Assembly: GCA_025355445.1 (NCBI GenBank)
Contig: JANXZQ010000414.1
Location: 1 to 42,687, forward strand
Origin: Gammaproteobacteria bacterium
GTDB taxonomy: Bacteria > Pseudomonadota > Gammaproteobacteria > Steroidobacterales > Steroidobacteraceae
Direction of reading: 5' to 3'
Length of the DNA: 42,687 bases
In this document: piece after piece, positions 1 through 42,687 of the stretch
How the letters are laid out: each line of letters begins with the position of its first letter
Position numbering within the stretch: position 1 is the stretch's first letter
Position numbers and translations under genes: made by a program
The notes under the pieces: generated by a model
Databases searched by the model: none
The model's input: the letters and a program-made list of their open reading frames with translations, nothing else
Told to the model about the DNA's origin: nothing

Positions 1-816
1 GGTCACTCTGAACCACCAGGCGATGACCGTGGAGCCGGCGTCCTCGCCGGCATATTTCAATTCATCGGTTGCCAGCGGTGTATGCCAGGGTCCACCGGTG
101 TTGTCCGCCGCAAACTCATCGCCGTTGGCCGGGACCCGGTATGGCAGAGGTCGCACGTCGATGGCATCAGAGCCCTTAACCCAACCGAACACGTATAGGT
201 GGCCATCGCCGGTCGCCAGTAGAAATTGATCGCCAATTTTTGTAATGCCGCCGCCGCGAACCGCGGGCGCCGGTATATGGTCCTGGTAGGTGAGGGCACG
301 CAGATTGTAGAAGCCGGTTTGAATGATCGATGACTCGGTTTTGGGTTTGCTCGTCGCCGATACGCTGGTAGCGGGCTTTAGGTTCAGCGCCAGCGCGCCT
401 GCAGCCGACAAGGCGAGCAGTGCGATGACGAACGCTCGCATTCGACGCAGGTACAAGCCCAGCGGGATCAATACGAGGGCAATCGCGAGCGACAGCAGCA
501 TCACCTGGCGCGACGAATCACCGCCGCGGACCAAGAAGCACAGGAACACAATTCCGAACACCGCGAGAATCGTGGCGATCAAACTAAAGAATCGAATCGT
601 AAGCCCGCGCGGGCGAATGACGATGGACAGCAATGCACTGATGGCGAAGCCCGCGGCCAGTATGAAGAGCGGCGTGCGCTGGTCGTCTGAAAGATGCCAG
701 AACGCGACGTGAAATCGCACATAAGGCGCCAGCAACAGGAGGGCGAGAGCCAACGCATTCCACGTCAGCAGGAAGCCGAGAGGGGGCCGGTTGGCGGGGG
801 TGGTCTGGATATTCAT
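1..816 (-). CDS. Membrane protein with soluble C-terminal domain, partial (3' end outside window)
   Basis: An open frame runs from an ATG at 816 to the window edge: 272 codons without a stop. AAGGA lies just upstream of the ATG, which supports the start. The first 145 or so residues hold about five hydrophobic segments (roughly 12-37, 47-67, 72-96, 103-123 and 126-144). A Ser/Thr/Lys-rich linker follows. The region from about 165 then looks soluble, with a short pattern (GGGITKIGDQFLLATGDGHLYVF region, 188-210) resembling the first strand of a beta-propeller. I do not recognise the family. It lies downstream of, and on the same strand as, the flippase and methyltransferase, so it is probably the last or a late gene of that operon. 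Membrane location is read from sequence. The propeller idea is a guess because the protein is cut off. Confidence 0.75.
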   Translation of the reverse strand, partial: MNIQTTPANRPPLGFLLTWNALALALLLLAPYVRFHVAFWHLSDDQRTPLFILAAGFAISALLSIVIRPRGLTIRFFSLIATILAVFGIVFLCFLVRGGDSSRQVMLLSLAIALVLIPLGLYLRRMRAFVIALLALSAAGALALNLKPATSVSATSKPKTESSIIQTGFYNLRALTYQDHIPAPAVRGGGITKIGDQFLLATGDGHLYVFGWVKGSDAIDVRPLPYRVPANGDEFAADNTGGPWHTPLATDELKYAGEDAGSTVIAWWFRVT

Positions 817-896
817 GGGTCCTTCATTATAAATGCAGCACGCGGCGTGAACTGGCCGTGAAACTCATTATGTGACGCATCTCCGCAGGCTTTCGC

Positions 897-2114
897 TCAC
901 GGCGAGCCGGCGAATCGCGTCTTGAAGCTTCGGACCGCGAGGAAGGTTCCCCCCGATGCCAAGAGTACCCAGGCGAGGCCGACTCCGTACAAAATGCCGA
1001 CCAGACCGTAGCGGCTCCCATACGCCATGCCCGCTGCGGCGATGACCAGACAAACCCACGCCAGCACGCTGATGGCGACCAAGGACTTGGCCGACCCGCA
1101 GGCCGTCACGGCGGTGGTAGAGAATCCCTCCCAGACTTTGAGCATGCCGACGGCGATCGACGCCCAGATCAAATCCCAGCCGATGATGTACTTGCCGGAA
1201 AGGAGATTGCGGAATATCCACGGCGCCGCGACGATGACGACGATGACGGAGACTGCGCAGACGCATGCCGCAGCCGCGCCTTCGCGCAGAATCACGCTGC
1301 GCGCCGCCGCGGCGCTGGTCACCGACCGCAGCCGCGGAAGAAGGCTGAAGCTGGTTCCGGCCTGCAGCATCCGAAACGGCGATCCGGCCACGGCCGCCAG
1401 CACGGCGTAAGTGCCCAGCATGGACAGTGACCCAATTTTGGGAATCGCGAGCCGCTCGAACTGCGACAGCAATTGCACCGCTACGCCTATCCCTAAGGCC
1501 GCGGCGCCCTCGCGCAGTGCAAGAACCGCGTTGATCGGCTCGCGCCCCGAATTGACCGTGCGGCGAGCCCACCACCAGCCGAGACCGGAGGAGAGCACAT
1601 AGGCCGCCGCCACGACGCTGACGACGAAGATGTCGTTATGGATGACGAGCACGGCCGCGAGAATCGCGACCACCAGCAGGACATAGTTATGCACCTGCGA
1701 CAGGGACATGGCCGCGCGAAAGCGGCCCTCGCCCTGAAACACGGCGACGCAGACACGATTCGTGGCGCTGCCGATGACCATGGCCAGGATCAGTGCCACT
1801 ATCGCAGCCGACAGATGATAGTAAGCGCCGGCGATGACCGCGACTCCGAGCGCGGTGATTGTGGCAGCGCTCAGGGCAAGCAGGGCAAGCCGCCGGTCGA
1901 CCCGGGGCCGATGACGGTTGGCGACTACTTCCAGCCCAAAGGGACCGAAGGTCAATCCGAATTGATTCAACGCCAGGGCCAATGTGACGACGCCGAAGCT
2001 TGCGGGTGAGAGGATTTTCGCCAGCAGTATGTTTCCTGCGGCAAAGCCGACTCCGCCGCCCGCGAATGCAACCGCGGACCTCAGTGAGTCGGACTTAATC
2101 AGACGCGCAAGCAT
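897..2114 (-). CDS. Polysaccharide flippase (Wzx/MATE-like), copy 1
   Basis: A 405-residue, almost entirely hydrophobic protein with about 12 predicted membrane segments, typical in length and pattern for lipid-linked oligosaccharide flippases. The N-terminus (AGGGVGFAAGNILLAKILSP region, about 18-37) matches the usual first helix and 'GN.LLA..L.P..FG' pattern of the family. The likely role is to move a lipid-linked repeat unit across the inner membrane. It lies 34 bp downstream of the methyltransferase on the same strand, so the two are probably co-transcribed. It is clearly paralogous to the flippase at 10512-11771: both share a GSPF.MLQ segment, an S(I/V)G(I/M)LKV segment and a C-terminal G..YGVGL.W segment. 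The start at 2114 has no good ribosome-binding site, so the exact N-terminus is uncertain. Confidence 0.85.
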   Translation of the reverse strand: MLARLIKSDSLRSAVAFAGGGVGFAAGNILLAKILSPASFGVVTLALALNQFGLTFGPFGLEVVANRHRPRVDRRLALLALSAATITALGVAVIAGAYYHLSAAIVALILAMVIGSATNRVCVAVFQGEGRFRAAMSLSQVHNYVLLVVAILAAVLVIHNDIFVVSVVAAAYVLSSGLGWWWARRTVNSGREPINAVLALREGAAALGIGVAVQLLSQFERLAIPKIGSLSMLGTYAVLAAVAGSPFRMLQAGTSFSLLPRLRSVTSAAAARSVILREGAAAACVCAVSVIVVIVAAPWIFRNLLSGKYIIGWDLIWASIAVGMLKVWEGFSTTAVTACGSAKSLVAISVLAWVCLVIAAAGMAYGSRYGLVGILYGVGLAWVLLASGGTFLAVRSFKTRFAGSP

Positions 2115-2148
2115 GCAAGGGCTGCCAAAGTTCGCGCGGCGCGCCTCG

Positions 2149-2886
2149 CTACGCCGGACGAATGCCGGTACCGGCGATTTTCTTGCCGAATAACTTGTTG
2201 TTCTTGCCGTAAAGGATGTAGCAGGCCCTGAAAAATATCTTCAGTGCGGCGGCGGCGGCCATGGCAACGTAATTGAACGGATTCTTGTAGAAGACGTAGA
2301 GGTTCAAATCGAAGATCTCGACGTTTTTCAGGCCGATGTGCTCGAGAACTTGCGTGAAGGTGTACTCCGTAAACGTATTTTGATGGTCGAAGTTCTGTGC
2401 CAGCGCTTCGGCGCCGGTGATCGGGTTGGCGCCGTTCAACGCAAAACAAATCAGCCGCGCACCGGGCTTCAGCTTGCGGTAGCACAGACGCAGAAACTCC
2501 AGGATCTCATCCTTGGTCAGATGATTCAGTTCCTGCTCGACGAAGATCAAGTCGAAGGAATCGTCCGCGGCGTCCGCCAAATAATCGAAGGCGTAGGCGA
2601 CGCGGCAGTTCAGTTTGCGCTTCAGCGCGAACTCGATCTTGTCGGGAAAGGAGTCGATTCCCAGTACGTTCGCGTAGCCCAAGTCGCCGAGCAGATTGAC
2701 GCCGTACCCGGGACCGCAGGATATACACAGAATGTTCGCATTCTTGTCGGGCGGCAGCAGGCGTAGATAGTTGTCTTTGTAAAACAAATAAAAGCTTTTA
2801 TAGCCTTTTTCGATGTCATCCGGCGCTTCCCAGAAGGAGTCGAAAGGTTCAATTTTTGCGGTAAGTTCGCGACGGCGTGCGGTCAA
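2149..2886 (-). CDS. Class I SAM-dependent methyltransferase
   Basis: The glycine-rich SAM-binding motif I (LCISCGPGYG) is clear, followed by an acidic loop (GIDSFPDKIE) and a DLIFVEQELNHL segment, the order expected of a class I Rossmann-fold methyltransferase. The C-terminal part (YNYVAM-like hydrophobic stretch, AAAAALKIFFRACYILYG) may touch the membrane. Such enzymes commonly methylate sugars in O-antigen and exopolysaccharide loci; the substrate here is unknown. I chose the TTG start at 2886 because AGGAGA sits 5 bases upstream. An in-frame ATG at 2931 would add 15 residues but has no ribosome-binding site. It is divergent from the CapK array and is the first gene of a minus-strand unit with the flippase. 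Confidence 0.8.
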   Translation of the reverse strand: MTARRRELTAKIEPFDSFWEAPDDIEKGYKSFYLFYKDNYLRLLPPDKNANILCISCGPGYGVNLLGDLGYANVLGIDSFPDKIEFALKRKLNCRVAYAFDYLADAADDSFDLIFVEQELNHLTKDEILEFLRLCYRKLKPGARLICFALNGANPITGAEALAQNFDHQNTFTEYTFTQVLEHIGLKNVEIFDLNLYVFYKNPFNYVAMAAAAALKIFFRACYILYGKNNKLFGKKIAGTGIRPA

Positions 2887-2891
2887 ACGTA

Positions 2892-2897
2892 TCTCCT
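2892..2897 (-). promoter_or_regulatory. Ribosome-binding site deciding the methyltransferase start
   Basis: AGGAGA on the minus strand, 5 bases before a TTG codon at 2886. The upstream in-frame ATG at 2931 lacks any such site. This favours the shorter protein. Confidence 0.5.
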
Positions 2898-3101
2898 GAA
2901 ACTGGCGGCTCGCGCGAGGCGGGCCCGGCATCTTTATAAAGCGCGCGAGCTTACCGTGATTTTACAATGTTCGCCCAAACGCAGTGCACACTTGCCGTCG
3001 CTACCGTATCGGCTATTATCCGCCCGCGACCCTGAGTCGATGCTGCGATGCAATAGACATAGCGGCGTTTTGCGAGTACAACCCCAAAGTAAAATATCAT
3101 T

Positions 3102-4535
3102 GTGAATAACATAGCGACTCCCATGTCAGCAGTTCTCTTTCACCAACATGCGAACTCGCATTGGAATTGGCGTGGTCCGCTCATTCGTGGGGCGCTCCGC
3201 GTTCTACACCCTGAGACCTTGCGAGAACTGGATCTGATCCGCAGCATAGAACTGTCACCTGAGAAAATTCGCGCGGTGCAAAGGGAAAGACTCGAAGCCC
3301 TGCTGCGCCATGCTTGGACTGAAACCGACTACTACCGCGAAGTTCTCGAGGAGTGCGGCGCGGTGCGGAACGGCCGCGTCAATCTGGATCGGTTCACTGA
3401 GATCCCGTTTCTCACCAAGAAAATCATGCGCGAGCAGCCCGAGCGGCTGCGAGCTCGGTCGCTGCCCCAGGGGCGCCGCGCCTTCGCCAACCGGTCGGGC
3501 GGATCCACCGGGCAACCCGTGGATTTCTGGCAGGACAATGTTTATTGGGACGTCACGATCGCAACCCGCAGCTACCAGTTCTCCATGGCCGGCAAGGAAC
3601 TCGGCGAGCGGGAAATGAAGGTGTGGGGCAGCGAACGCGACTTGTTTGCCGGTACCATTGGGCTGAAGGCAAAAGTCGAAAACTTTGTCTACAACCGGCG
3701 CTTTGAGCAGTGCTTTCACCTTCCGGAACAACAGATTCTCGAGATCATCGATCACATCAATGGGTGGAAACCGAAGCTGCTGTGGTGTTATCGCGACGGC
3801 AGTTACGCGATTGCAAAGTATATCAATGAACGCGGCATTCGAATCCACTCTCCCGCGGCCGTCGTGCTGGGGGGCGCGACAATCTATCCCTTCATGCGGG
3901 AGGAGATCGGCAAGGCATTTGGCGCAACGGTGATCAGCGCTTATGGTTCACGCGAAGTTGGCGCCGCAGCCAGCGAGTGCGGTCCAGATCGCGGCCATCA
4001 TGTCGCCGCTCAGGCGCACGTTATCGAGGCGATCGGCGAGGACGAACGGCCGGTGATGGAACGTGAGGGCGAACTGGCAATCACACCCTTGATGAATTTT
4101 GCGATGCCGCTAATCCGCTACCGGATCGGCGATCGCGGCCGCTTGACGGATCGGGCGTGTCCGTGCGGACGCGGCTTTCCGTTGTTGGACGCCTTGTCCG
4201 GACGGGTGATGGAAGCGATGACCAACAGCAAGGGGGAGCATGTGGACGGCGGCTTTGTCATATACGTCCTGACGTATATGGCAGAGGGTGGTTATATGTC
4301 CAAGTTTCAGATCGTTCAGGAAGAAGATGGTTCGATCACCATCAACGTCGTGCCGGAGCCGGGCGTTACCCTTGCGGAGCATAGGACCGACCTGAACCTG
4401 ATCACGGATAAGATTCAATTCGTCATGGGCAAGGATTGTGCCGTCCGGTTCTGCGCGGTGCCTGACATCCCGAGCGCTGCTTCTGGCAAATACCCGTACG
4501 TGATTTGTCGAAAGCCTCCCCTCCAGCGGTCTTAA
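3102..4535 (+). CDS. CapK/PaaK-like adenylate-forming enzyme, copy 1 (divergent member)
   Basis: A 477-residue protein of the phenylacetate-CoA ligase/CapK family, whose members activate a carboxylic acid as an acyl-adenylate. Family motifs are in order: the Ser/Gly-rich ATP-binding loop SGGSTGQP (132-139), YGSREVG (281-287), RYRIGDRG (339-346), a CPCGR pair of cysteines (353-357) and the C-terminal lysine loop SGKYPY (461-466). All catalytic motifs look intact. It is the first of four tandem copies and the least similar: in a 100-residue block around the ATP loop it matches copy 2 at 68 positions, while copies 2-4 match one another at about 86. The start is a GTG with no good ribosome-binding site; an in-frame ATG at 3123 is possible. 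Substrate and acceptor are unknown. The setting suggests glycan modification. Confidence 0.85.
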   Translation: MNNIATPMSAVLFHQHANSHWNWRGPLIRGALRVLHPETLRELDLIRSIELSPEKIRAVQRERLEALLRHAWTETDYYREVLEECGAVRNGRVNLDRFTEIPFLTKKIMREQPERLRARSLPQGRRAFANRSGGSTGQPVDFWQDNVYWDVTIATRSYQFSMAGKELGEREMKVWGSERDLFAGTIGLKAKVENFVYNRRFEQCFHLPEQQILEIIDHINGWKPKLLWCYRDGSYAIAKYINERGIRIHSPAAVVLGGATIYPFMREEIGKAFGATVISAYGSREVGAAASECGPDRGHHVAAQAHVIEAIGEDERPVMEREGELAITPLMNFAMPLIRYRIGDRGRLTDRACPCGRGFPLLDALSGRVMEAMTNSKGEHVDGGFVIYVLTYMAEGGYMSKFQIVQEEDGSITINVVPEPGVTLAEHRTDLNLITDKIQFVMGKDCAVRFCAVPDIPSAASGKYPYVICRKPPLQRS

Positions 4536-4543
4536 CATTATCT

Positions 4544-4555
4544 TGACGCGCGTCA
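4544..4555. promoter_or_regulatory. 12-bp perfect palindrome between CapK copies 1 and 2
   Basis: TGACGCGCGTCA is a perfect palindrome 8 bp after the stop of CapK copy 1, in the only sizeable gap (86 bp) in the array. It could be an operator or a small hairpin; there is no T-run to make it a terminator. A TATACT at 4578-4583 might be a -10 element, but no -35 is correctly spaced. The role is inferred and weak. Confidence 0.3.
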
Positions 4556-4621
4556 CATCAGCGCGCCCTCGTGGCCCTATACTTTCGGCAGATTAATAAT
4601 AACCCTTAGCGCCCTGAGAGA

Positions 4622-6073
4622 ATGAGCTATAACCCGCAGGTACTAGACCCACTGATCGTCTCGCGCCCTGATCGCATTGCTGCCCCAGACCGGAATTGGC
4701 GCGCGCCCTTTATCCGTGCGGCGTTTCGTCTGCAAAACCCTGAAGTTCTAAGAGAACTTGAGGTAATTCAATCAGTTGAGCGGTCCCCGGCACGGCTTAA
4801 AGCGGTCCATGACGCACGCCTCGAGCGGTTATTGCACCACGCCTGGAGCCAGACGGATTATTACCGCGAGGTGCTGGAAGCCTGTGGTGCCGTGCGATCC
4901 GGCCAGGTGAACCTCGACCGGTTCGAGGACATCCCCTTCCTGACGAAGGACATCATTCGCTCGCAAGGCGACCGCTTGATGCCCAAGTCCTTGCCTGCGG
5001 GCCGTAAAGCTCATACGAACCTCTCAGGCGGCTCTACCGGCCAACCGGTGCGCTTCTGGCAGGACAATGTGTACTGGGGCGTGACCATCGCCACACGAAC
5101 CCATCATTTCTCCACGGTCGGCAAGGAAATGGGCCAGCGGGAAATGAAGATCTGGGGCAACGAACAGGACTTCCGTAAGGGCACCATCGGCTGGAAGGCG
5201 AAGTTCGAGAATTTCGTCTATAACCGCAAGTTCGAGCAGTGCTGGCACCTGCCCGACGAGCGCATCCTCGCCATCATCCGCCAGATCAACGAATGGCAGC
5301 CACAAATGCTCTGGTGTTATCGCGACGGCATCGATGGGGTGGCGCGCTATATCAACGAGCATGGCATCCGCGTGCACGCGCCAGCCTCCGTCGTACTGGG
5401 GGGCGCAACGGTCTACCCCTTCATGGCGCAGGCAATCGAAAGAGCATTCAAATCCCCCGCCATCAGCGCCTATGGATCGCGCGAAGTCGGTGCGGTCGCC
5501 TGTCAATGCCTGGAGCGCGGCGGGCTGCATATTGCGACCCAGGCGCACTTGGTCGAAGCGATCGGCCCCGATCAGCGTCCGGTCATGGAAGCCGACGGGG
5601 AACTAGCCATCACGCCGTTGATGAATTACGCCATGCCCTTCATTCGCTACCGCATCGGCGACCGCGGGCGCATGACCCGCCGCCCGTGCACCTGTGGGCG
5701 GGCCTTCCCCATGCTGGACGCGCTGACCGGACGGGTCGTCGAAGTGCTGCACAATCGCAAGGGAGAGCAGATCGACCCTATTTTCTTCATTTGGATCATG
5801 GCCGAAAAGATCAACAATAAGGTCTTGAAGAAAGGTCAAATCGTGCAAGAAGAAGACGGCGCAATCACCGTCAACTTGGTGCTCGAGCCTGACGCGACAA
5901 TGCTGCAGGCGCAGCCGCACCTCGAGGAAATACGCGAGGCCGTGACCCTGGTCATGGGGCCCGAATGCCCGGTTCAATTTACATTTATGGACGCCATCCC
6001 TTTGAGCCAGTCCGGAAAATTTCCCTACATCGTCCGGCGCAAGAGCCTCGAATCAGGTTGCCCGACCCTATAG
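4622..6073 (+). CDS. CapK/PaaK-like adenylate-forming enzyme, copy 2
   Basis: A 483-residue member of the same family, with SGGSTGQP (135-142), YGSREVG (284-290), RYRIGDRG (342-349), CTCGR (356-360) and SGKFPY (464-469), so the ATP-binding and catalytic lysine motifs are intact. GAGAGA precedes the ATG. It starts 86 bp after copy 1 and ends 10 bp before copy 3, so copies 2 and 3 are almost certainly co-transcribed. Within the array its C-terminal part is closest to copy 4 (65 of 80 residues, 391-470) rather than to its neighbour copy 3 (55 of 80). Family knowledge supports ATP-dependent carboxylate activation; the acid and the acceptor cannot be named. CapK-type genes are common in capsule and exopolysaccharide loci, where their reaction is poorly defined. 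Confidence 0.88.
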   Translation: MSYNPQVLDPLIVSRPDRIAAPDRNWRAPFIRAAFRLQNPEVLRELEVIQSVERSPARLKAVHDARLERLLHHAWSQTDYYREVLEACGAVRSGQVNLDRFEDIPFLTKDIIRSQGDRLMPKSLPAGRKAHTNLSGGSTGQPVRFWQDNVYWGVTIATRTHHFSTVGKEMGQREMKIWGNEQDFRKGTIGWKAKFENFVYNRKFEQCWHLPDERILAIIRQINEWQPQMLWCYRDGIDGVARYINEHGIRVHAPASVVLGGATVYPFMAQAIERAFKSPAISAYGSREVGAVACQCLERGGLHIATQAHLVEAIGPDQRPVMEADGELAITPLMNYAMPFIRYRIGDRGRMTRRPCTCGRAFPMLDALTGRVVEVLHNRKGEQIDPIFFIWIMAEKINNKVLKKGQIVQEEDGAITVNLVLEPDATMLQAQPHLEEIREAVTLVMGPECPVQFTFMDAIPLSQSGKFPYIVRRKSLESGCPTL

Positions 6074-6083
6074 GCGCTCGGCA

Positions 6084-7544
6084 ATGAGCCACAATCCACA
6101 GCTGCTCGATGCTACGGTGGCGTTGCGTCTCGAGCGCATTGCGGCCCCTGACCGGAATTGGCGTAAGCCGATGATCCGGGCAGCGCTCGGACTGGCAAAT
6201 CCTGAAGTTCTGCGAGAACTTGAAGTAATTCAATCGGTCGAGCGTTCTGCCGCCAAACTTCAAGGGGTCCACGAGACTCGGCTGGAGCGCTTGCTGCACC
6301 ATGCTTGGAGTCAGACGGATTACTACCGCGAAATACTGGAAGCCTGTGGCGCTGTGCGCTCGGGACAGGTGAACCTCGATCGGTTCGAGGACATTCCCTT
6401 CCTCACCAAGGACATCATTCGCTCCCAGGGCGAGCGGCTGGTCGCACGGAGTCTCCCTGCAGGCCGTAAGGCCTACAAGAATCAATCGGGAGGCTCGACC
6501 GGCCAACCAGTGCGCTTCTGGCAGGACAATGTGTACTGGGGCACCACCATTGCCACGCGAACCTACCATTTCTCCACGGTCGGCAAGGAAATGGGTCAGC
6601 GGGAGATGAAGATTTGGGGCAGCGAGGTGGACTTGCTCAAAGGGAGCATCGGCTGGAAGGCGAAGCTCGAGAACTTTTTCTACAACCGCAAGTTCGAGCA
6701 ATGCTGGCATCTTCCCGAGGAGCGCATTCTCGCCATCATCCGCCATATCAACGAATGGCAGCCGCAAATGTTGTGGTGCTATCGCGACGGCATTGATGCC
6801 GTCGCGCGCTACATCAACGAGCATGGGATTCCAGTGCATTCGCCGGCCTCGATCGTGCTGGGAGGCGCAACGGTTTACCCCTTCATGGCGCAGGCAATCG
6901 AAAGGGCGTTCAAATCGCCCGCGATCAGCGCCTACGGTTCGCGCGAAGTCGGCGCGGTCGCCTGCCAGTGCCTGCACCGCGGCGGGCTGCATATCGCAAC
7001 GCAGGCGCACCGGGTCGAGACGATCGGGCCCGATGGGCGCCCGCTCATGGAGGCCGACGCGGAGCTCGCCATCACGCCGCTGATGAATTACGCCATGCCG
7101 TTCATCCGGTACCGGATCGGCGACCGTGGGCGCATGAGCCGAAAAGACTGTGCGTGTGGACGGGCGTTCCCCACGCTCGACGCCCTGACGGGACGGCTCG
7201 TCGAAGTGCTGCACAATTCCAAGGGAGAGCAGATCGATCCCCTTTTCTTCATGTGGATCATGGATGAAATGCTCAACGACCCCATCGTAAAGAAGGGACA
7301 ATTTGTCCAGGAAGAAGACGGTGCGATCACCCTTAATCTGGTTCTCGAGCCCGGCGCATCGATGCTGCAAGCGCAGCCGCACATGGATAAGGTGCGGCAA
7401 GCGTTGATGCTGGTCATGGGGCCCGAAGGCCCGGTGCGATTTGCATTCCTGGAAGATATTCCGCTCAGTGCGTCGGGAAAATTCCCGTACATCGTCCGGC
7501 GCCAGAGCCTCGATGCAACCGGCGACATAATCCAGAGAAACTAG
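6084..7544 (+). CDS. CapK/PaaK-like adenylate-forming enzyme, copy 3
   Basis: A 486-residue paralogue with the full motif set in the same register as copy 2: SGGSTGQP at about 135, YGSREVG at about 284, RYRIGDRG at about 342, a CACGR pair and SGKFPY near the end. It follows copy 2 by only 10 bp. In the central block (131-230) it is 86% identical to copy 2, but in the small C-terminal domain it falls to about 69%, with changes concentrated just after the QIDP.FF.WIM segment. In adenylate-forming enzymes the C-terminal domain rotates to complete the second half-reaction, so this copy may use a different acceptor; that is inference. Nothing indicates inactivation. Confidence 0.88.
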   Translation: MSHNPQLLDATVALRLERIAAPDRNWRKPMIRAALGLANPEVLRELEVIQSVERSAAKLQGVHETRLERLLHHAWSQTDYYREILEACGAVRSGQVNLDRFEDIPFLTKDIIRSQGERLVARSLPAGRKAYKNQSGGSTGQPVRFWQDNVYWGTTIATRTYHFSTVGKEMGQREMKIWGSEVDLLKGSIGWKAKLENFFYNRKFEQCWHLPEERILAIIRHINEWQPQMLWCYRDGIDAVARYINEHGIPVHSPASIVLGGATVYPFMAQAIERAFKSPAISAYGSREVGAVACQCLHRGGLHIATQAHRVETIGPDGRPLMEADAELAITPLMNYAMPFIRYRIGDRGRMSRKDCACGRAFPTLDALTGRLVEVLHNSKGEQIDPLFFMWIMDEMLNDPIVKKGQFVQEEDGAITLNLVLEPGASMLQAQPHMDKVRQALMLVMGPEGPVRFAFLEDIPLSASGKFPYIVRRQSLDATGDIIQRN

Positions 7545-7581
7545 AATCCCTGATAAGTGTCTGATATCTTGGAAAAAAATA

Positions 7582-9033
7582 GTGAGCCGTATTTCAAAGG
7601 AACTCGATTCTCTGATCCTCTCGCTTCCTAATCGCAATGCGGCCTTGGACCGGAATTGGCGCGCGCCGATCATCCGCACGGCGTTTCGTCTGCAAAACCC
7701 TGGGGTACTTCGGGAACTTGAAGTAATTCAATCGGTTGAGCGCTCTGCGGCGAAGCTTCAGGCGGTTCACCAGGCGCGACTCGAGCAGTTATTGCACCAT
7801 GCCTGGAGTCAGACGGATTACTACCGCGAAGTGCTGGAAGCCTGTGGCGCCGTGCGCGCAGGACGGGTGAACCTCGACCGGTTCGATGACATTCCCTTCC
7901 TGACCAAGGACATCATCCGCTCGCAAGGTGAGCGGTTGATCGCCAAGTCGCTTCCCGCGGGCCGCAAGCCCCACACCAACCGCTCAGGCGGTTCCACCGG
8001 CCAACCGGTGCGCTTCTGGCAGGACAATGTGTACTGGGACACCACTATCGCCACCCGCATCTATCATTTCTCCACGGTCGGCAAGGGAATTGGCCAGCGG
8101 GAGATGAAGATCTGGGGCAACGAACCGGATTTGCGTAAAGGCACCATCGGCTGGAAGGCCAAGCTCGAGAACTTCGTCTACAACCGCAAGTTCGAGCAAT
8201 GCTGGCATCTTCCCGAAGAGCGCATCCTCGCCATCATCCGTCATATCGACGAATGGCAGCCGCAAATGTTGTGGTGTTTCCGCGATGGAATCGATGGCGT
8301 GGCGCGCTATATCAATGAGCATCGCATTCGAGTGCATTCACCGGCCTCGGTGGTGCTGGGAGGCGCAACGGTCTACCCCTTCATGGCGCAGGCAATCGAA
8401 AACGCATTCAAATCTCCCGCCATCAGCGCCTACGGATCGCGTGAAGTCGGTGCGGTCGCCTGTCAATGCCTGGAGCGCGGCGGCCTGCATATTGCCACGC
8501 AAGCGCACCGGGTCGAATCGATCGGTCCCGATGAACGTCCGGTCATGGAGGCCGACGGAGAATTGGCCATCACGCCGCTGCTGAATTTCGCCATGCCCTT
8601 CATTCGCTACCGCATCGGGGATCGCGGACGCATGACGCAACGTCAGTGTACCTGCGGGCGCGCCTTCCCCCTGTTGCACGCGCTGACCGGACGGGTCGTC
8701 GAAGTGCTGCACAACCTCAAGGGAGAGCAGATTGACCCGGGCTACTTGATCTGGATCATGGCCGAGAAGATCAACAATAGGGTCTTGAAGAAGGGTCAAA
8801 TCGTGCAGGAAGAAGACGGGGCGATCACTGTCAACCTGGTCCTCGAGCCCGGCGCTTCGATGCCGCAGGCGCAACCGCACCTCGCTGAGATACGCAAGGC
8901 CATGACGCTGGTCATGGGGTCGGAAGCTACGATTCGATTTACTTTCCTGGACGATATTCCCTTGAGTCAGTCCGGAAAATATCCCTACATCGTGCGGCGC
9001 AGGAGCCTAGATTCAGCCGCCCTCGCTCTTTAG
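7582..9033 (+). CDS. CapK/PaaK-like adenylate-forming enzyme, copy 4
   Basis: A 483-residue last copy of the array, GTG start at 7582 with GGAAA upstream, 37 bp after copy 3. SGGSTGQP, YGSREVG, RYRIGDRG, CTCGR and SGKYPY are all present. It resembles copy 2 both in the central block (87 of 100 residues) and in the C-terminal domain (65 of 80), so copies 2 and 4 share a more recent history than either does with the C-terminal part of copy 3. Its 3' end overlaps the convergent GMC oxidoreductase gene by 21 bp, so no terminator separates them. Expected activity is carboxylate adenylation; substrate unknown. Confidence 0.88.
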   Translation: MSRISKELDSLILSLPNRNAALDRNWRAPIIRTAFRLQNPGVLRELEVIQSVERSAAKLQAVHQARLEQLLHHAWSQTDYYREVLEACGAVRAGRVNLDRFDDIPFLTKDIIRSQGERLIAKSLPAGRKPHTNRSGGSTGQPVRFWQDNVYWDTTIATRIYHFSTVGKGIGQREMKIWGNEPDLRKGTIGWKAKLENFVYNRKFEQCWHLPEERILAIIRHIDEWQPQMLWCFRDGIDGVARYINEHRIRVHSPASVVLGGATVYPFMAQAIENAFKSPAISAYGSREVGAVACQCLERGGLHIATQAHRVESIGPDERPVMEADGELAITPLLNFAMPFIRYRIGDRGRMTQRQCTCGRAFPLLHALTGRVVEVLHNLKGEQIDPGYLIWIMAEKINNRVLKKGQIVQEEDGAITVNLVLEPGASMPQAQPHLAEIRKAMTLVMGSEATIRFTFLDDIPLSQSGKYPYIVRRRSLDSAALAL

Positions 9034-10515
9034 ACGCATGGTGAGATGATCCGCCAGCCGCAATGCAAGCGCGGCGATGCTCAACGAAGGCTGCATCGCG
9101 CCGCCCGTCGAAAACACTTCGGATCCGCAAACGTATAAATTCGGCGATTCGTGCACCAACAGATTTTTGTCGACGACGCTGGTTCGAGGATCGGCCCCCA
9201 TGCGGCAGGCTCCCTGATGGTGCCGCGACCACGCAACTTCGGCTTCCCGGACGCCCGTCGCGCCGATCTGAACGAGCCAGCCCCCTATCAGCGAGCGCGC
9301 CCGGTCGAGCAGCGCCAAGTCCTCGTCGGAGAAATTGAAAATCAAATGCGCGATCGGACGGCCGAAAACGTCGACGCGTGTTTTCGACAGCGTGATGCGG
9401 TTGGCAAGCGAAATTTTCATCTCGGCTGCGGCGCCCACGTAGAAAGCCGCCCGCACGAGCCGGCTCATGACCGACAGCATATTGCGCGGCACATTGGCCA
9501 GCCGGAAGGGCAGTATGTGGTTCGGCAACAGCCAGGCTTGCCGGAACGCCGGAATCAGCGCGCCTAGACCTTCCGAACGGTAGGTCTGGTAGAACTGGTG
9601 CGTGCGCACGATCTTGTTGGTGGGCATCAACGTCTGCCAGCTGTGCGGAATGCTTGCGTAAAAACCGACGTTGGGGTGCTCGTTGAAGCCGCGTCCGACC
9701 ATGTCGTGTGCATTGCCGATGCCGTTGGGGAAGGCCTCTGATGCCGACGATAGCAGCAGCCTGGGTGACTCGAATCCGCCGCACGAGACCACGAATATAC
9801 GGGAGCGCACGGTTCCTGACCGTCCATCGAGGGTTTTAACCTCAGCGCCGGCGATCTCCTTGTCATTTCCCGCGACCAGGCGCGTCACCGTCGCTCCCGT
9901 GATCACCGTGCCGAACTTTCCGTTGATGAACTCCGGCAGAATTTCCTTTTGGACGTTGAACAGCCGCAGCGTCTTGGTCGGCGTTGCAGTCGCCGAATCT
10001 TCGACCTCGACGCCGAATTTTGCGCATAGTTCCTTCAGGAAGCTCACATCGGGTGAGCCCGGCAGCGGCAGCGCCTGACGGCGCGGCGGGGCAAACCGAG
10101 TGCGGGGCCCGCCTCTGACGCGCAGCATCTTTTCGGCGGCGTCATAATACGAGTCGAGGTCCGAGTAATCGATCGGCCAGGAATTGTCCGCCGGCGTATA
10201 GGGATGCGGCTGGAAGTCGGACGGATGCAGCCGCTCGCAGCGGCCGGTCCAGAAATTTGAGTTGCCCCCCAGCAGCCTCGACGTGGTCCGATTCAGCGGG
10301 TAGTGGGTGTTGCCGGTGTATTCGTACTCGGCGAGCGACTTCAGCCGCTTGTTGGTCAGCCAGCTCGCCAGGCCTTCACCGGATTCTAGAATGAGCGTGC
10401 GGATGCCGCGGCGCGCCAATGTGGTGCCCAGAAACGTGCCGGCGGGACCGGAGCCGATGATGCAGACATCGAACCCACCCGGGGTGTCTAGAGCTGAAAG
10501 ATCCTTGGTCTTCAT
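9013..10515 (-). CDS. GMC-family FAD-dependent oxidoreductase
   Basis: A 500-residue flavoprotein. The N-terminus has the FAD-binding Rossmann motif (CIIGSGPAG, 18-26) followed by a strand ending in Glu (LILESG). The C-terminal region has HHQGACRMG and a YVCGSEVFSTGGAMQPSL segment, the pattern of glucose-methanol-choline oxidoreductases, with His residues where the active-site bases lie. It would oxidise an alcohol, perhaps a sugar or hydroxyacyl hydroxyl. The start is fixed at 10515: GGGAAGGG precedes the ATG, which overlaps the stop of the flippase gene as ATGA (4 bp), implying translational coupling. Longer upstream frames lie inside the flippase and are not needed. It is the last gene of the ten-gene minus-strand unit and is convergent with CapK copy 4. 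Confidence 0.85.
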   Translation of the reverse strand: MKTKDLSALDTPGGFDVCIIGSGPAGTFLGTTLARRGIRTLILESGEGLASWLTNKRLKSLAEYEYTGNTHYPLNRTTSRLLGGNSNFWTGRCERLHPSDFQPHPYTPADNSWPIDYSDLDSYYDAAEKMLRVRGGPRTRFAPPRRQALPLPGSPDVSFLKELCAKFGVEVEDSATATPTKTLRLFNVQKEILPEFINGKFGTVITGATVTRLVAGNDKEIAGAEVKTLDGRSGTVRSRIFVVSCGGFESPRLLLSSASEAFPNGIGNAHDMVGRGFNEHPNVGFYASIPHSWQTLMPTNKIVRTHQFYQTYRSEGLGALIPAFRQAWLLPNHILPFRLANVPRNMLSVMSRLVRAAFYVGAAAEMKISLANRITLSKTRVDVFGRPIAHLIFNFSDEDLALLDRARSLIGGWLVQIGATGVREAEVAWSRHHQGACRMGADPRTSVVDKNLLVHESPNLYVCGSEVFSTGGAMQPSLSIAALALRLADHLTMRLKSEGG

Positions 10516-11771
10516 TTCCCTTCCCGATTGATTGAGGCACTGCGCAGGTGCGGAATGGCGAGCAGGCTGATGACGACGGCGCGGAAAGCCCAGCCAAGGC
10601 CGACGCCATAAACGACACCGGTGAGTCCCCAGGGTGCGCCGGCGACGGCGCCGAGCAAGGCCACGCCGATGGAAATCCAGCCGATCACGCTGAGCCGCAC
10701 GAGTTCCGAGGGCGAGCCCAGGGCGTTGATGGTCGTGGCCACCAACGAGGCCATGACCTTCAGTATCCCCACGCTGATCGCCGCCAGCAATAGCGGCCAA
10801 CCAATGTGGTAGCGCCCGGGGAGAAACCAGGCAAGGATGAACGGCGTCATTACCCAGGCCGCGATCGATGCGACGAGGCACACCGCTCCGACGACCAGTG
10901 CCTCATGAAAGAACAAATGTCGGCGGCGTTCGGGGCTCGCGGCATTGCGCAGCGCAGGCAACAGGGTGTAGCCCACCCCCAGCTGCAGCATTTGGAACGG
11001 TGAACCGGCGATCGTCGCTAGAACACCGAAGGTCGCGACCTGCGCCAATCCCAGCAGTTGCGGAATCACCAGGCGATCAAGCCCAATGAGAATATTTCCG
11101 GCGCCCGAAAAACTGACCGCGGACCATCCTTCCCCCCACGCATACCCGGCGATTGCCGGCGCCCCGGGCAGCGGCTTCGCGACCGCGCGCCACCCGAGCA
11201 TTGCAGTGAGGCAAAAAGTGAGCGACATGGCCGCAGCCGGATATATTGCAGAACTGCCGTGCAGCAGCAGCGTCAGTATCGACGCGACCAACACCGACAC
11301 GTTGGTGCTGGTCGTCAGCAGGAGTGCGAAGCCGAAACGCTCGTGGCTGCGGTAATGCGCCACTGCAACGGTTTTTACGCCGCCCGCGACGATCGATACG
11401 AATAAGCAGATGAGCAAGGCGGGCCGCAAGGGGTAGGCCACGCCGGAGCCAACAGCGAGCACGGCAGCGGTCAGGGCGGAGGTGATGAGTACCTGATTAT
11501 GCAGCTTCGCATCGGGTACGAATTTGCGCCGCGCCAGCACCACATCGGCGCCGATCGGCCCGATGCTGATGCCGATCATGACGATCGAAAAAATCAGCCC
11601 GAAGCGGGCAAATTCATCCTCCGGAAGCACGCGCGCCAGAATCAGGTTGCCGCAGGCAAGGGCGAGGCCGCTCGCGCCCAGGGCCGCCGTCGCCTGCAGA
11701 GACTTGGAGCGCAGCAGCGAATGCAGCAGCTTCATCGCGAGCGGTCTTGGTGCGGCCTGTGGCGTCGTCAT
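10512..11771 (-). CDS. Polysaccharide flippase (Wzx/MATE-like), copy 2
   Basis: A 419-residue integral membrane protein with about 12 hydrophobic segments, a paralogue of the flippase at 897-2114. Shared features include the N-terminal pattern GL.LA.GN.ILARVLP, a GPIGADVVLARRK segment matching GPFGLEVVANRHR in the other copy, GSPFQMLQLG, ISVGILKV and the terminal VVYGVGLGWAF. It should export a lipid-linked glycan unit. Its start codon directly follows the stop of the hotdog/SDR gene (TGAATG), and its stop overlaps the GMC oxidoreductase start, so it is in the middle of a tightly coupled operon. The two flippases lie on either side of the CapK array. Whether they move different glycans or are redundant cannot be seen. 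Confidence 0.85.
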   Translation of the reverse strand: MTTPQAAPRPLAMKLLHSLLRSKSLQATAALGASGLALACGNLILARVLPEDEFARFGLIFSIVMIGISIGPIGADVVLARRKFVPDAKLHNQVLITSALTAAVLAVGSGVAYPLRPALLICLFVSIVAGGVKTVAVAHYRSHERFGFALLLTTSTNVSVLVASILTLLLHGSSAIYPAAAMSLTFCLTAMLGWRAVAKPLPGAPAIAGYAWGEGWSAVSFSGAGNILIGLDRLVIPQLLGLAQVATFGVLATIAGSPFQMLQLGVGYTLLPALRNAASPERRRHLFFHEALVVGAVCLVASIAAWVMTPFILAWFLPGRYHIGWPLLLAAISVGILKVMASLVATTINALGSPSELVRLSVIGWISIGVALLGAVAGAPWGLTGVVYGVGLGWAFRAVVISLLAIPHLRSASINREGK

Positions 11772-13289
11772 TCAGTACAGCTCTAGCAAGCGGAAATTGT
11801 CCGGACCGCGGTTCTTCAAGGCAAGGATCAGCTCATGTGCGATATTCCCCGGATTTGCGGCCGGGTCGAAGGAGAACGGCACATTGGTTTGATCCGTCAG
11901 TATGCGGGGCAGGCGGGCGACGATGAATTCGGCGTTGCGGAACTCCTGCGCGAGCCCGCGGACCAGTCCTTCCTGCGCGCCCTTGGCGGCGAGATAGTGC
12001 GCAAACCCGCGCACCGGGGCTGCCAGGTAGCGTGTGGACACCTGCAGAAATTGCCCGCCTTCGCGCAGCAGCGGCAGCAGATGTCGGGCCGTTTCCAAGG
12101 TGATCGCCAGATTTTGGGCACAGAAATCCGCGATGTCGGCGTTGTCCTGTTCCAGGAACTGCAATTCGCGAATCGGCGGCGCGGCATTGTTGACGATCAG
12201 GTCGAGGCCGCCGAATGCGGCGGCAACATCCTGGGCCAATTGGCGCATCGAATGCTCATCATCGGCGCGGCCCTCGAAAATCTCGGCCTCTCCGCCGGCC
12301 AGACGAATTTCATCCCGCAATGCCGTCGCCGGGCGTGCATCGCCGCGGTAATTGAGCGCAAGCTTCGCGCCCGCCAGGAAGCACGAACGGGCGAGGGCGG
12401 CGCCAAAGCCGCGCGCGGCACCGGAGATAAAGACGTTCTTGGATTGCAGCGGCGGTTCGAGGCCATCAAAGCGGGGAAAATCCTGCAATGTCAGATCCAC
12501 CGGAAGCGGCCGCTTGTACGCCGTGATGCTGAAGCGTGCGATACCGGATCCGTCACCGGCTCCGTCACCGGCGACGGTGTAACGGTTGAAGCGCTCGTCG
12601 AAGGATGCCTCATTCAGCGCGATGTCGATCCCACTGCCGTCATCGCCATCGTCGCCGATATCGCCGGTGTCGGCGAATTCCATTTTCAATTCCGAAAACA
12701 GCGCTTGGCGTCCGGGCATTTCCATGCCCACGTGGTAGCTGGCCCATAGCAGCGCCGTGAGCTGCTTCACCGGCATGTTCTCGGGTCCCACTCCGAAAGC
12801 CTCTTGCAGCGCGGGAAAGGCGTCGGGCGCAACGGAATAGCAAACGTGGCGCGCAGCCATCTGCGGCTCATCCGCGGCCGCATCGCGGGCGACGAACCGG
12901 GAGGCCGTGCGCACGAGATTCGATGCGCATGGCGAGTTCTGCATGTCCGCGGCGAAGGATATGACCGCGTAGTCCACCGGGCCCTTGGCAAAGCGAATGC
13001 GGCGGCCGCCGGCGGTGCTCGTATCTGTCAGATCGTAGTGCTCGCCCAGGAAAAGAGGCTTGCGAAATTCGGCTTTCAGCGATTTCAATTTGAACGGCCG
13101 GCCGCCGGACCAATGACCCAGAGCATAGAGCACGGCGGCCATGCCATAGGCGACCGGCCGGCCGAACTGGGTACGGCGCGAATACTCGGCATCGCGATGC
13201 AGCGGGTTTGCATCCTGGCTGGCCGCAAAAAAAGCGCCGACCTGTGCAGGGTTAAATTTCACGTCAGAATTGCCAGTAGAGAAATTCAC
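11772..13289 (-). CDS. Double-hotdog (MaoC-like) dehydratase fused to short-chain dehydrogenase
   Basis: A 505-residue fusion. Residues 10-135 form a MaoC-type hotdog with the hydratase signature DANPLH.D (26-33). Residues 145-260 look like a second hotdog (VGMEMPGRQALFSEL). From about 283 there is an SDR Rossmann domain: GAARGFG cofactor loop (290-296), NNAA (367-370) and a YLAAK catalytic Tyr/Lys pair (432-436). This is the ketoreductase-plus-dehydratase pairing used on acyl-ACP or acyl-CoA chains, so it may tailor the chain carried by the nearby ACP (inference). Two short Asp/Gly-rich stretches (208-220, 241-249) look like loop expansions from DNA micro-repeats. Two GTG starts are possible: 13289 overlaps the MBOAT gene by 26 bp, and 13262 lies just after the MBOAT stop. 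Neither has a good ribosome-binding site. Confidence 0.8.
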   Translation of the reverse strand: MNFSTGNSDVKFNPAQVGAFFAASQDANPLHRDAEYSRRTQFGRPVAYGMAAVLYALGHWSGGRPFKLKSLKAEFRKPLFLGEHYDLTDTSTAGGRRIRFAKGPVDYAVISFAADMQNSPCASNLVRTASRFVARDAAADEPQMAARHVCYSVAPDAFPALQEAFGVGPENMPVKQLTALLWASYHVGMEMPGRQALFSELKMEFADTGDIGDDGDDGSGIDIALNEASFDERFNRYTVAGDGAGDGSGIARFSITAYKRPLPVDLTLQDFPRFDGLEPPLQSKNVFISGAARGFGAALARSCFLAGAKLALNYRGDARPATALRDEIRLAGGEAEIFEGRADDEHSMRQLAQDVAAAFGGLDLIVNNAAPPIRELQFLEQDNADIADFCAQNLAITLETARHLLPLLREGGQFLQVSTRYLAAPVRGFAHYLAAKGAQEGLVRGLAQEFRNAEFIVARLPRILTDQTNVPFSFDPAANPGNIAHELILALKNRGPDNFRLLELY

Positions 13290-14889
13290 TGATACCGGCG
13301 ACGTGGATCACTCCCACCGCCGCGATCGCCGCCGTCGCGAGCGCCCAGCCGAAGGAAGAATTCCAGTTGAAGCTCCAGCGCGGGCCGTCTTTGGCGGCAG
13401 CCGCCGCGTCAAATCCTAAGGCCGGTTCGTGTTTCGAGAGAATCCGCTGAGTGTTCGGCGCGAGCCATGCCAGTGCCAGCAGGCCCAAAATCCATTCGCA
13501 CATGGGCAAAAAGGTGACGTCCGCCGGCGCAATGTGCACACCCTGCTTGTCCAGGGAACCTGCGAACCCTCCCAAGCGTGCGATCGCCGTCGGCGGCAAC
13601 GCGGCGCCGTGAGAGCCGATCATGCCGTGGATGATGTTCCACGCCGAGGCCATGGTGGGCGAGCGGAAGAACACCATTCCCGCGACCACGCAAACGAAGG
13701 TCAGCAGTCCGCCCGCCAGATCGACCAGGCGCGGCAGCGGATGATCCTTGCGCCAACGATTGCGAATCATCAGGCGCCACACGTGATTCACCGTCAGGTA
13801 CACCCCGTTCAGGAAGCCCCAGAAGATGAACGCGTAGCCGGCGCCGTGCCAGAATCCGGATATGCACATGGTGAAAATCGTGGGCAAGGCCAGGACTGTG
13901 ACGAAGGTGCCGAAGGTCGTATTCTTGCCGCTCATGCCCTTCAAACCCTTGGCAAGGCGCCGACGAGTGATCCCAAGAGTCAGCGGATTGTACAAGTAAG
14001 CCGTTAGGAACCGCGTCAGCGTCATGTGCCATCGCAGCCAGAAGTCGATGATGCTGGTGGCGCGAAGCGGCGAGTTGAAATTCGGCGGCAGCCGGATGCC
14101 GAACAGACGCGCGATGCCGATGGCCATGTCCGAATAGCCTGAAAAATCGAAGTAGATCTGCAAGGTAAACCCGAGCGCCGCCATCCAGGCGTAAAACAAG
14201 GTGATGGGGGTGCCGGCAGCCGAATGTCCATAGATGGCGGTGACCATGGGCGCAATGCCGTCGGCAAGCACTGCCTTCTTGAACAGGCCGGCAAAAAACA
14301 GCGTCAATCCGACCGTCACATTCTGGCCGTCATACCTACACGGCGCCCGCTCGAACTGCGGCATCACTTCGCGGTAGTGCACGATGGGGCCGGCAATCAA
14401 TTGCGGGAAGAATAGTACAAACAGGCAGTAGTCCTGCAGCGTGAACGCGGTGACGCGCTTAGAGGAAACGTCGATGAGAAAGGCGATTTTTTGAAACGTG
14501 ATGAAGGAGATTCCCAACGGCAGGATGATTTTCGCAAGCACGTAGTTCGTGCCGAAAATGTCATCGGTCGCAGTGACGAAGAAATTCGCGTATTTGAAAT
14601 AGCCGAGAAAGGCGATGTTGAAGGCAATGCCTATTACCAGCACCGCGCGGGCCTTGAGCCGGTCCTCGTCACCCGAAAATCGCTGCAGCAGTCGGGCGAG
14701 CCCGAAGTTGATCAGGATCGAAGGCGCGATCAACAAGACGTTCAGGGGCCGCCACCAGGAGTAGAAAAACAAGGACGCCAATATCAGCCAGCGTACGGCA
14801 AGGACCCTCGAGGAACGCCCCAGCAAGTAGAAGACACCTGCCGTGATCGGCAGGAAGAGAAAGATGAATTCGTAGGAATTGAACAGCAC
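13264..14889 (-). CDS. MBOAT-family O-acyltransferase (AlgI-like)
   Basis: A 541-residue membrane-bound O-acyltransferase. The start MLFNSYEFIFLFLP is typical of AlgI/DltB-like proteins. FDFSGYSDMAIG (247-258), FWLRWHMTLTRF (283-294) and the catalytic-histidine segment GFWHGAGYAFIFWG (His348) are present, with many membrane helices. The family passes an acyl group through the membrane to a polysaccharide or other exported acceptor. Here the donor may be the acyl-ACP made by the two genes just upstream (FkbH-like and ACP) instead of acetyl-CoA; that is inferred from gene order. The GTG start at 14889 lies 2 bp after the ACP stop, so translation is probably coupled. The stop overlaps or abuts the hotdog/SDR gene. 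Confidence 0.88.
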   Translation of the reverse strand: MLFNSYEFIFLFLPITAGVFYLLGRSSRVLAVRWLILASLFFYSWWRPLNVLLIAPSILINFGLARLLQRFSGDEDRLKARAVLVIGIAFNIAFLGYFKYANFFVTATDDIFGTNYVLAKIILPLGISFITFQKIAFLIDVSSKRVTAFTLQDYCLFVLFFPQLIAGPIVHYREVMPQFERAPCRYDGQNVTVGLTLFFAGLFKKAVLADGIAPMVTAIYGHSAAGTPITLFYAWMAALGFTLQIYFDFSGYSDMAIGIARLFGIRLPPNFNSPLRATSIIDFWLRWHMTLTRFLTAYLYNPLTLGITRRRLAKGLKGMSGKNTTFGTFVTVLALPTIFTMCISGFWHGAGYAFIFWGFLNGVYLTVNHVWRLMIRNRWRKDHPLPRLVDLAGGLLTFVCVVAGMVFFRSPTMASAWNIIHGMIGSHGAALPPTAIARLGGFAGSLDKQGVHIAPADVTFLPMCEWILGLLALAWLAPNTQRILSKHEPALGFDAAAAAKDGPRWSFNWNSSFGWALATAAIAAVGVIHVAGISEFLYWQF

Positions 14890-14891
14890 GG

Positions 14892-15146
14892 CTATTTTTT
14901 GGCGGATTGCAGCAATTGCGCCCGCGCCACGATCGCACCGACATTTTCAAAGGATTCCACGTCCGCGACGCTGAATCGGATGCGGAGCTCCATTTCGATC
15001 GCGGCGATGAAGTTGACGTAGCTGAACGAATCCCAATTGGAGACGTCGCTGCGCCGCGTCGATAAGGTCAGGCTCAACGAGTCCTCGCCGAGAATGTCAG
15101 CCAGCGTACGCGAAAACAGATCCAACATTTCCTGGTCGTTCATCAT
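14892..15146 (-). CDS. Acyl carrier protein
   Basis: An 84-residue acidic helical protein with WDSFSYVNFI at 38-47. The DSF serine (Ser40) is the expected 4'-phosphopantetheine attachment site of a carrier protein. The start is the first of two adjacent ATG codons at 15146, which overlaps the FkbH stop as ATGA; AGGAA lies about 9 bases upstream. An ACP between FkbH and an MBOAT gene is the arrangement expected if FkbH loads a three-carbon unit on the ACP and the MBOAT protein unloads it (known chemistry for FkbH in glyceryl/methoxymalonyl pathways; use here inferred). The window also encodes a phosphopantetheinyl transferase at 41411-42109 that could activate it. Confidence 0.85.
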   Translation of the reverse strand: MMNDQEMLDLFSRTLADILGEDSLSLTLSTRRSDVSNWDSFSYVNFIAAIEMELRIRFSVADVESFENVGAIVARAQLLQSAKK

Positions 15147-17029
15147 GATTGCGGGTTCCTGGTGATGTGTGTGCGGCGGGGTTGATACAGTTTCAGCTGC
15201 ACTTCCCATGACTGAACATCGGCCGCGGCATCGGAGAGCCGGCTGAAACCTAGGTCCGAGTACAGATTCACGATGACGGCATTCTTGGCGGTGGGGATGA
15301 AATCGCCGCGCAGCGCTTTGACGCCGTGCTCGCGCGCCATTTCCATGGCGATGTTCATCGCTTCGAATTCCAACTCGCGGCCGAACACCCGGCAACTCAT
15401 CACCCAGGTGTCGATCAGGTGTACCCCGGCGTCGGTCGGATGAGGCTTCAATAGCATGACACTGACGAGGCCGTTGTCGCCGAAGCGATCGACCAGCCTG
15501 AACTGCAGCACGAAGACGCCGGGTTCGCGGCTTTGTCGGGTCACTTCTTCGATGCTGTAACGCCGGGTCGTCGTGTTGAATTGATTGGTCTTGTTGATCA
15601 GCTGGGTGACGCGTGTCAAATCCACGTCGCGGACACGCCCGTACACCACGCTCATTTGCAGACCGGCCAGGAACTCCTGCAAATCGCCGCCGGAGGTCAG
15701 CACCGCTTCGCGGGACGCGTTGGCGGCATATTGCTCGCTGCGTTGCCGGTCATCGGAGGTGAAGGCGATGGCTTCGAAGTAGCCGGCGTCCGCGATGCAG
15801 CGCACGTAGTGGGCCGGGTCGGCCGGCAATTCAGGCACCGCGACCATCGGTAACGCCGCGCGCACCGCGGCGCGTTCAACCGGGTTGTCATCGACGAAGA
15901 CCATTGCGTCGAGCCCAAGGTTGAGCTGTTTGGCGATTTGCCGGATGTTGCCTTCCTTCGGCTCCCAGTTGGCGCTGAAACTGGCGATGTCCGAGCGCTG
16001 CAAGACCATTTCAGGGTGATTACTGAACGCCTCCTCTGCGATCCGGGCGTCATTCTTCGAGCATACCGCCAGAACGATGCCACGCTGTGCAAGCTGCTTG
16101 ACGTAGCGCTGCAGGGCGGCGTGAGCCTCGCCCTCGGCGCTGCCCTGTCCGAGTACGATGCCGTCGATGCCAGCATCGCCGATCACGCCGCCCCAAAGCG
16201 TGTTGTCCAGGTCCAGGATGAGGCATTTTTTCGACAAGCCGCGTTGCGCGGCGATGATCCGGGCCAGAAGCTCTCCGTACATGGGCATCGCGGCGGGAGC
16301 GATTTCCATTTTGGCCTGCAGCCATCGCGCCGTGTCGAACCAGGCGTCGATGCCGTCGCGCTCAGCCATTCGCGCAACATCGAGCAGCGCCACTGCGTCG
16401 CTTTGCGCCGCATCGAGGAGCAGATCATTCAAGCGATCGATGAGGCGCAGCGGTGCCCCCCAGACCATCCTGTCGTAATTCCCGAACAGGCTTTCCGATG
16501 TGTTCAGAAATGTCTGTTGGATGACCGTGGCATGCAGACGTTCGCGCGCTTGACTCCACAATTCGCGTATTTCGCGGATAGTCCGGTTCAAGGCATCGTC
16601 CGCTTCGCTGCGGGTCGCGTCGAGCGGAATCGACGCGATGGCTTCGCCGGCGGAAAGGGAGAACAGCACCGTATCCGGTTTGAATTGATGCAAGGCGGAG
16701 GATGATTGCAGCAATTCCTGGCGATACTGTCCATAAGTGCCGACGTAGCAATCGGCGAGCAGACGTCGGCGCAATGCGCCGACGCGAATGCCCGGAATCA
16801 GGTGATCCACGGTCGAGGAGGCGAGCAGCGCAAGCCGCGTCGCCGGCATCGCCGAGCGCAAGTCCTCGTGGCATTCGCCGAGCACGCGATCCAGCGTAAT
16901 GGTCTCGAGATAGTTGAGCCGGTGGTGTGCGAGCGCGGCGAGTCCGTCCAGGCGCTTAAGCGGGCTCGCCGCTGTGCGGGCGGCTCGAAGCTCGGCCCGG
17001 AAATCGGTTGCAAGGGGAAGCCACTGCAT
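15143..17029 (-). CDS. FkbH-like HAD-superfamily IIIC protein
   Basis: A 628-residue FkbH-like protein. The central HAD phosphatase domain has CLILDLDNTLWGG (nucleophile Asp273 and Asp275) and the later AVCSKND and VFVDDNPVE segments. The C-terminal region with LINKTNQFNTTTRRYS is characteristic of FkbH and leads to an acyltransferase-like domain. The N-terminal 250 residues look like the SGNH-like domain common in long FkbH proteins. Studied members take 1,3-bisphosphoglycerate, remove phosphate and load a glyceryl group on an ACP. The ACP gene overlaps its stop, supporting a partner role. It starts 6 bp after the SGNH-like gene. The acyl group might be glyceryl or another hydroxyacid; the sequence does not decide. 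Confidence 0.88.
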   Translation of the reverse strand: MQWLPLATDFRAELRAARTAASPLKRLDGLAALAHHRLNYLETITLDRVLGECHEDLRSAMPATRLALLASSTVDHLIPGIRVGALRRRLLADCYVGTYGQYRQELLQSSSALHQFKPDTVLFSLSAGEAIASIPLDATRSEADDALNRTIREIRELWSQARERLHATVIQQTFLNTSESLFGNYDRMVWGAPLRLIDRLNDLLLDAAQSDAVALLDVARMAERDGIDAWFDTARWLQAKMEIAPAAMPMYGELLARIIAAQRGLSKKCLILDLDNTLWGGVIGDAGIDGIVLGQGSAEGEAHAALQRYVKQLAQRGIVLAVCSKNDARIAEEAFSNHPEMVLQRSDIASFSANWEPKEGNIRQIAKQLNLGLDAMVFVDDNPVERAAVRAALPMVAVPELPADPAHYVRCIADAGYFEAIAFTSDDRQRSEQYAANASREAVLTSGGDLQEFLAGLQMSVVYGRVRDVDLTRVTQLINKTNQFNTTTRRYSIEEVTRQSREPGVFVLQFRLVDRFGDNGLVSVMLLKPHPTDAGVHLIDTWVMSCRVFGRELEFEAMNIAMEMAREHGVKALRGDFIPTAKNAVIVNLYSDLGFSRLSDAAADVQSWEVQLKLYQPRRTHITRNPQS

Positions 17030-17035
17030 CTTGAA

Positions 17036-18001
17036 TCAACCCCCGACGCCGGCGTCGTGGTGCAAGCATTGGTGGATTTGCGGACCGGCCGCCTCGAAGA
17101 ACGCCTGCGACCAGCGTTCCGCGCTCGGCCGATCGAGATGCGAATGGTCGAACATGGTCAAACCGGTGGGTTGAGGCGCGATCAAAGCGAGGCCCAGCGC
17201 GTCCGCGATCGCCTTGGTGGTTCCGTAGCGCGTGTCTTTGCTGGGAACGAGCGTGATCAAAATGCATTCCCGGTCGAGGGTTAAGGATGCGAAGAACTCG
17301 CGGCCGCGCTTCACATAGTCGGCCACGAGTTGATCATCGATCTTCATGTCATAGGAGACGGGGTCTTGAAACTGCGTGCCGCCGGAGCGAGTGTATTCGC
17401 CGGTCCGGATGGAGCGATAAAATGTGCCCTTGTCGCCGCAAAGTTGGGCAAACGACGAACACAGGGCGCGGTGCGGAAACTGCCACAGGCGTTTACGTCT
17501 ATAGCTTGAATGGGCGTTGCTGTCATTCATGACGCTGGCGGCCGGTCCCGACACAACCGTGCCAAAGAATAAATCCATGTTGACGATATAGACCTTCGGA
17601 TTCGGCTTGATGCGCTTCAGCAGCGGCCATTCGAACTGGTAGTTCTCCCAGTACGCGAATCCCATGAGGTAGTAAGGTACCTTGTCGGCCGCAAACCATC
17701 GGCTCGTGGTGTCGCTCGAGAATCCGAATTGCATACGGCTGTTGCCCAAGAAGAGCACTTGCGCGCCGCCGAGAAATCGGCGAATGCCGGGCTCGAGATC
17801 AAACCATAGAGCGCCGTGATCATAGTCCCCGTAGTGGTCGGTTTCGCAGTACGCCAGATAGCTGTCAGGTCCGTAACCGGAGGCGGGGCAGGAAAATATG
17901 CCGTCCTTGCGCAGGGTATAGCCATAGGCCGTGAGCGCTGCCAGGGCAACGAGCGTGATGTACAGGCCGGGTTTGAATCTAGCAGCGGAGGAGTCAGGCA
18001 T
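17036..18001 (-). CDS. Membrane-anchored SGNH-like protein
   Basis: A 321-residue protein with one N-terminal membrane segment (about 13-29). The remainder is probably periplasmic. It has a VLFLGNSRMQFG segment (83-93), placed like the GDS/nucleophile block of SGNH hydrolases, and DHSHLD near the C-terminus (285-290), placed like the catalytic Asp/His block. Such proteins often accompany MBOAT acyltransferases (for example AlgJ/AlgX with AlgI) and complete acyl transfer to the polysaccharide outside the inner membrane. That role is suggested here by its place next to the FkbH, ACP and MBOAT genes. It follows the amidotransferase by 10 bp. The family assignment rests on short motifs, so a non-catalytic role remains possible. 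Confidence 0.7.
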   Translation of the reverse strand: MPDSSAARFKPGLYITLVALAALTAYGYTLRKDGIFSCPASGYGPDSYLAYCETDHYGDYDHGALWFDLEPGIRRFLGGAQVLFLGNSRMQFGFSSDTTSRWFAADKVPYYLMGFAYWENYQFEWPLLKRIKPNPKVYIVNMDLFFGTVVSGPAASVMNDSNAHSSYRRKRLWQFPHRALCSSFAQLCGDKGTFYRSIRTGEYTRSGGTQFQDPVSYDMKIDDQLVADYVKRGREFFASLTLDRECILITLVPSKDTRYGTTKAIADALGLALIAPQPTGLTMFDHSHLDRPSAERWSQAFFEAAGPQIHQCLHHDAGVGG

Positions 18002-18011
18002 GAGTCGATCA

Positions 18012-19931
18012 TTAACCTTGGAGAGCCGCTCTCATCTGATCGACGGAGGCACCCTTGATCTGCATTTGATACCAAACCTCGGCGTTCAGCAGCAGCCAGA
18101 GCCGGTTGCCATGATCGGCAGCCCCCGACAGGTGTTCGCCGACCAGCCGCTGCATCGGCTCGCCGCGAAGAATCCCGTCGGCGACGAGCTGCGACCGCGG
18201 CAGCACCGTCGTATAGAGCCGGTGATATTCGTTTCGCAACAGGTAGGGCATGGCGGAGGCGAAACCCTGCTTCGGCCGGCTCAGCAGCGATTCCGGCAGA
18301 TAGCGCGCCGCGAGGCGCCGCTGCAGGTAGCGCAAGCTCTTGCCGCGCACCTTCATGTCGCAGGGCAGGCGCGCTGCGAATTCCGCCAGGCGATGATCCA
18401 TGAACGGGCTGCGCGCCTCGAGCCCATGCGCCATGGTCATCCGGTCGGTGATCATGACCGGATGATCGGGCAACCTGACTTCGGCGTCCGCATACAGCAT
18501 CCGATCGAGTTCCGCGGCCTGGAGGCGATTGAAGGGATCCTTGATGCAGGCCTCCGGATCGAAACCCTGCAGGGTCTCGCGCGAACCCGCGGTCAGCAAA
18601 TCCAGCCGGGATGCGGTGTCGAAATAAAAATACGACAGGCTGCCCGAGTAGCGCGCGCCTCCCTCCAGCAGCGACATTTGATGCAGCCAGCGCATCTGAT
18701 GGCTGCGGCTCTTGTACCAGCCGCCGGAAGGCATGAGCTTGAGCGCGGGACCGATGAGGTGGCGGCGCAGCGCCGCGGGGATGCGCGCGTACTTGCCGGC
18801 ATAGGCATAGCCGTAATAACGGTCATACCCGCCGAATATCTCATCGCCACCGTCTCCGCCGATCACCACTTTGACGTGCTGACGCGTGAATTGCGCCAGT
18901 TCCCAGGTACAGAGCGCGAGCGCATCCGAGGGTTCATCCAGGTGCCAGACCAGATTCGGGAGCGATTCGGCGAGATTGAGCTTCAGCGTCCCCTCGTGAT
19001 GCTCGGTGCCGAACTGTTCGGCAACCTGACGCGCAAACGGTGCTTCATCGTAGCTTGGGTGCGGCACGCTCAAGGTGAAGGTGGGGAATCCCTTGCCGAC
19101 GCAATGCCGGGCCAGCATCGCCACGATCAAGCTCGAGTCCAGGCCGCCGCTCAAGAATGCGCCCACCGGCACGTCGCTCGCCAAATGCTGGCGCAGGGCG
19201 ACCAGAATTTCGGCCTCGAGTGCGTCGGTCAGCTCATCTTCAGACCCCGAAAGCTTCGGCGCATAGTGGAGGTCCCAGAAGCGCCAGATTTTCGGACTTC
19301 GATCCGGTTCGACGATCAAGGCATGGCCGGGCGGTAATTTGTGCACGCCCTCGAACATGCTGCGCGGCGAGGCAATGATGCGCAGTGCGAGGTATTGATC
19401 CAATCCCTGCAGATTGAGCTTGCGCAGGGAAGGGTCCAGGGCCAGCAGGGCCTTGATCTCCGAGGCGAATGCAAACACGCCGCCTTGCATCGAGTAAAAG
19501 AACGGCTTCTGTCCGAGGTGATCGCGGGCCGCGAACAACTGCTTCTTTTCCGTGTCCCACAGCGCGAAGGCATACATGCCGCGCAGGCGGTCGAGGCACT
19601 GGGTTCCGTATTCGCGGTAGAGGTGCAAAATGACCTCGCAGTCGCTGTTGGTCAGGAACCGATGCCCGCGATTTTGCAGATCCTCGCGCAGCTCGCGATA
19701 GTTGTAGATCTCGCCGTTCGCGATCAGCCACAGCGTTCCCTCGGCATTGCGCAGCGGCTGGTGGCCGGTGGCGAGGTCGATGATGGACAGGCGGCGCTGG
19801 CCCAACGCCGCGAAATCGTCGGCGTAGCGGCCTTCATCGTCCGGACCGCGATGGGCGAGGGCGGGCAACAGCCGATCCAGCGCATCCGGCCTGCCCCGCA
19901 GCGATCCCACGACACCGGCAATCCCGCACAT
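18012..19931 (-). CDS. Asparagine-synthase-like glutamine amidotransferase
   Basis: A 639-residue protein with the two-domain AsnB layout. The glutaminase domain starts MCGIAG, so Cys2 is the nucleophile once Met is removed; RLSIIDL and NGEIYNY (72-78) follow. The synthetase domain has the ATP-pyrophosphatase loop SGGLDSS (261-267) and GGDGGDEIFGGY. All key residues appear intact. Homologues in polysaccharide loci (WbpS-like, and the exosortase-linked amidotransferases) are thought to amidate uronic acids or related carboxylates rather than make free asparagine; that is family knowledge applied by context. It lies 35 bp after the epimerase gene and 10 bp before the SGNH gene. GGAG lies about 11 bases upstream of the ATG. 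Confidence 0.88.
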   Translation of the reverse strand: MCGIAGVVGSLRGRPDALDRLLPALAHRGPDDEGRYADDFAALGQRRLSIIDLATGHQPLRNAEGTLWLIANGEIYNYRELREDLQNRGHRFLTNSDCEVILHLYREYGTQCLDRLRGMYAFALWDTEKKQLFAARDHLGQKPFFYSMQGGVFAFASEIKALLALDPSLRKLNLQGLDQYLALRIIASPRSMFEGVHKLPPGHALIVEPDRSPKIWRFWDLHYAPKLSGSEDELTDALEAEILVALRQHLASDVPVGAFLSGGLDSSLIVAMLARHCVGKGFPTFTLSVPHPSYDEAPFARQVAEQFGTEHHEGTLKLNLAESLPNLVWHLDEPSDALALCTWELAQFTRQHVKVVIGGDGGDEIFGGYDRYYGYAYAGKYARIPAALRRHLIGPALKLMPSGGWYKSRSHQMRWLHQMSLLEGGARYSGSLSYFYFDTASRLDLLTAGSRETLQGFDPEACIKDPFNRLQAAELDRMLYADAEVRLPDHPVMITDRMTMAHGLEARSPFMDHRLAEFAARLPCDMKVRGKSLRYLQRRLAARYLPESLLSRPKQGFASAMPYLLRNEYHRLYTTVLPRSQLVADGILRGEPMQRLVGEHLSGAADHGNRLWLLLNAEVWYQMQIKGASVDQMRAALQG

Positions 19932-19966
19932 CGTTCAGGTACTCCGCAGCATGGCGATGTTGCGGT

Positions 19967-20956
19967 TCATAGGAGGCCGTTCTCGCGGTACCACTGGGCG
20001 GTGATCGCGGCGCCGTCGCTGAATTTCGTGCGCGGCGCGAACCCCAGCAGCGATGCGTATTTCGCCGTGGAAAAGACGAATGACTTGGTGAAGAAATCCA
20101 ACCGGCGCTGTGTCAGCGGCGGCTGTAGTCCAAGCGGACGAAAGATCGTCTCGCACACAGCGGCCGCCCAGCGGAACGGCCACACCGGGATGCGCAAGCG
20201 CGAGGGGCGCTTGCCGAGCGCGGCCGCAATTTGCGCGACCATGGCGTTGGTGGTCATGACCTCGTTGCCGGCGAAGACGAAGGTCTGACCGACGGCGGCC
20301 GGATGTTCGGCAGCCAATAATAATCCGCGCGCCAGGTCATCGACGTAGATCACCTGGCGAAGGTTTTCTCCCGAACCGAGCATGGGGAAGGTACCGCGGT
20401 CGATGGCGCGAAACAACTTCAGCAGACGGAAGTCGCCAGGGCCAAAGGTCTCCGAAATGCGCGCGATGCAGATCTCGAGCTTCGATGCATGCTGCAAGAC
20501 CACCTGTTCAGCTTCGTACTTGGTCTGGCCGTAGATGTTTTCCGGGTGAGGAGGGCTGCTTTCATCCAGTTCGCCGTTGCGGGCGGACCCATAAATTCCA
20601 ATGGTGCTGCCGTAGACGAATCTGCGCACGCCGGCGTTGACGGCGGCGTTCATCAGCGCACGTGTTCCTTCGACGTTGACCTCGCGAAAATAGGCGTCCG
20701 GAACATTGCCTTCGTGCTGGGCTGCGGCCAGATGAATGACAGCATCGCACTTGCCTACCAAATTGGCGGCAAACCCCGGCTCCAGCAAGGAGCCTTCTAT
20801 CACCCGGATGCCGAGCTTTTCCAGGCTGCGGACGCGGTCGGTTTCCACGCTGTTCGCGCTGCGGCCGGTGGCGACTACTTCATGGCCCAATTCAGTCAAT
20901 ATCTGTGCGAGCCTGCATCCGATAAAGCCGGAGGTGCCGGTTACGAGAATCTTCAT
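19967..20956 (-). CDS. NAD-dependent sugar epimerase/dehydratase (extended SDR)
   Basis: A 329-residue extended short-chain dehydrogenase. It begins MKILVTGTSGFIG, the NAD-binding GxxGxxG motif. GSTIGIYG provides the catalytic Ser/Thr and YGQTK the Tyr/Lys pair. RQVIYVDDLARG matches the usual substrate-side motif of nucleotide-sugar epimerases. It should convert a nucleotide sugar, such as a UDP-hexose or UDP-hexosamine, but the specific reaction is not readable. I chose the ATG at 20956, five bases after the wecB stop. An upstream in-frame start at 20986 would add 10 residues inside wecB and before the Rossmann motif. It is the second gene of the ten-gene unit. Confidence 0.87.
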   Translation of the reverse strand: MKILVTGTSGFIGCRLAQILTELGHEVVATGRSANSVETDRVRSLEKLGIRVIEGSLLEPGFAANLVGKCDAVIHLAAAQHEGNVPDAYFREVNVEGTRALMNAAVNAGVRRFVYGSTIGIYGSARNGELDESSPPHPENIYGQTKYEAEQVVLQHASKLEICIARISETFGPGDFRLLKLFRAIDRGTFPMLGSGENLRQVIYVDDLARGLLLAAEHPAAVGQTFVFAGNEVMTTNAMVAQIAAALGKRPSRLRIPVWPFRWAAAVCETIFRPLGLQPPLTQRRLDFFTKSFVFSTAKYASLLGFAPRTKFSDGAAITAQWYRENGLL

Positions 20957-20961
20957 TTCGG

Positions 20962-22089
20962 TCACCGATTTTGATGACGGTGCCATTGGAGAATGGCATC
21001 CGCAATGTACTTTGCCGCGTGTCCATCGCCGTAGGGATTGACGGCTCCGACCATTGCCCGGTAGGCGCTGGGGTCGGTCAATAGCGTGTTCACGGCATCG
21101 AATATTCTATCCGGATCGGTGCCCAATAGTTTGGCGACGCCCGCGGTGACTCCCTCGGGCCGTTCCGTGACGTCGCGAATGACGAGCACCGGACGCTTGA
21201 GCGAGGGCGCTTCTTCCTGCACGCCGCCGCTGTCCGTCAGAATGATGTCGCTCCGGGCCATCAGGTGCACGAAGTCCAGGTAAGGCAGCGGGTCGATCAG
21301 AACGATTCCCGGCTGGCCGGCGAGCGTGCCGACGACGATCTCGCGCACGGCTGGGTTGCGATGCGTGGGTATGACCACCGTCAAGTCCGCATGTGCCTTC
21401 TTCAATCGCAGGATTGCCTGGCAGACCTGGCGCATCGGCTCGCCGATGCTCTCGCGCCGATGCGTGGTTACCAATAGGATCTTCCCGGTACGAGGCAGCT
21501 CGCGCAGGGCAGGCTCATCGAAGACGTAGTCGGGGCGGATACTTTGCAATAGGGCGTCGATCACCGTGTTGCCGGCGAGCACGATGCGTTCATCGGCCAC
21601 TCCCTCCCGCAGCAGGGCATTGCTTGCCTCGCGAGTGGGGGTGAAGTGCAAGGCGCTGACCACCGTCGTGACGCGGCGGTTCATTTCCTCGGGAAACGGC
21701 GCCTGCAGGTCACCGGTGCGCAAGCCCGCCTCGACGTGCCCGACGGGGTAACGTCCCAGAAATGCGGCAATCGCGGTCGCAAAGGTGGTCGTCGTGTCCC
21801 CCTGGACCAGCACCATGTCGGGACGCACCTGGTCCAAAATTGCCGGCATTTCGGCGAGAACCCGCGACGCGACCTGGGCCGGCGACTGGGCGTGCTGCAT
21901 GACGTTCAGATCGAAGTCGGCCGTCAAGCCGAAGGACCTCAAGATCTGGTCCAACATCTCGCGATGCTGCGCCGTTACGCAAACGATCGACTCGAATTGC
22001 GAGCTGCGCTGAAGCAACTCCCGGACGATCGGCGCCATTTTGATGGCTTCGGGGCGCGTTCCAAAAACGCTGAGAATCTTAATCGGCAT
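20962..22089 (-). CDS. wecB: UDP-N-acetylglucosamine 2-epimerase (non-hydrolysing)
   Basis: A 375-residue protein, the usual length for WecB. The N-terminus reads SVFGTRPEAIKMAPIV. Other hallmark segments are VQGDTTTTFATAIAAF, HVEAGLRTGD, PFPEEMNRR and LTDSGGVQEEAPSL. It interconverts UDP-GlcNAc and UDP-ManNAc in the cytoplasm, supplying ManNAc or, after oxidation, ManNAcA for surface glycans. No WecC-type dehydrogenase is in the window. It is the first gene of the minus-strand operon running to 9013, and its promoter should lie in the 22090-22316 gap. The ribosome-binding site before the ATG at 22089 is poor. Confidence 0.92.
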   Translation of the reverse strand: MPIKILSVFGTRPEAIKMAPIVRELLQRSSQFESIVCVTAQHREMLDQILRSFGLTADFDLNVMQHAQSPAQVASRVLAEMPAILDQVRPDMVLVQGDTTTTFATAIAAFLGRYPVGHVEAGLRTGDLQAPFPEEMNRRVTTVVSALHFTPTREASNALLREGVADERIVLAGNTVIDALLQSIRPDYVFDEPALRELPRTGKILLVTTHRRESIGEPMRQVCQAILRLKKAHADLTVVIPTHRNPAVREIVVGTLAGQPGIVLIDPLPYLDFVHLMARSDIILTDSGGVQEEAPSLKRPVLVIRDVTERPEGVTAGVAKLLGTDPDRIFDAVNTLLTDPSAYRAMVGAVNPYGDGHAAKYIADAILQWHRHQNR

Positions 22090-22316
22090 GAGTCAAATCT
22101 AACATGTGAACTCGAGAATTATGTTAAATGCAGTCGTATGAGGGACAAGCTTAATGGAATGTCACGAGGGGCCATAACCGCTCCGGTCACATTCCTGCGA
22201 GCCCTGCGGCGGGGTGCACAATGAGCAGTGTGCCAAACTATCGAAGATCCACGCTGTACTCCGACCCGGTGGTCGTGTTTTAAGGTGGGCGGCCGGCGTT
22301 TTAAGGGAGCATGTGA
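22090..22316. other. Divergent intergenic region between wecB and the FG-GAP gene
   Basis: A 227-bp gap that must hold promoters for two divergent units. I see an inverted repeat, GGAATGT at 22156-22162 and ACATTCC at 22189-22195, and a direct repeat GTTTTAAGG at 22277-22285 and 22298-22306, 21 bp apart (two helical turns). The second copy runs into the AAGGGAG ribosome-binding site of the FG-GAP gene. No convincing -35/-10 pair was found by eye. Confidence 0.4.
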
Positions 22317-23711
22317 ATGGCAGATCGATTGAGGCAATGGTTGCGTGGGGCGACATTCGCAGTGGGCGCGCTGGCTGCGGCGGCTGCCGTCGTAGCATCG
22401 GCCGGGCCGGCCTTGGTAACCGGGTCGAATTTCCACGGATTTGCGCCACGGGTCGCGCTGGATGTGGGGCGCGAGGCTCATTCGGTGATCGCCGATGACG
22501 TGAATGGGGACGGGAAACTGGACCTGATCGTGGCAGTCGCCCTGGCGAACAGCGTGGCGGTGTTCATGGGACATGGGGACGGCACATTCGCGCCGCCGGT
22601 GTACTGGCCGACCGGTGCCCTGCCCAAATTCGCCGTCACCGCCGATTTCAATCATGACGGTCACCGGGATATCGTGACCGCGGATCAGGACGGTAAGTCC
22701 ATCAGCATATTACTGGGCAATGGCGATGGTACGTTCCGCCCGAAGGTCTCGTATCCGGCGTGCAACGGCGATCACGAGGTCGCGGTGGCCGACTTCGACA
22801 AGGACGGCAACGAGGATGTGGTGGTTGCCTGCCACGGCAAGCCCTACTTCGCGAGCGTGTTTTTCGGCAAAGGCGACGGCACGTTCCGGCCTCGCCTCGA
22901 TCTGACCCCGGGTGCGGAACCGGCGGCCGTCGTGATCGGCGATTTCAACGGCGACGGGATACCCGATCTGGCGTTTGCAAACCATTCCGGTAACTCGGTG
23001 GCCGTGCTGCTCAGCAAGGGCGATGGGACCTTCGGCGATCCGGTCGCGTTTGCAACGGGGCTTTCTCCGCATGCGATACGCGCCGGGGATCTGGACGGAG
23101 ACGGGATTCTCGACCTGGTCACGGCGAATGACGAAGCGAATTCGGTGACCCTCCTGTTTGGGACGGGCGACGGCAAATTTGGCCGCAGAATCGATTTACC
23201 GGCCAACTCTATCCCGAAGTCGGTGGCAGTGGCGGATGTCGACGGCGACGGTCACCAGGACATCATCGTCACGAACACCACCTACCCGACGTGCTGCACC
23301 GTGGCCGGCAGCACTATCAGCGTGTTCATCAATCGCGGCGACGGCACGTTCCTGCCGCGGCAAGACTTCGAAGCCGGCGGCGATCCGTTCTCCCTTCTGG
23401 TGCGTGATTTGAACGGCGACGGCAAGGCCGACGTAGTCACCGCCAATTTCATCGACCAGGCGCCGGCACAGCGGGTGTACCTGGATGTAGTGCGCAAGCT
23501 CGGTGTTTCATCCCGCATTGCCAAGGCGGGGGGACTCGGTCTTTGCTTGTTGGTGGGGCTTGTTGCGGCCGCGATGTTGCGAAATCGATCGAAGAGCGCC
23601 GCCGTCCTGGTCGGTGTCTTGATCACGCTGCTGCTGGCGGCGGGGCTATGGAATGCGAGCCGGCCGAGGGGCGCGGGAGGTTCGCACATCAGTATTTTCT
23701 ATGGGCGTTGA
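22317..23711 (+). CDS. Seven-repeat FG-GAP/VCBS beta-propeller protein with terminal membrane segments
   Basis: A 464-residue protein. An N-terminal hydrophobic stretch (about 10-35, alanine-rich) looks like a signal peptide or anchor. The middle has seven calcium-loop motifs of FG-GAP type: DVNGDGKLD, DFNHDGHRD, DFDKDGNED, DFNGDGIPD, DLDGDGILD, DVDGDGHQD and DLNGDGKAD, enough for one complete seven-bladed propeller. The C-terminal 60 or so residues have one or two membrane helices, so the propeller probably sits on the outer face of the inner membrane. AGGGAG lies 7 bases before the ATG. The next gene, a GT-C-type glycosyltransferase, overlaps its end by 11 bp. A role in glycan binding or assembly is plausible from context but not shown. 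Confidence 0.85.
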   Translation: MADRLRQWLRGATFAVGALAAAAAVVASAGPALVTGSNFHGFAPRVALDVGREAHSVIADDVNGDGKLDLIVAVALANSVAVFMGHGDGTFAPPVYWPTGALPKFAVTADFNHDGHRDIVTADQDGKSISILLGNGDGTFRPKVSYPACNGDHEVAVADFDKDGNEDVVVACHGKPYFASVFFGKGDGTFRPRLDLTPGAEPAAVVIGDFNGDGIPDLAFANHSGNSVAVLLSKGDGTFGDPVAFATGLSPHAIRAGDLDGDGILDLVTANDEANSVTLLFGTGDGKFGRRIDLPANSIPKSVAVADVDGDGHQDIIVTNTTYPTCCTVAGSTISVFINRGDGTFLPRQDFEAGGDPFSLLVRDLNGDGKADVVTANFIDQAPAQRVYLDVVRKLGVSSRIAKAGGLGLCLLVGLVAAAMLRNRSKSAAVLVGVLITLLLAAGLWNASRPRGAGGSHISIFYGR

Positions 23712-24858
23712 CGGCAGCGTCCCGGGCATGGAGCGGCGTGCGGACGCGTTCGTGTTCGTACTGGCGGTCATTTTTGCCGTCTACGTCCGCTACACGTTTC
23801 GTGATTTCTTCACCAGCGATTTCACGGAATTCACCAGCCTCTGGTATGCCGCGGTCCAGTCGCAGGGGCTCGCGGCGGCCGGCACCTCCGTGTCGAATTA
23901 CACGCCGCCGTATATGTACCTGTTGTACCTGACGTCCGTGGCGTTGCCGAAGGTTGCGCCGGTGATGGCGATCAAAATTCCTGCGGTGGCCTTCGATTTC
24001 GTGTGTGCATTTTTTGTCCAGCGCATCGTCGCACTGAAATACCCGGGCGGGCGGCAGCCGTGGTTTGCGTTCTTGGCGGTGCTGCTGGCGCCGTCGGTGG
24101 TGTGCAACAGCAGCGTTTGGGGTCAGGCCGACAGCATCTACACCGCGATGCTTCTCGCCTGTGTGTACTTCCTGATGACGGGCCGCGCAGCGTTCGCGAT
24201 GGCCGCGTTCGGTCTCGCGTTCTCGATCAAATTTCAAACCATGTTTCTGGCGCCGGCCTTGGCGGCGTTGTGGTGTAAGCGCGTCATTCCATTCTGGTCG
24301 TTTTTTCTGGTGCCGGTCGTGTATGTGCTGGCCATGATTCCGGCGTGGCTGGTCGGACGGCCGGCTGTCGAACTCGCGAGCGTGTACCTGACGCAGAGCG
24401 GCACCTATCATTTTCTTACGAAGAATGCCCCGAATGTATACGCCTGGCTGCCCGAGCGTTACTACGCGGTGTTGGTCATCGCGGGTCTGGTGGCGATGGT
24501 GGCGATCGGGTGTATCTACGTGTGGTCGGTTTGGAAAAGCCGCGTTGCCATGAACCGGGAAATCATCTTGCAGCTATGCCTGCTGTCGTTGCTCATGACG
24601 CCGTTTTTCCTGCCGAAAATGCATGAGCGTTTCTTCTATCCGGCGGACGTGCTGGCGATTGCCTACGGATTTTACTTTCCCAGACAATACTACGTGCCCG
24701 TGGCGATCGGCTTCGCCTCGTTTTTCTCCTACCAGTTTTTTCTGCTGCATCGGACCATCCTGCCGCTGCAGCTGCTGTCGCTGGTCATGTTCGCCGCGCT
24801 CGCTGCAGTCATCGTGAGCACCCGGAGCAGCCTGAATTCGGCTCAAGCGGCCGCGTAG
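23701..24858 (+). CDS. Polytopic GT-C-type glycosyltransferase (Gpi18-like)
   Basis: About 385 residues with 9-11 hydrophobic segments. Residues DFFTSDF near the first extracytoplasmic loop and NSSVWGQADSIYTAMLLA later resemble the acidic-loop and 'GQ.D' patterns of GPI-mannosyltransferase-like (Gpi18/PIG-M-type) GT-C enzymes, which use polyprenyl-phosphate sugars on the outer face of the membrane. PFFLPKMHERFFYPADVLA near the C-terminus is also typical. I chose the ATG at 23701, which overlaps the FG-GAP stop; ATG codons at 23653 and 23729 are alternatives, none with a strong ribosome-binding site. The 3' end overlaps the convergent deacetylase gene by 16 bp. The sugar transferred is unknown. 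Confidence 0.75.
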   Translation: MGVDGSVPGMERRADAFVFVLAVIFAVYVRYTFRDFFTSDFTEFTSLWYAAVQSQGLAAAGTSVSNYTPPYMYLLYLTSVALPKVAPVMAIKIPAVAFDFVCAFFVQRIVALKYPGGRQPWFAFLAVLLAPSVVCNSSVWGQADSIYTAMLLACVYFLMTGRAAFAMAAFGLAFSIKFQTMFLAPALAALWCKRVIPFWSFFLVPVVYVLAMIPAWLVGRPAVELASVYLTQSGTYHFLTKNAPNVYAWLPERYYAVLVIAGLVAMVAIGCIYVWSVWKSRVAMNREIILQLCLLSLLMTPFFLPKMHERFFYPADVLAIAYGFYFPRQYYVPVAIGFASFFSYQFFLLHRTILPLQLLSLVMFAALAAVIVSTRSSLNSAQAAA

Positions 24859-25703
24859 AGGCGCTCCGCCATCTGCTGATGGGTCACGAAGCTGAAGCCT
24901 CGATCGGTGACGGCGCGAAACACTTTGCGCAGCACGTCATCGTTGACCCCTTCGTAGCAGGGGTGCCCATAGAGCACGACCCAGTCGTTGCCGTCGAGAC
25001 GGCGGTTCAGGTCATCGATGACCTCGTTGTCGGGAGTATTGCGCGCACCGTGCCATTCCAGCAGCGGAACGGTTCGCGGGCCGCAAAGCGTGACCGGTAT
25101 CCGCCAGTGATTGATGCTCTGACCGGCCGCGCGCGGACGATGCGGATCACCGCCGATCGCATCACCATCGTAGCGAAACTCCAGTTGTTCGACGATTCGC
25201 GTAATTCTCTCGTCCGACTTGAAACCGGGGGATGTGAATCCGGCGGGCCGGCCGAACAAGCGGGACATTTCCTCGTGGGTGTCGCGCACGTCTTGGGCGA
25301 TGACGGCTTCCGGAAGCTCGAAGAACCGCCGGCTCCACACCACGTGATCGGAGCCGCCATGCTGTCCCAATTCGTGTCCTGCGGCGACCAATTTCTCGAG
25401 ACTTCCGATGGAGGATCTGCCGACCGGCCGTGACAGCAGCGTTTCCAGAATGAAGCGCGGCCAGCCGATTTTCTTGATCAGGTGCACCGCTTCCATGTCC
25501 TGCAGCTTCGCCTTTGAGCCCTTCAGGCCGCCCTTGCTCAGCCATTCCTTCAAATTGGTGGAGCGGCCCATGTTCACGAAGAAAGTGTTCTTGACCCCAA
25601 ACTCGTCGCATACGCGCATGATTCGCGGCAGGCCATCCGTGATGCAGGCGCGATGATCGATGTCCCATCGGAACGAGAAAAGCTTTTCGGCGGGCTGGCT
25701 CAT
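24843..25703 (-). CDS. Polysaccharide deacetylase-family protein
   Basis: A 286-residue protein with a NodB-like layout. FRWDIDH (11-17) provides the metal-binding and catalytic Asp residues, NTFFVNMGR is the following strand, and HELGQHGGSDH provides His ligands. GFTSPGF matches the usual mid-domain Pro/Gly motif. It lacks a signal peptide, so it may act in the cytoplasm or at the inner face, for example on a lipid-linked sugar. Deacetylation of an N-acetylhexosamine is the family reaction; the substrate is inferred. It is divergent from the GlpD-like gene (158-bp gap) and convergent with the GT-C gene. Confidence 0.82.
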   Translation of the reverse strand: MSQPAEKLFSFRWDIDHRACITDGLPRIMRVCDEFGVKNTFFVNMGRSTNLKEWLSKGGLKGSKAKLQDMEAVHLIKKIGWPRFILETLLSRPVGRSSIGSLEKLVAAGHELGQHGGSDHVVWSRRFFELPEAVIAQDVRDTHEEMSRLFGRPAGFTSPGFKSDERITRIVEQLEFRYDGDAIGGDPHRPRAAGQSINHWRIPVTLCGPRTVPLLEWHGARNTPDNEVIDDLNRRLDGNDWVVLYGHPCYEGVNDDVLRKVFRAVTDRGFSFVTHQQMAERLYAAA

Positions 25704-25861
25704 GGCGCGTGCACTATAGCAAACCTGGTTGAGCGCGCCGGCGGCAGCGCATCGGATTTGACCGGTTGCCGGGAAAACTGTGACCTGTGTATCAAGCCAC
25801 GCCTGTTTGCCGGAGACGAGCTTCCTTGCACAGCAGGGTGGAATTTCCTATCCTCCCTCGG

Positions 25862-27598
25862 ATGCCTGCGACCACAAGTGAACGAAGCGATCCCGGCGCC
25901 CGGGTCGATGAACGCAGCAAAACCCTCGCCATTCTGGGCCGTGAGAAATTCGACGTCGTGGTGATCGGCGGCGGAATCGGCGGCGCGTGCACGGCGTGGG
26001 ACGCGGCGCTGCGAGGCCTGCGTGTCGCGCTCATCGAACAATCGGACTTCGGCGGCGCCACCTCATCCCAGTCGTTGAAAGTCCTGCACGGCGGAATTCG
26101 CTATCTGCAGCATCTCGACATCTCGAGGCTGCGCGAGTCCTGCGCCGAGCGCGGCGCCTTTTTGCGGATCGCGCCGCATCTGACGCGCCCGCTGCCGTTT
26201 GCGCTGCCGACCTATGGCTCAGGCATGCGCGGCAAGCTGCCGCTGCGCGCGGCGTTCCAACTGCTGAACATTTTTACCGCCGGCCGCAATGCCGGTATTC
26301 GAGACCGGCACCAGCACATTCCGTCGCCGTTCATCATGTCCCGGCATGAGTTCGTGGAGAAATTCCCAGCCTTCGATGCGCCCGGCTTGACCGGGGCGGG
26401 CGTCTTTTATGACGGGCAAATGCTGAATCCCACCCGGATCGTATATTCCGCGGTGCGATCCGCGCAGGCCGCCTCCGCCACCGCCGCCAACTATTGCGCG
26501 GCGGAAAAGATATTGGTCCGCGACGGACGCACGGAAGGGGTCGTTGCGCGGGATACGCTCACCGGCGAGACGTTTGAGATCCATGCGACGGTCGTGGCCA
26601 ACATGAGCGGACCGTACGCGCAGGCGTTGAACCAGCGTGCCGCTCCCGCCGCTGCACTGAATGTCCCCTTGTCGCGCGACATGGCCATTGTCGTCAATCG
26701 CAAACTGCTGCCGGGGATGGGCGTGGGAATTCAGACCAATTACAAGGACCCCGACGCTTGGCTCAGCCGCGGCAATCGCCATTTGTTCATGGCACCGTGG
26801 CGCGACTACACGCTGATCGGAGTGCATAGCCGCGTGTACGAGGGGGATCCGTACACGTTGACCGTGACCGAAGAGGAGATTCAAGGTTTCGTCGACGAGG
26901 TGCATGATGCTTGCCCGGCGCTCGGTGTGACCCGGGACGATATCGCGGTCGTCAACGCGGGTCTGCTGCCCTTCGGCGAGAACGCGCCCGGCAGCAAGGA
27001 TTTGAGCTTCGGCAAACGCTCGGTGCTCGTCGATCACGGCGCATCCGGCGGCCCCGATGGACTGCTGTCGGGAATGAGCGTGCGTTGGACCATGGGCAGG
27101 CTGCTGGGGGAAAAGGCCGTCGACTTGATATTGAAGAAATTGAACGTAGGCCGGCGACCTTGCCGCACCTCGCAGACGCCGCTCGCGGGAGGCGACATCG
27201 CCGATCGCCAGGCCTTGATCCATTCGATTCAAAAACGTGCAGGCGGCGCAATTCCGCAGAGTTCCATTACACACCTTGCCGATACATTTGGTACTCTTTG
27301 GAGCGACGTGCTCGACCTGGACACGGATCATGAATTGCTTGCCGACGGGGCGACGTTGGCGTGTGAAATTCGCTTCGCGGCCCGCCGCGAAATGGTGGCC
27401 ACTCTGGCGGATATCATTTTGCGGCGATTGGATCTGGGCACGGGGAAGATGACCGGCGACGCTGCTCTCGAACGGTGCGCGCAAATTGCCGGTGCGGAAC
27501 TCGGCTGGAGCGCCGAGCGGCAGCTTGCCGAAATTCAGCGGGTCAAATTGAGCTATCCCTTTGCGAGCCCCGCCTCGCAGCAATGGTATGGTGTGTGA
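25862..27598 (+). CDS. FAD-dependent glycerol-3-phosphate dehydrogenase-like protein
   Basis: A 578-residue protein from the ATG at 25862; an in-frame GTG at 25787 would add 25 unlikely residues. VVVIGGGIGGACTAWDAALRG (33-53) is the FAD-binding motif, and SDFGGATSSQSLKVLHGGIRYL (61-82) closely follows the GlpD signature 'GTSS.S.KL.HGG.RYL'. A C-terminal helical domain typical of GlpD is present. The family oxidises sn-glycerol-3-phosphate to dihydroxyacetone phosphate at the membrane. Its stop overlaps the start of the double glycosyltransferase (TGATG), so the two are translationally coupled, which is unusual for glycerol catabolism. A role linked to the glycan locus, perhaps with a different polyol-phosphate, is possible but unproven. 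Confidence 0.82.
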   Translation: MPATTSERSDPGARVDERSKTLAILGREKFDVVVIGGGIGGACTAWDAALRGLRVALIEQSDFGGATSSQSLKVLHGGIRYLQHLDISRLRESCAERGAFLRIAPHLTRPLPFALPTYGSGMRGKLPLRAAFQLLNIFTAGRNAGIRDRHQHIPSPFIMSRHEFVEKFPAFDAPGLTGAGVFYDGQMLNPTRIVYSAVRSAQAASATAANYCAAEKILVRDGRTEGVVARDTLTGETFEIHATVVANMSGPYAQALNQRAAPAAALNVPLSRDMAIVVNRKLLPGMGVGIQTNYKDPDAWLSRGNRHLFMAPWRDYTLIGVHSRVYEGDPYTLTVTEEEIQGFVDEVHDACPALGVTRDDIAVVNAGLLPFGENAPGSKDLSFGKRSVLVDHGASGGPDGLLSGMSVRWTMGRLLGEKAVDLILKKLNVGRRPCRTSQTPLAGGDIADRQALIHSIQKRAGGAIPQSSITHLADTFGTLWSDVLDLDTDHELLADGATLACEIRFAARREMVATLADIILRRLDLGTGKMTGDAALERCAQIAGAELGWSAERQLAEIQRVKLSYPFASPASQQWYGV

Positions 27599-29976
27599 TG
27601 ACTGAATCCTTGCGAATCTTGTGTCCCACGTACTGGTATCCGTCCTATGCGGATGACACCCAGGCCATCTACGTCCATGACATCAACCGGCATCTGGTCC
27701 GTCAGGGCCACAAGGTGTGCGTGGTCACGCCCGGCCGTCCGGGCGTGCCGGCGCGCGAGACCTTCGACGGCGTCGAGGTGGTTCGCTTTCCATTCGAATT
27801 GCCGGAGGACCTGACTTACGGCCGCGTCGCGCAAAGTAAGGTGACCAAGCTTGCCAAGCTGAACCGTCTTTTCATCATGGCCCGTTACCTGATCGCCCAG
27901 TACCGGCATTCCGTCAAGGAAGGCCGGCGTTTCGGCGCTGAGATCGTACACGGCCATTGGGCCATTCCGACCGGGCCCGCGCTGGTGGCGATCGCCCTCA
28001 AGCTCAAGATCCCGTCGGTGATCACCCTGCACGGGGGGGACGTTTACGTCAACACGGCGGAAGGTTACGACTTTCCGACTCGATGGTATGTAAGACCGGT
28101 GCTGGCGTGGACTTTGCGAAAGGCCTCGGCCCTGACGGCGATCAGTGAGGATTGCAAACATCACGCGTTGAACGCCGGCGCTTACGAATCGTCGATCAGC
28201 GTCGTCATGAACGGCGCGGACTTGCGCAGGTTCAGCCCGGCCTCGCCGGTCGATGTCCCCGCCTTCGGTCCACGAATGATCTTTGCTTGCCGTCAGCTCT
28301 TTCCGCGCAAGGGCATCCGTTTCCTGATCGAGGCGGTGGCGAAGCTCAGGCCGAAGTACCCAGACATCAACCTGATCATTGCCGGCGACGGATTCGAGCG
28401 GCCGGCGCTCGAGAAGCTCGCGAAGGATCGGGGCCTCGGGGATCGCACCCAATTCCTCGGTTGGATGGCCAACAAAGATCTGCCCCCGTATTTCAGAGGC
28501 TGCGCCGTTTCAGTCATTCCCTCCCTGGAGGAGGGCTTTGGAATCCCGGCGGCCGAGGCCATGGGGTGTGAAACCCCGGTTGTTGCTTCCGATGCGGGTG
28601 GACTGCCCGAAGTCGTCGAGAACGGCGTGACCGGATTTGTCGTGCCGAAGGGCGATGCCGATGCGTTGGCGGCGGCGATCGACCGTCTCTTGGCCGATGT
28701 GGATCTGCGCAAGCAGATGGGCAAGGCGGGCAGAGCCCGGGCGCTGGCGCGATTCGACTGGGACCGCACCGTCGAGCAGTTCAACCTGGTTTACGAAAAG
28801 GTCATCGCGAAGAAGCCCGGTGCGCTCAAACCCGCGGATCCCCGGCAAGCCCAATCACTGAAGATTCTCAAAACCTCCTACGAATACCCGCCCTTGGGCG
28901 GCGGCGGCGCCAAAGTCGTGTACGGCATCGCCACGCGCCTGGCGGCCCGCGGACATGAAGTCGATCTGCTGACCATGGGCTTTCGGGGGCTGCCGGCCAG
29001 GGAAGTCGTCAAGGGCGTCAACGTGCGACGGGTCCCGGGAATCCGGGTCAGCATGTCAACCTGCTACTTCCCGGAGATGATTCCCTACGTGATTTTCACG
29101 TCGTTCATGGCGGTGAAGAAAGCGTATGCGCTCAAATACTCTCTCAATCACACGCACTTTATATTCCCCGGCGGCATCGTTGCGTACCTGGTGAAATGGC
29201 GAACCGGCCTGCCGTACATCATCACGGCGCATGGCTCGGATGTGCCCCATTACAACCCGAACCGATTCCGCCTGCTACATCGTATGCTGCGGCCGTTTTG
29301 GCGGAAAATTGTCTCCGACGCCGATTTGATCATTTGTCCCAGCAAGTCCATCGAGGATCTCATCAAGCTGAACGGCGTGCATGTGAACACCCGCATCATC
29401 CCGAACGCGATCGACACGGACAAGTTCAAGCCGCGCAAAAAGAATCCGCGCAATCTGCTCATCGTCACCCGGATGTTCGAACGCAAGGGTGTCCAGTACT
29501 TGCTGCGCGCATTGGCCGGACGCAGTGCCGAATTCGACATCAATATCGTCGGCGACGGTCCTTACCTGCAGACCCTCAAGAATCTGGCGAAGGAACTGAA
29601 GATCGAGGCCCGCTTTTGGGGGCACGTAGACAATGATTCGCAAGAACTGCGGGAACTATACGAAACCGCTCCGATCTTCGTGTTCACGTCGGAGGCGGAG
29701 AATTTTCCGATCGTGCTTCTCGAAGCGATGATCGCCGGCGCCGCGATCATCACCACCAGCGGCACGGGCTGTGCCGAGGTCGTCGGCGATGCGGCCTTGT
29801 TGGTGCCGGCCAAGGATCCAGAGGCGATTCGAGCCGCTTTGGACAAGCTGATCGCCGATCCGGCTCTGGTCGCGCAGTTAGGGACAGCGGCCCGCGCACG
29901 CGTCATCGCCCGTTTTGGCTGGGATGGCGTGATGGATCAGCACTTGGAAGCCTACCGGCAGTACGGGCGGCCGTAA
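27598..29976 (+). CDS. Fusion of two GT4-family glycosyltransferase domains
   Basis: A 792-residue protein made of two complete GT-B units. Unit 1 (1-400) begins RILCPTYWYPSYADDTQAIY and has HGGDVYV, RQLFPRKG and the nucleotide-sugar motif EEGFGIPAAE (311-320). After a Pro/Lys linker (403-420), unit 2 (421-792) begins LKILKTSYEYPPLGGGGAKVV and has TAHGSDV, TRMFERKG and EAENFPIVLLE. Both have the E-x7-E pattern and the preceding R/K residues, so both look active. The protein probably adds two successive sugars to a lipid-linked intermediate at the cytoplasmic face. The start at 27598 overlaps the previous stop. The last 74 bp overlap the convergent fatty-acid-hydroxylase gene. Confidence 0.87.
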   Translation: MTESLRILCPTYWYPSYADDTQAIYVHDINRHLVRQGHKVCVVTPGRPGVPARETFDGVEVVRFPFELPEDLTYGRVAQSKVTKLAKLNRLFIMARYLIAQYRHSVKEGRRFGAEIVHGHWAIPTGPALVAIALKLKIPSVITLHGGDVYVNTAEGYDFPTRWYVRPVLAWTLRKASALTAISEDCKHHALNAGAYESSISVVMNGADLRRFSPASPVDVPAFGPRMIFACRQLFPRKGIRFLIEAVAKLRPKYPDINLIIAGDGFERPALEKLAKDRGLGDRTQFLGWMANKDLPPYFRGCAVSVIPSLEEGFGIPAAEAMGCETPVVASDAGGLPEVVENGVTGFVVPKGDADALAAAIDRLLADVDLRKQMGKAGRARALARFDWDRTVEQFNLVYEKVIAKKPGALKPADPRQAQSLKILKTSYEYPPLGGGGAKVVYGIATRLAARGHEVDLLTMGFRGLPAREVVKGVNVRRVPGIRVSMSTCYFPEMIPYVIFTSFMAVKKAYALKYSLNHTHFIFPGGIVAYLVKWRTGLPYIITAHGSDVPHYNPNRFRLLHRMLRPFWRKIVSDADLIICPSKSIEDLIKLNGVHVNTRIIPNAIDTDKFKPRKKNPRNLLIVTRMFERKGVQYLLRALAGRSAEFDINIVGDGPYLQTLKNLAKELKIEARFWGHVDNDSQELRELYETAPIFVFTSEAENFPIVLLEAMIAGAAIITTSGTGCAEVVGDAALLVPAKDPEAIRAALDKLIADPALVAQLGTAARARVIARFGWDGVMDQHLEAYRQYGRP

Positions 29977-30910
29977 CCAGCCTCGCCGCGGTCACGAGAG
30001 GTTCGATCAGCAGAGCAAAAACATTCGGGTGCGGGTTCCGGTCATGGACCTCATCCACGCTGAGACCCAGTAAGAATTCTTCCCGATGCCGCGGGACATA
30101 CAGAGTGCCGAACAGATAATCCCATACCGAGAGAAGCGATCCCAGGTTCTTGTCGCGATGGTGCGGCAACGCGCTGTGATGGATCAGATGCATGCACGGG
30201 CTGTAGAAAAAGTGGCTCAGGACCGTGCCATAAGAGATCCAGACGTGGGAATGACGAAAATAATACGTCACCTGCAGCGCGAGCCTCGTTGCAACAACGA
30301 GGGTCATTGCGGCGCCCGTTGCCTTCATTCCGCAGACGTACAGCAAAAAACCCGAGAGAATTCCGCTGCCCGGGCCTGTAATGATCGCTTCGATGATCGT
30401 TTCCAGCGGGTGAAAACGCCAGCGGGTCACGGGGGTCAAGACTTCGGCGGAATGATGCGCCCGGTGCAGGCGCCAGAAGAGGGGAATCTTGTGGAACAGA
30501 TAGTGTTGAACGTACTGCATCAAATCGGCTGCAAGAAACAAAATCAAGAATTGCAGCGCGATTGTCCCCCGGGAATTCTCCACAATTGCAGTCCGAACGC
30601 CCAGAATCCCGGATAATGGCGCTTGAATCGAGTTGCTGACGAAGAATTGGGCCACCAATCCCGATGCGGATACCAAGAAGGCGCTGGCGATCGTCAGCGG
30701 CAAAATCCAATAGTCTATTTTCGCTGAGCGGTGACCATACAGGGCCGCGGGAACCAAGTATCGGAACAGGCCGCGCGCAGAACGGTCGCTTCGATTTCGC
30801 GGCAGCCGCCAGTAGATGAATATGCCGATGAGAAGAAAACCGGTGCTGGATACCTGCAGCGAGCCCTTGCTCAACATTGCTCTGACCAACAGGGCGACCG
30901 TCTCCTCCAT
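29903..30910 (-). CDS. Sterol desaturase/fatty acid hydroxylase-family membrane protein
   Basis: A 335-residue membrane protein from the ATG at 30910; a TTG at 30940 would add 10 residues. It has the family's histidine clusters: HYLFH (136-140), HRAHH (149-153), a later HLIHHSALPHHRD, and an H in RWRFHPLE. These bind a di-iron centre that hydroxylates or desaturates a lipid in the membrane. Several hydrophobic segments precede the first cluster. The substrate could be an acyl chain or carotenoid-like lipid; it is unknown. The gene overlaps the convergent glycosyltransferase by 74 bp, the longest 3' overlap in the window, and is divergent from gltX. Confidence 0.82.
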   Translation of the reverse strand: MEETVALLVRAMLSKGSLQVSSTGFLLIGIFIYWRLPRNRSDRSARGLFRYLVPAALYGHRSAKIDYWILPLTIASAFLVSASGLVAQFFVSNSIQAPLSGILGVRTAIVENSRGTIALQFLILFLAADLMQYVQHYLFHKIPLFWRLHRAHHSAEVLTPVTRWRFHPLETIIEAIITGPGSGILSGFLLYVCGMKATGAAMTLVVATRLALQVTYYFRHSHVWISYGTVLSHFFYSPCMHLIHHSALPHHRDKNLGSLLSVWDYLFGTLYVPRHREEFLLGLSVDEVHDRNPHPNVFALLIEPLVTAARLVTAARTAGRLPSADPSRHPSQNGR

Positions 30911-31024
30911 GAGTGCAGAGTATGCCCGTGTTGAAGGCAATTCTGCGACGCGATTCGCAACGTGTGGCCTCCGAGGGCGGGGCCTCTGCTAATATCTGCC
31001 TCCCGCAATTCTCCCAGACCTTCC

Positions 31025-32422
31025 ATGGCTATTCGCACCCGATTTGCTCCCAGCCCGACCGGTTTTCTGCACATCGGTGGACTACGGACCGCGTTATTCA
31101 GCTGGCTGTACGCCCGGCGCCATTCCGGTGTTTTCGTCCTGCGGGTCGAGGATACCGATCTGGAACGCTCAACTCCCGAGGCCGTGCAGCAGATTCTAGA
31201 TGGCCTCGAATGGGCCGGACTCGTTCAGGACGAAGGTCCGTTTTTCCAAACGAAGCGTTTTGACCGCTATAAGGACGTCATCGAAGAGTTGCTTGCGGGC
31301 GGCAAAGCCTATCGGTGCTACTGCAGCAAGGAAGAACTGGAGAAGATGCGCGCCGAGCAGATCGCGCGTGGCGAAAAGCCCCGGTACGACGGTCTTTGGC
31401 GCGAACGCACCGATTCGCTCCCCGGCGTTGCGTCCGTCGTGCGCTTCAAAAATCCGCTGGCCGGCGAGGTGGTGGTCGATGACGTCGTGCACGGCCGGGT
31501 CGTATTCCAAAACAGCGAACTCGATGATCTGATCATCGCGCGATCCGACGGCACGCCCACCTATAATTTCTGCGTGGTCGTTGACGACATGGATATGCAG
31601 ATCACGCATGTGATTCGCGGCGACGATCACTTGAACAACACACCGCGGCAATTGAACATGCTGCTGGCGTTGGGGCAGCGGCCGCCCGTCTATGCGCACT
31701 TACCGATGATTTTGGGTCCCGACGGCGCCAAGCTCTCCAAGCGTCACGGCGCCGTCAGCGTGCTTCAGTATCGCGACGAGGGATTTCTCCCCGAAGCCAT
31801 CTTGAACTACCTGGTCCGCCTGGGCTGGTCGCACGGCGACCAGGAATTTTTCTCCATCGAGGAAATGATCCGCTTGTTCGATATCGCCGATGTCAATAAA
31901 TCGGCCTCAGCGTTTAACTTGGAAAAGCTCACCTGGCTCAATCAACAGCACATGATGCGTGCGCCGGCGGCCCGCCTCGTGCCGGTGCTGCGTTGGCATT
32001 TGGAGCGCGAGGGCATCCAGGCGGCGGATGAGTCGCAGCTCGAGCAAGTCGTCGTGTCGCAGCGTGAGCGTGCGAAGACCGTGCGCGAAATGGCGCTCAA
32101 CAGCGTGTTCTTTTTCCGGGCACCGGTGGCCTACGATGAGAAAGCGGTCCGCAAGCACGTCACCGCCGAGGTGTTGGGACCGCTGGCCGAGGCATCGAAC
32201 CGCTTAAGTCAATTGGCCGAGTGGTCCGCACCGGCCATTCACGCATTCATCAGCGGTTTCGCGGCGGAGAAAGGCATCTCGCTGGGCAAGCTGGCGCAAC
32301 CGATTCGCCTCGCGGTGTGCGGCGGGACCGTGTCGCCTCCCATCGACGCCACCCTGGCGATTTTGGGGAAAACCGAGGCGCTGTCTCGATTGACCCGAGC
32401 GCTGGCCGTTTGGAGCGCGTAG
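31025..32422 (+). CDS. gltX: Glutamyl-tRNA synthetase
   Basis: A 465-residue class I aminoacyl-tRNA synthetase. The start MAIRTRFAPSPTGFLHIGG holds the HIGH-like motif (HIGG), and KLSKRHG is the KMSKS-like motif. A CYCSKEELE segment is also typical. It charges tRNA-Glu with glutamate. The ATG at 31025 is the only start that fits the conserved N-terminus; a longer upstream frame adds unlike residues. The neighbouring tRNA-Glu is its substrate. A gltX/tRNA-Ala/tRNA-Glu cluster is known in several gammaproteobacteria. A TAATAT at 30990-30995 may be its -10 element, without a clear -35. Confidence 0.97.
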   Translation: MAIRTRFAPSPTGFLHIGGLRTALFSWLYARRHSGVFVLRVEDTDLERSTPEAVQQILDGLEWAGLVQDEGPFFQTKRFDRYKDVIEELLAGGKAYRCYCSKEELEKMRAEQIARGEKPRYDGLWRERTDSLPGVASVVRFKNPLAGEVVVDDVVHGRVVFQNSELDDLIIARSDGTPTYNFCVVVDDMDMQITHVIRGDDHLNNTPRQLNMLLALGQRPPVYAHLPMILGPDGAKLSKRHGAVSVLQYRDEGFLPEAILNYLVRLGWSHGDQEFFSIEEMIRLFDIADVNKSASAFNLEKLTWLNQQHMMRAPAARLVPVLRWHLEREGIQAADESQLEQVVVSQRERAKTVREMALNSVFFFRAPVAYDEKAVRKHVTAEVLGPLAEASNRLSQLAEWSAPAIHAFISGFAAEKGISLGKLAQPIRLAVCGGTVSPPIDATLAILGKTEALSRLTRALAVWSA

Positions 32423-32435
32423 CCCTTTCATTTTC

Positions 32436-32464
32436 TTGACGAATTGATCCCCGTCAGGTAACGT
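32436..32464 (+). promoter_or_regulatory. Sigma-70 promoter for the tRNA-Ala/tRNA-Glu unit
   Basis: TTGACG (32436-32441), a 17-bp spacer and TAACGT (32459-32464), followed by a GC-rich discriminator (CCGGCGCC) before tRNA-Ala at 32480. This arrangement is typical of stringently controlled stable-RNA promoters. It lies just after the gltX stop. Confidence 0.6.
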
Positions 32465-32479
32465 CCGGCGCCTCCATGT

Positions 32480-32555
<76 letters not shown>

Positions 32556-32592
32556 GTTTTAGTTTGCGAGATCGGTTTTTTTTCAGTCCTGC

Positions 32593-32668
32593 GTCCCCAT
32601 CGTCTAGAGGCCTAGGACACATCCCTTTCACGGATGCGACCGGGGTTCGAATCCCCGTGGGGACGCCA
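32593..32668 (+). tRNA. tRNA-Glu (TTC)
   Basis: A 76-base cloverleaf with encoded CCA. The acceptor GTCCCCA pairs with TGGGGAC. The anticodon stem CATCC/GGATG encloses CTTTCAC, anticodon TTC. The T-arm carries GGTTCGAATCC. It lies 37 bases after tRNA-Ala; the gap has an eight-T run after a tiny CGA/TCG stem, too weak to call a terminator. Confidence 0.95.
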
Positions 32669-32786
32669 ATTTAACCTCCGTAAACGCGGGGTTGCAGCAA
32701 TTCCTGCAAACGCGCGCGTGCCGAGGTGAAGAAGGTCGCCGTTGTCGAGTTGTTTTTCCATTATCTACGTCGCCCGACCTTTCGCA

Positions 32787-34178
32787 TTAACGTGATTGCC
32801 ACCGACGAAATTCATTAGGGCGCAGCCGAAATCGTGCGATATTGCCCTCGTGCAACTGCGCGATCTCGACAAAGACTAAGTCGCGAAACTGTTGCAGATC
32901 TTCAGCGGGAACGAGCGGCACGGCCAGCGCATCGATCTCTTCGGCTGCGGGCCTCAAGCCGCGGCGAATGACCTCACCCAAGACTTCGATGAGCGCGTCG
33001 CGGTACTTGAGTCGAAATCGATCCGGCTCCGGGAGCGAATCGCGCACCGTTTTGTATCTGCGGCATGATCGCTCATAGGCCCATACGAATACGTCGCGCA
33101 GTAGTTCCACTCGAGTGTGTTCATATACGCCGATCAAGCCATCGATATAGACCGATCCGGGTACGTCGATGAACGACAGCGGTACGAGATTGCTCTTGAT
33201 GAGCGGTATATTGGCGGCCAGTCGCGACGTGCGCTTGTTGACATCGACGAAGGGCTGCAGGTAGGGCAATTGCACCATCAGGAACAAGGACTGCTCGAAC
33301 GGATCGCGAATTGCCGCGGCTTTGGTGAGCGACAGCTCGAACATCTCGCGGATCAGTTGCGGAATTGCCGTAGGAATATAGGTCGAGGCGCTGATCCCAA
33401 TCGGGGTCTCGCGCAGACGCCCGGCGTACGCGGGTTGGTCCAACAGGTTGTCGGCAAGCAAAGCGTGCAAGTTGGTGATGGTATAGCGATTGACGCCGAT
33501 CTCCTCCGCCGAATCGACCAATAGCTCGATCGCAGCCTTGTGATTGAGGATCATCTGGGTTTCTTTGGCGTCCTTACCGGGCGCTGCGATACCGTGCTCG
33601 ATGAGCTCCTTGGTGTCCAACAGGGAATACGTATTGCCCTCGAGCCGGCTCGAGGACCACGACAGATCGATCAGCAGACGATTCAAGATGTCGCGCGCGT
33701 AGGTTCCGGCCGGGCGTTGATCGTCGGGCGTGCGCCCGAGTTCATGCAAGTGTCGCCGCAGCGATTCCATGAGGTATTGAGTGACATTAGGCGTGTAGCC
33801 ATCGAGAAACTCACGTTGATATCCTATTGGCACGCGATCTGCGATCGGTCGCTTCACCATGGCTCGTAGTTCACTACCCGCAGTTGAAAGCGGGACGCCA
33901 TCTTCGTCAGTCGAACTGAGTGTTGCTCTGGCGGATGCGACTACTGTTGTGGCGGCGGCCCCAAGCGGGGATGCGAGCAAATAGCGGTGTCCACGGCGGA
34001 TGCCCACCGCACGAACCAAGCCCTTGCGCTGCCAGCCGTTGAGCTTTCGTTGCAGCGAGCGGCGGCTTGCAACGCCAGTCAGGCGCGCTTCCAGCTCACG
34101 CAAGGCCAGCCCCGCCGGATGATCGTGCAGGGCTGCTTGCACTTGTTCAAGCAGGTCTACGGGGAGTCGTTTAGCCAT
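32787..34178 (-). CDS. Fic-family protein with N-terminal winged helix, non-canonical Fic motif
   Basis: A 463-residue protein. Residues 1-70 look like a winged helix-turn-helix (LALRELEARLTG...SRRSLQRKLNGWQRKGLV). The Fic domain is about 165-340. The motif region reads LQPFVDVNKRTSR (307-319) against the canonical HPFx(D/E)GN(G/K)RxxR: the catalytic His is Gln308 and the first Gly is Val313, while Asp312, Asn314, Lys315 and Arg316 remain. An inhibitory-helix motif SSRLEGN (S176xxxE180-G181) precedes it, as in class II Fic proteins. I think the 'F.DVNKRTSRL' form recurs in a Fic subfamily, so it is probably not simple decay. AMPylation by the classical mechanism is doubtful. Palindromic TTGGCGCAT motifs lie just upstream, so it may regulate its own gene. 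Confidence 0.85.
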   Translation of the reverse strand: MAKRLPVDLLEQVQAALHDHPAGLALRELEARLTGVASRRSLQRKLNGWQRKGLVRAVGIRRGHRYLLASPLGAAATTVVASARATLSSTDEDGVPLSTAGSELRAMVKRPIADRVPIGYQREFLDGYTPNVTQYLMESLRRHLHELGRTPDDQRPAGTYARDILNRLLIDLSWSSSRLEGNTYSLLDTKELIEHGIAAPGKDAKETQMILNHKAAIELLVDSAEEIGVNRYTITNLHALLADNLLDQPAYAGRLRETPIGISASTYIPTAIPQLIREMFELSLTKAAAIRDPFEQSLFLMVQLPYLQPFVDVNKRTSRLAANIPLIKSNLVPLSFIDVPGSVYIDGLIGVYEHTRVELLRDVFVWAYERSCRRYKTVRDSLPEPDRFRLKYRDALIEVLGEVIRRGLRPAAEEIDALAVPLVPAEDLQQFRDLVFVEIAQLHEGNIARFRLRPNEFRRWQSR

Positions 34179-34204
34179 AGAGCATGCGTGGCGTGGTTTG
34201 ATTC

Positions 34205-34297
34205 ATGCGCCAACAAGGTAGCGCCAATTGGCGCACAAAGCAAATTATGCGCCAATAAGCCCCTGCGGATGGCGCATAAGCTTCGCTGTTGGCGCAT
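34205..34297. promoter_or_regulatory. Cluster of TGGCGCA operator-like repeats upstream of the Fic gene
   Basis: Five related sites in 93 bp: ATGCGCCAA (34205-34213), the perfect palindrome GCGCCAATTGGCGC (34221-34234), ATGCGCCAA (34247-34255), ATGGCGCAT (34269-34277) and TTGGCGCAT (34289-34297). Sites occur in both orientations. The cluster begins 27 bp upstream of the Fic start. The natural reader is the winged helix of the Fic protein, by inference. Confidence 0.6.
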
Positions 34298-34456
34298 AGA
34301 ACAAACTCGTGCCGCAATTGCGCCTATCTTCAGCGCCGCGGATTACGACAATTCATCTGTTCTGAGGACCAGTGGCGCAGCACGCCGCTGAAAGAAAACT
34401 GGGAAAAAGGAGTCTCCGGAGGGCTCAAGCATTTCTGCGGCGCACTAGGGCTTGGA

Positions 34457-34512
34457 TTGATATATACATCAATAAATGGCAAAATATGCCAATATCATGA
34501 CGTATATATCAA
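34457..34512. promoter_or_regulatory. Nested inverted-repeat operator of hipBA
   Basis: TTGATATATAC (34457-34467) and GTATATATCAA (34502-34512) form a perfect 11-bp inverted repeat. Between them lies a second palindrome, TGGCA-N5-TGCCA (34477-34491). The right arm ends one base before the hipB ATG at 34514. The layout fits autorepression by HipB dimers. The sequences are unrelated to the TGGCGCA sites just upstream, so the two divergent genes appear to be controlled separately. Confidence 0.65.
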
Positions 34513-34513
34513 T

Positions 34514-34768
34514 ATGAAGACACTCCAAGAACTGGGAGCCGCCGTGGCGGCCCGCCGCCAAGCTCTCCGCTTGAGGCAAAAAGCGGTTGCGCACCAGGCT
34601 GGCGTAACTCCGGAATCCCTGTCTCGCTTCGAGCGCGGACGCGGGTCGGAATTTGGTTCCCGCAAACTCCTGGCGGTGCTCGCAGTGCTTGGCATCGAAC
34701 TCGAATTCACCGAAAGTGGCCAATCCGGCTCGCTCGATGAATTGCGACGCGAACGGGCAAAATCATGA
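34514..34768 (+). CDS. hipB: HipB-like XRE-family antitoxin/repressor
   Basis: An 84-residue protein, close to the 88 residues of E. coli HipB. The helix-turn-helix is at about 16-60: RQALRLRQKAVAHQAGVTPESLSRFERG, a typical Cro/CI-type DNA-binding pattern. A short tail follows. By family, it binds its operator and the HipA kinase, neutralising it. The ATG at 34514 is chosen because the residues upstream in frame are unlike any HipB and cross the operator. Its stop overlaps the hipA start as ATGA. Location is the cytoplasm. Confidence 0.87.
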   Translation: MKTLQELGAAVAARRQALRLRQKAVAHQAGVTPESLSRFERGRGSEFGSRKLLAVLAVLGIELEFTESGQSGSLDELRRERAKS

Positions 34769-36099
34769 GGCTATCAGCCTATGTCCTAGGTCGGGACGTC
34801 GCGGTGCTCGAGTCGGCGGGCGACTTTCGCAGCGTGCTCACCTACCATGCGAGCACACCAACAGATGCCTTCGTGTCACTCACGATGCCGGCGCGTACCG
34901 AGTCCTATGTGTGGGATGACACGCTGCATCCAGTTTTCCAAATGAATCTCCCTGAAGGGTACCTTTTGCAAGTGCTCCAAGAGCAACTCGGCCCTCAAAT
35001 CACGGCCAGCCCCATGGCGCTCCTTTCCGTCATCGGTCGAAACATGGTTGGCCGCATTCAAGTCGCCGCGGCGGGTGCGAAACTTGATGAGCCGACCCAA
35101 CCGGTCGAAGTCGCCGAACTCCTCCAAGGGGACAATTCCGAAGAAGCCTTCGCGGAGCTGGTCCGACAACATGCGGCTAGTGGTGTTTCAGGAGTCGTGC
35201 CGAAATTCCTCGACACGCAGAGTGAGGATGTCGGGCGAGGTGCCGTCCACAAAAAAACCACACTGCTGACCCGCCGCCACATCATCAAAGGATCCACCGG
35301 TAGACTCCCTTACGTTACCTTGAACGAGCACCTCTGCATGCAAGTGGCGGCGCGAGTTCTGCCTGCGGCCAAGACCGAGCTCTCGCGGGACGGCAACGCC
35401 CTCGTCGTTCATCGTTTCGACGTGGATGACAACGGGCAGTTGCGTTTGGGAATGGAAGATTTCTGCGCTCTACTGGGACTACGCCCTGCCGCGAAGTACG
35501 AGACTACTTGGGAGCGCGTCGCTAGGGCGGTTCGCGATCACGTTCCCGGGGCTAAACAGCTTGAAACCTTCCGCCAGCTCGCGACAACGCTGCTGTTAAC
35601 CTACGCACTACGCAACGCCGATTGTCACGCGAAGAATCTCGCGCTGCTTTATACGTCGCGGGCTGATGTTCACCTTTCACCGGCGTACGATATGATTACA
35701 ACGGTCGCGTACGCTGGATACCAACAAAATCCTCCCGGCATCAGCTTTATGGGCAAGAAAACCTGGAGTCCGGGTATGAGTCTCGGAAAGTTCATCGCCG
35801 CCACGTTTGGCGTTTCCGTCAAAGCACAAGTCGAAATCGTCGAAGCGATCAGTGATGCGGTTTCAGATATCGCGCCTCGGGTGCGAGAAGCGATGACACG
35901 GTACGCCGCTTTTGAGGATATCGGCAAGCGAATGCTTTTCGCATGGAACGAGGGTGTAACGGGATTGCGCGGCAAGCGCGTGTATGGTCTTCAAGATTGG
36001 AATCCGAGCAGTGCCTTTGAAGGCTTTTCCGATCCGCCCCCGCATTCGAATGAGAAGGCAGTCATTGGCCGCTCTGAAAGATTAGCAAAACGCTCGTAG
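34765..36099 (+). CDS. hipA: HipA-like serine/threonine kinase toxin
   Basis: A 444-residue protein, the length of full-size HipA (about 440). RNADCHAKN (283-291) supplies the catalytic Asp286 and metal-binding Asn291, and LSPAYDM holds the metal-binding Asp309, so the kinase core is intact. The Gly-rich phosphate loop reads GVSGVVPK (140-147), differing from the E. coli HipA loop and from my recollection of the HipT loop (SISGVQPK); it keeps Ser142 but has Gly140 at the other position. In E. coli the target is GltX, phosphorylated to halt translation. Here gltX lies 2.3 kb away on the same strand, probably by chance. Full kinase plus HipB plus operator indicates a working toxin-antitoxin pair. 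Confidence 0.9.
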   Translation: MRLSAYVLGRDVAVLESAGDFRSVLTYHASTPTDAFVSLTMPARTESYVWDDTLHPVFQMNLPEGYLLQVLQEQLGPQITASPMALLSVIGRNMVGRIQVAAAGAKLDEPTQPVEVAELLQGDNSEEAFAELVRQHAASGVSGVVPKFLDTQSEDVGRGAVHKKTTLLTRRHIIKGSTGRLPYVTLNEHLCMQVAARVLPAAKTELSRDGNALVVHRFDVDDNGQLRLGMEDFCALLGLRPAAKYETTWERVARAVRDHVPGAKQLETFRQLATTLLLTYALRNADCHAKNLALLYTSRADVHLSPAYDMITTVAYAGYQQNPPGISFMGKKTWSPGMSLGKFIAATFGVSVKAQVEIVEAISDAVSDIAPRVREAMTRYAAFEDIGKRMLFAWNEGVTGLRGKRVYGLQDWNPSSAFEGFSDPPPHSNEKAVIGRSERLAKRS

Positions 36100-36195
36100 A
36101 TCGCTGGCGGAAATCTGAGCAGATACGTGGAAACGATACCGATAGGCTCATCGCCGGATGCGAGCCCTCGAGTACTTCGCTGTGTAACCCGCGTA

Positions 36196-37377
36196 TTATT
36201 GGATAGTCTTGCTGACAATTGGCGAAATTGGACTCTCAATGTTTGCCGTATTTATGGCGGATACCGCGAAACTCCAATTGCCCGACGACAGACTCGTAAT
36301 CTCGACACTTCTTGCACTAGCGGAGGCGACGGAAATCTTGTTGTTGAGGGCTGTGCTGCTCGTTCCGTAGTGGACCACGTAGCCAGCCAAGTTCGTCAGC
36401 GGCGACCCGTCGATATTCTGCGTGGGAGGAGACCAACCGAGGATCGCCGTGCGTGCGGGTACCGGTGCAGGCTGGACCGCGATATTGAATGCGGGCAGGG
36501 TGGCGCTCTGCGCACCGTTTGAAACGCTGACAAGGATATTTGCAGCGGTTGCGCTGCCCGTGGAGGGTGTGCCGGATAACGTCCCTGTCGTTGCGCTGAA
36601 CTGCGCCCAAGCCGGCTTGTTCCCCACGGTGTACGTCAACAAGGTCGAACCGGCCGAAGCGATGACGGTTGGCCTGAAACTGTAATACTGTCCTACCTGG
36701 GCCGTTGTCGCCGGTGAGCCTGAGATCTGGAGCGTCTGCGCGACCGTTGACGCGCCCAGCGTGAACTTAGACCCAGCCCACGTGATCGAGGACCCAATCA
36801 GCTTGGCCGAATACGAGTAACCGTGACTATCCCAGCCTCCCGTGGCTGGTGCGGTGCCGTTGGGGACGATGCCGGCTACGTTATAGACCGCCGAAAGATT
36901 AACGGGGACCGGAGTCGCCCCTCTCGCGCTGACATCAATGGCCAGCATCACCACATTGCGATTGTTCGGCAGGGTGATGCTCTTGACTGTCTTCGCGCCG
37001 TCAATCGCAAAAGTGTAACCGTACACGTACACCGCGACATTCAGCGTGGCTCCGGTTGGTGAGATCTGGCTCGCCATCTGTACGACTGCCGATTCGCCTG
37101 GGAAATATTGCGGCGGCCCCCACCAATCGCTGAGGCTTTGCTTGATCTTGGTCGTCGTGCCGTCCGTGTAGTTCACGGTGAAGCCCTGATTCGCCTGCTT
37201 GCCATTTACGCCGCCGCCCAACATGTACAGCTTGGAGTAATTTCCCGCCGGCAGCGTTATGGTCGCAGCGCTCACGGCGTTGGGTGTTGCGGCGGAAACT
37301 GCCGCAGCCGCGGGAACATAGGTCATCGATAACAGGGTGACCATCAACGAAGCCAAAGCAATAATACGCTGTACCAT
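36196..37377 (-). CDS. Secreted Ig-like/fibronectin type III protein under c-di-GMP control
   Basis: A 393-residue protein. A signal peptide is clear (MVQRIIALASLMVTLLSMTY then alanines, cleavage near 25-29). Residues 30-225 are a Thr/Ser/Gly-rich beta-sheet region of unknown family. About 230-303 resembles a putative-Ig (He_PIG-like) domain (QVGQYYSFRP...GTLSGTPSTG). About 306-393 is a fibronectin type III domain (ILGWSPP...GYVVHYGTSS...SFAVSAINTANIESP). No C-terminal anchor or LPXTG/PEP-CTERM motif is seen. It is likely an extracellular or matrix protein. A c-di-GMP-I riboswitch lies in its leader, which fits an adhesin or matrix role tied to biofilm formation (inference). AAGGCG lies 10 bases before the ATG. 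Confidence 0.8.
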   Translation of the reverse strand: MVQRIIALASLMVTLLSMTYVPAAAAVSAATPNAVSAATITLPAGNYSKLYMLGGGVNGKQANQGFTVNYTDGTTTKIKQSLSDWWGPPQYFPGESAVVQMASQISPTGATLNVAVYVYGYTFAIDGAKTVKSITLPNNRNVVMLAIDVSARGATPVPVNLSAVYNVAGIVPNGTAPATGGWDSHGYSYSAKLIGSSITWAGSKFTLGASTVAQTLQISGSPATTAQVGQYYSFRPTVIASAGSTLLTYTVGNKPAWAQFSATTGTLSGTPSTGSATAANILVSVSNGAQSATLPAFNIAVQPAPVPARTAILGWSPPTQNIDGSPLTNLAGYVVHYGTSSTALNNKISVASASARSVEITSLSSGNWSFAVSAINTANIESPISPIVSKTIQ

Positions 37378-37405
37378 TTATGTTAGTCGCCTTGCTGGTT
37401 GTCAC

Positions 37406-37419
37406 GGGCCCGCGGGCCC
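37406..37419 (-). promoter_or_regulatory. GC-rich hairpin, candidate expression platform of the riboswitch
   Basis: GGGCCCGCGGGCCC is a perfect 14-bp palindrome between the aptamer and the ribosome-binding site. No U-run follows, so a plain intrinsic terminator is unlikely. It may help switch access to the AAGGCG ribosome-binding site at 37388-37393. This role is inferred. Confidence 0.4.
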
Positions 37420-37455
37420 CTGAAATAGACGGGGTTTAAATACAGTGGGCGCGTT

Positions 37456-37548
37456 GCGACCACAGGCAACCCCGCTATCTAGGGTCAGAGAACCCTGAAG
37501 ACCGGAAGCTTTGCGTCCCCGCCTTTCGAGGGGTTTGCGAAATCAGGA
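37456..37548 (-). ncRNA. c-di-GMP-I (GEMM-I) riboswitch aptamer
   Basis: Read on the minus strand, the leader has the conserved parts in order: GCAAACC, a GAAA-capped hairpin (CCCCTCGAAAGGCGGGG), GGGACGCAAAGC, CCGG, a variable hairpin (AGGGTTCTCTGACCCT) and TAGCGGGGTTGCC. These match the GEMM-I consensus, including the GAAA tetraloop and the nearly invariant GACGCAAAGC strand. The class senses cyclic di-GMP. It sits about 80 bases upstream of the secreted Ig/Fn3 protein and on the same strand. Edges are approximate. Confidence 0.9.
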
Positions 37549-37710
37549 AGGCAAGTTGACAGCGGCTCAGCTTGTTTTCAACTGTCTCTCAACGCAGACG
37601 TGTAAGAAAAGTTCCGCACGCCAGTCGCGTCATATGAGCGCATCAATGAACTGACGATTGCGCGCCGCCCACAGAATCAACAGATTCCGTGTCGTGCTTT
37701 TCCACTGTTC

Positions 37711-39690
37711 TCAATCCGGCGAAATGCGAATCGGCGAGGGACGCTCGCCCGTAAGCCGGCGGTCATGCATTTGAAGATACGCGGTCTCGAGTTGGCGGCA
37801 GAATATTTGCGGTGCGAACAAGGCATTGCGGGGTGCGCTCATCACGAGATCTCGCTTCAGTTCGGCGGTCCTGCACGGGTGCAGTCCGAGATCGACGGCG
37901 ATCGCCTCGTAGCGTTCGACGGAGTTGGCGGCCAGCGGTTCGAGACCGCACGCGCACAGCAGGCTGAACGCGATGCGCGATGCGAACGCCGGACCTTTCA
38001 GCGTGACGACCGGAACATGCGCCAGTAGCGCCTCACTCGCCGTAGTGTGCGCGCCGTATGGATAGGTATCCAAGAACACATCGGCAAGCGTGAAGCGTGC
38101 CAAATGCTCCATGCGTGTAGCGGTGCGTTCTGCGAAGACCAAGCGGTTACGCTGAACGCCAAGCCGCTCGGCCTCTCTCGCGAGGTTCTCGCACACTACA
38201 GCCGCGCTGCTGCGCAGCCAAAGCACGCTCATCGGAACGGCGCGAAGCACCTTCATCCATACTGCAAACATGCGCGGAGAAATTTTGTGCGGTCCATTGA
38301 AGGCGCAGTAGACGAAGCCGGCAGTGGGCAGTCCCGCTTGAGCGCGTGTGGGCGGGGAAAAATCCGGGCGTCGGGGTGTCGGAAAGCAGGTATCGGGAAG
38401 ATAGACTGCGTGCTCGCTGTAGTGAGCCCGCTGTGCCTCGGGTAGCACGCGCTCATCGGCGATAATGTAATCGACGTAGTCGGTGCCGGTGGTCCCCGGA
38501 AATCCAAGAAAGTTCACTTGCACGGGGGCCGCGCGAAATGCCAGCACCCGAGTGCGCCCGCCGGTTGAATGACCGCCAAGATCGACGGCGATATCGATAG
38601 CCAGCGAGGCCATTCGTGCGGCAATTTGCTGATCCGAGAGCGCCGCAACCTGCAAAAAGTGCTCGACGCCTCGTTCGATACGACATCGCAACGGGCTGCC
38701 GTCATCAGGCCCGGTGCTGATGGCATACGTTTCAAACTTCGCTCGGTCATGGGCCTCGAGCACCTCAACCATGCATTGTCCCACCGCATGTTCCCGAAGG
38801 TCGCCGGACAAGTAAGCGACGCGCAGCCGCCCTGAGTTCCCTCGTGGCGCGGAGGTGCAGGCGGACGCATCTGCCGCGCATTTGTCCGCCGCGTAAGCTC
38901 TGGCGCACAACAATTGGTCGGCGGGTGAGCCGTTGTGGACCATGAAGCTGAGCGGCGCGTCGGCGCGCCCATTGCGGCGGACACGTTGCGTGATCGCCGC
39001 ACTTTCCTGGTCAAATTCCCTCCAGTCGCAACATTGCAGCTTCGCGTGCAGTGCGATTCCCGCCAGGTAGTCGGCGCTCGGATCGGCCTTCAGCATCGCT
39101 GCCAATTCGGGCGCCGCTTGATCGTAGCGACGCAATGTCACTAACGTGATGGCATGAGCTTGACGCGCCGGCAACGATCCGGGTTGAAGTTCTGTCAATC
39201 GGGCGAATGCACCAAGGGCGGAAACCGGTCGGCCGAGCTGGAGCATGCGATAGCCCGATTGGAGAAAAACCGGAGGGGCTCCTGAGGGATCGAAGTACAC
39301 CGCGCGCGTCAACGCCTCCACGGCCTCCACGTCTCGACCAAGATCGATAAGCGCCATACCGCGGCCCGCATGGGCACGCGCCAACGAGGGGACCCTGGAA
39401 ATAGCGTGATTGAAGGCAGCCAAGGCCTCCTCGTGCCTCGACAATGACAGCAACAGGCTGCCCATCGTTAGCCAGATGAGCGCATCGGTGGGCGCCAGCT
39501 CGGCAACGCGGCGGCATGTAGTGAGTGATGCCTCGGCGCGCCCGGAACTCGCCAGGATCTCGGCCAACAGTCGATGCGCATCAACGAGGCTGCCATCTCG
39601 GGCGATGAGCGCCCGGCAGATGTCTTCCGCTTCGGCGCGGCGCCCGCTTTGCCAACACATCACGGCATCCGCAAAGATTTTGCCGCTCAT
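37711..39690 (-). CDS. TPR protein with O-GlcNAc-transferase (SPINDLY/GT41) domain
   Basis: A 659-residue protein. The first 250 or so residues are TPR-like helical repeats (FADAVMCWQSGRRAEAEDICRALIA..., ALAAFNHAISRVPSLARAHAGRGMAL). The C-terminal 350 are a GT41 catalytic domain: RVAYLSGDLREHAVG (family His), DLGGHSTGGR, FNGPHKISP (UDP-binding Lys region) and DTYPYGAHTTASEALLAHVPVVTL. The family transfers GlcNAc, or another sugar in bacteria, to Ser/Thr of target proteins in the cytoplasm. It lies upstream of the riboswitch-controlled secreted protein, same strand, so that protein is a candidate target; this is a guess from position. Confidence 0.87.
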   Translation of the reverse strand: MSGKIFADAVMCWQSGRRAEAEDICRALIARDGSLVDAHRLLAEILASSGRAEASLTTCRRVAELAPTDALIWLTMGSLLLSLSRHEEALAAFNHAISRVPSLARAHAGRGMALIDLGRDVEAVEALTRAVYFDPSGAPPVFLQSGYRMLQLGRPVSALGAFARLTELQPGSLPARQAHAITLVTLRRYDQAAPELAAMLKADPSADYLAGIALHAKLQCCDWREFDQESAAITQRVRRNGRADAPLSFMVHNGSPADQLLCARAYAADKCAADASACTSAPRGNSGRLRVAYLSGDLREHAVGQCMVEVLEAHDRAKFETYAISTGPDDGSPLRCRIERGVEHFLQVAALSDQQIAARMASLAIDIAVDLGGHSTGGRTRVLAFRAAPVQVNFLGFPGTTGTDYVDYIIADERVLPEAQRAHYSEHAVYLPDTCFPTPRRPDFSPPTRAQAGLPTAGFVYCAFNGPHKISPRMFAVWMKVLRAVPMSVLWLRSSAAVVCENLAREAERLGVQRNRLVFAERTATRMEHLARFTLADVFLDTYPYGAHTTASEALLAHVPVVTLKGPAFASRIAFSLLCACGLEPLAANSVERYEAIAVDLGLHPCRTAELKRDLVMSAPRNALFAPQIFCRQLETAYLQMHDRRLTGERPSPIRISPD

Positions 39691-39754
39691 GCGGGCATGT
39701 TAGCCGTTAAGTGATCGATTCGCGTCCCAATTACTCGTTGGCATTTGCTATCAG

Positions 39755-41056
39755 CTAATTCTTCAAGACTCCATGCTTCAGGAGAATCGCCTGCAATTGA
39801 TCATGTGGCAACGCCGGTACGACCCAATAGTTGGGCCCGATCATCGTCTTGGCGGCTATGAGTGCATTGTCAACGGCCTCTTCAGTCGCCTGGGTTACTG
39901 CGGCAAAAAGCGGATCCATCTCCCAGCTGGCTAGTCGCCGGAGTGCTACATCTTTGGCCGTGTGAGGTTTGCCCGTATCGGCGTCACTGTTGCCTTCGTC
40001 GGCACCCAGGTTTGCGGTGGAAAATGCCAGAAAAATATCGCCTGAGCCGTTCATTTCAATCGCTCCCGCCCTGCCAAGCCCTAGTGGCACCCGTCTTGCC
40101 AGACGCTTTAATTGGTCCGGAGTGAGCGGCGCATCGGTAGCGACGACAACGATGATGGAGCCTACGTCGCGCGTGCGCGGATCTTCGGCTGCACTGACCA
40201 CCGCTGTGCCGCATACCGGAGCGACCTTTCCATCAGAGTCGAGGGTGGGTGGACTTAATTGCCTTTGTACGCATCGTCTTTGCTGAACATTCATTTCCCG
40301 TACTACGGGAATGCCGGCGATTCTAAGCTGCGGTGGCCGTCCGTAATTGCATTGCGCGAGCACGCCAACCGTGTAGCCTCCGCTTTGCGCATCCAGAATG
40401 CGTGAGGCGGTTCCGGTGCCACCCTTGAAGCCGTTACAGATCATGCCTGTGCCACCGCCCACGTTGCCTTCCTGGATTCGGCCGCCGGCGGCGGAGTTCA
40501 GCGCGTCCAATGCGTCCTGCGCGGTCACGTGTTGCCCCTTGATGTCATTCAGGAGCCAATCGGCAGTTTCGGCGACCACCGGATACCAGAAATCCCCCGG
40601 TTGATTTCGCTGAACCATCCATGCGATGGCCGCATCGCGCACGATGCCCACGCTATTGGTGTTGGTAATCAAAATTGGGGTTTCGAGAACACCGCTTTCT
40701 TCAATCCAATGTGTTCCGGTCATGTCACCGTTACCGTTGCCGGAAAAGAAGCCGGCGAAGACGCCGGCCTTGCCTTCCTTCCCACGTGGCAATATTGCGG
40801 TGACGCCGGTTCGAACGGGTCCTTTGCCAATGATGAGCTTGCCCTCTCCCGAAATCAGCGTCTTGTAGCCGACCTCCACGCCCGCGACATCGGTGATCGC
40901 ATTGAACGTTCCCGTCGTACCATCGAATGGAATTCCAATATCGCGTGCCCGTGGCTCAGCGGCAGAATGTGCAGAGTCGCCGCGTGCAAGCAGCAGAGTT
41001 GGTTCGCACAGTAGCGACGCCAGAGCTACGCCGGCGAATATTCGTACGCAGTGCAT
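39755..41056 (-). CDS. P1-family (DmpA-type) aminopeptidase, exported
   Basis: A 433-residue protein with a signal peptide (about 1-25). ARDIGIPFDGTTGTFNAITDVAGVEVGY is the N-terminal hallmark of DmpA/BapA-type peptidases. EGNVGGGTGMICNGFKGGTGTASR is the region around the self-cleavage site and N-terminal nucleophile Ser of the family; VAVGVLAQCNYG-like and TDAPLTPDQLKRLARRVPLGLGRAG segments follow. These enzymes cleave D- or beta-amino-acid peptides after autoproteolysis into two chains. Export suggests a periplasmic role. AGGGAAG lies 7 bases before the ATG. It lies 64 bp upstream of the OGT-like gene on the same strand, with no obvious link to the glycan locus. Confidence 0.87.
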   Translation of the reverse strand: MHCVRIFAGVALASLLCEPTLLLARGDSAHSAAEPRARDIGIPFDGTTGTFNAITDVAGVEVGYKTLISGEGKLIIGKGPVRTGVTAILPRGKEGKAGVFAGFFSGNGNGDMTGTHWIEESGVLETPILITNTNSVGIVRDAAIAWMVQRNQPGDFWYPVVAETADWLLNDIKGQHVTAQDALDALNSAAGGRIQEGNVGGGTGMICNGFKGGTGTASRILDAQSGGYTVGVLAQCNYGRPPQLRIAGIPVVREMNVQQRRCVQRQLSPPTLDSDGKVAPVCGTAVVSAAEDPRTRDVGSIIVVVATDAPLTPDQLKRLARRVPLGLGRAGAIEMNGSGDIFLAFSTANLGADEGNSDADTGKPHTAKDVALRRLASWEMDPLFAAVTQATEEAVDNALIAAKTMIGPNYWVVPALPHDQLQAILLKHGVLKN

Positions 41057-41410
41057 GGTGACTTCCCTAGATCAGATCCGATGGTGGTGTACGTTCTATC
41101 CGCTCGGCTGGTCGCGACCGGCGGTGCGATATTTAATCCTGAACGTCTGCTTTCCGCCAGGCAATCGATTGGACCCCCGACCCGAGTTGGCCGACTGCGA
41201 CGGTACACGCCAAACGGGAATCGCGTAAGTTTCCCCTGTTGGGGGCGCCACTTCCTGGGCATTTGCCTGCCCGTGGCATTGCGCCCAAAATAGCCCAATG
41301 AAGTTCTTGGTTGCGCGCGTATTGCAGCGATGGTACGCACGAGCGCTGGCTCTCGAGGTAGTCGTGCCATTCTTGAACGGTAGGAATCGTTCAAGCCCTC
41401 GTCCTAATCA
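41057..41410. other. Intergenic region between the peptidase and phosphopantetheinyl transferase genes
   Basis: A 354-bp gap between divergent genes. I see one clear inverted repeat, CTTGAAC (41372-41378) and GTTCAAG (41389-41395), 16 bp before the transferase ATG, which could be an operator or block a ribosome-binding site. Frames across the rest show no recognisable protein, and no RNA gene was identified. Confidence 0.4.
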
Positions 41411-42109
41411 ATGAATCCGTCCACCTTGTCCGCGGATTTGAGCCGCCTGTTCGTGCCCGGCTCGATCGTTGCCGAACTGCGCCAACCGGGCGATCCGCAT
41501 CTGCTGTTGCCTGAAGAAGCCGCGCACCTGGGCCGACCGGTGCCAAAGCGAGTAGGAGAGTTTGCAGCGGGTCGCCTATGCGCGAGGCGGGCACTGGCTG
41601 AGTTCGGCATCGTCAATTTTCCGATCCGGGCGGCCGCCGATCGGCAGCCGATCTGGCCGCAGTCCATGGTCGGGAGCATTACCCACACGGCGGGGTTCTG
41701 CGCCGTAGTGGTGGCGCAGAGGCAAGACGCCGACGCTCTGGGGCTGGATAGCGAGGTGGTAGGAGACGTCAAGGTCGAGATTTGGCCCATCATCTGTGCG
41801 CCCGTCGAGATCGAATGGGTCGAGTCGCTTCCGGCGCCGGAGCGGCCGGCCGCAGTGACTTTGATTTTCTCGGCCAAGGAAGCGTTCTACAAATGCCAGT
41901 ACCCCATGGTGGGCGAACGCCTTGATTTCCACGACGTCAGCATCGAGACACCGGACTGGGGAACGTCGTGCGGAGAATTCCAAATTAATGCGGCGCGCGA
42001 GATCGACCTGTGTGCGCGCATCCCATTCCCCTGGCGGGGGCGCTACCTATTTCACGAGGAGTGGGTGACGGCAGGCGTCAGTATGCTTTGTTGTCGCGAA
42101 ATACCTTAA
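41411..42109 (+). CDS. 4'-phosphopantetheinyl transferase (EntD/Sfp-like)
   Basis: A 232-residue protein of the EntD type. KRVGEFAAGRLCARRAL, MVGSITHTAGFCA (the substrate-binding His region), LGLDSE (metal-binding Asp/Glu) and FSAKEAFYK (the W/F-x-x-KE-A..K motif) are in order and intact. It transfers 4'-phosphopantetheine from CoA to a carrier-protein Ser. The only carrier protein in the window is at 14892-15146, so it is a candidate partner, though a distant one. The ATG at 41411 has no strong ribosome-binding site. Its 3' end overlaps the convergent sugar transferase by 32 bp. Confidence 0.9.
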   Translation: MNPSTLSADLSRLFVPGSIVAELRQPGDPHLLLPEEAAHLGRPVPKRVGEFAAGRLCARRALAEFGIVNFPIRAAADRQPIWPQSMVGSITHTAGFCAVVVAQRQDADALGLDSEVVGDVKVEIWPIICAPVEIEWVESLPAPERPAAVTLIFSAKEAFYKCQYPMVGERLDFHDVSIETPDWGTSCGEFQINAAREIDLCARIPFPWRGRYLFHEEWVTAGVSMLCCREIP

Positions 42110-42687
42110 TCGCGGTGAGCAGGATGATTTTAATGTCCAGCATCGGCGTCCAGCGCCGCAGGTAATCGAGGTCGTAGTTCACACGCGCTTCCATTTCTTC
42201 CAGCTGCGTGGTTTCGCCGCGGCAGCCGTTCACCTGCGCCAGACCCGTGATGCCGGGTAGCACCTTATGCCGCACCATGTAGCCCTTGATGAGCTTGCGA
42301 TACTCCTCGTTGTGCGCCACGGCGTGCGGCCGCGGGCCAACCAGGCTCATGCGACCTTGCAGAACGTTGATGAGTTGCGGCAGCTCATCCAGCGAAGTGC
42401 GTCGGAGCAGCCCGCCGATGCGCGTAATGCGGCTGTCGGTTTTCGATGCTTGCCGGATCCGGTCGCCATCCTCGGTCACGCTCATGGTCCTGAACTTGTA
42501 CACCGCGATTTCGTGTCCATCCAGGCCATAACGGCGCTGTTTGAAAATGATCGGTCCCGGCGATGAGACCTTGACCAGAATTGCAATGAGCAGCAGCAGC
42601 GGCGCGAACAACAGCAAAATGACCACGGAGAGGCCGATGTCGGTCAGCCGCTTCGTCACTCCGCGGTAGCCATAGAAGGGCGTTTCG
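42078..42687 (-). CDS. Polyprenyl-phosphate sugar-1-phosphate transferase, C-terminal part (5' end outside window)
   Basis: The sugar-transferase domain is complete: a membrane helix (IGLSVVILLLFAPLLLLIAILV), KFRTMSV, TSLDELPQLINVLQGRMSLVGPRP and LPGITGLAQVNGCRG. It starts polysaccharide repeat-unit synthesis by moving sugar-1-phosphate to undecaprenyl phosphate. A GTG at 42659 could start a 193-residue protein, but the frame stays open to the window edge and reads ETPFYGYRG just before it, as in full-length EpsB/WcaJ-type enzymes with an N-terminal membrane region. I therefore read it as the C-terminal part of a longer gene. It is the likely initiating enzyme for this glycan locus or a neighbouring one. 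Confidence 0.87.
   Translation of the reverse strand, partial: ETPFYGYRGVTKRLTDIGLSVVILLLFAPLLLLIAILVKVSSPGPIIFKQRRYGLDGHEIAVYKFRTMSVTEDGDRIRQASKTDSRITRIGGLLRRTSLDELPQLINVLQGRMSLVGPRPHAVAHNEEYRKLIKGYMVRHKVLPGITGLAQVNGCRGETTQLEEMEARVNYDLDYLRRWTPMLDIKIILLTAIKVFRDNKAY

Follow-up and report, generated by a model that had tools for sequence, protein, structure and literature searches.

In our study, a 42,687-nucleotide stretch of a Steroidobacteraceae contig (the window) was found to carry four tandem genes, cap1 to cap4, for enzymes which are predicted to be active PaaK-type acid ligases. These enzymes are tentatively proposed to activate small acids for a carrier-dependent machine decorating a surface polysaccharide; for this best explanation we infer the identity of the acid, the thiol acceptor, the order of the steps and the polymer. 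Two things are unusual here, namely how many cap copies there are and the genes which would load acids onto a carrier.

The array of four cap genes

The initial annotation had described four intact CapK/PaaK-like genes in a polysaccharide locus, and this description holds, as the reading frames are open and the motifs are present in all four copies.

3102..4535, forward strand: cap1, 477 aa, PaaK/CapK-like adenylate-forming enzyme, older paralogue type
4622..6073, forward strand: cap2, 483 aa, PaaK/CapK-like adenylate-forming enzyme
6084..7544, forward strand: cap3, 486 aa, PaaK/CapK-like adenylate-forming enzyme
7582..9033, forward strand: cap4, 483 aa, PaaK/CapK-like adenylate-forming enzyme

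The intergenic gaps are 86, 10 and 37 bp, and the 3' end of cap4 overlaps that of a convergent GMC oxidoreductase gene by 21 bp. SGGSTGQP, AYGSREVG, RYRIGD, CxCGR and SGK(F/Y)PY are kept in 4/4 proteins, and each copy carries the motifs of the PaaK/CapK branch of the ANL superfamily, which we take to be the P-loop SGG(S/T)TGxP, A5 as YGxxE, A7 as RYRxGD and the A10 lysine within SGKxPY. No inactivating change was found at the catalytic lysine, since the A10 lysine, which aligned with the terminal TGK of 2y4o, is kept in all four copies. The motifs are also intact in 7/7 members of the clade, including one copy at a contig end which is without its N-terminus (contig C134 of the MAG G024).

The assignment to the PaaK-like adenylate-forming family proved correct from the NCBIfam matches and from the solved-structure relatives, which are phenylacetate-CoA ligases with 4r1l ranked first. 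In NCBIfam, each cap scores best against the model NF045666 of the DVU_1553-family AMP-dependent CoA ligase (E 4e-33 to 6e-34), but the 115.0-117.6 bits reached by cap1-4 lie below its cut-off of 300 bits. The phenylacetate-CoA ligase PaaK model TIGR02155 gave 42.5-66.3 bits, below its cut-off of 646.3. The NCBIfam matches listed for the four caps include no DltA model, and Pfam-A gave no match for them at E 0.001, nor for cap2 even at E 5.

The clade of the caps is rare and isolated. In 217 genomes of the family, matches at E <= 1e-60 were found only in the window's genome and in G024, which has at least three cap copies (contigs C144, C134 and C94). CapK relatives within the order are 24-34% identical to cap1; the survey behind this range, like two others, took no more than four candidates from each genome, and a further one no more than five, so that distant or additional relatives could have escaped. 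One copy had been said to be usual in glycan loci, and this agrees with the CapK loci fetched from other genomes, where one copy was found in 21/26, two in 5/26 and three or more in 0/26, in a sample biased to pairs because several stretches were chosen for having two matches. The array of the window was the only one seen with three or more copies.

The probable acylation module beside the array

The genes around the array lie on the opposite strand from the caps. An earlier reading of this DNA had overlooked the ACP/FkbH/MBOAT/SGNH-like acylation module which adjoins it.

897..2114, reverse strand: polysaccharide flippase-like protein (Pfam; counterpart on G024 contig C164)
2149..2931, reverse strand: class I methyltransferase (Pfam; counterpart adjoins the SGNH-like and FkbH genes on G024 C164)
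9013..10515, reverse strand: GMC-type FAD oxidoreductase (Pfam GMC_oxred_N/C; start inferred at Met of MKTKDL)
10512..11771, reverse strand: flippase-like membrane protein (33% identical to the 897-2114 protein, 58% to the G024 counterpart)
11772..13289, reverse strand: fused MaoC-like hotdog and short-chain dehydrogenase, MaoC-SDR (Pfam)
13264..14889, reverse strand: MBOAT O-acyltransferase, DltB-like (Pfam MBOAT; DltB structures at E 5e-28)
14892..15143, reverse strand: stand-alone acyl carrier protein (ACP), 83 aa (PP-binding 22.6 bits, cut-off 20.8)
15143..17029, reverse strand: FkbH (TIGR01686 311.9 bits, above the cut-off of 146.65; stand-alone ACP adjacent)
17036..18001, reverse strand: SGNH-like protein whose N-terminus carries a hydrophobic stretch (putative acyl transferase of the periplasm)
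18012..19931, reverse strand: AsnB-like amidotransferase (Pfam; glycan gene)
19967..20986, reverse strand: NAD-dependent epimerase (Pfam; glycan gene)
20962..22089, reverse strand: UDP-GlcNAc 2-epimerase (Pfam; glycan gene)

From the predicted proteins, the layout of the module looks like a Dlt/Pat-type surface acylation machine to which FkbH and a stand-alone carrier are added. The ACP gene lies between FkbH and MBOAT, directly upstream of the latter; its product has the attachment motif DSF, with W37-D38-S39 present in 13/13 sequences. The C-terminus of the MBOAT is FLYWQF, which fits the FXYXXF acyl-shuttle motif, and this motif stands at the extreme C-terminus in 10/10 MBOATs from FkbH stretches, the window's included; it is not exclusive to FkbH loci, as the MBOAT of one CapK locus (L075) ends likewise. 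H288 and H348 are invariant in nine aligned MBOAT sequences, and one of them is presumably catalytic. The solved relatives of this protein at E 0.001 are only two DltB-type sequences, and with 171 bits it lies below the 375-bit cut-off of TIGR04091 (DltB). For the SGNH-like protein no fitting Pfam or PDB match was found, and S88, D285 and H288 are identical in 6/6 aligned sequences including that of the window. The flippase-like protein at 10512..11771 has no Pfam match of its own. MaoC-SDR was found at E <= 1e-20 in G000, G024 and G206 among eight genomes queried, and in a draw of the class at E 1e-30 in 1/369 genomes, the window's own, with at most four candidates scored per genome. No polyketide synthase gene was found among the scanned ORFs of the window.

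In the proposed mechanism, each Cap would convert an acid and ATP to acyl-AMP and then to a thioester. FkbH, whose expected substrate is 1,3-bisphosphoglycerate, would load a glyceryl unit onto the stand-alone ACP or CoA, and the Cap ligases may load other small acids onto the same acceptors. MaoC-SDR, perhaps with the methyltransferase and the GMC oxidoreductase, may then modify the acyl group. The MBOAT would take over the acyl from the thioester and pass it across the membrane to the tyrosine in the FXYXXF at its own C-terminus, and from there the SGNH-like protein may hand it on to a hydroxyl of a sugar in the polymer. Multiple Cap copies would widen or raise the acyl supply.

Comparison with known systems

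The window resembles the Dlt system (DltA, DltB, DltC, DltD and DltX) in having an adenylate-forming enzyme, an MBOAT, a carrier and a putative SGNH partner (PMC12148441, PMC9338922), and in both a carrier with a phosphopantetheine serine lies beside the MBOAT. In contrast to Dlt, the window has FkbH beside the carrier, its ligases are PaaK-like, and the MBOAT itself carries the shuttle motif which in Dlt belongs to the DltX microprotein. PatAB and AlgIJ (the latter named in PMC4148444) are examples of MBOAT-SGNH pairs. As in these pairs, the MBOAT of the window ends in FXYXXF and its operon encodes an SGNH-like protein, but this operon additionally has a stand-alone ACP and FkbH. In PMC12148441, FXYXXF is said to act in MBOAT-SGNH systems as an acyl-Tyr shuttle, and non-Dlt pathways of this type are given as without a carrier, evidently because acyl-CoA is used; the window has an ACP gene between FkbH and MBOAT. 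FkbH and ACP glycerate operons (tetronates, methoxymalonyl units) have FkbH beside a stand-alone ACP as well as dehydrogenase and methyltransferase genes (PMC7489565), whereas the window shows no polyketide synthase among its scanned ORFs, has an MBOAT beside FkbH and ACP, and has these genes in a glycan locus.

With the CapK/PaaK-like ligases of glycan loci the caps share fold family, size, motifs and surroundings of glycosyltransferase, AsnB and flippase genes. They differ from them in copy number and in the nearby ACP, FkbH and MaoC-SDR. A CapK belongs to the polysaccharide cluster of Rubrivivax gelatinosus, where MBOAT and AsnB-type genes are also listed (PMC3684757). Among the literature matches listed, no paper was found to tie CapK to an ACP/FkbH pathway, to describe FkbH, an MBOAT and an SGNH partner as one acyl-transfer system, or to give the reaction of CapK in glycan loci; FkbH and MBOAT are co-mentioned in two papers, both on cyanobacterial peptides (PMC13122637, PMC10143770). 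CapK-like enzymes are widespread in glycan loci, and the present clade, whose neighbours include tailoring enzymes, a membrane transferase and a likely carrier, offers a concrete and testable reaction scheme. If true, the operon of FkbH, ACP, FXYXXF MBOAT and SGNH-like protein would mean that a pathway other than Dlt can be fed by a carrier.

Neighbourhoods of the clade in other genomes

A neighbourhood with ACP, FkbH, MBOAT and SGNH-like genes is common to the caps in two genera. On G024 contig C144, the genes FkbH-ACP-MBOAT-MaoC_SDR-cap lie on one strand, convergent with flippase-GMC; the gap from MaoC-SDR to cap is 12-129 bp, set by the cap start codon chosen, too wide a range to speak for tight coupling, and the GMC copy, 76% identical to that of the window, is likewise convergent with cap. 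On contig C164, the methyltransferase and SGNH-like genes are accompanied by the flippase gene and the first part of FkbH. The genes of these G024 loci also flank the array of the window.

The caps could instead perform ordinary CapK chemistry apart from the ACP machine, a reading which is somewhat doubtful. According to it, a hydroxy or amino acid is activated and joined in the cytoplasm to the amine or hydroxyl of a sugar or nucleotide-sugar, and the neighbours are merely co-located in a glycan locus. CapK enzymes do not need the machine, since 26/26 other CapK loci are without ACP/FkbH; the window's ACP, FkbH, MaoC_SDR, SGNH-like and GMC proteins found no match in any of them (phmmer at E 1e-6, over stretches no longer than 20 kb). 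Of these loci, 23/26 have a match to a glycosyltransferase, AsnB, WecB or an epimerase, the AsnB-like gene, which the window has too, being found in 14/26 (one of them, L128, weak at 43 bits). The machine can also exist without Cap, as Cap is absent from 6/7 queried genomes with FkbH loci. G206, of the same genus as G024, has SGNH-like-FkbH-ACP-MBOAT-MaoC_SDR and gave no Cap match at E 1e-10 (genome 82% complete, 610 contigs), and the caps therefore look accessory. Moreover, the two G024 copies on C134 and C94 lie outside the module, with ACP, FkbH and MBOAT absent from the 10 neighbours scanned. Against this, the C144 copy lies behind MaoC-SDR on the strand of the module, and the methyltransferase, the flippases and the GMC oxidoreductase accompany cap in both genomes.

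Relationships and specificity of the paralogues

The amino acid identity is 80-85% among cap2-4 and 60-62% between cap1 and these three. In the tree, cap1 is the first branch of the clade and the other six members are supported at 93/94; cap2-4 form one group (92/96 in one tree, 100/99 in another), and cap2 clusters with cap3, cap4 and the C144 copy of G024 (100/99). Judged from these sequences, cap2-4 are a triplication private to the lineage and cap1 is an older paralogue. Pairwise NG86 omega values among cap2-4 are 0.13, 0.15 and 0.20, and cap2-4 are under purifying selection; their dS is 0.58-0.88, a range which is rough at such size.

It is unlikely that the array reflects dosage or neutral amplification, that is, one function copied for more enzyme or since tandem repeats arise readily. 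The grouping of cap2-4 is in its favour, as are the few varying positions in columns 256-297 among them (2/42, compared with 32/77 in the C-terminal domain) and the R185 and W191 common to cap2 and cap4. However, such dS values with omega <=0.20 point to retention under selection, the older paralogue cap1 has different A4-loop letters from the other copies, and low variation in the core is no proof of one substrate, since families of this kind generally keep their catalytic core. The initial annotation had suggested four acids. One to three specificity classes are possible, but "four" is too strong, as cap2-4 are one young group whose adenylation core varies little, and the pocket mapping is ambiguous. 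Regarding this mapping, F141 of PaaK1 aligns to cap2 position 185 in one alignment and 183 in another, and because the two alignments conflict in the A4 loop, the paralogue differences there are a hint only. The AlphaFold2 model of cap2 from six sequences has a mean pLDDT of 44. Within carrier-dependent acylation, it is rather improbable that a single ACP is charged by interchangeable loaders, FkbH for glycerate and the paralogous PaaK-type ligases for different acids, giving a selectable or mixed decoration.

Catalytically dead or regulatory caps, or an assembly artefact, are very improbable: the genome assembly is fragmented (548 contigs, 84% complete, 6% contamination) and our searches found no second assembly of the species, the genome record that shows the array in the same position being this same assembly and thus no independent support, but the intact motifs, open frames and low omega stand against it, as do the several cap copies in the independent assembly G024, and the copies are too divergent in dS for assembly stutter.

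Among plasmids, 92 records match cap2, all at below 60% identity (15 listed of the 92 at 22-31%), and MaoC-SDR had no plasmid match at E 1e-20. A phage origin was considered and rejected, as none of the 23 pattern matches in viral contigs encodes a relative. Promoter-like sites are at chance level (3 against 2.4 by chance), terminator-like sites number 9 against 5.7, and the GC content is 58-60% over the array and 57-63% along the contig.

Organization and rarity of the cap array

The four CapK/PaaK-like open reading frames (ORFs) described in the initial annotation were confirmed to be intact and in tandem, with intergenic gaps of 86, 10 and 37 bp in head-to-tail order.

3102-4535, + strand, cap1, ORF of 477 aa
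4622-6073, + strand, cap2, ORF of 483 aa
6084-7544, + strand, cap3, ORF of 486 aa
7582-9033, + strand, cap4, ORF of 483 aa

The P-loop, A5, A7 and A10 motifs were found in all four proteins, and a check for inactivating changes at the catalytic lysine showed that A10 is kept in 4/4 copies. NCBIfam places the proteins among PaaK-like AMP-forming ligases with every score below the curated cut-offs, a Pfam-A search gave no match, and the relatives with solved structure are mainly phenylacetate-CoA ligases.

The array is a rare paralogue expansion within a glycan locus. At E <= 1e-60 only 2 of 217 family genomes matched, the window's own and G024, a MAG of another genus. In the order draw 40/396 genomes matched cap1 at E <= 1e-25, with 24-34% identity outside the cap clade; 17/150 genomes of another family of the class matched at E <= 1e-40, and 13/398 of the phylum draw at E <= 1e-50, including the window's genome, the next best being G1117 from a different class. 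G024 has copies on its contigs C144, C134 and C94, and a distant relative on C144; the C134 copy lacks its N-terminus at a contig end, and a piece encoding an N-terminus at the end of C94 may be its start.

Among 26 fetched CapK stretches of other genomes (<= 20 kb each, three shorter at contig ends), picked from the better matches of the order and phylum draws, 21 hold one CapK-like ORF, in agreement with the earlier view that one copy is usual in glycan loci, and the search for further multi-copy arrays found none with three or more. The five two-copy loci (L071, L072, L073, L074 and L113) were partly chosen for having two matches and hence give no frequency estimate. In L113 (8641-11542; G1033, another family of the class) two diverged CapK-like genes form a head-to-tail pair.

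Relationships and specificity of the copies

Amino acid identity is 80-85% among cap2-4 and 60-62% between these and cap1. The NG86 values among cap2-4 (dS 0.58-0.88, omega 0.13-0.20) indicate that purifying selection has retained them. In the maximum-likelihood trees cap2-4 form one group (support 92/96 in one tree and 100/99 in another), which is joined next by the C144 copy (100/99 in both), while cap1 and the remaining two G024 copies fall outside; therefore, barring gene transfer, the split between cap1 and the cap2-4 type is older than that of the two genera. Among the genomes seen, the triplication yielding cap2-4 is private to the window's lineage. The nearest outgroup of the cap clade is the G1117 protein (L112, 9482-10867), which has the same longer A4 loop and whose gene has a capsule gene of the PGA_cap type and one for an AsnB-like protein nearby.

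Variable columns among cap2-4 amount to 2/42 in 256-297, 32/77 in the C-terminal domain (384-460) and 16/25 in the N-tail, and loop 178-197 differs at six of its 20 positions (180, 182, 184, 185, 188 and 195). F185 and L191 are common to cap1 and the C134 copy, R185 and W191 to cap2 and cap4, and cap3 has L185 and W191; two alignments differ on which loop residues face the acid. Between one and three specificity classes are plausible, and four appear unlikely. The array of the initial annotation is confirmed and its idea partly supported.

Setting of the array

The setting is more interesting than had been noticed. Beside the array, the minus strand carries genes for a GMC oxidoreductase, one of two flippase-like proteins, MaoC-SDR, MBOAT, ACP, FkbH and an SGNH-like protein, and further AsnB-like, epimerase and UDP-GlcNAc 2-epimerase genes; the gene for the other flippase-like protein lies on the opposite flank together with a methyltransferase gene. 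In C144, flippase and GMC (+) face cap, MaoC-SDR, MBOAT, ACP and FkbH (-), the cap frame beginning at the MaoC-SDR stop codon with candidate start codons 12-129 bp past it. Contig C164 of G024 has flippase and methyltransferase (-) and SGNH-like and the FkbH start (+), and the two FkbH parts suggest that C164 and C144 are neighbouring parts of one locus; if they adjoin, ten gene types are common to the window and G024 loci in rearranged order. With the window proteins as queries (phmmer, E 1e-6), ACP, FkbH, MaoC-SDR, SGNH-like and GMC had no match in the 26 other CapK loci, where a diverged ACP could escape, and MBOAT matched in 2/26, an AsnB-like amidotransferase gene within the fetched stretch in 14/26 and some glycan-type gene in 23/26. 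The parts of the cap locus are all of known kinds, and their combination is a variant of these.

The FkbH-ACP-MBOAT gene group recurs in several of the family's genera (window 13264-18001; FkbH stretches L114-L118 and L120). FkbH matched in 18/217 family genomes at E <= 1e-60, and 11 stretches from 11 of these were sampled. The three genes occur together in G206 (same genus as G024), G011, G161, G145, G004 (twice), G196, C144 and the window; the G017 stretch has an MBOAT (87 bits) ~1.3 kb off, and FkbH with ACP alone was seen in G069, G113 and G155. In G004 two such groups lie divergently within 12 kb (L118, 5247-16641). An SGNH-like relative is present in 5/11 stretches (L114, L116, L117, L118 and L122). 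When seven genomes were searched for cap at E 1e-10, G024 was the sole one with a match, and CapK of the cap clade was not detected in the six others. MaoC-SDR (E 1e-20, eight genomes) is present in G000, G024 and G206; G206 (82% complete) thus has the module with MaoC-SDR, yet no cap ligase match at E 1e-10.

Possible acyl transfer

The window MBOAT ends in FLYWQF. Counting it, 10/10 MBOATs scoring > 60 bits in the FkbH stretches have an F-x-Y-x-x-F ending, as does the MBOAT of CapK locus L075; the L069 MBOAT extends past the stretch end. As described in PMC12148441, this hexapeptide bears the acyl-Tyr intermediate in MBOAT-SGNH systems, whose pathways except Dlt are there described as working without a carrier protein. 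Ser88, Asp285 and His288 of the putative SGNH-like protein are identical in 6/6 aligned sequences, and fold searches with it gave no evidence of an SGNH fold. The FkbH-ACP-MBOAT group may by itself constitute an MBOAT-SGNH system supplied by a carrier. The gene layout suggests that a glycerate-derived or other small acid would be transferred from the carrier onto a polysaccharide, and the cap ligases may enter this route at the ACP, at CoA or at the sugar directly.

The window also has a 4'-phosphopantetheinyl transferase gene (41411-42109), which shares its contig with the ACP gene, an 833-aa ORF holding two GT4-type glycosyltransferase units (27475-29976), and genes for a Fic-domain protein and a HipA-like protein (32787-36099) adjoining tRNA-Ala, tRNA-Glu and gltX (30962-32668).
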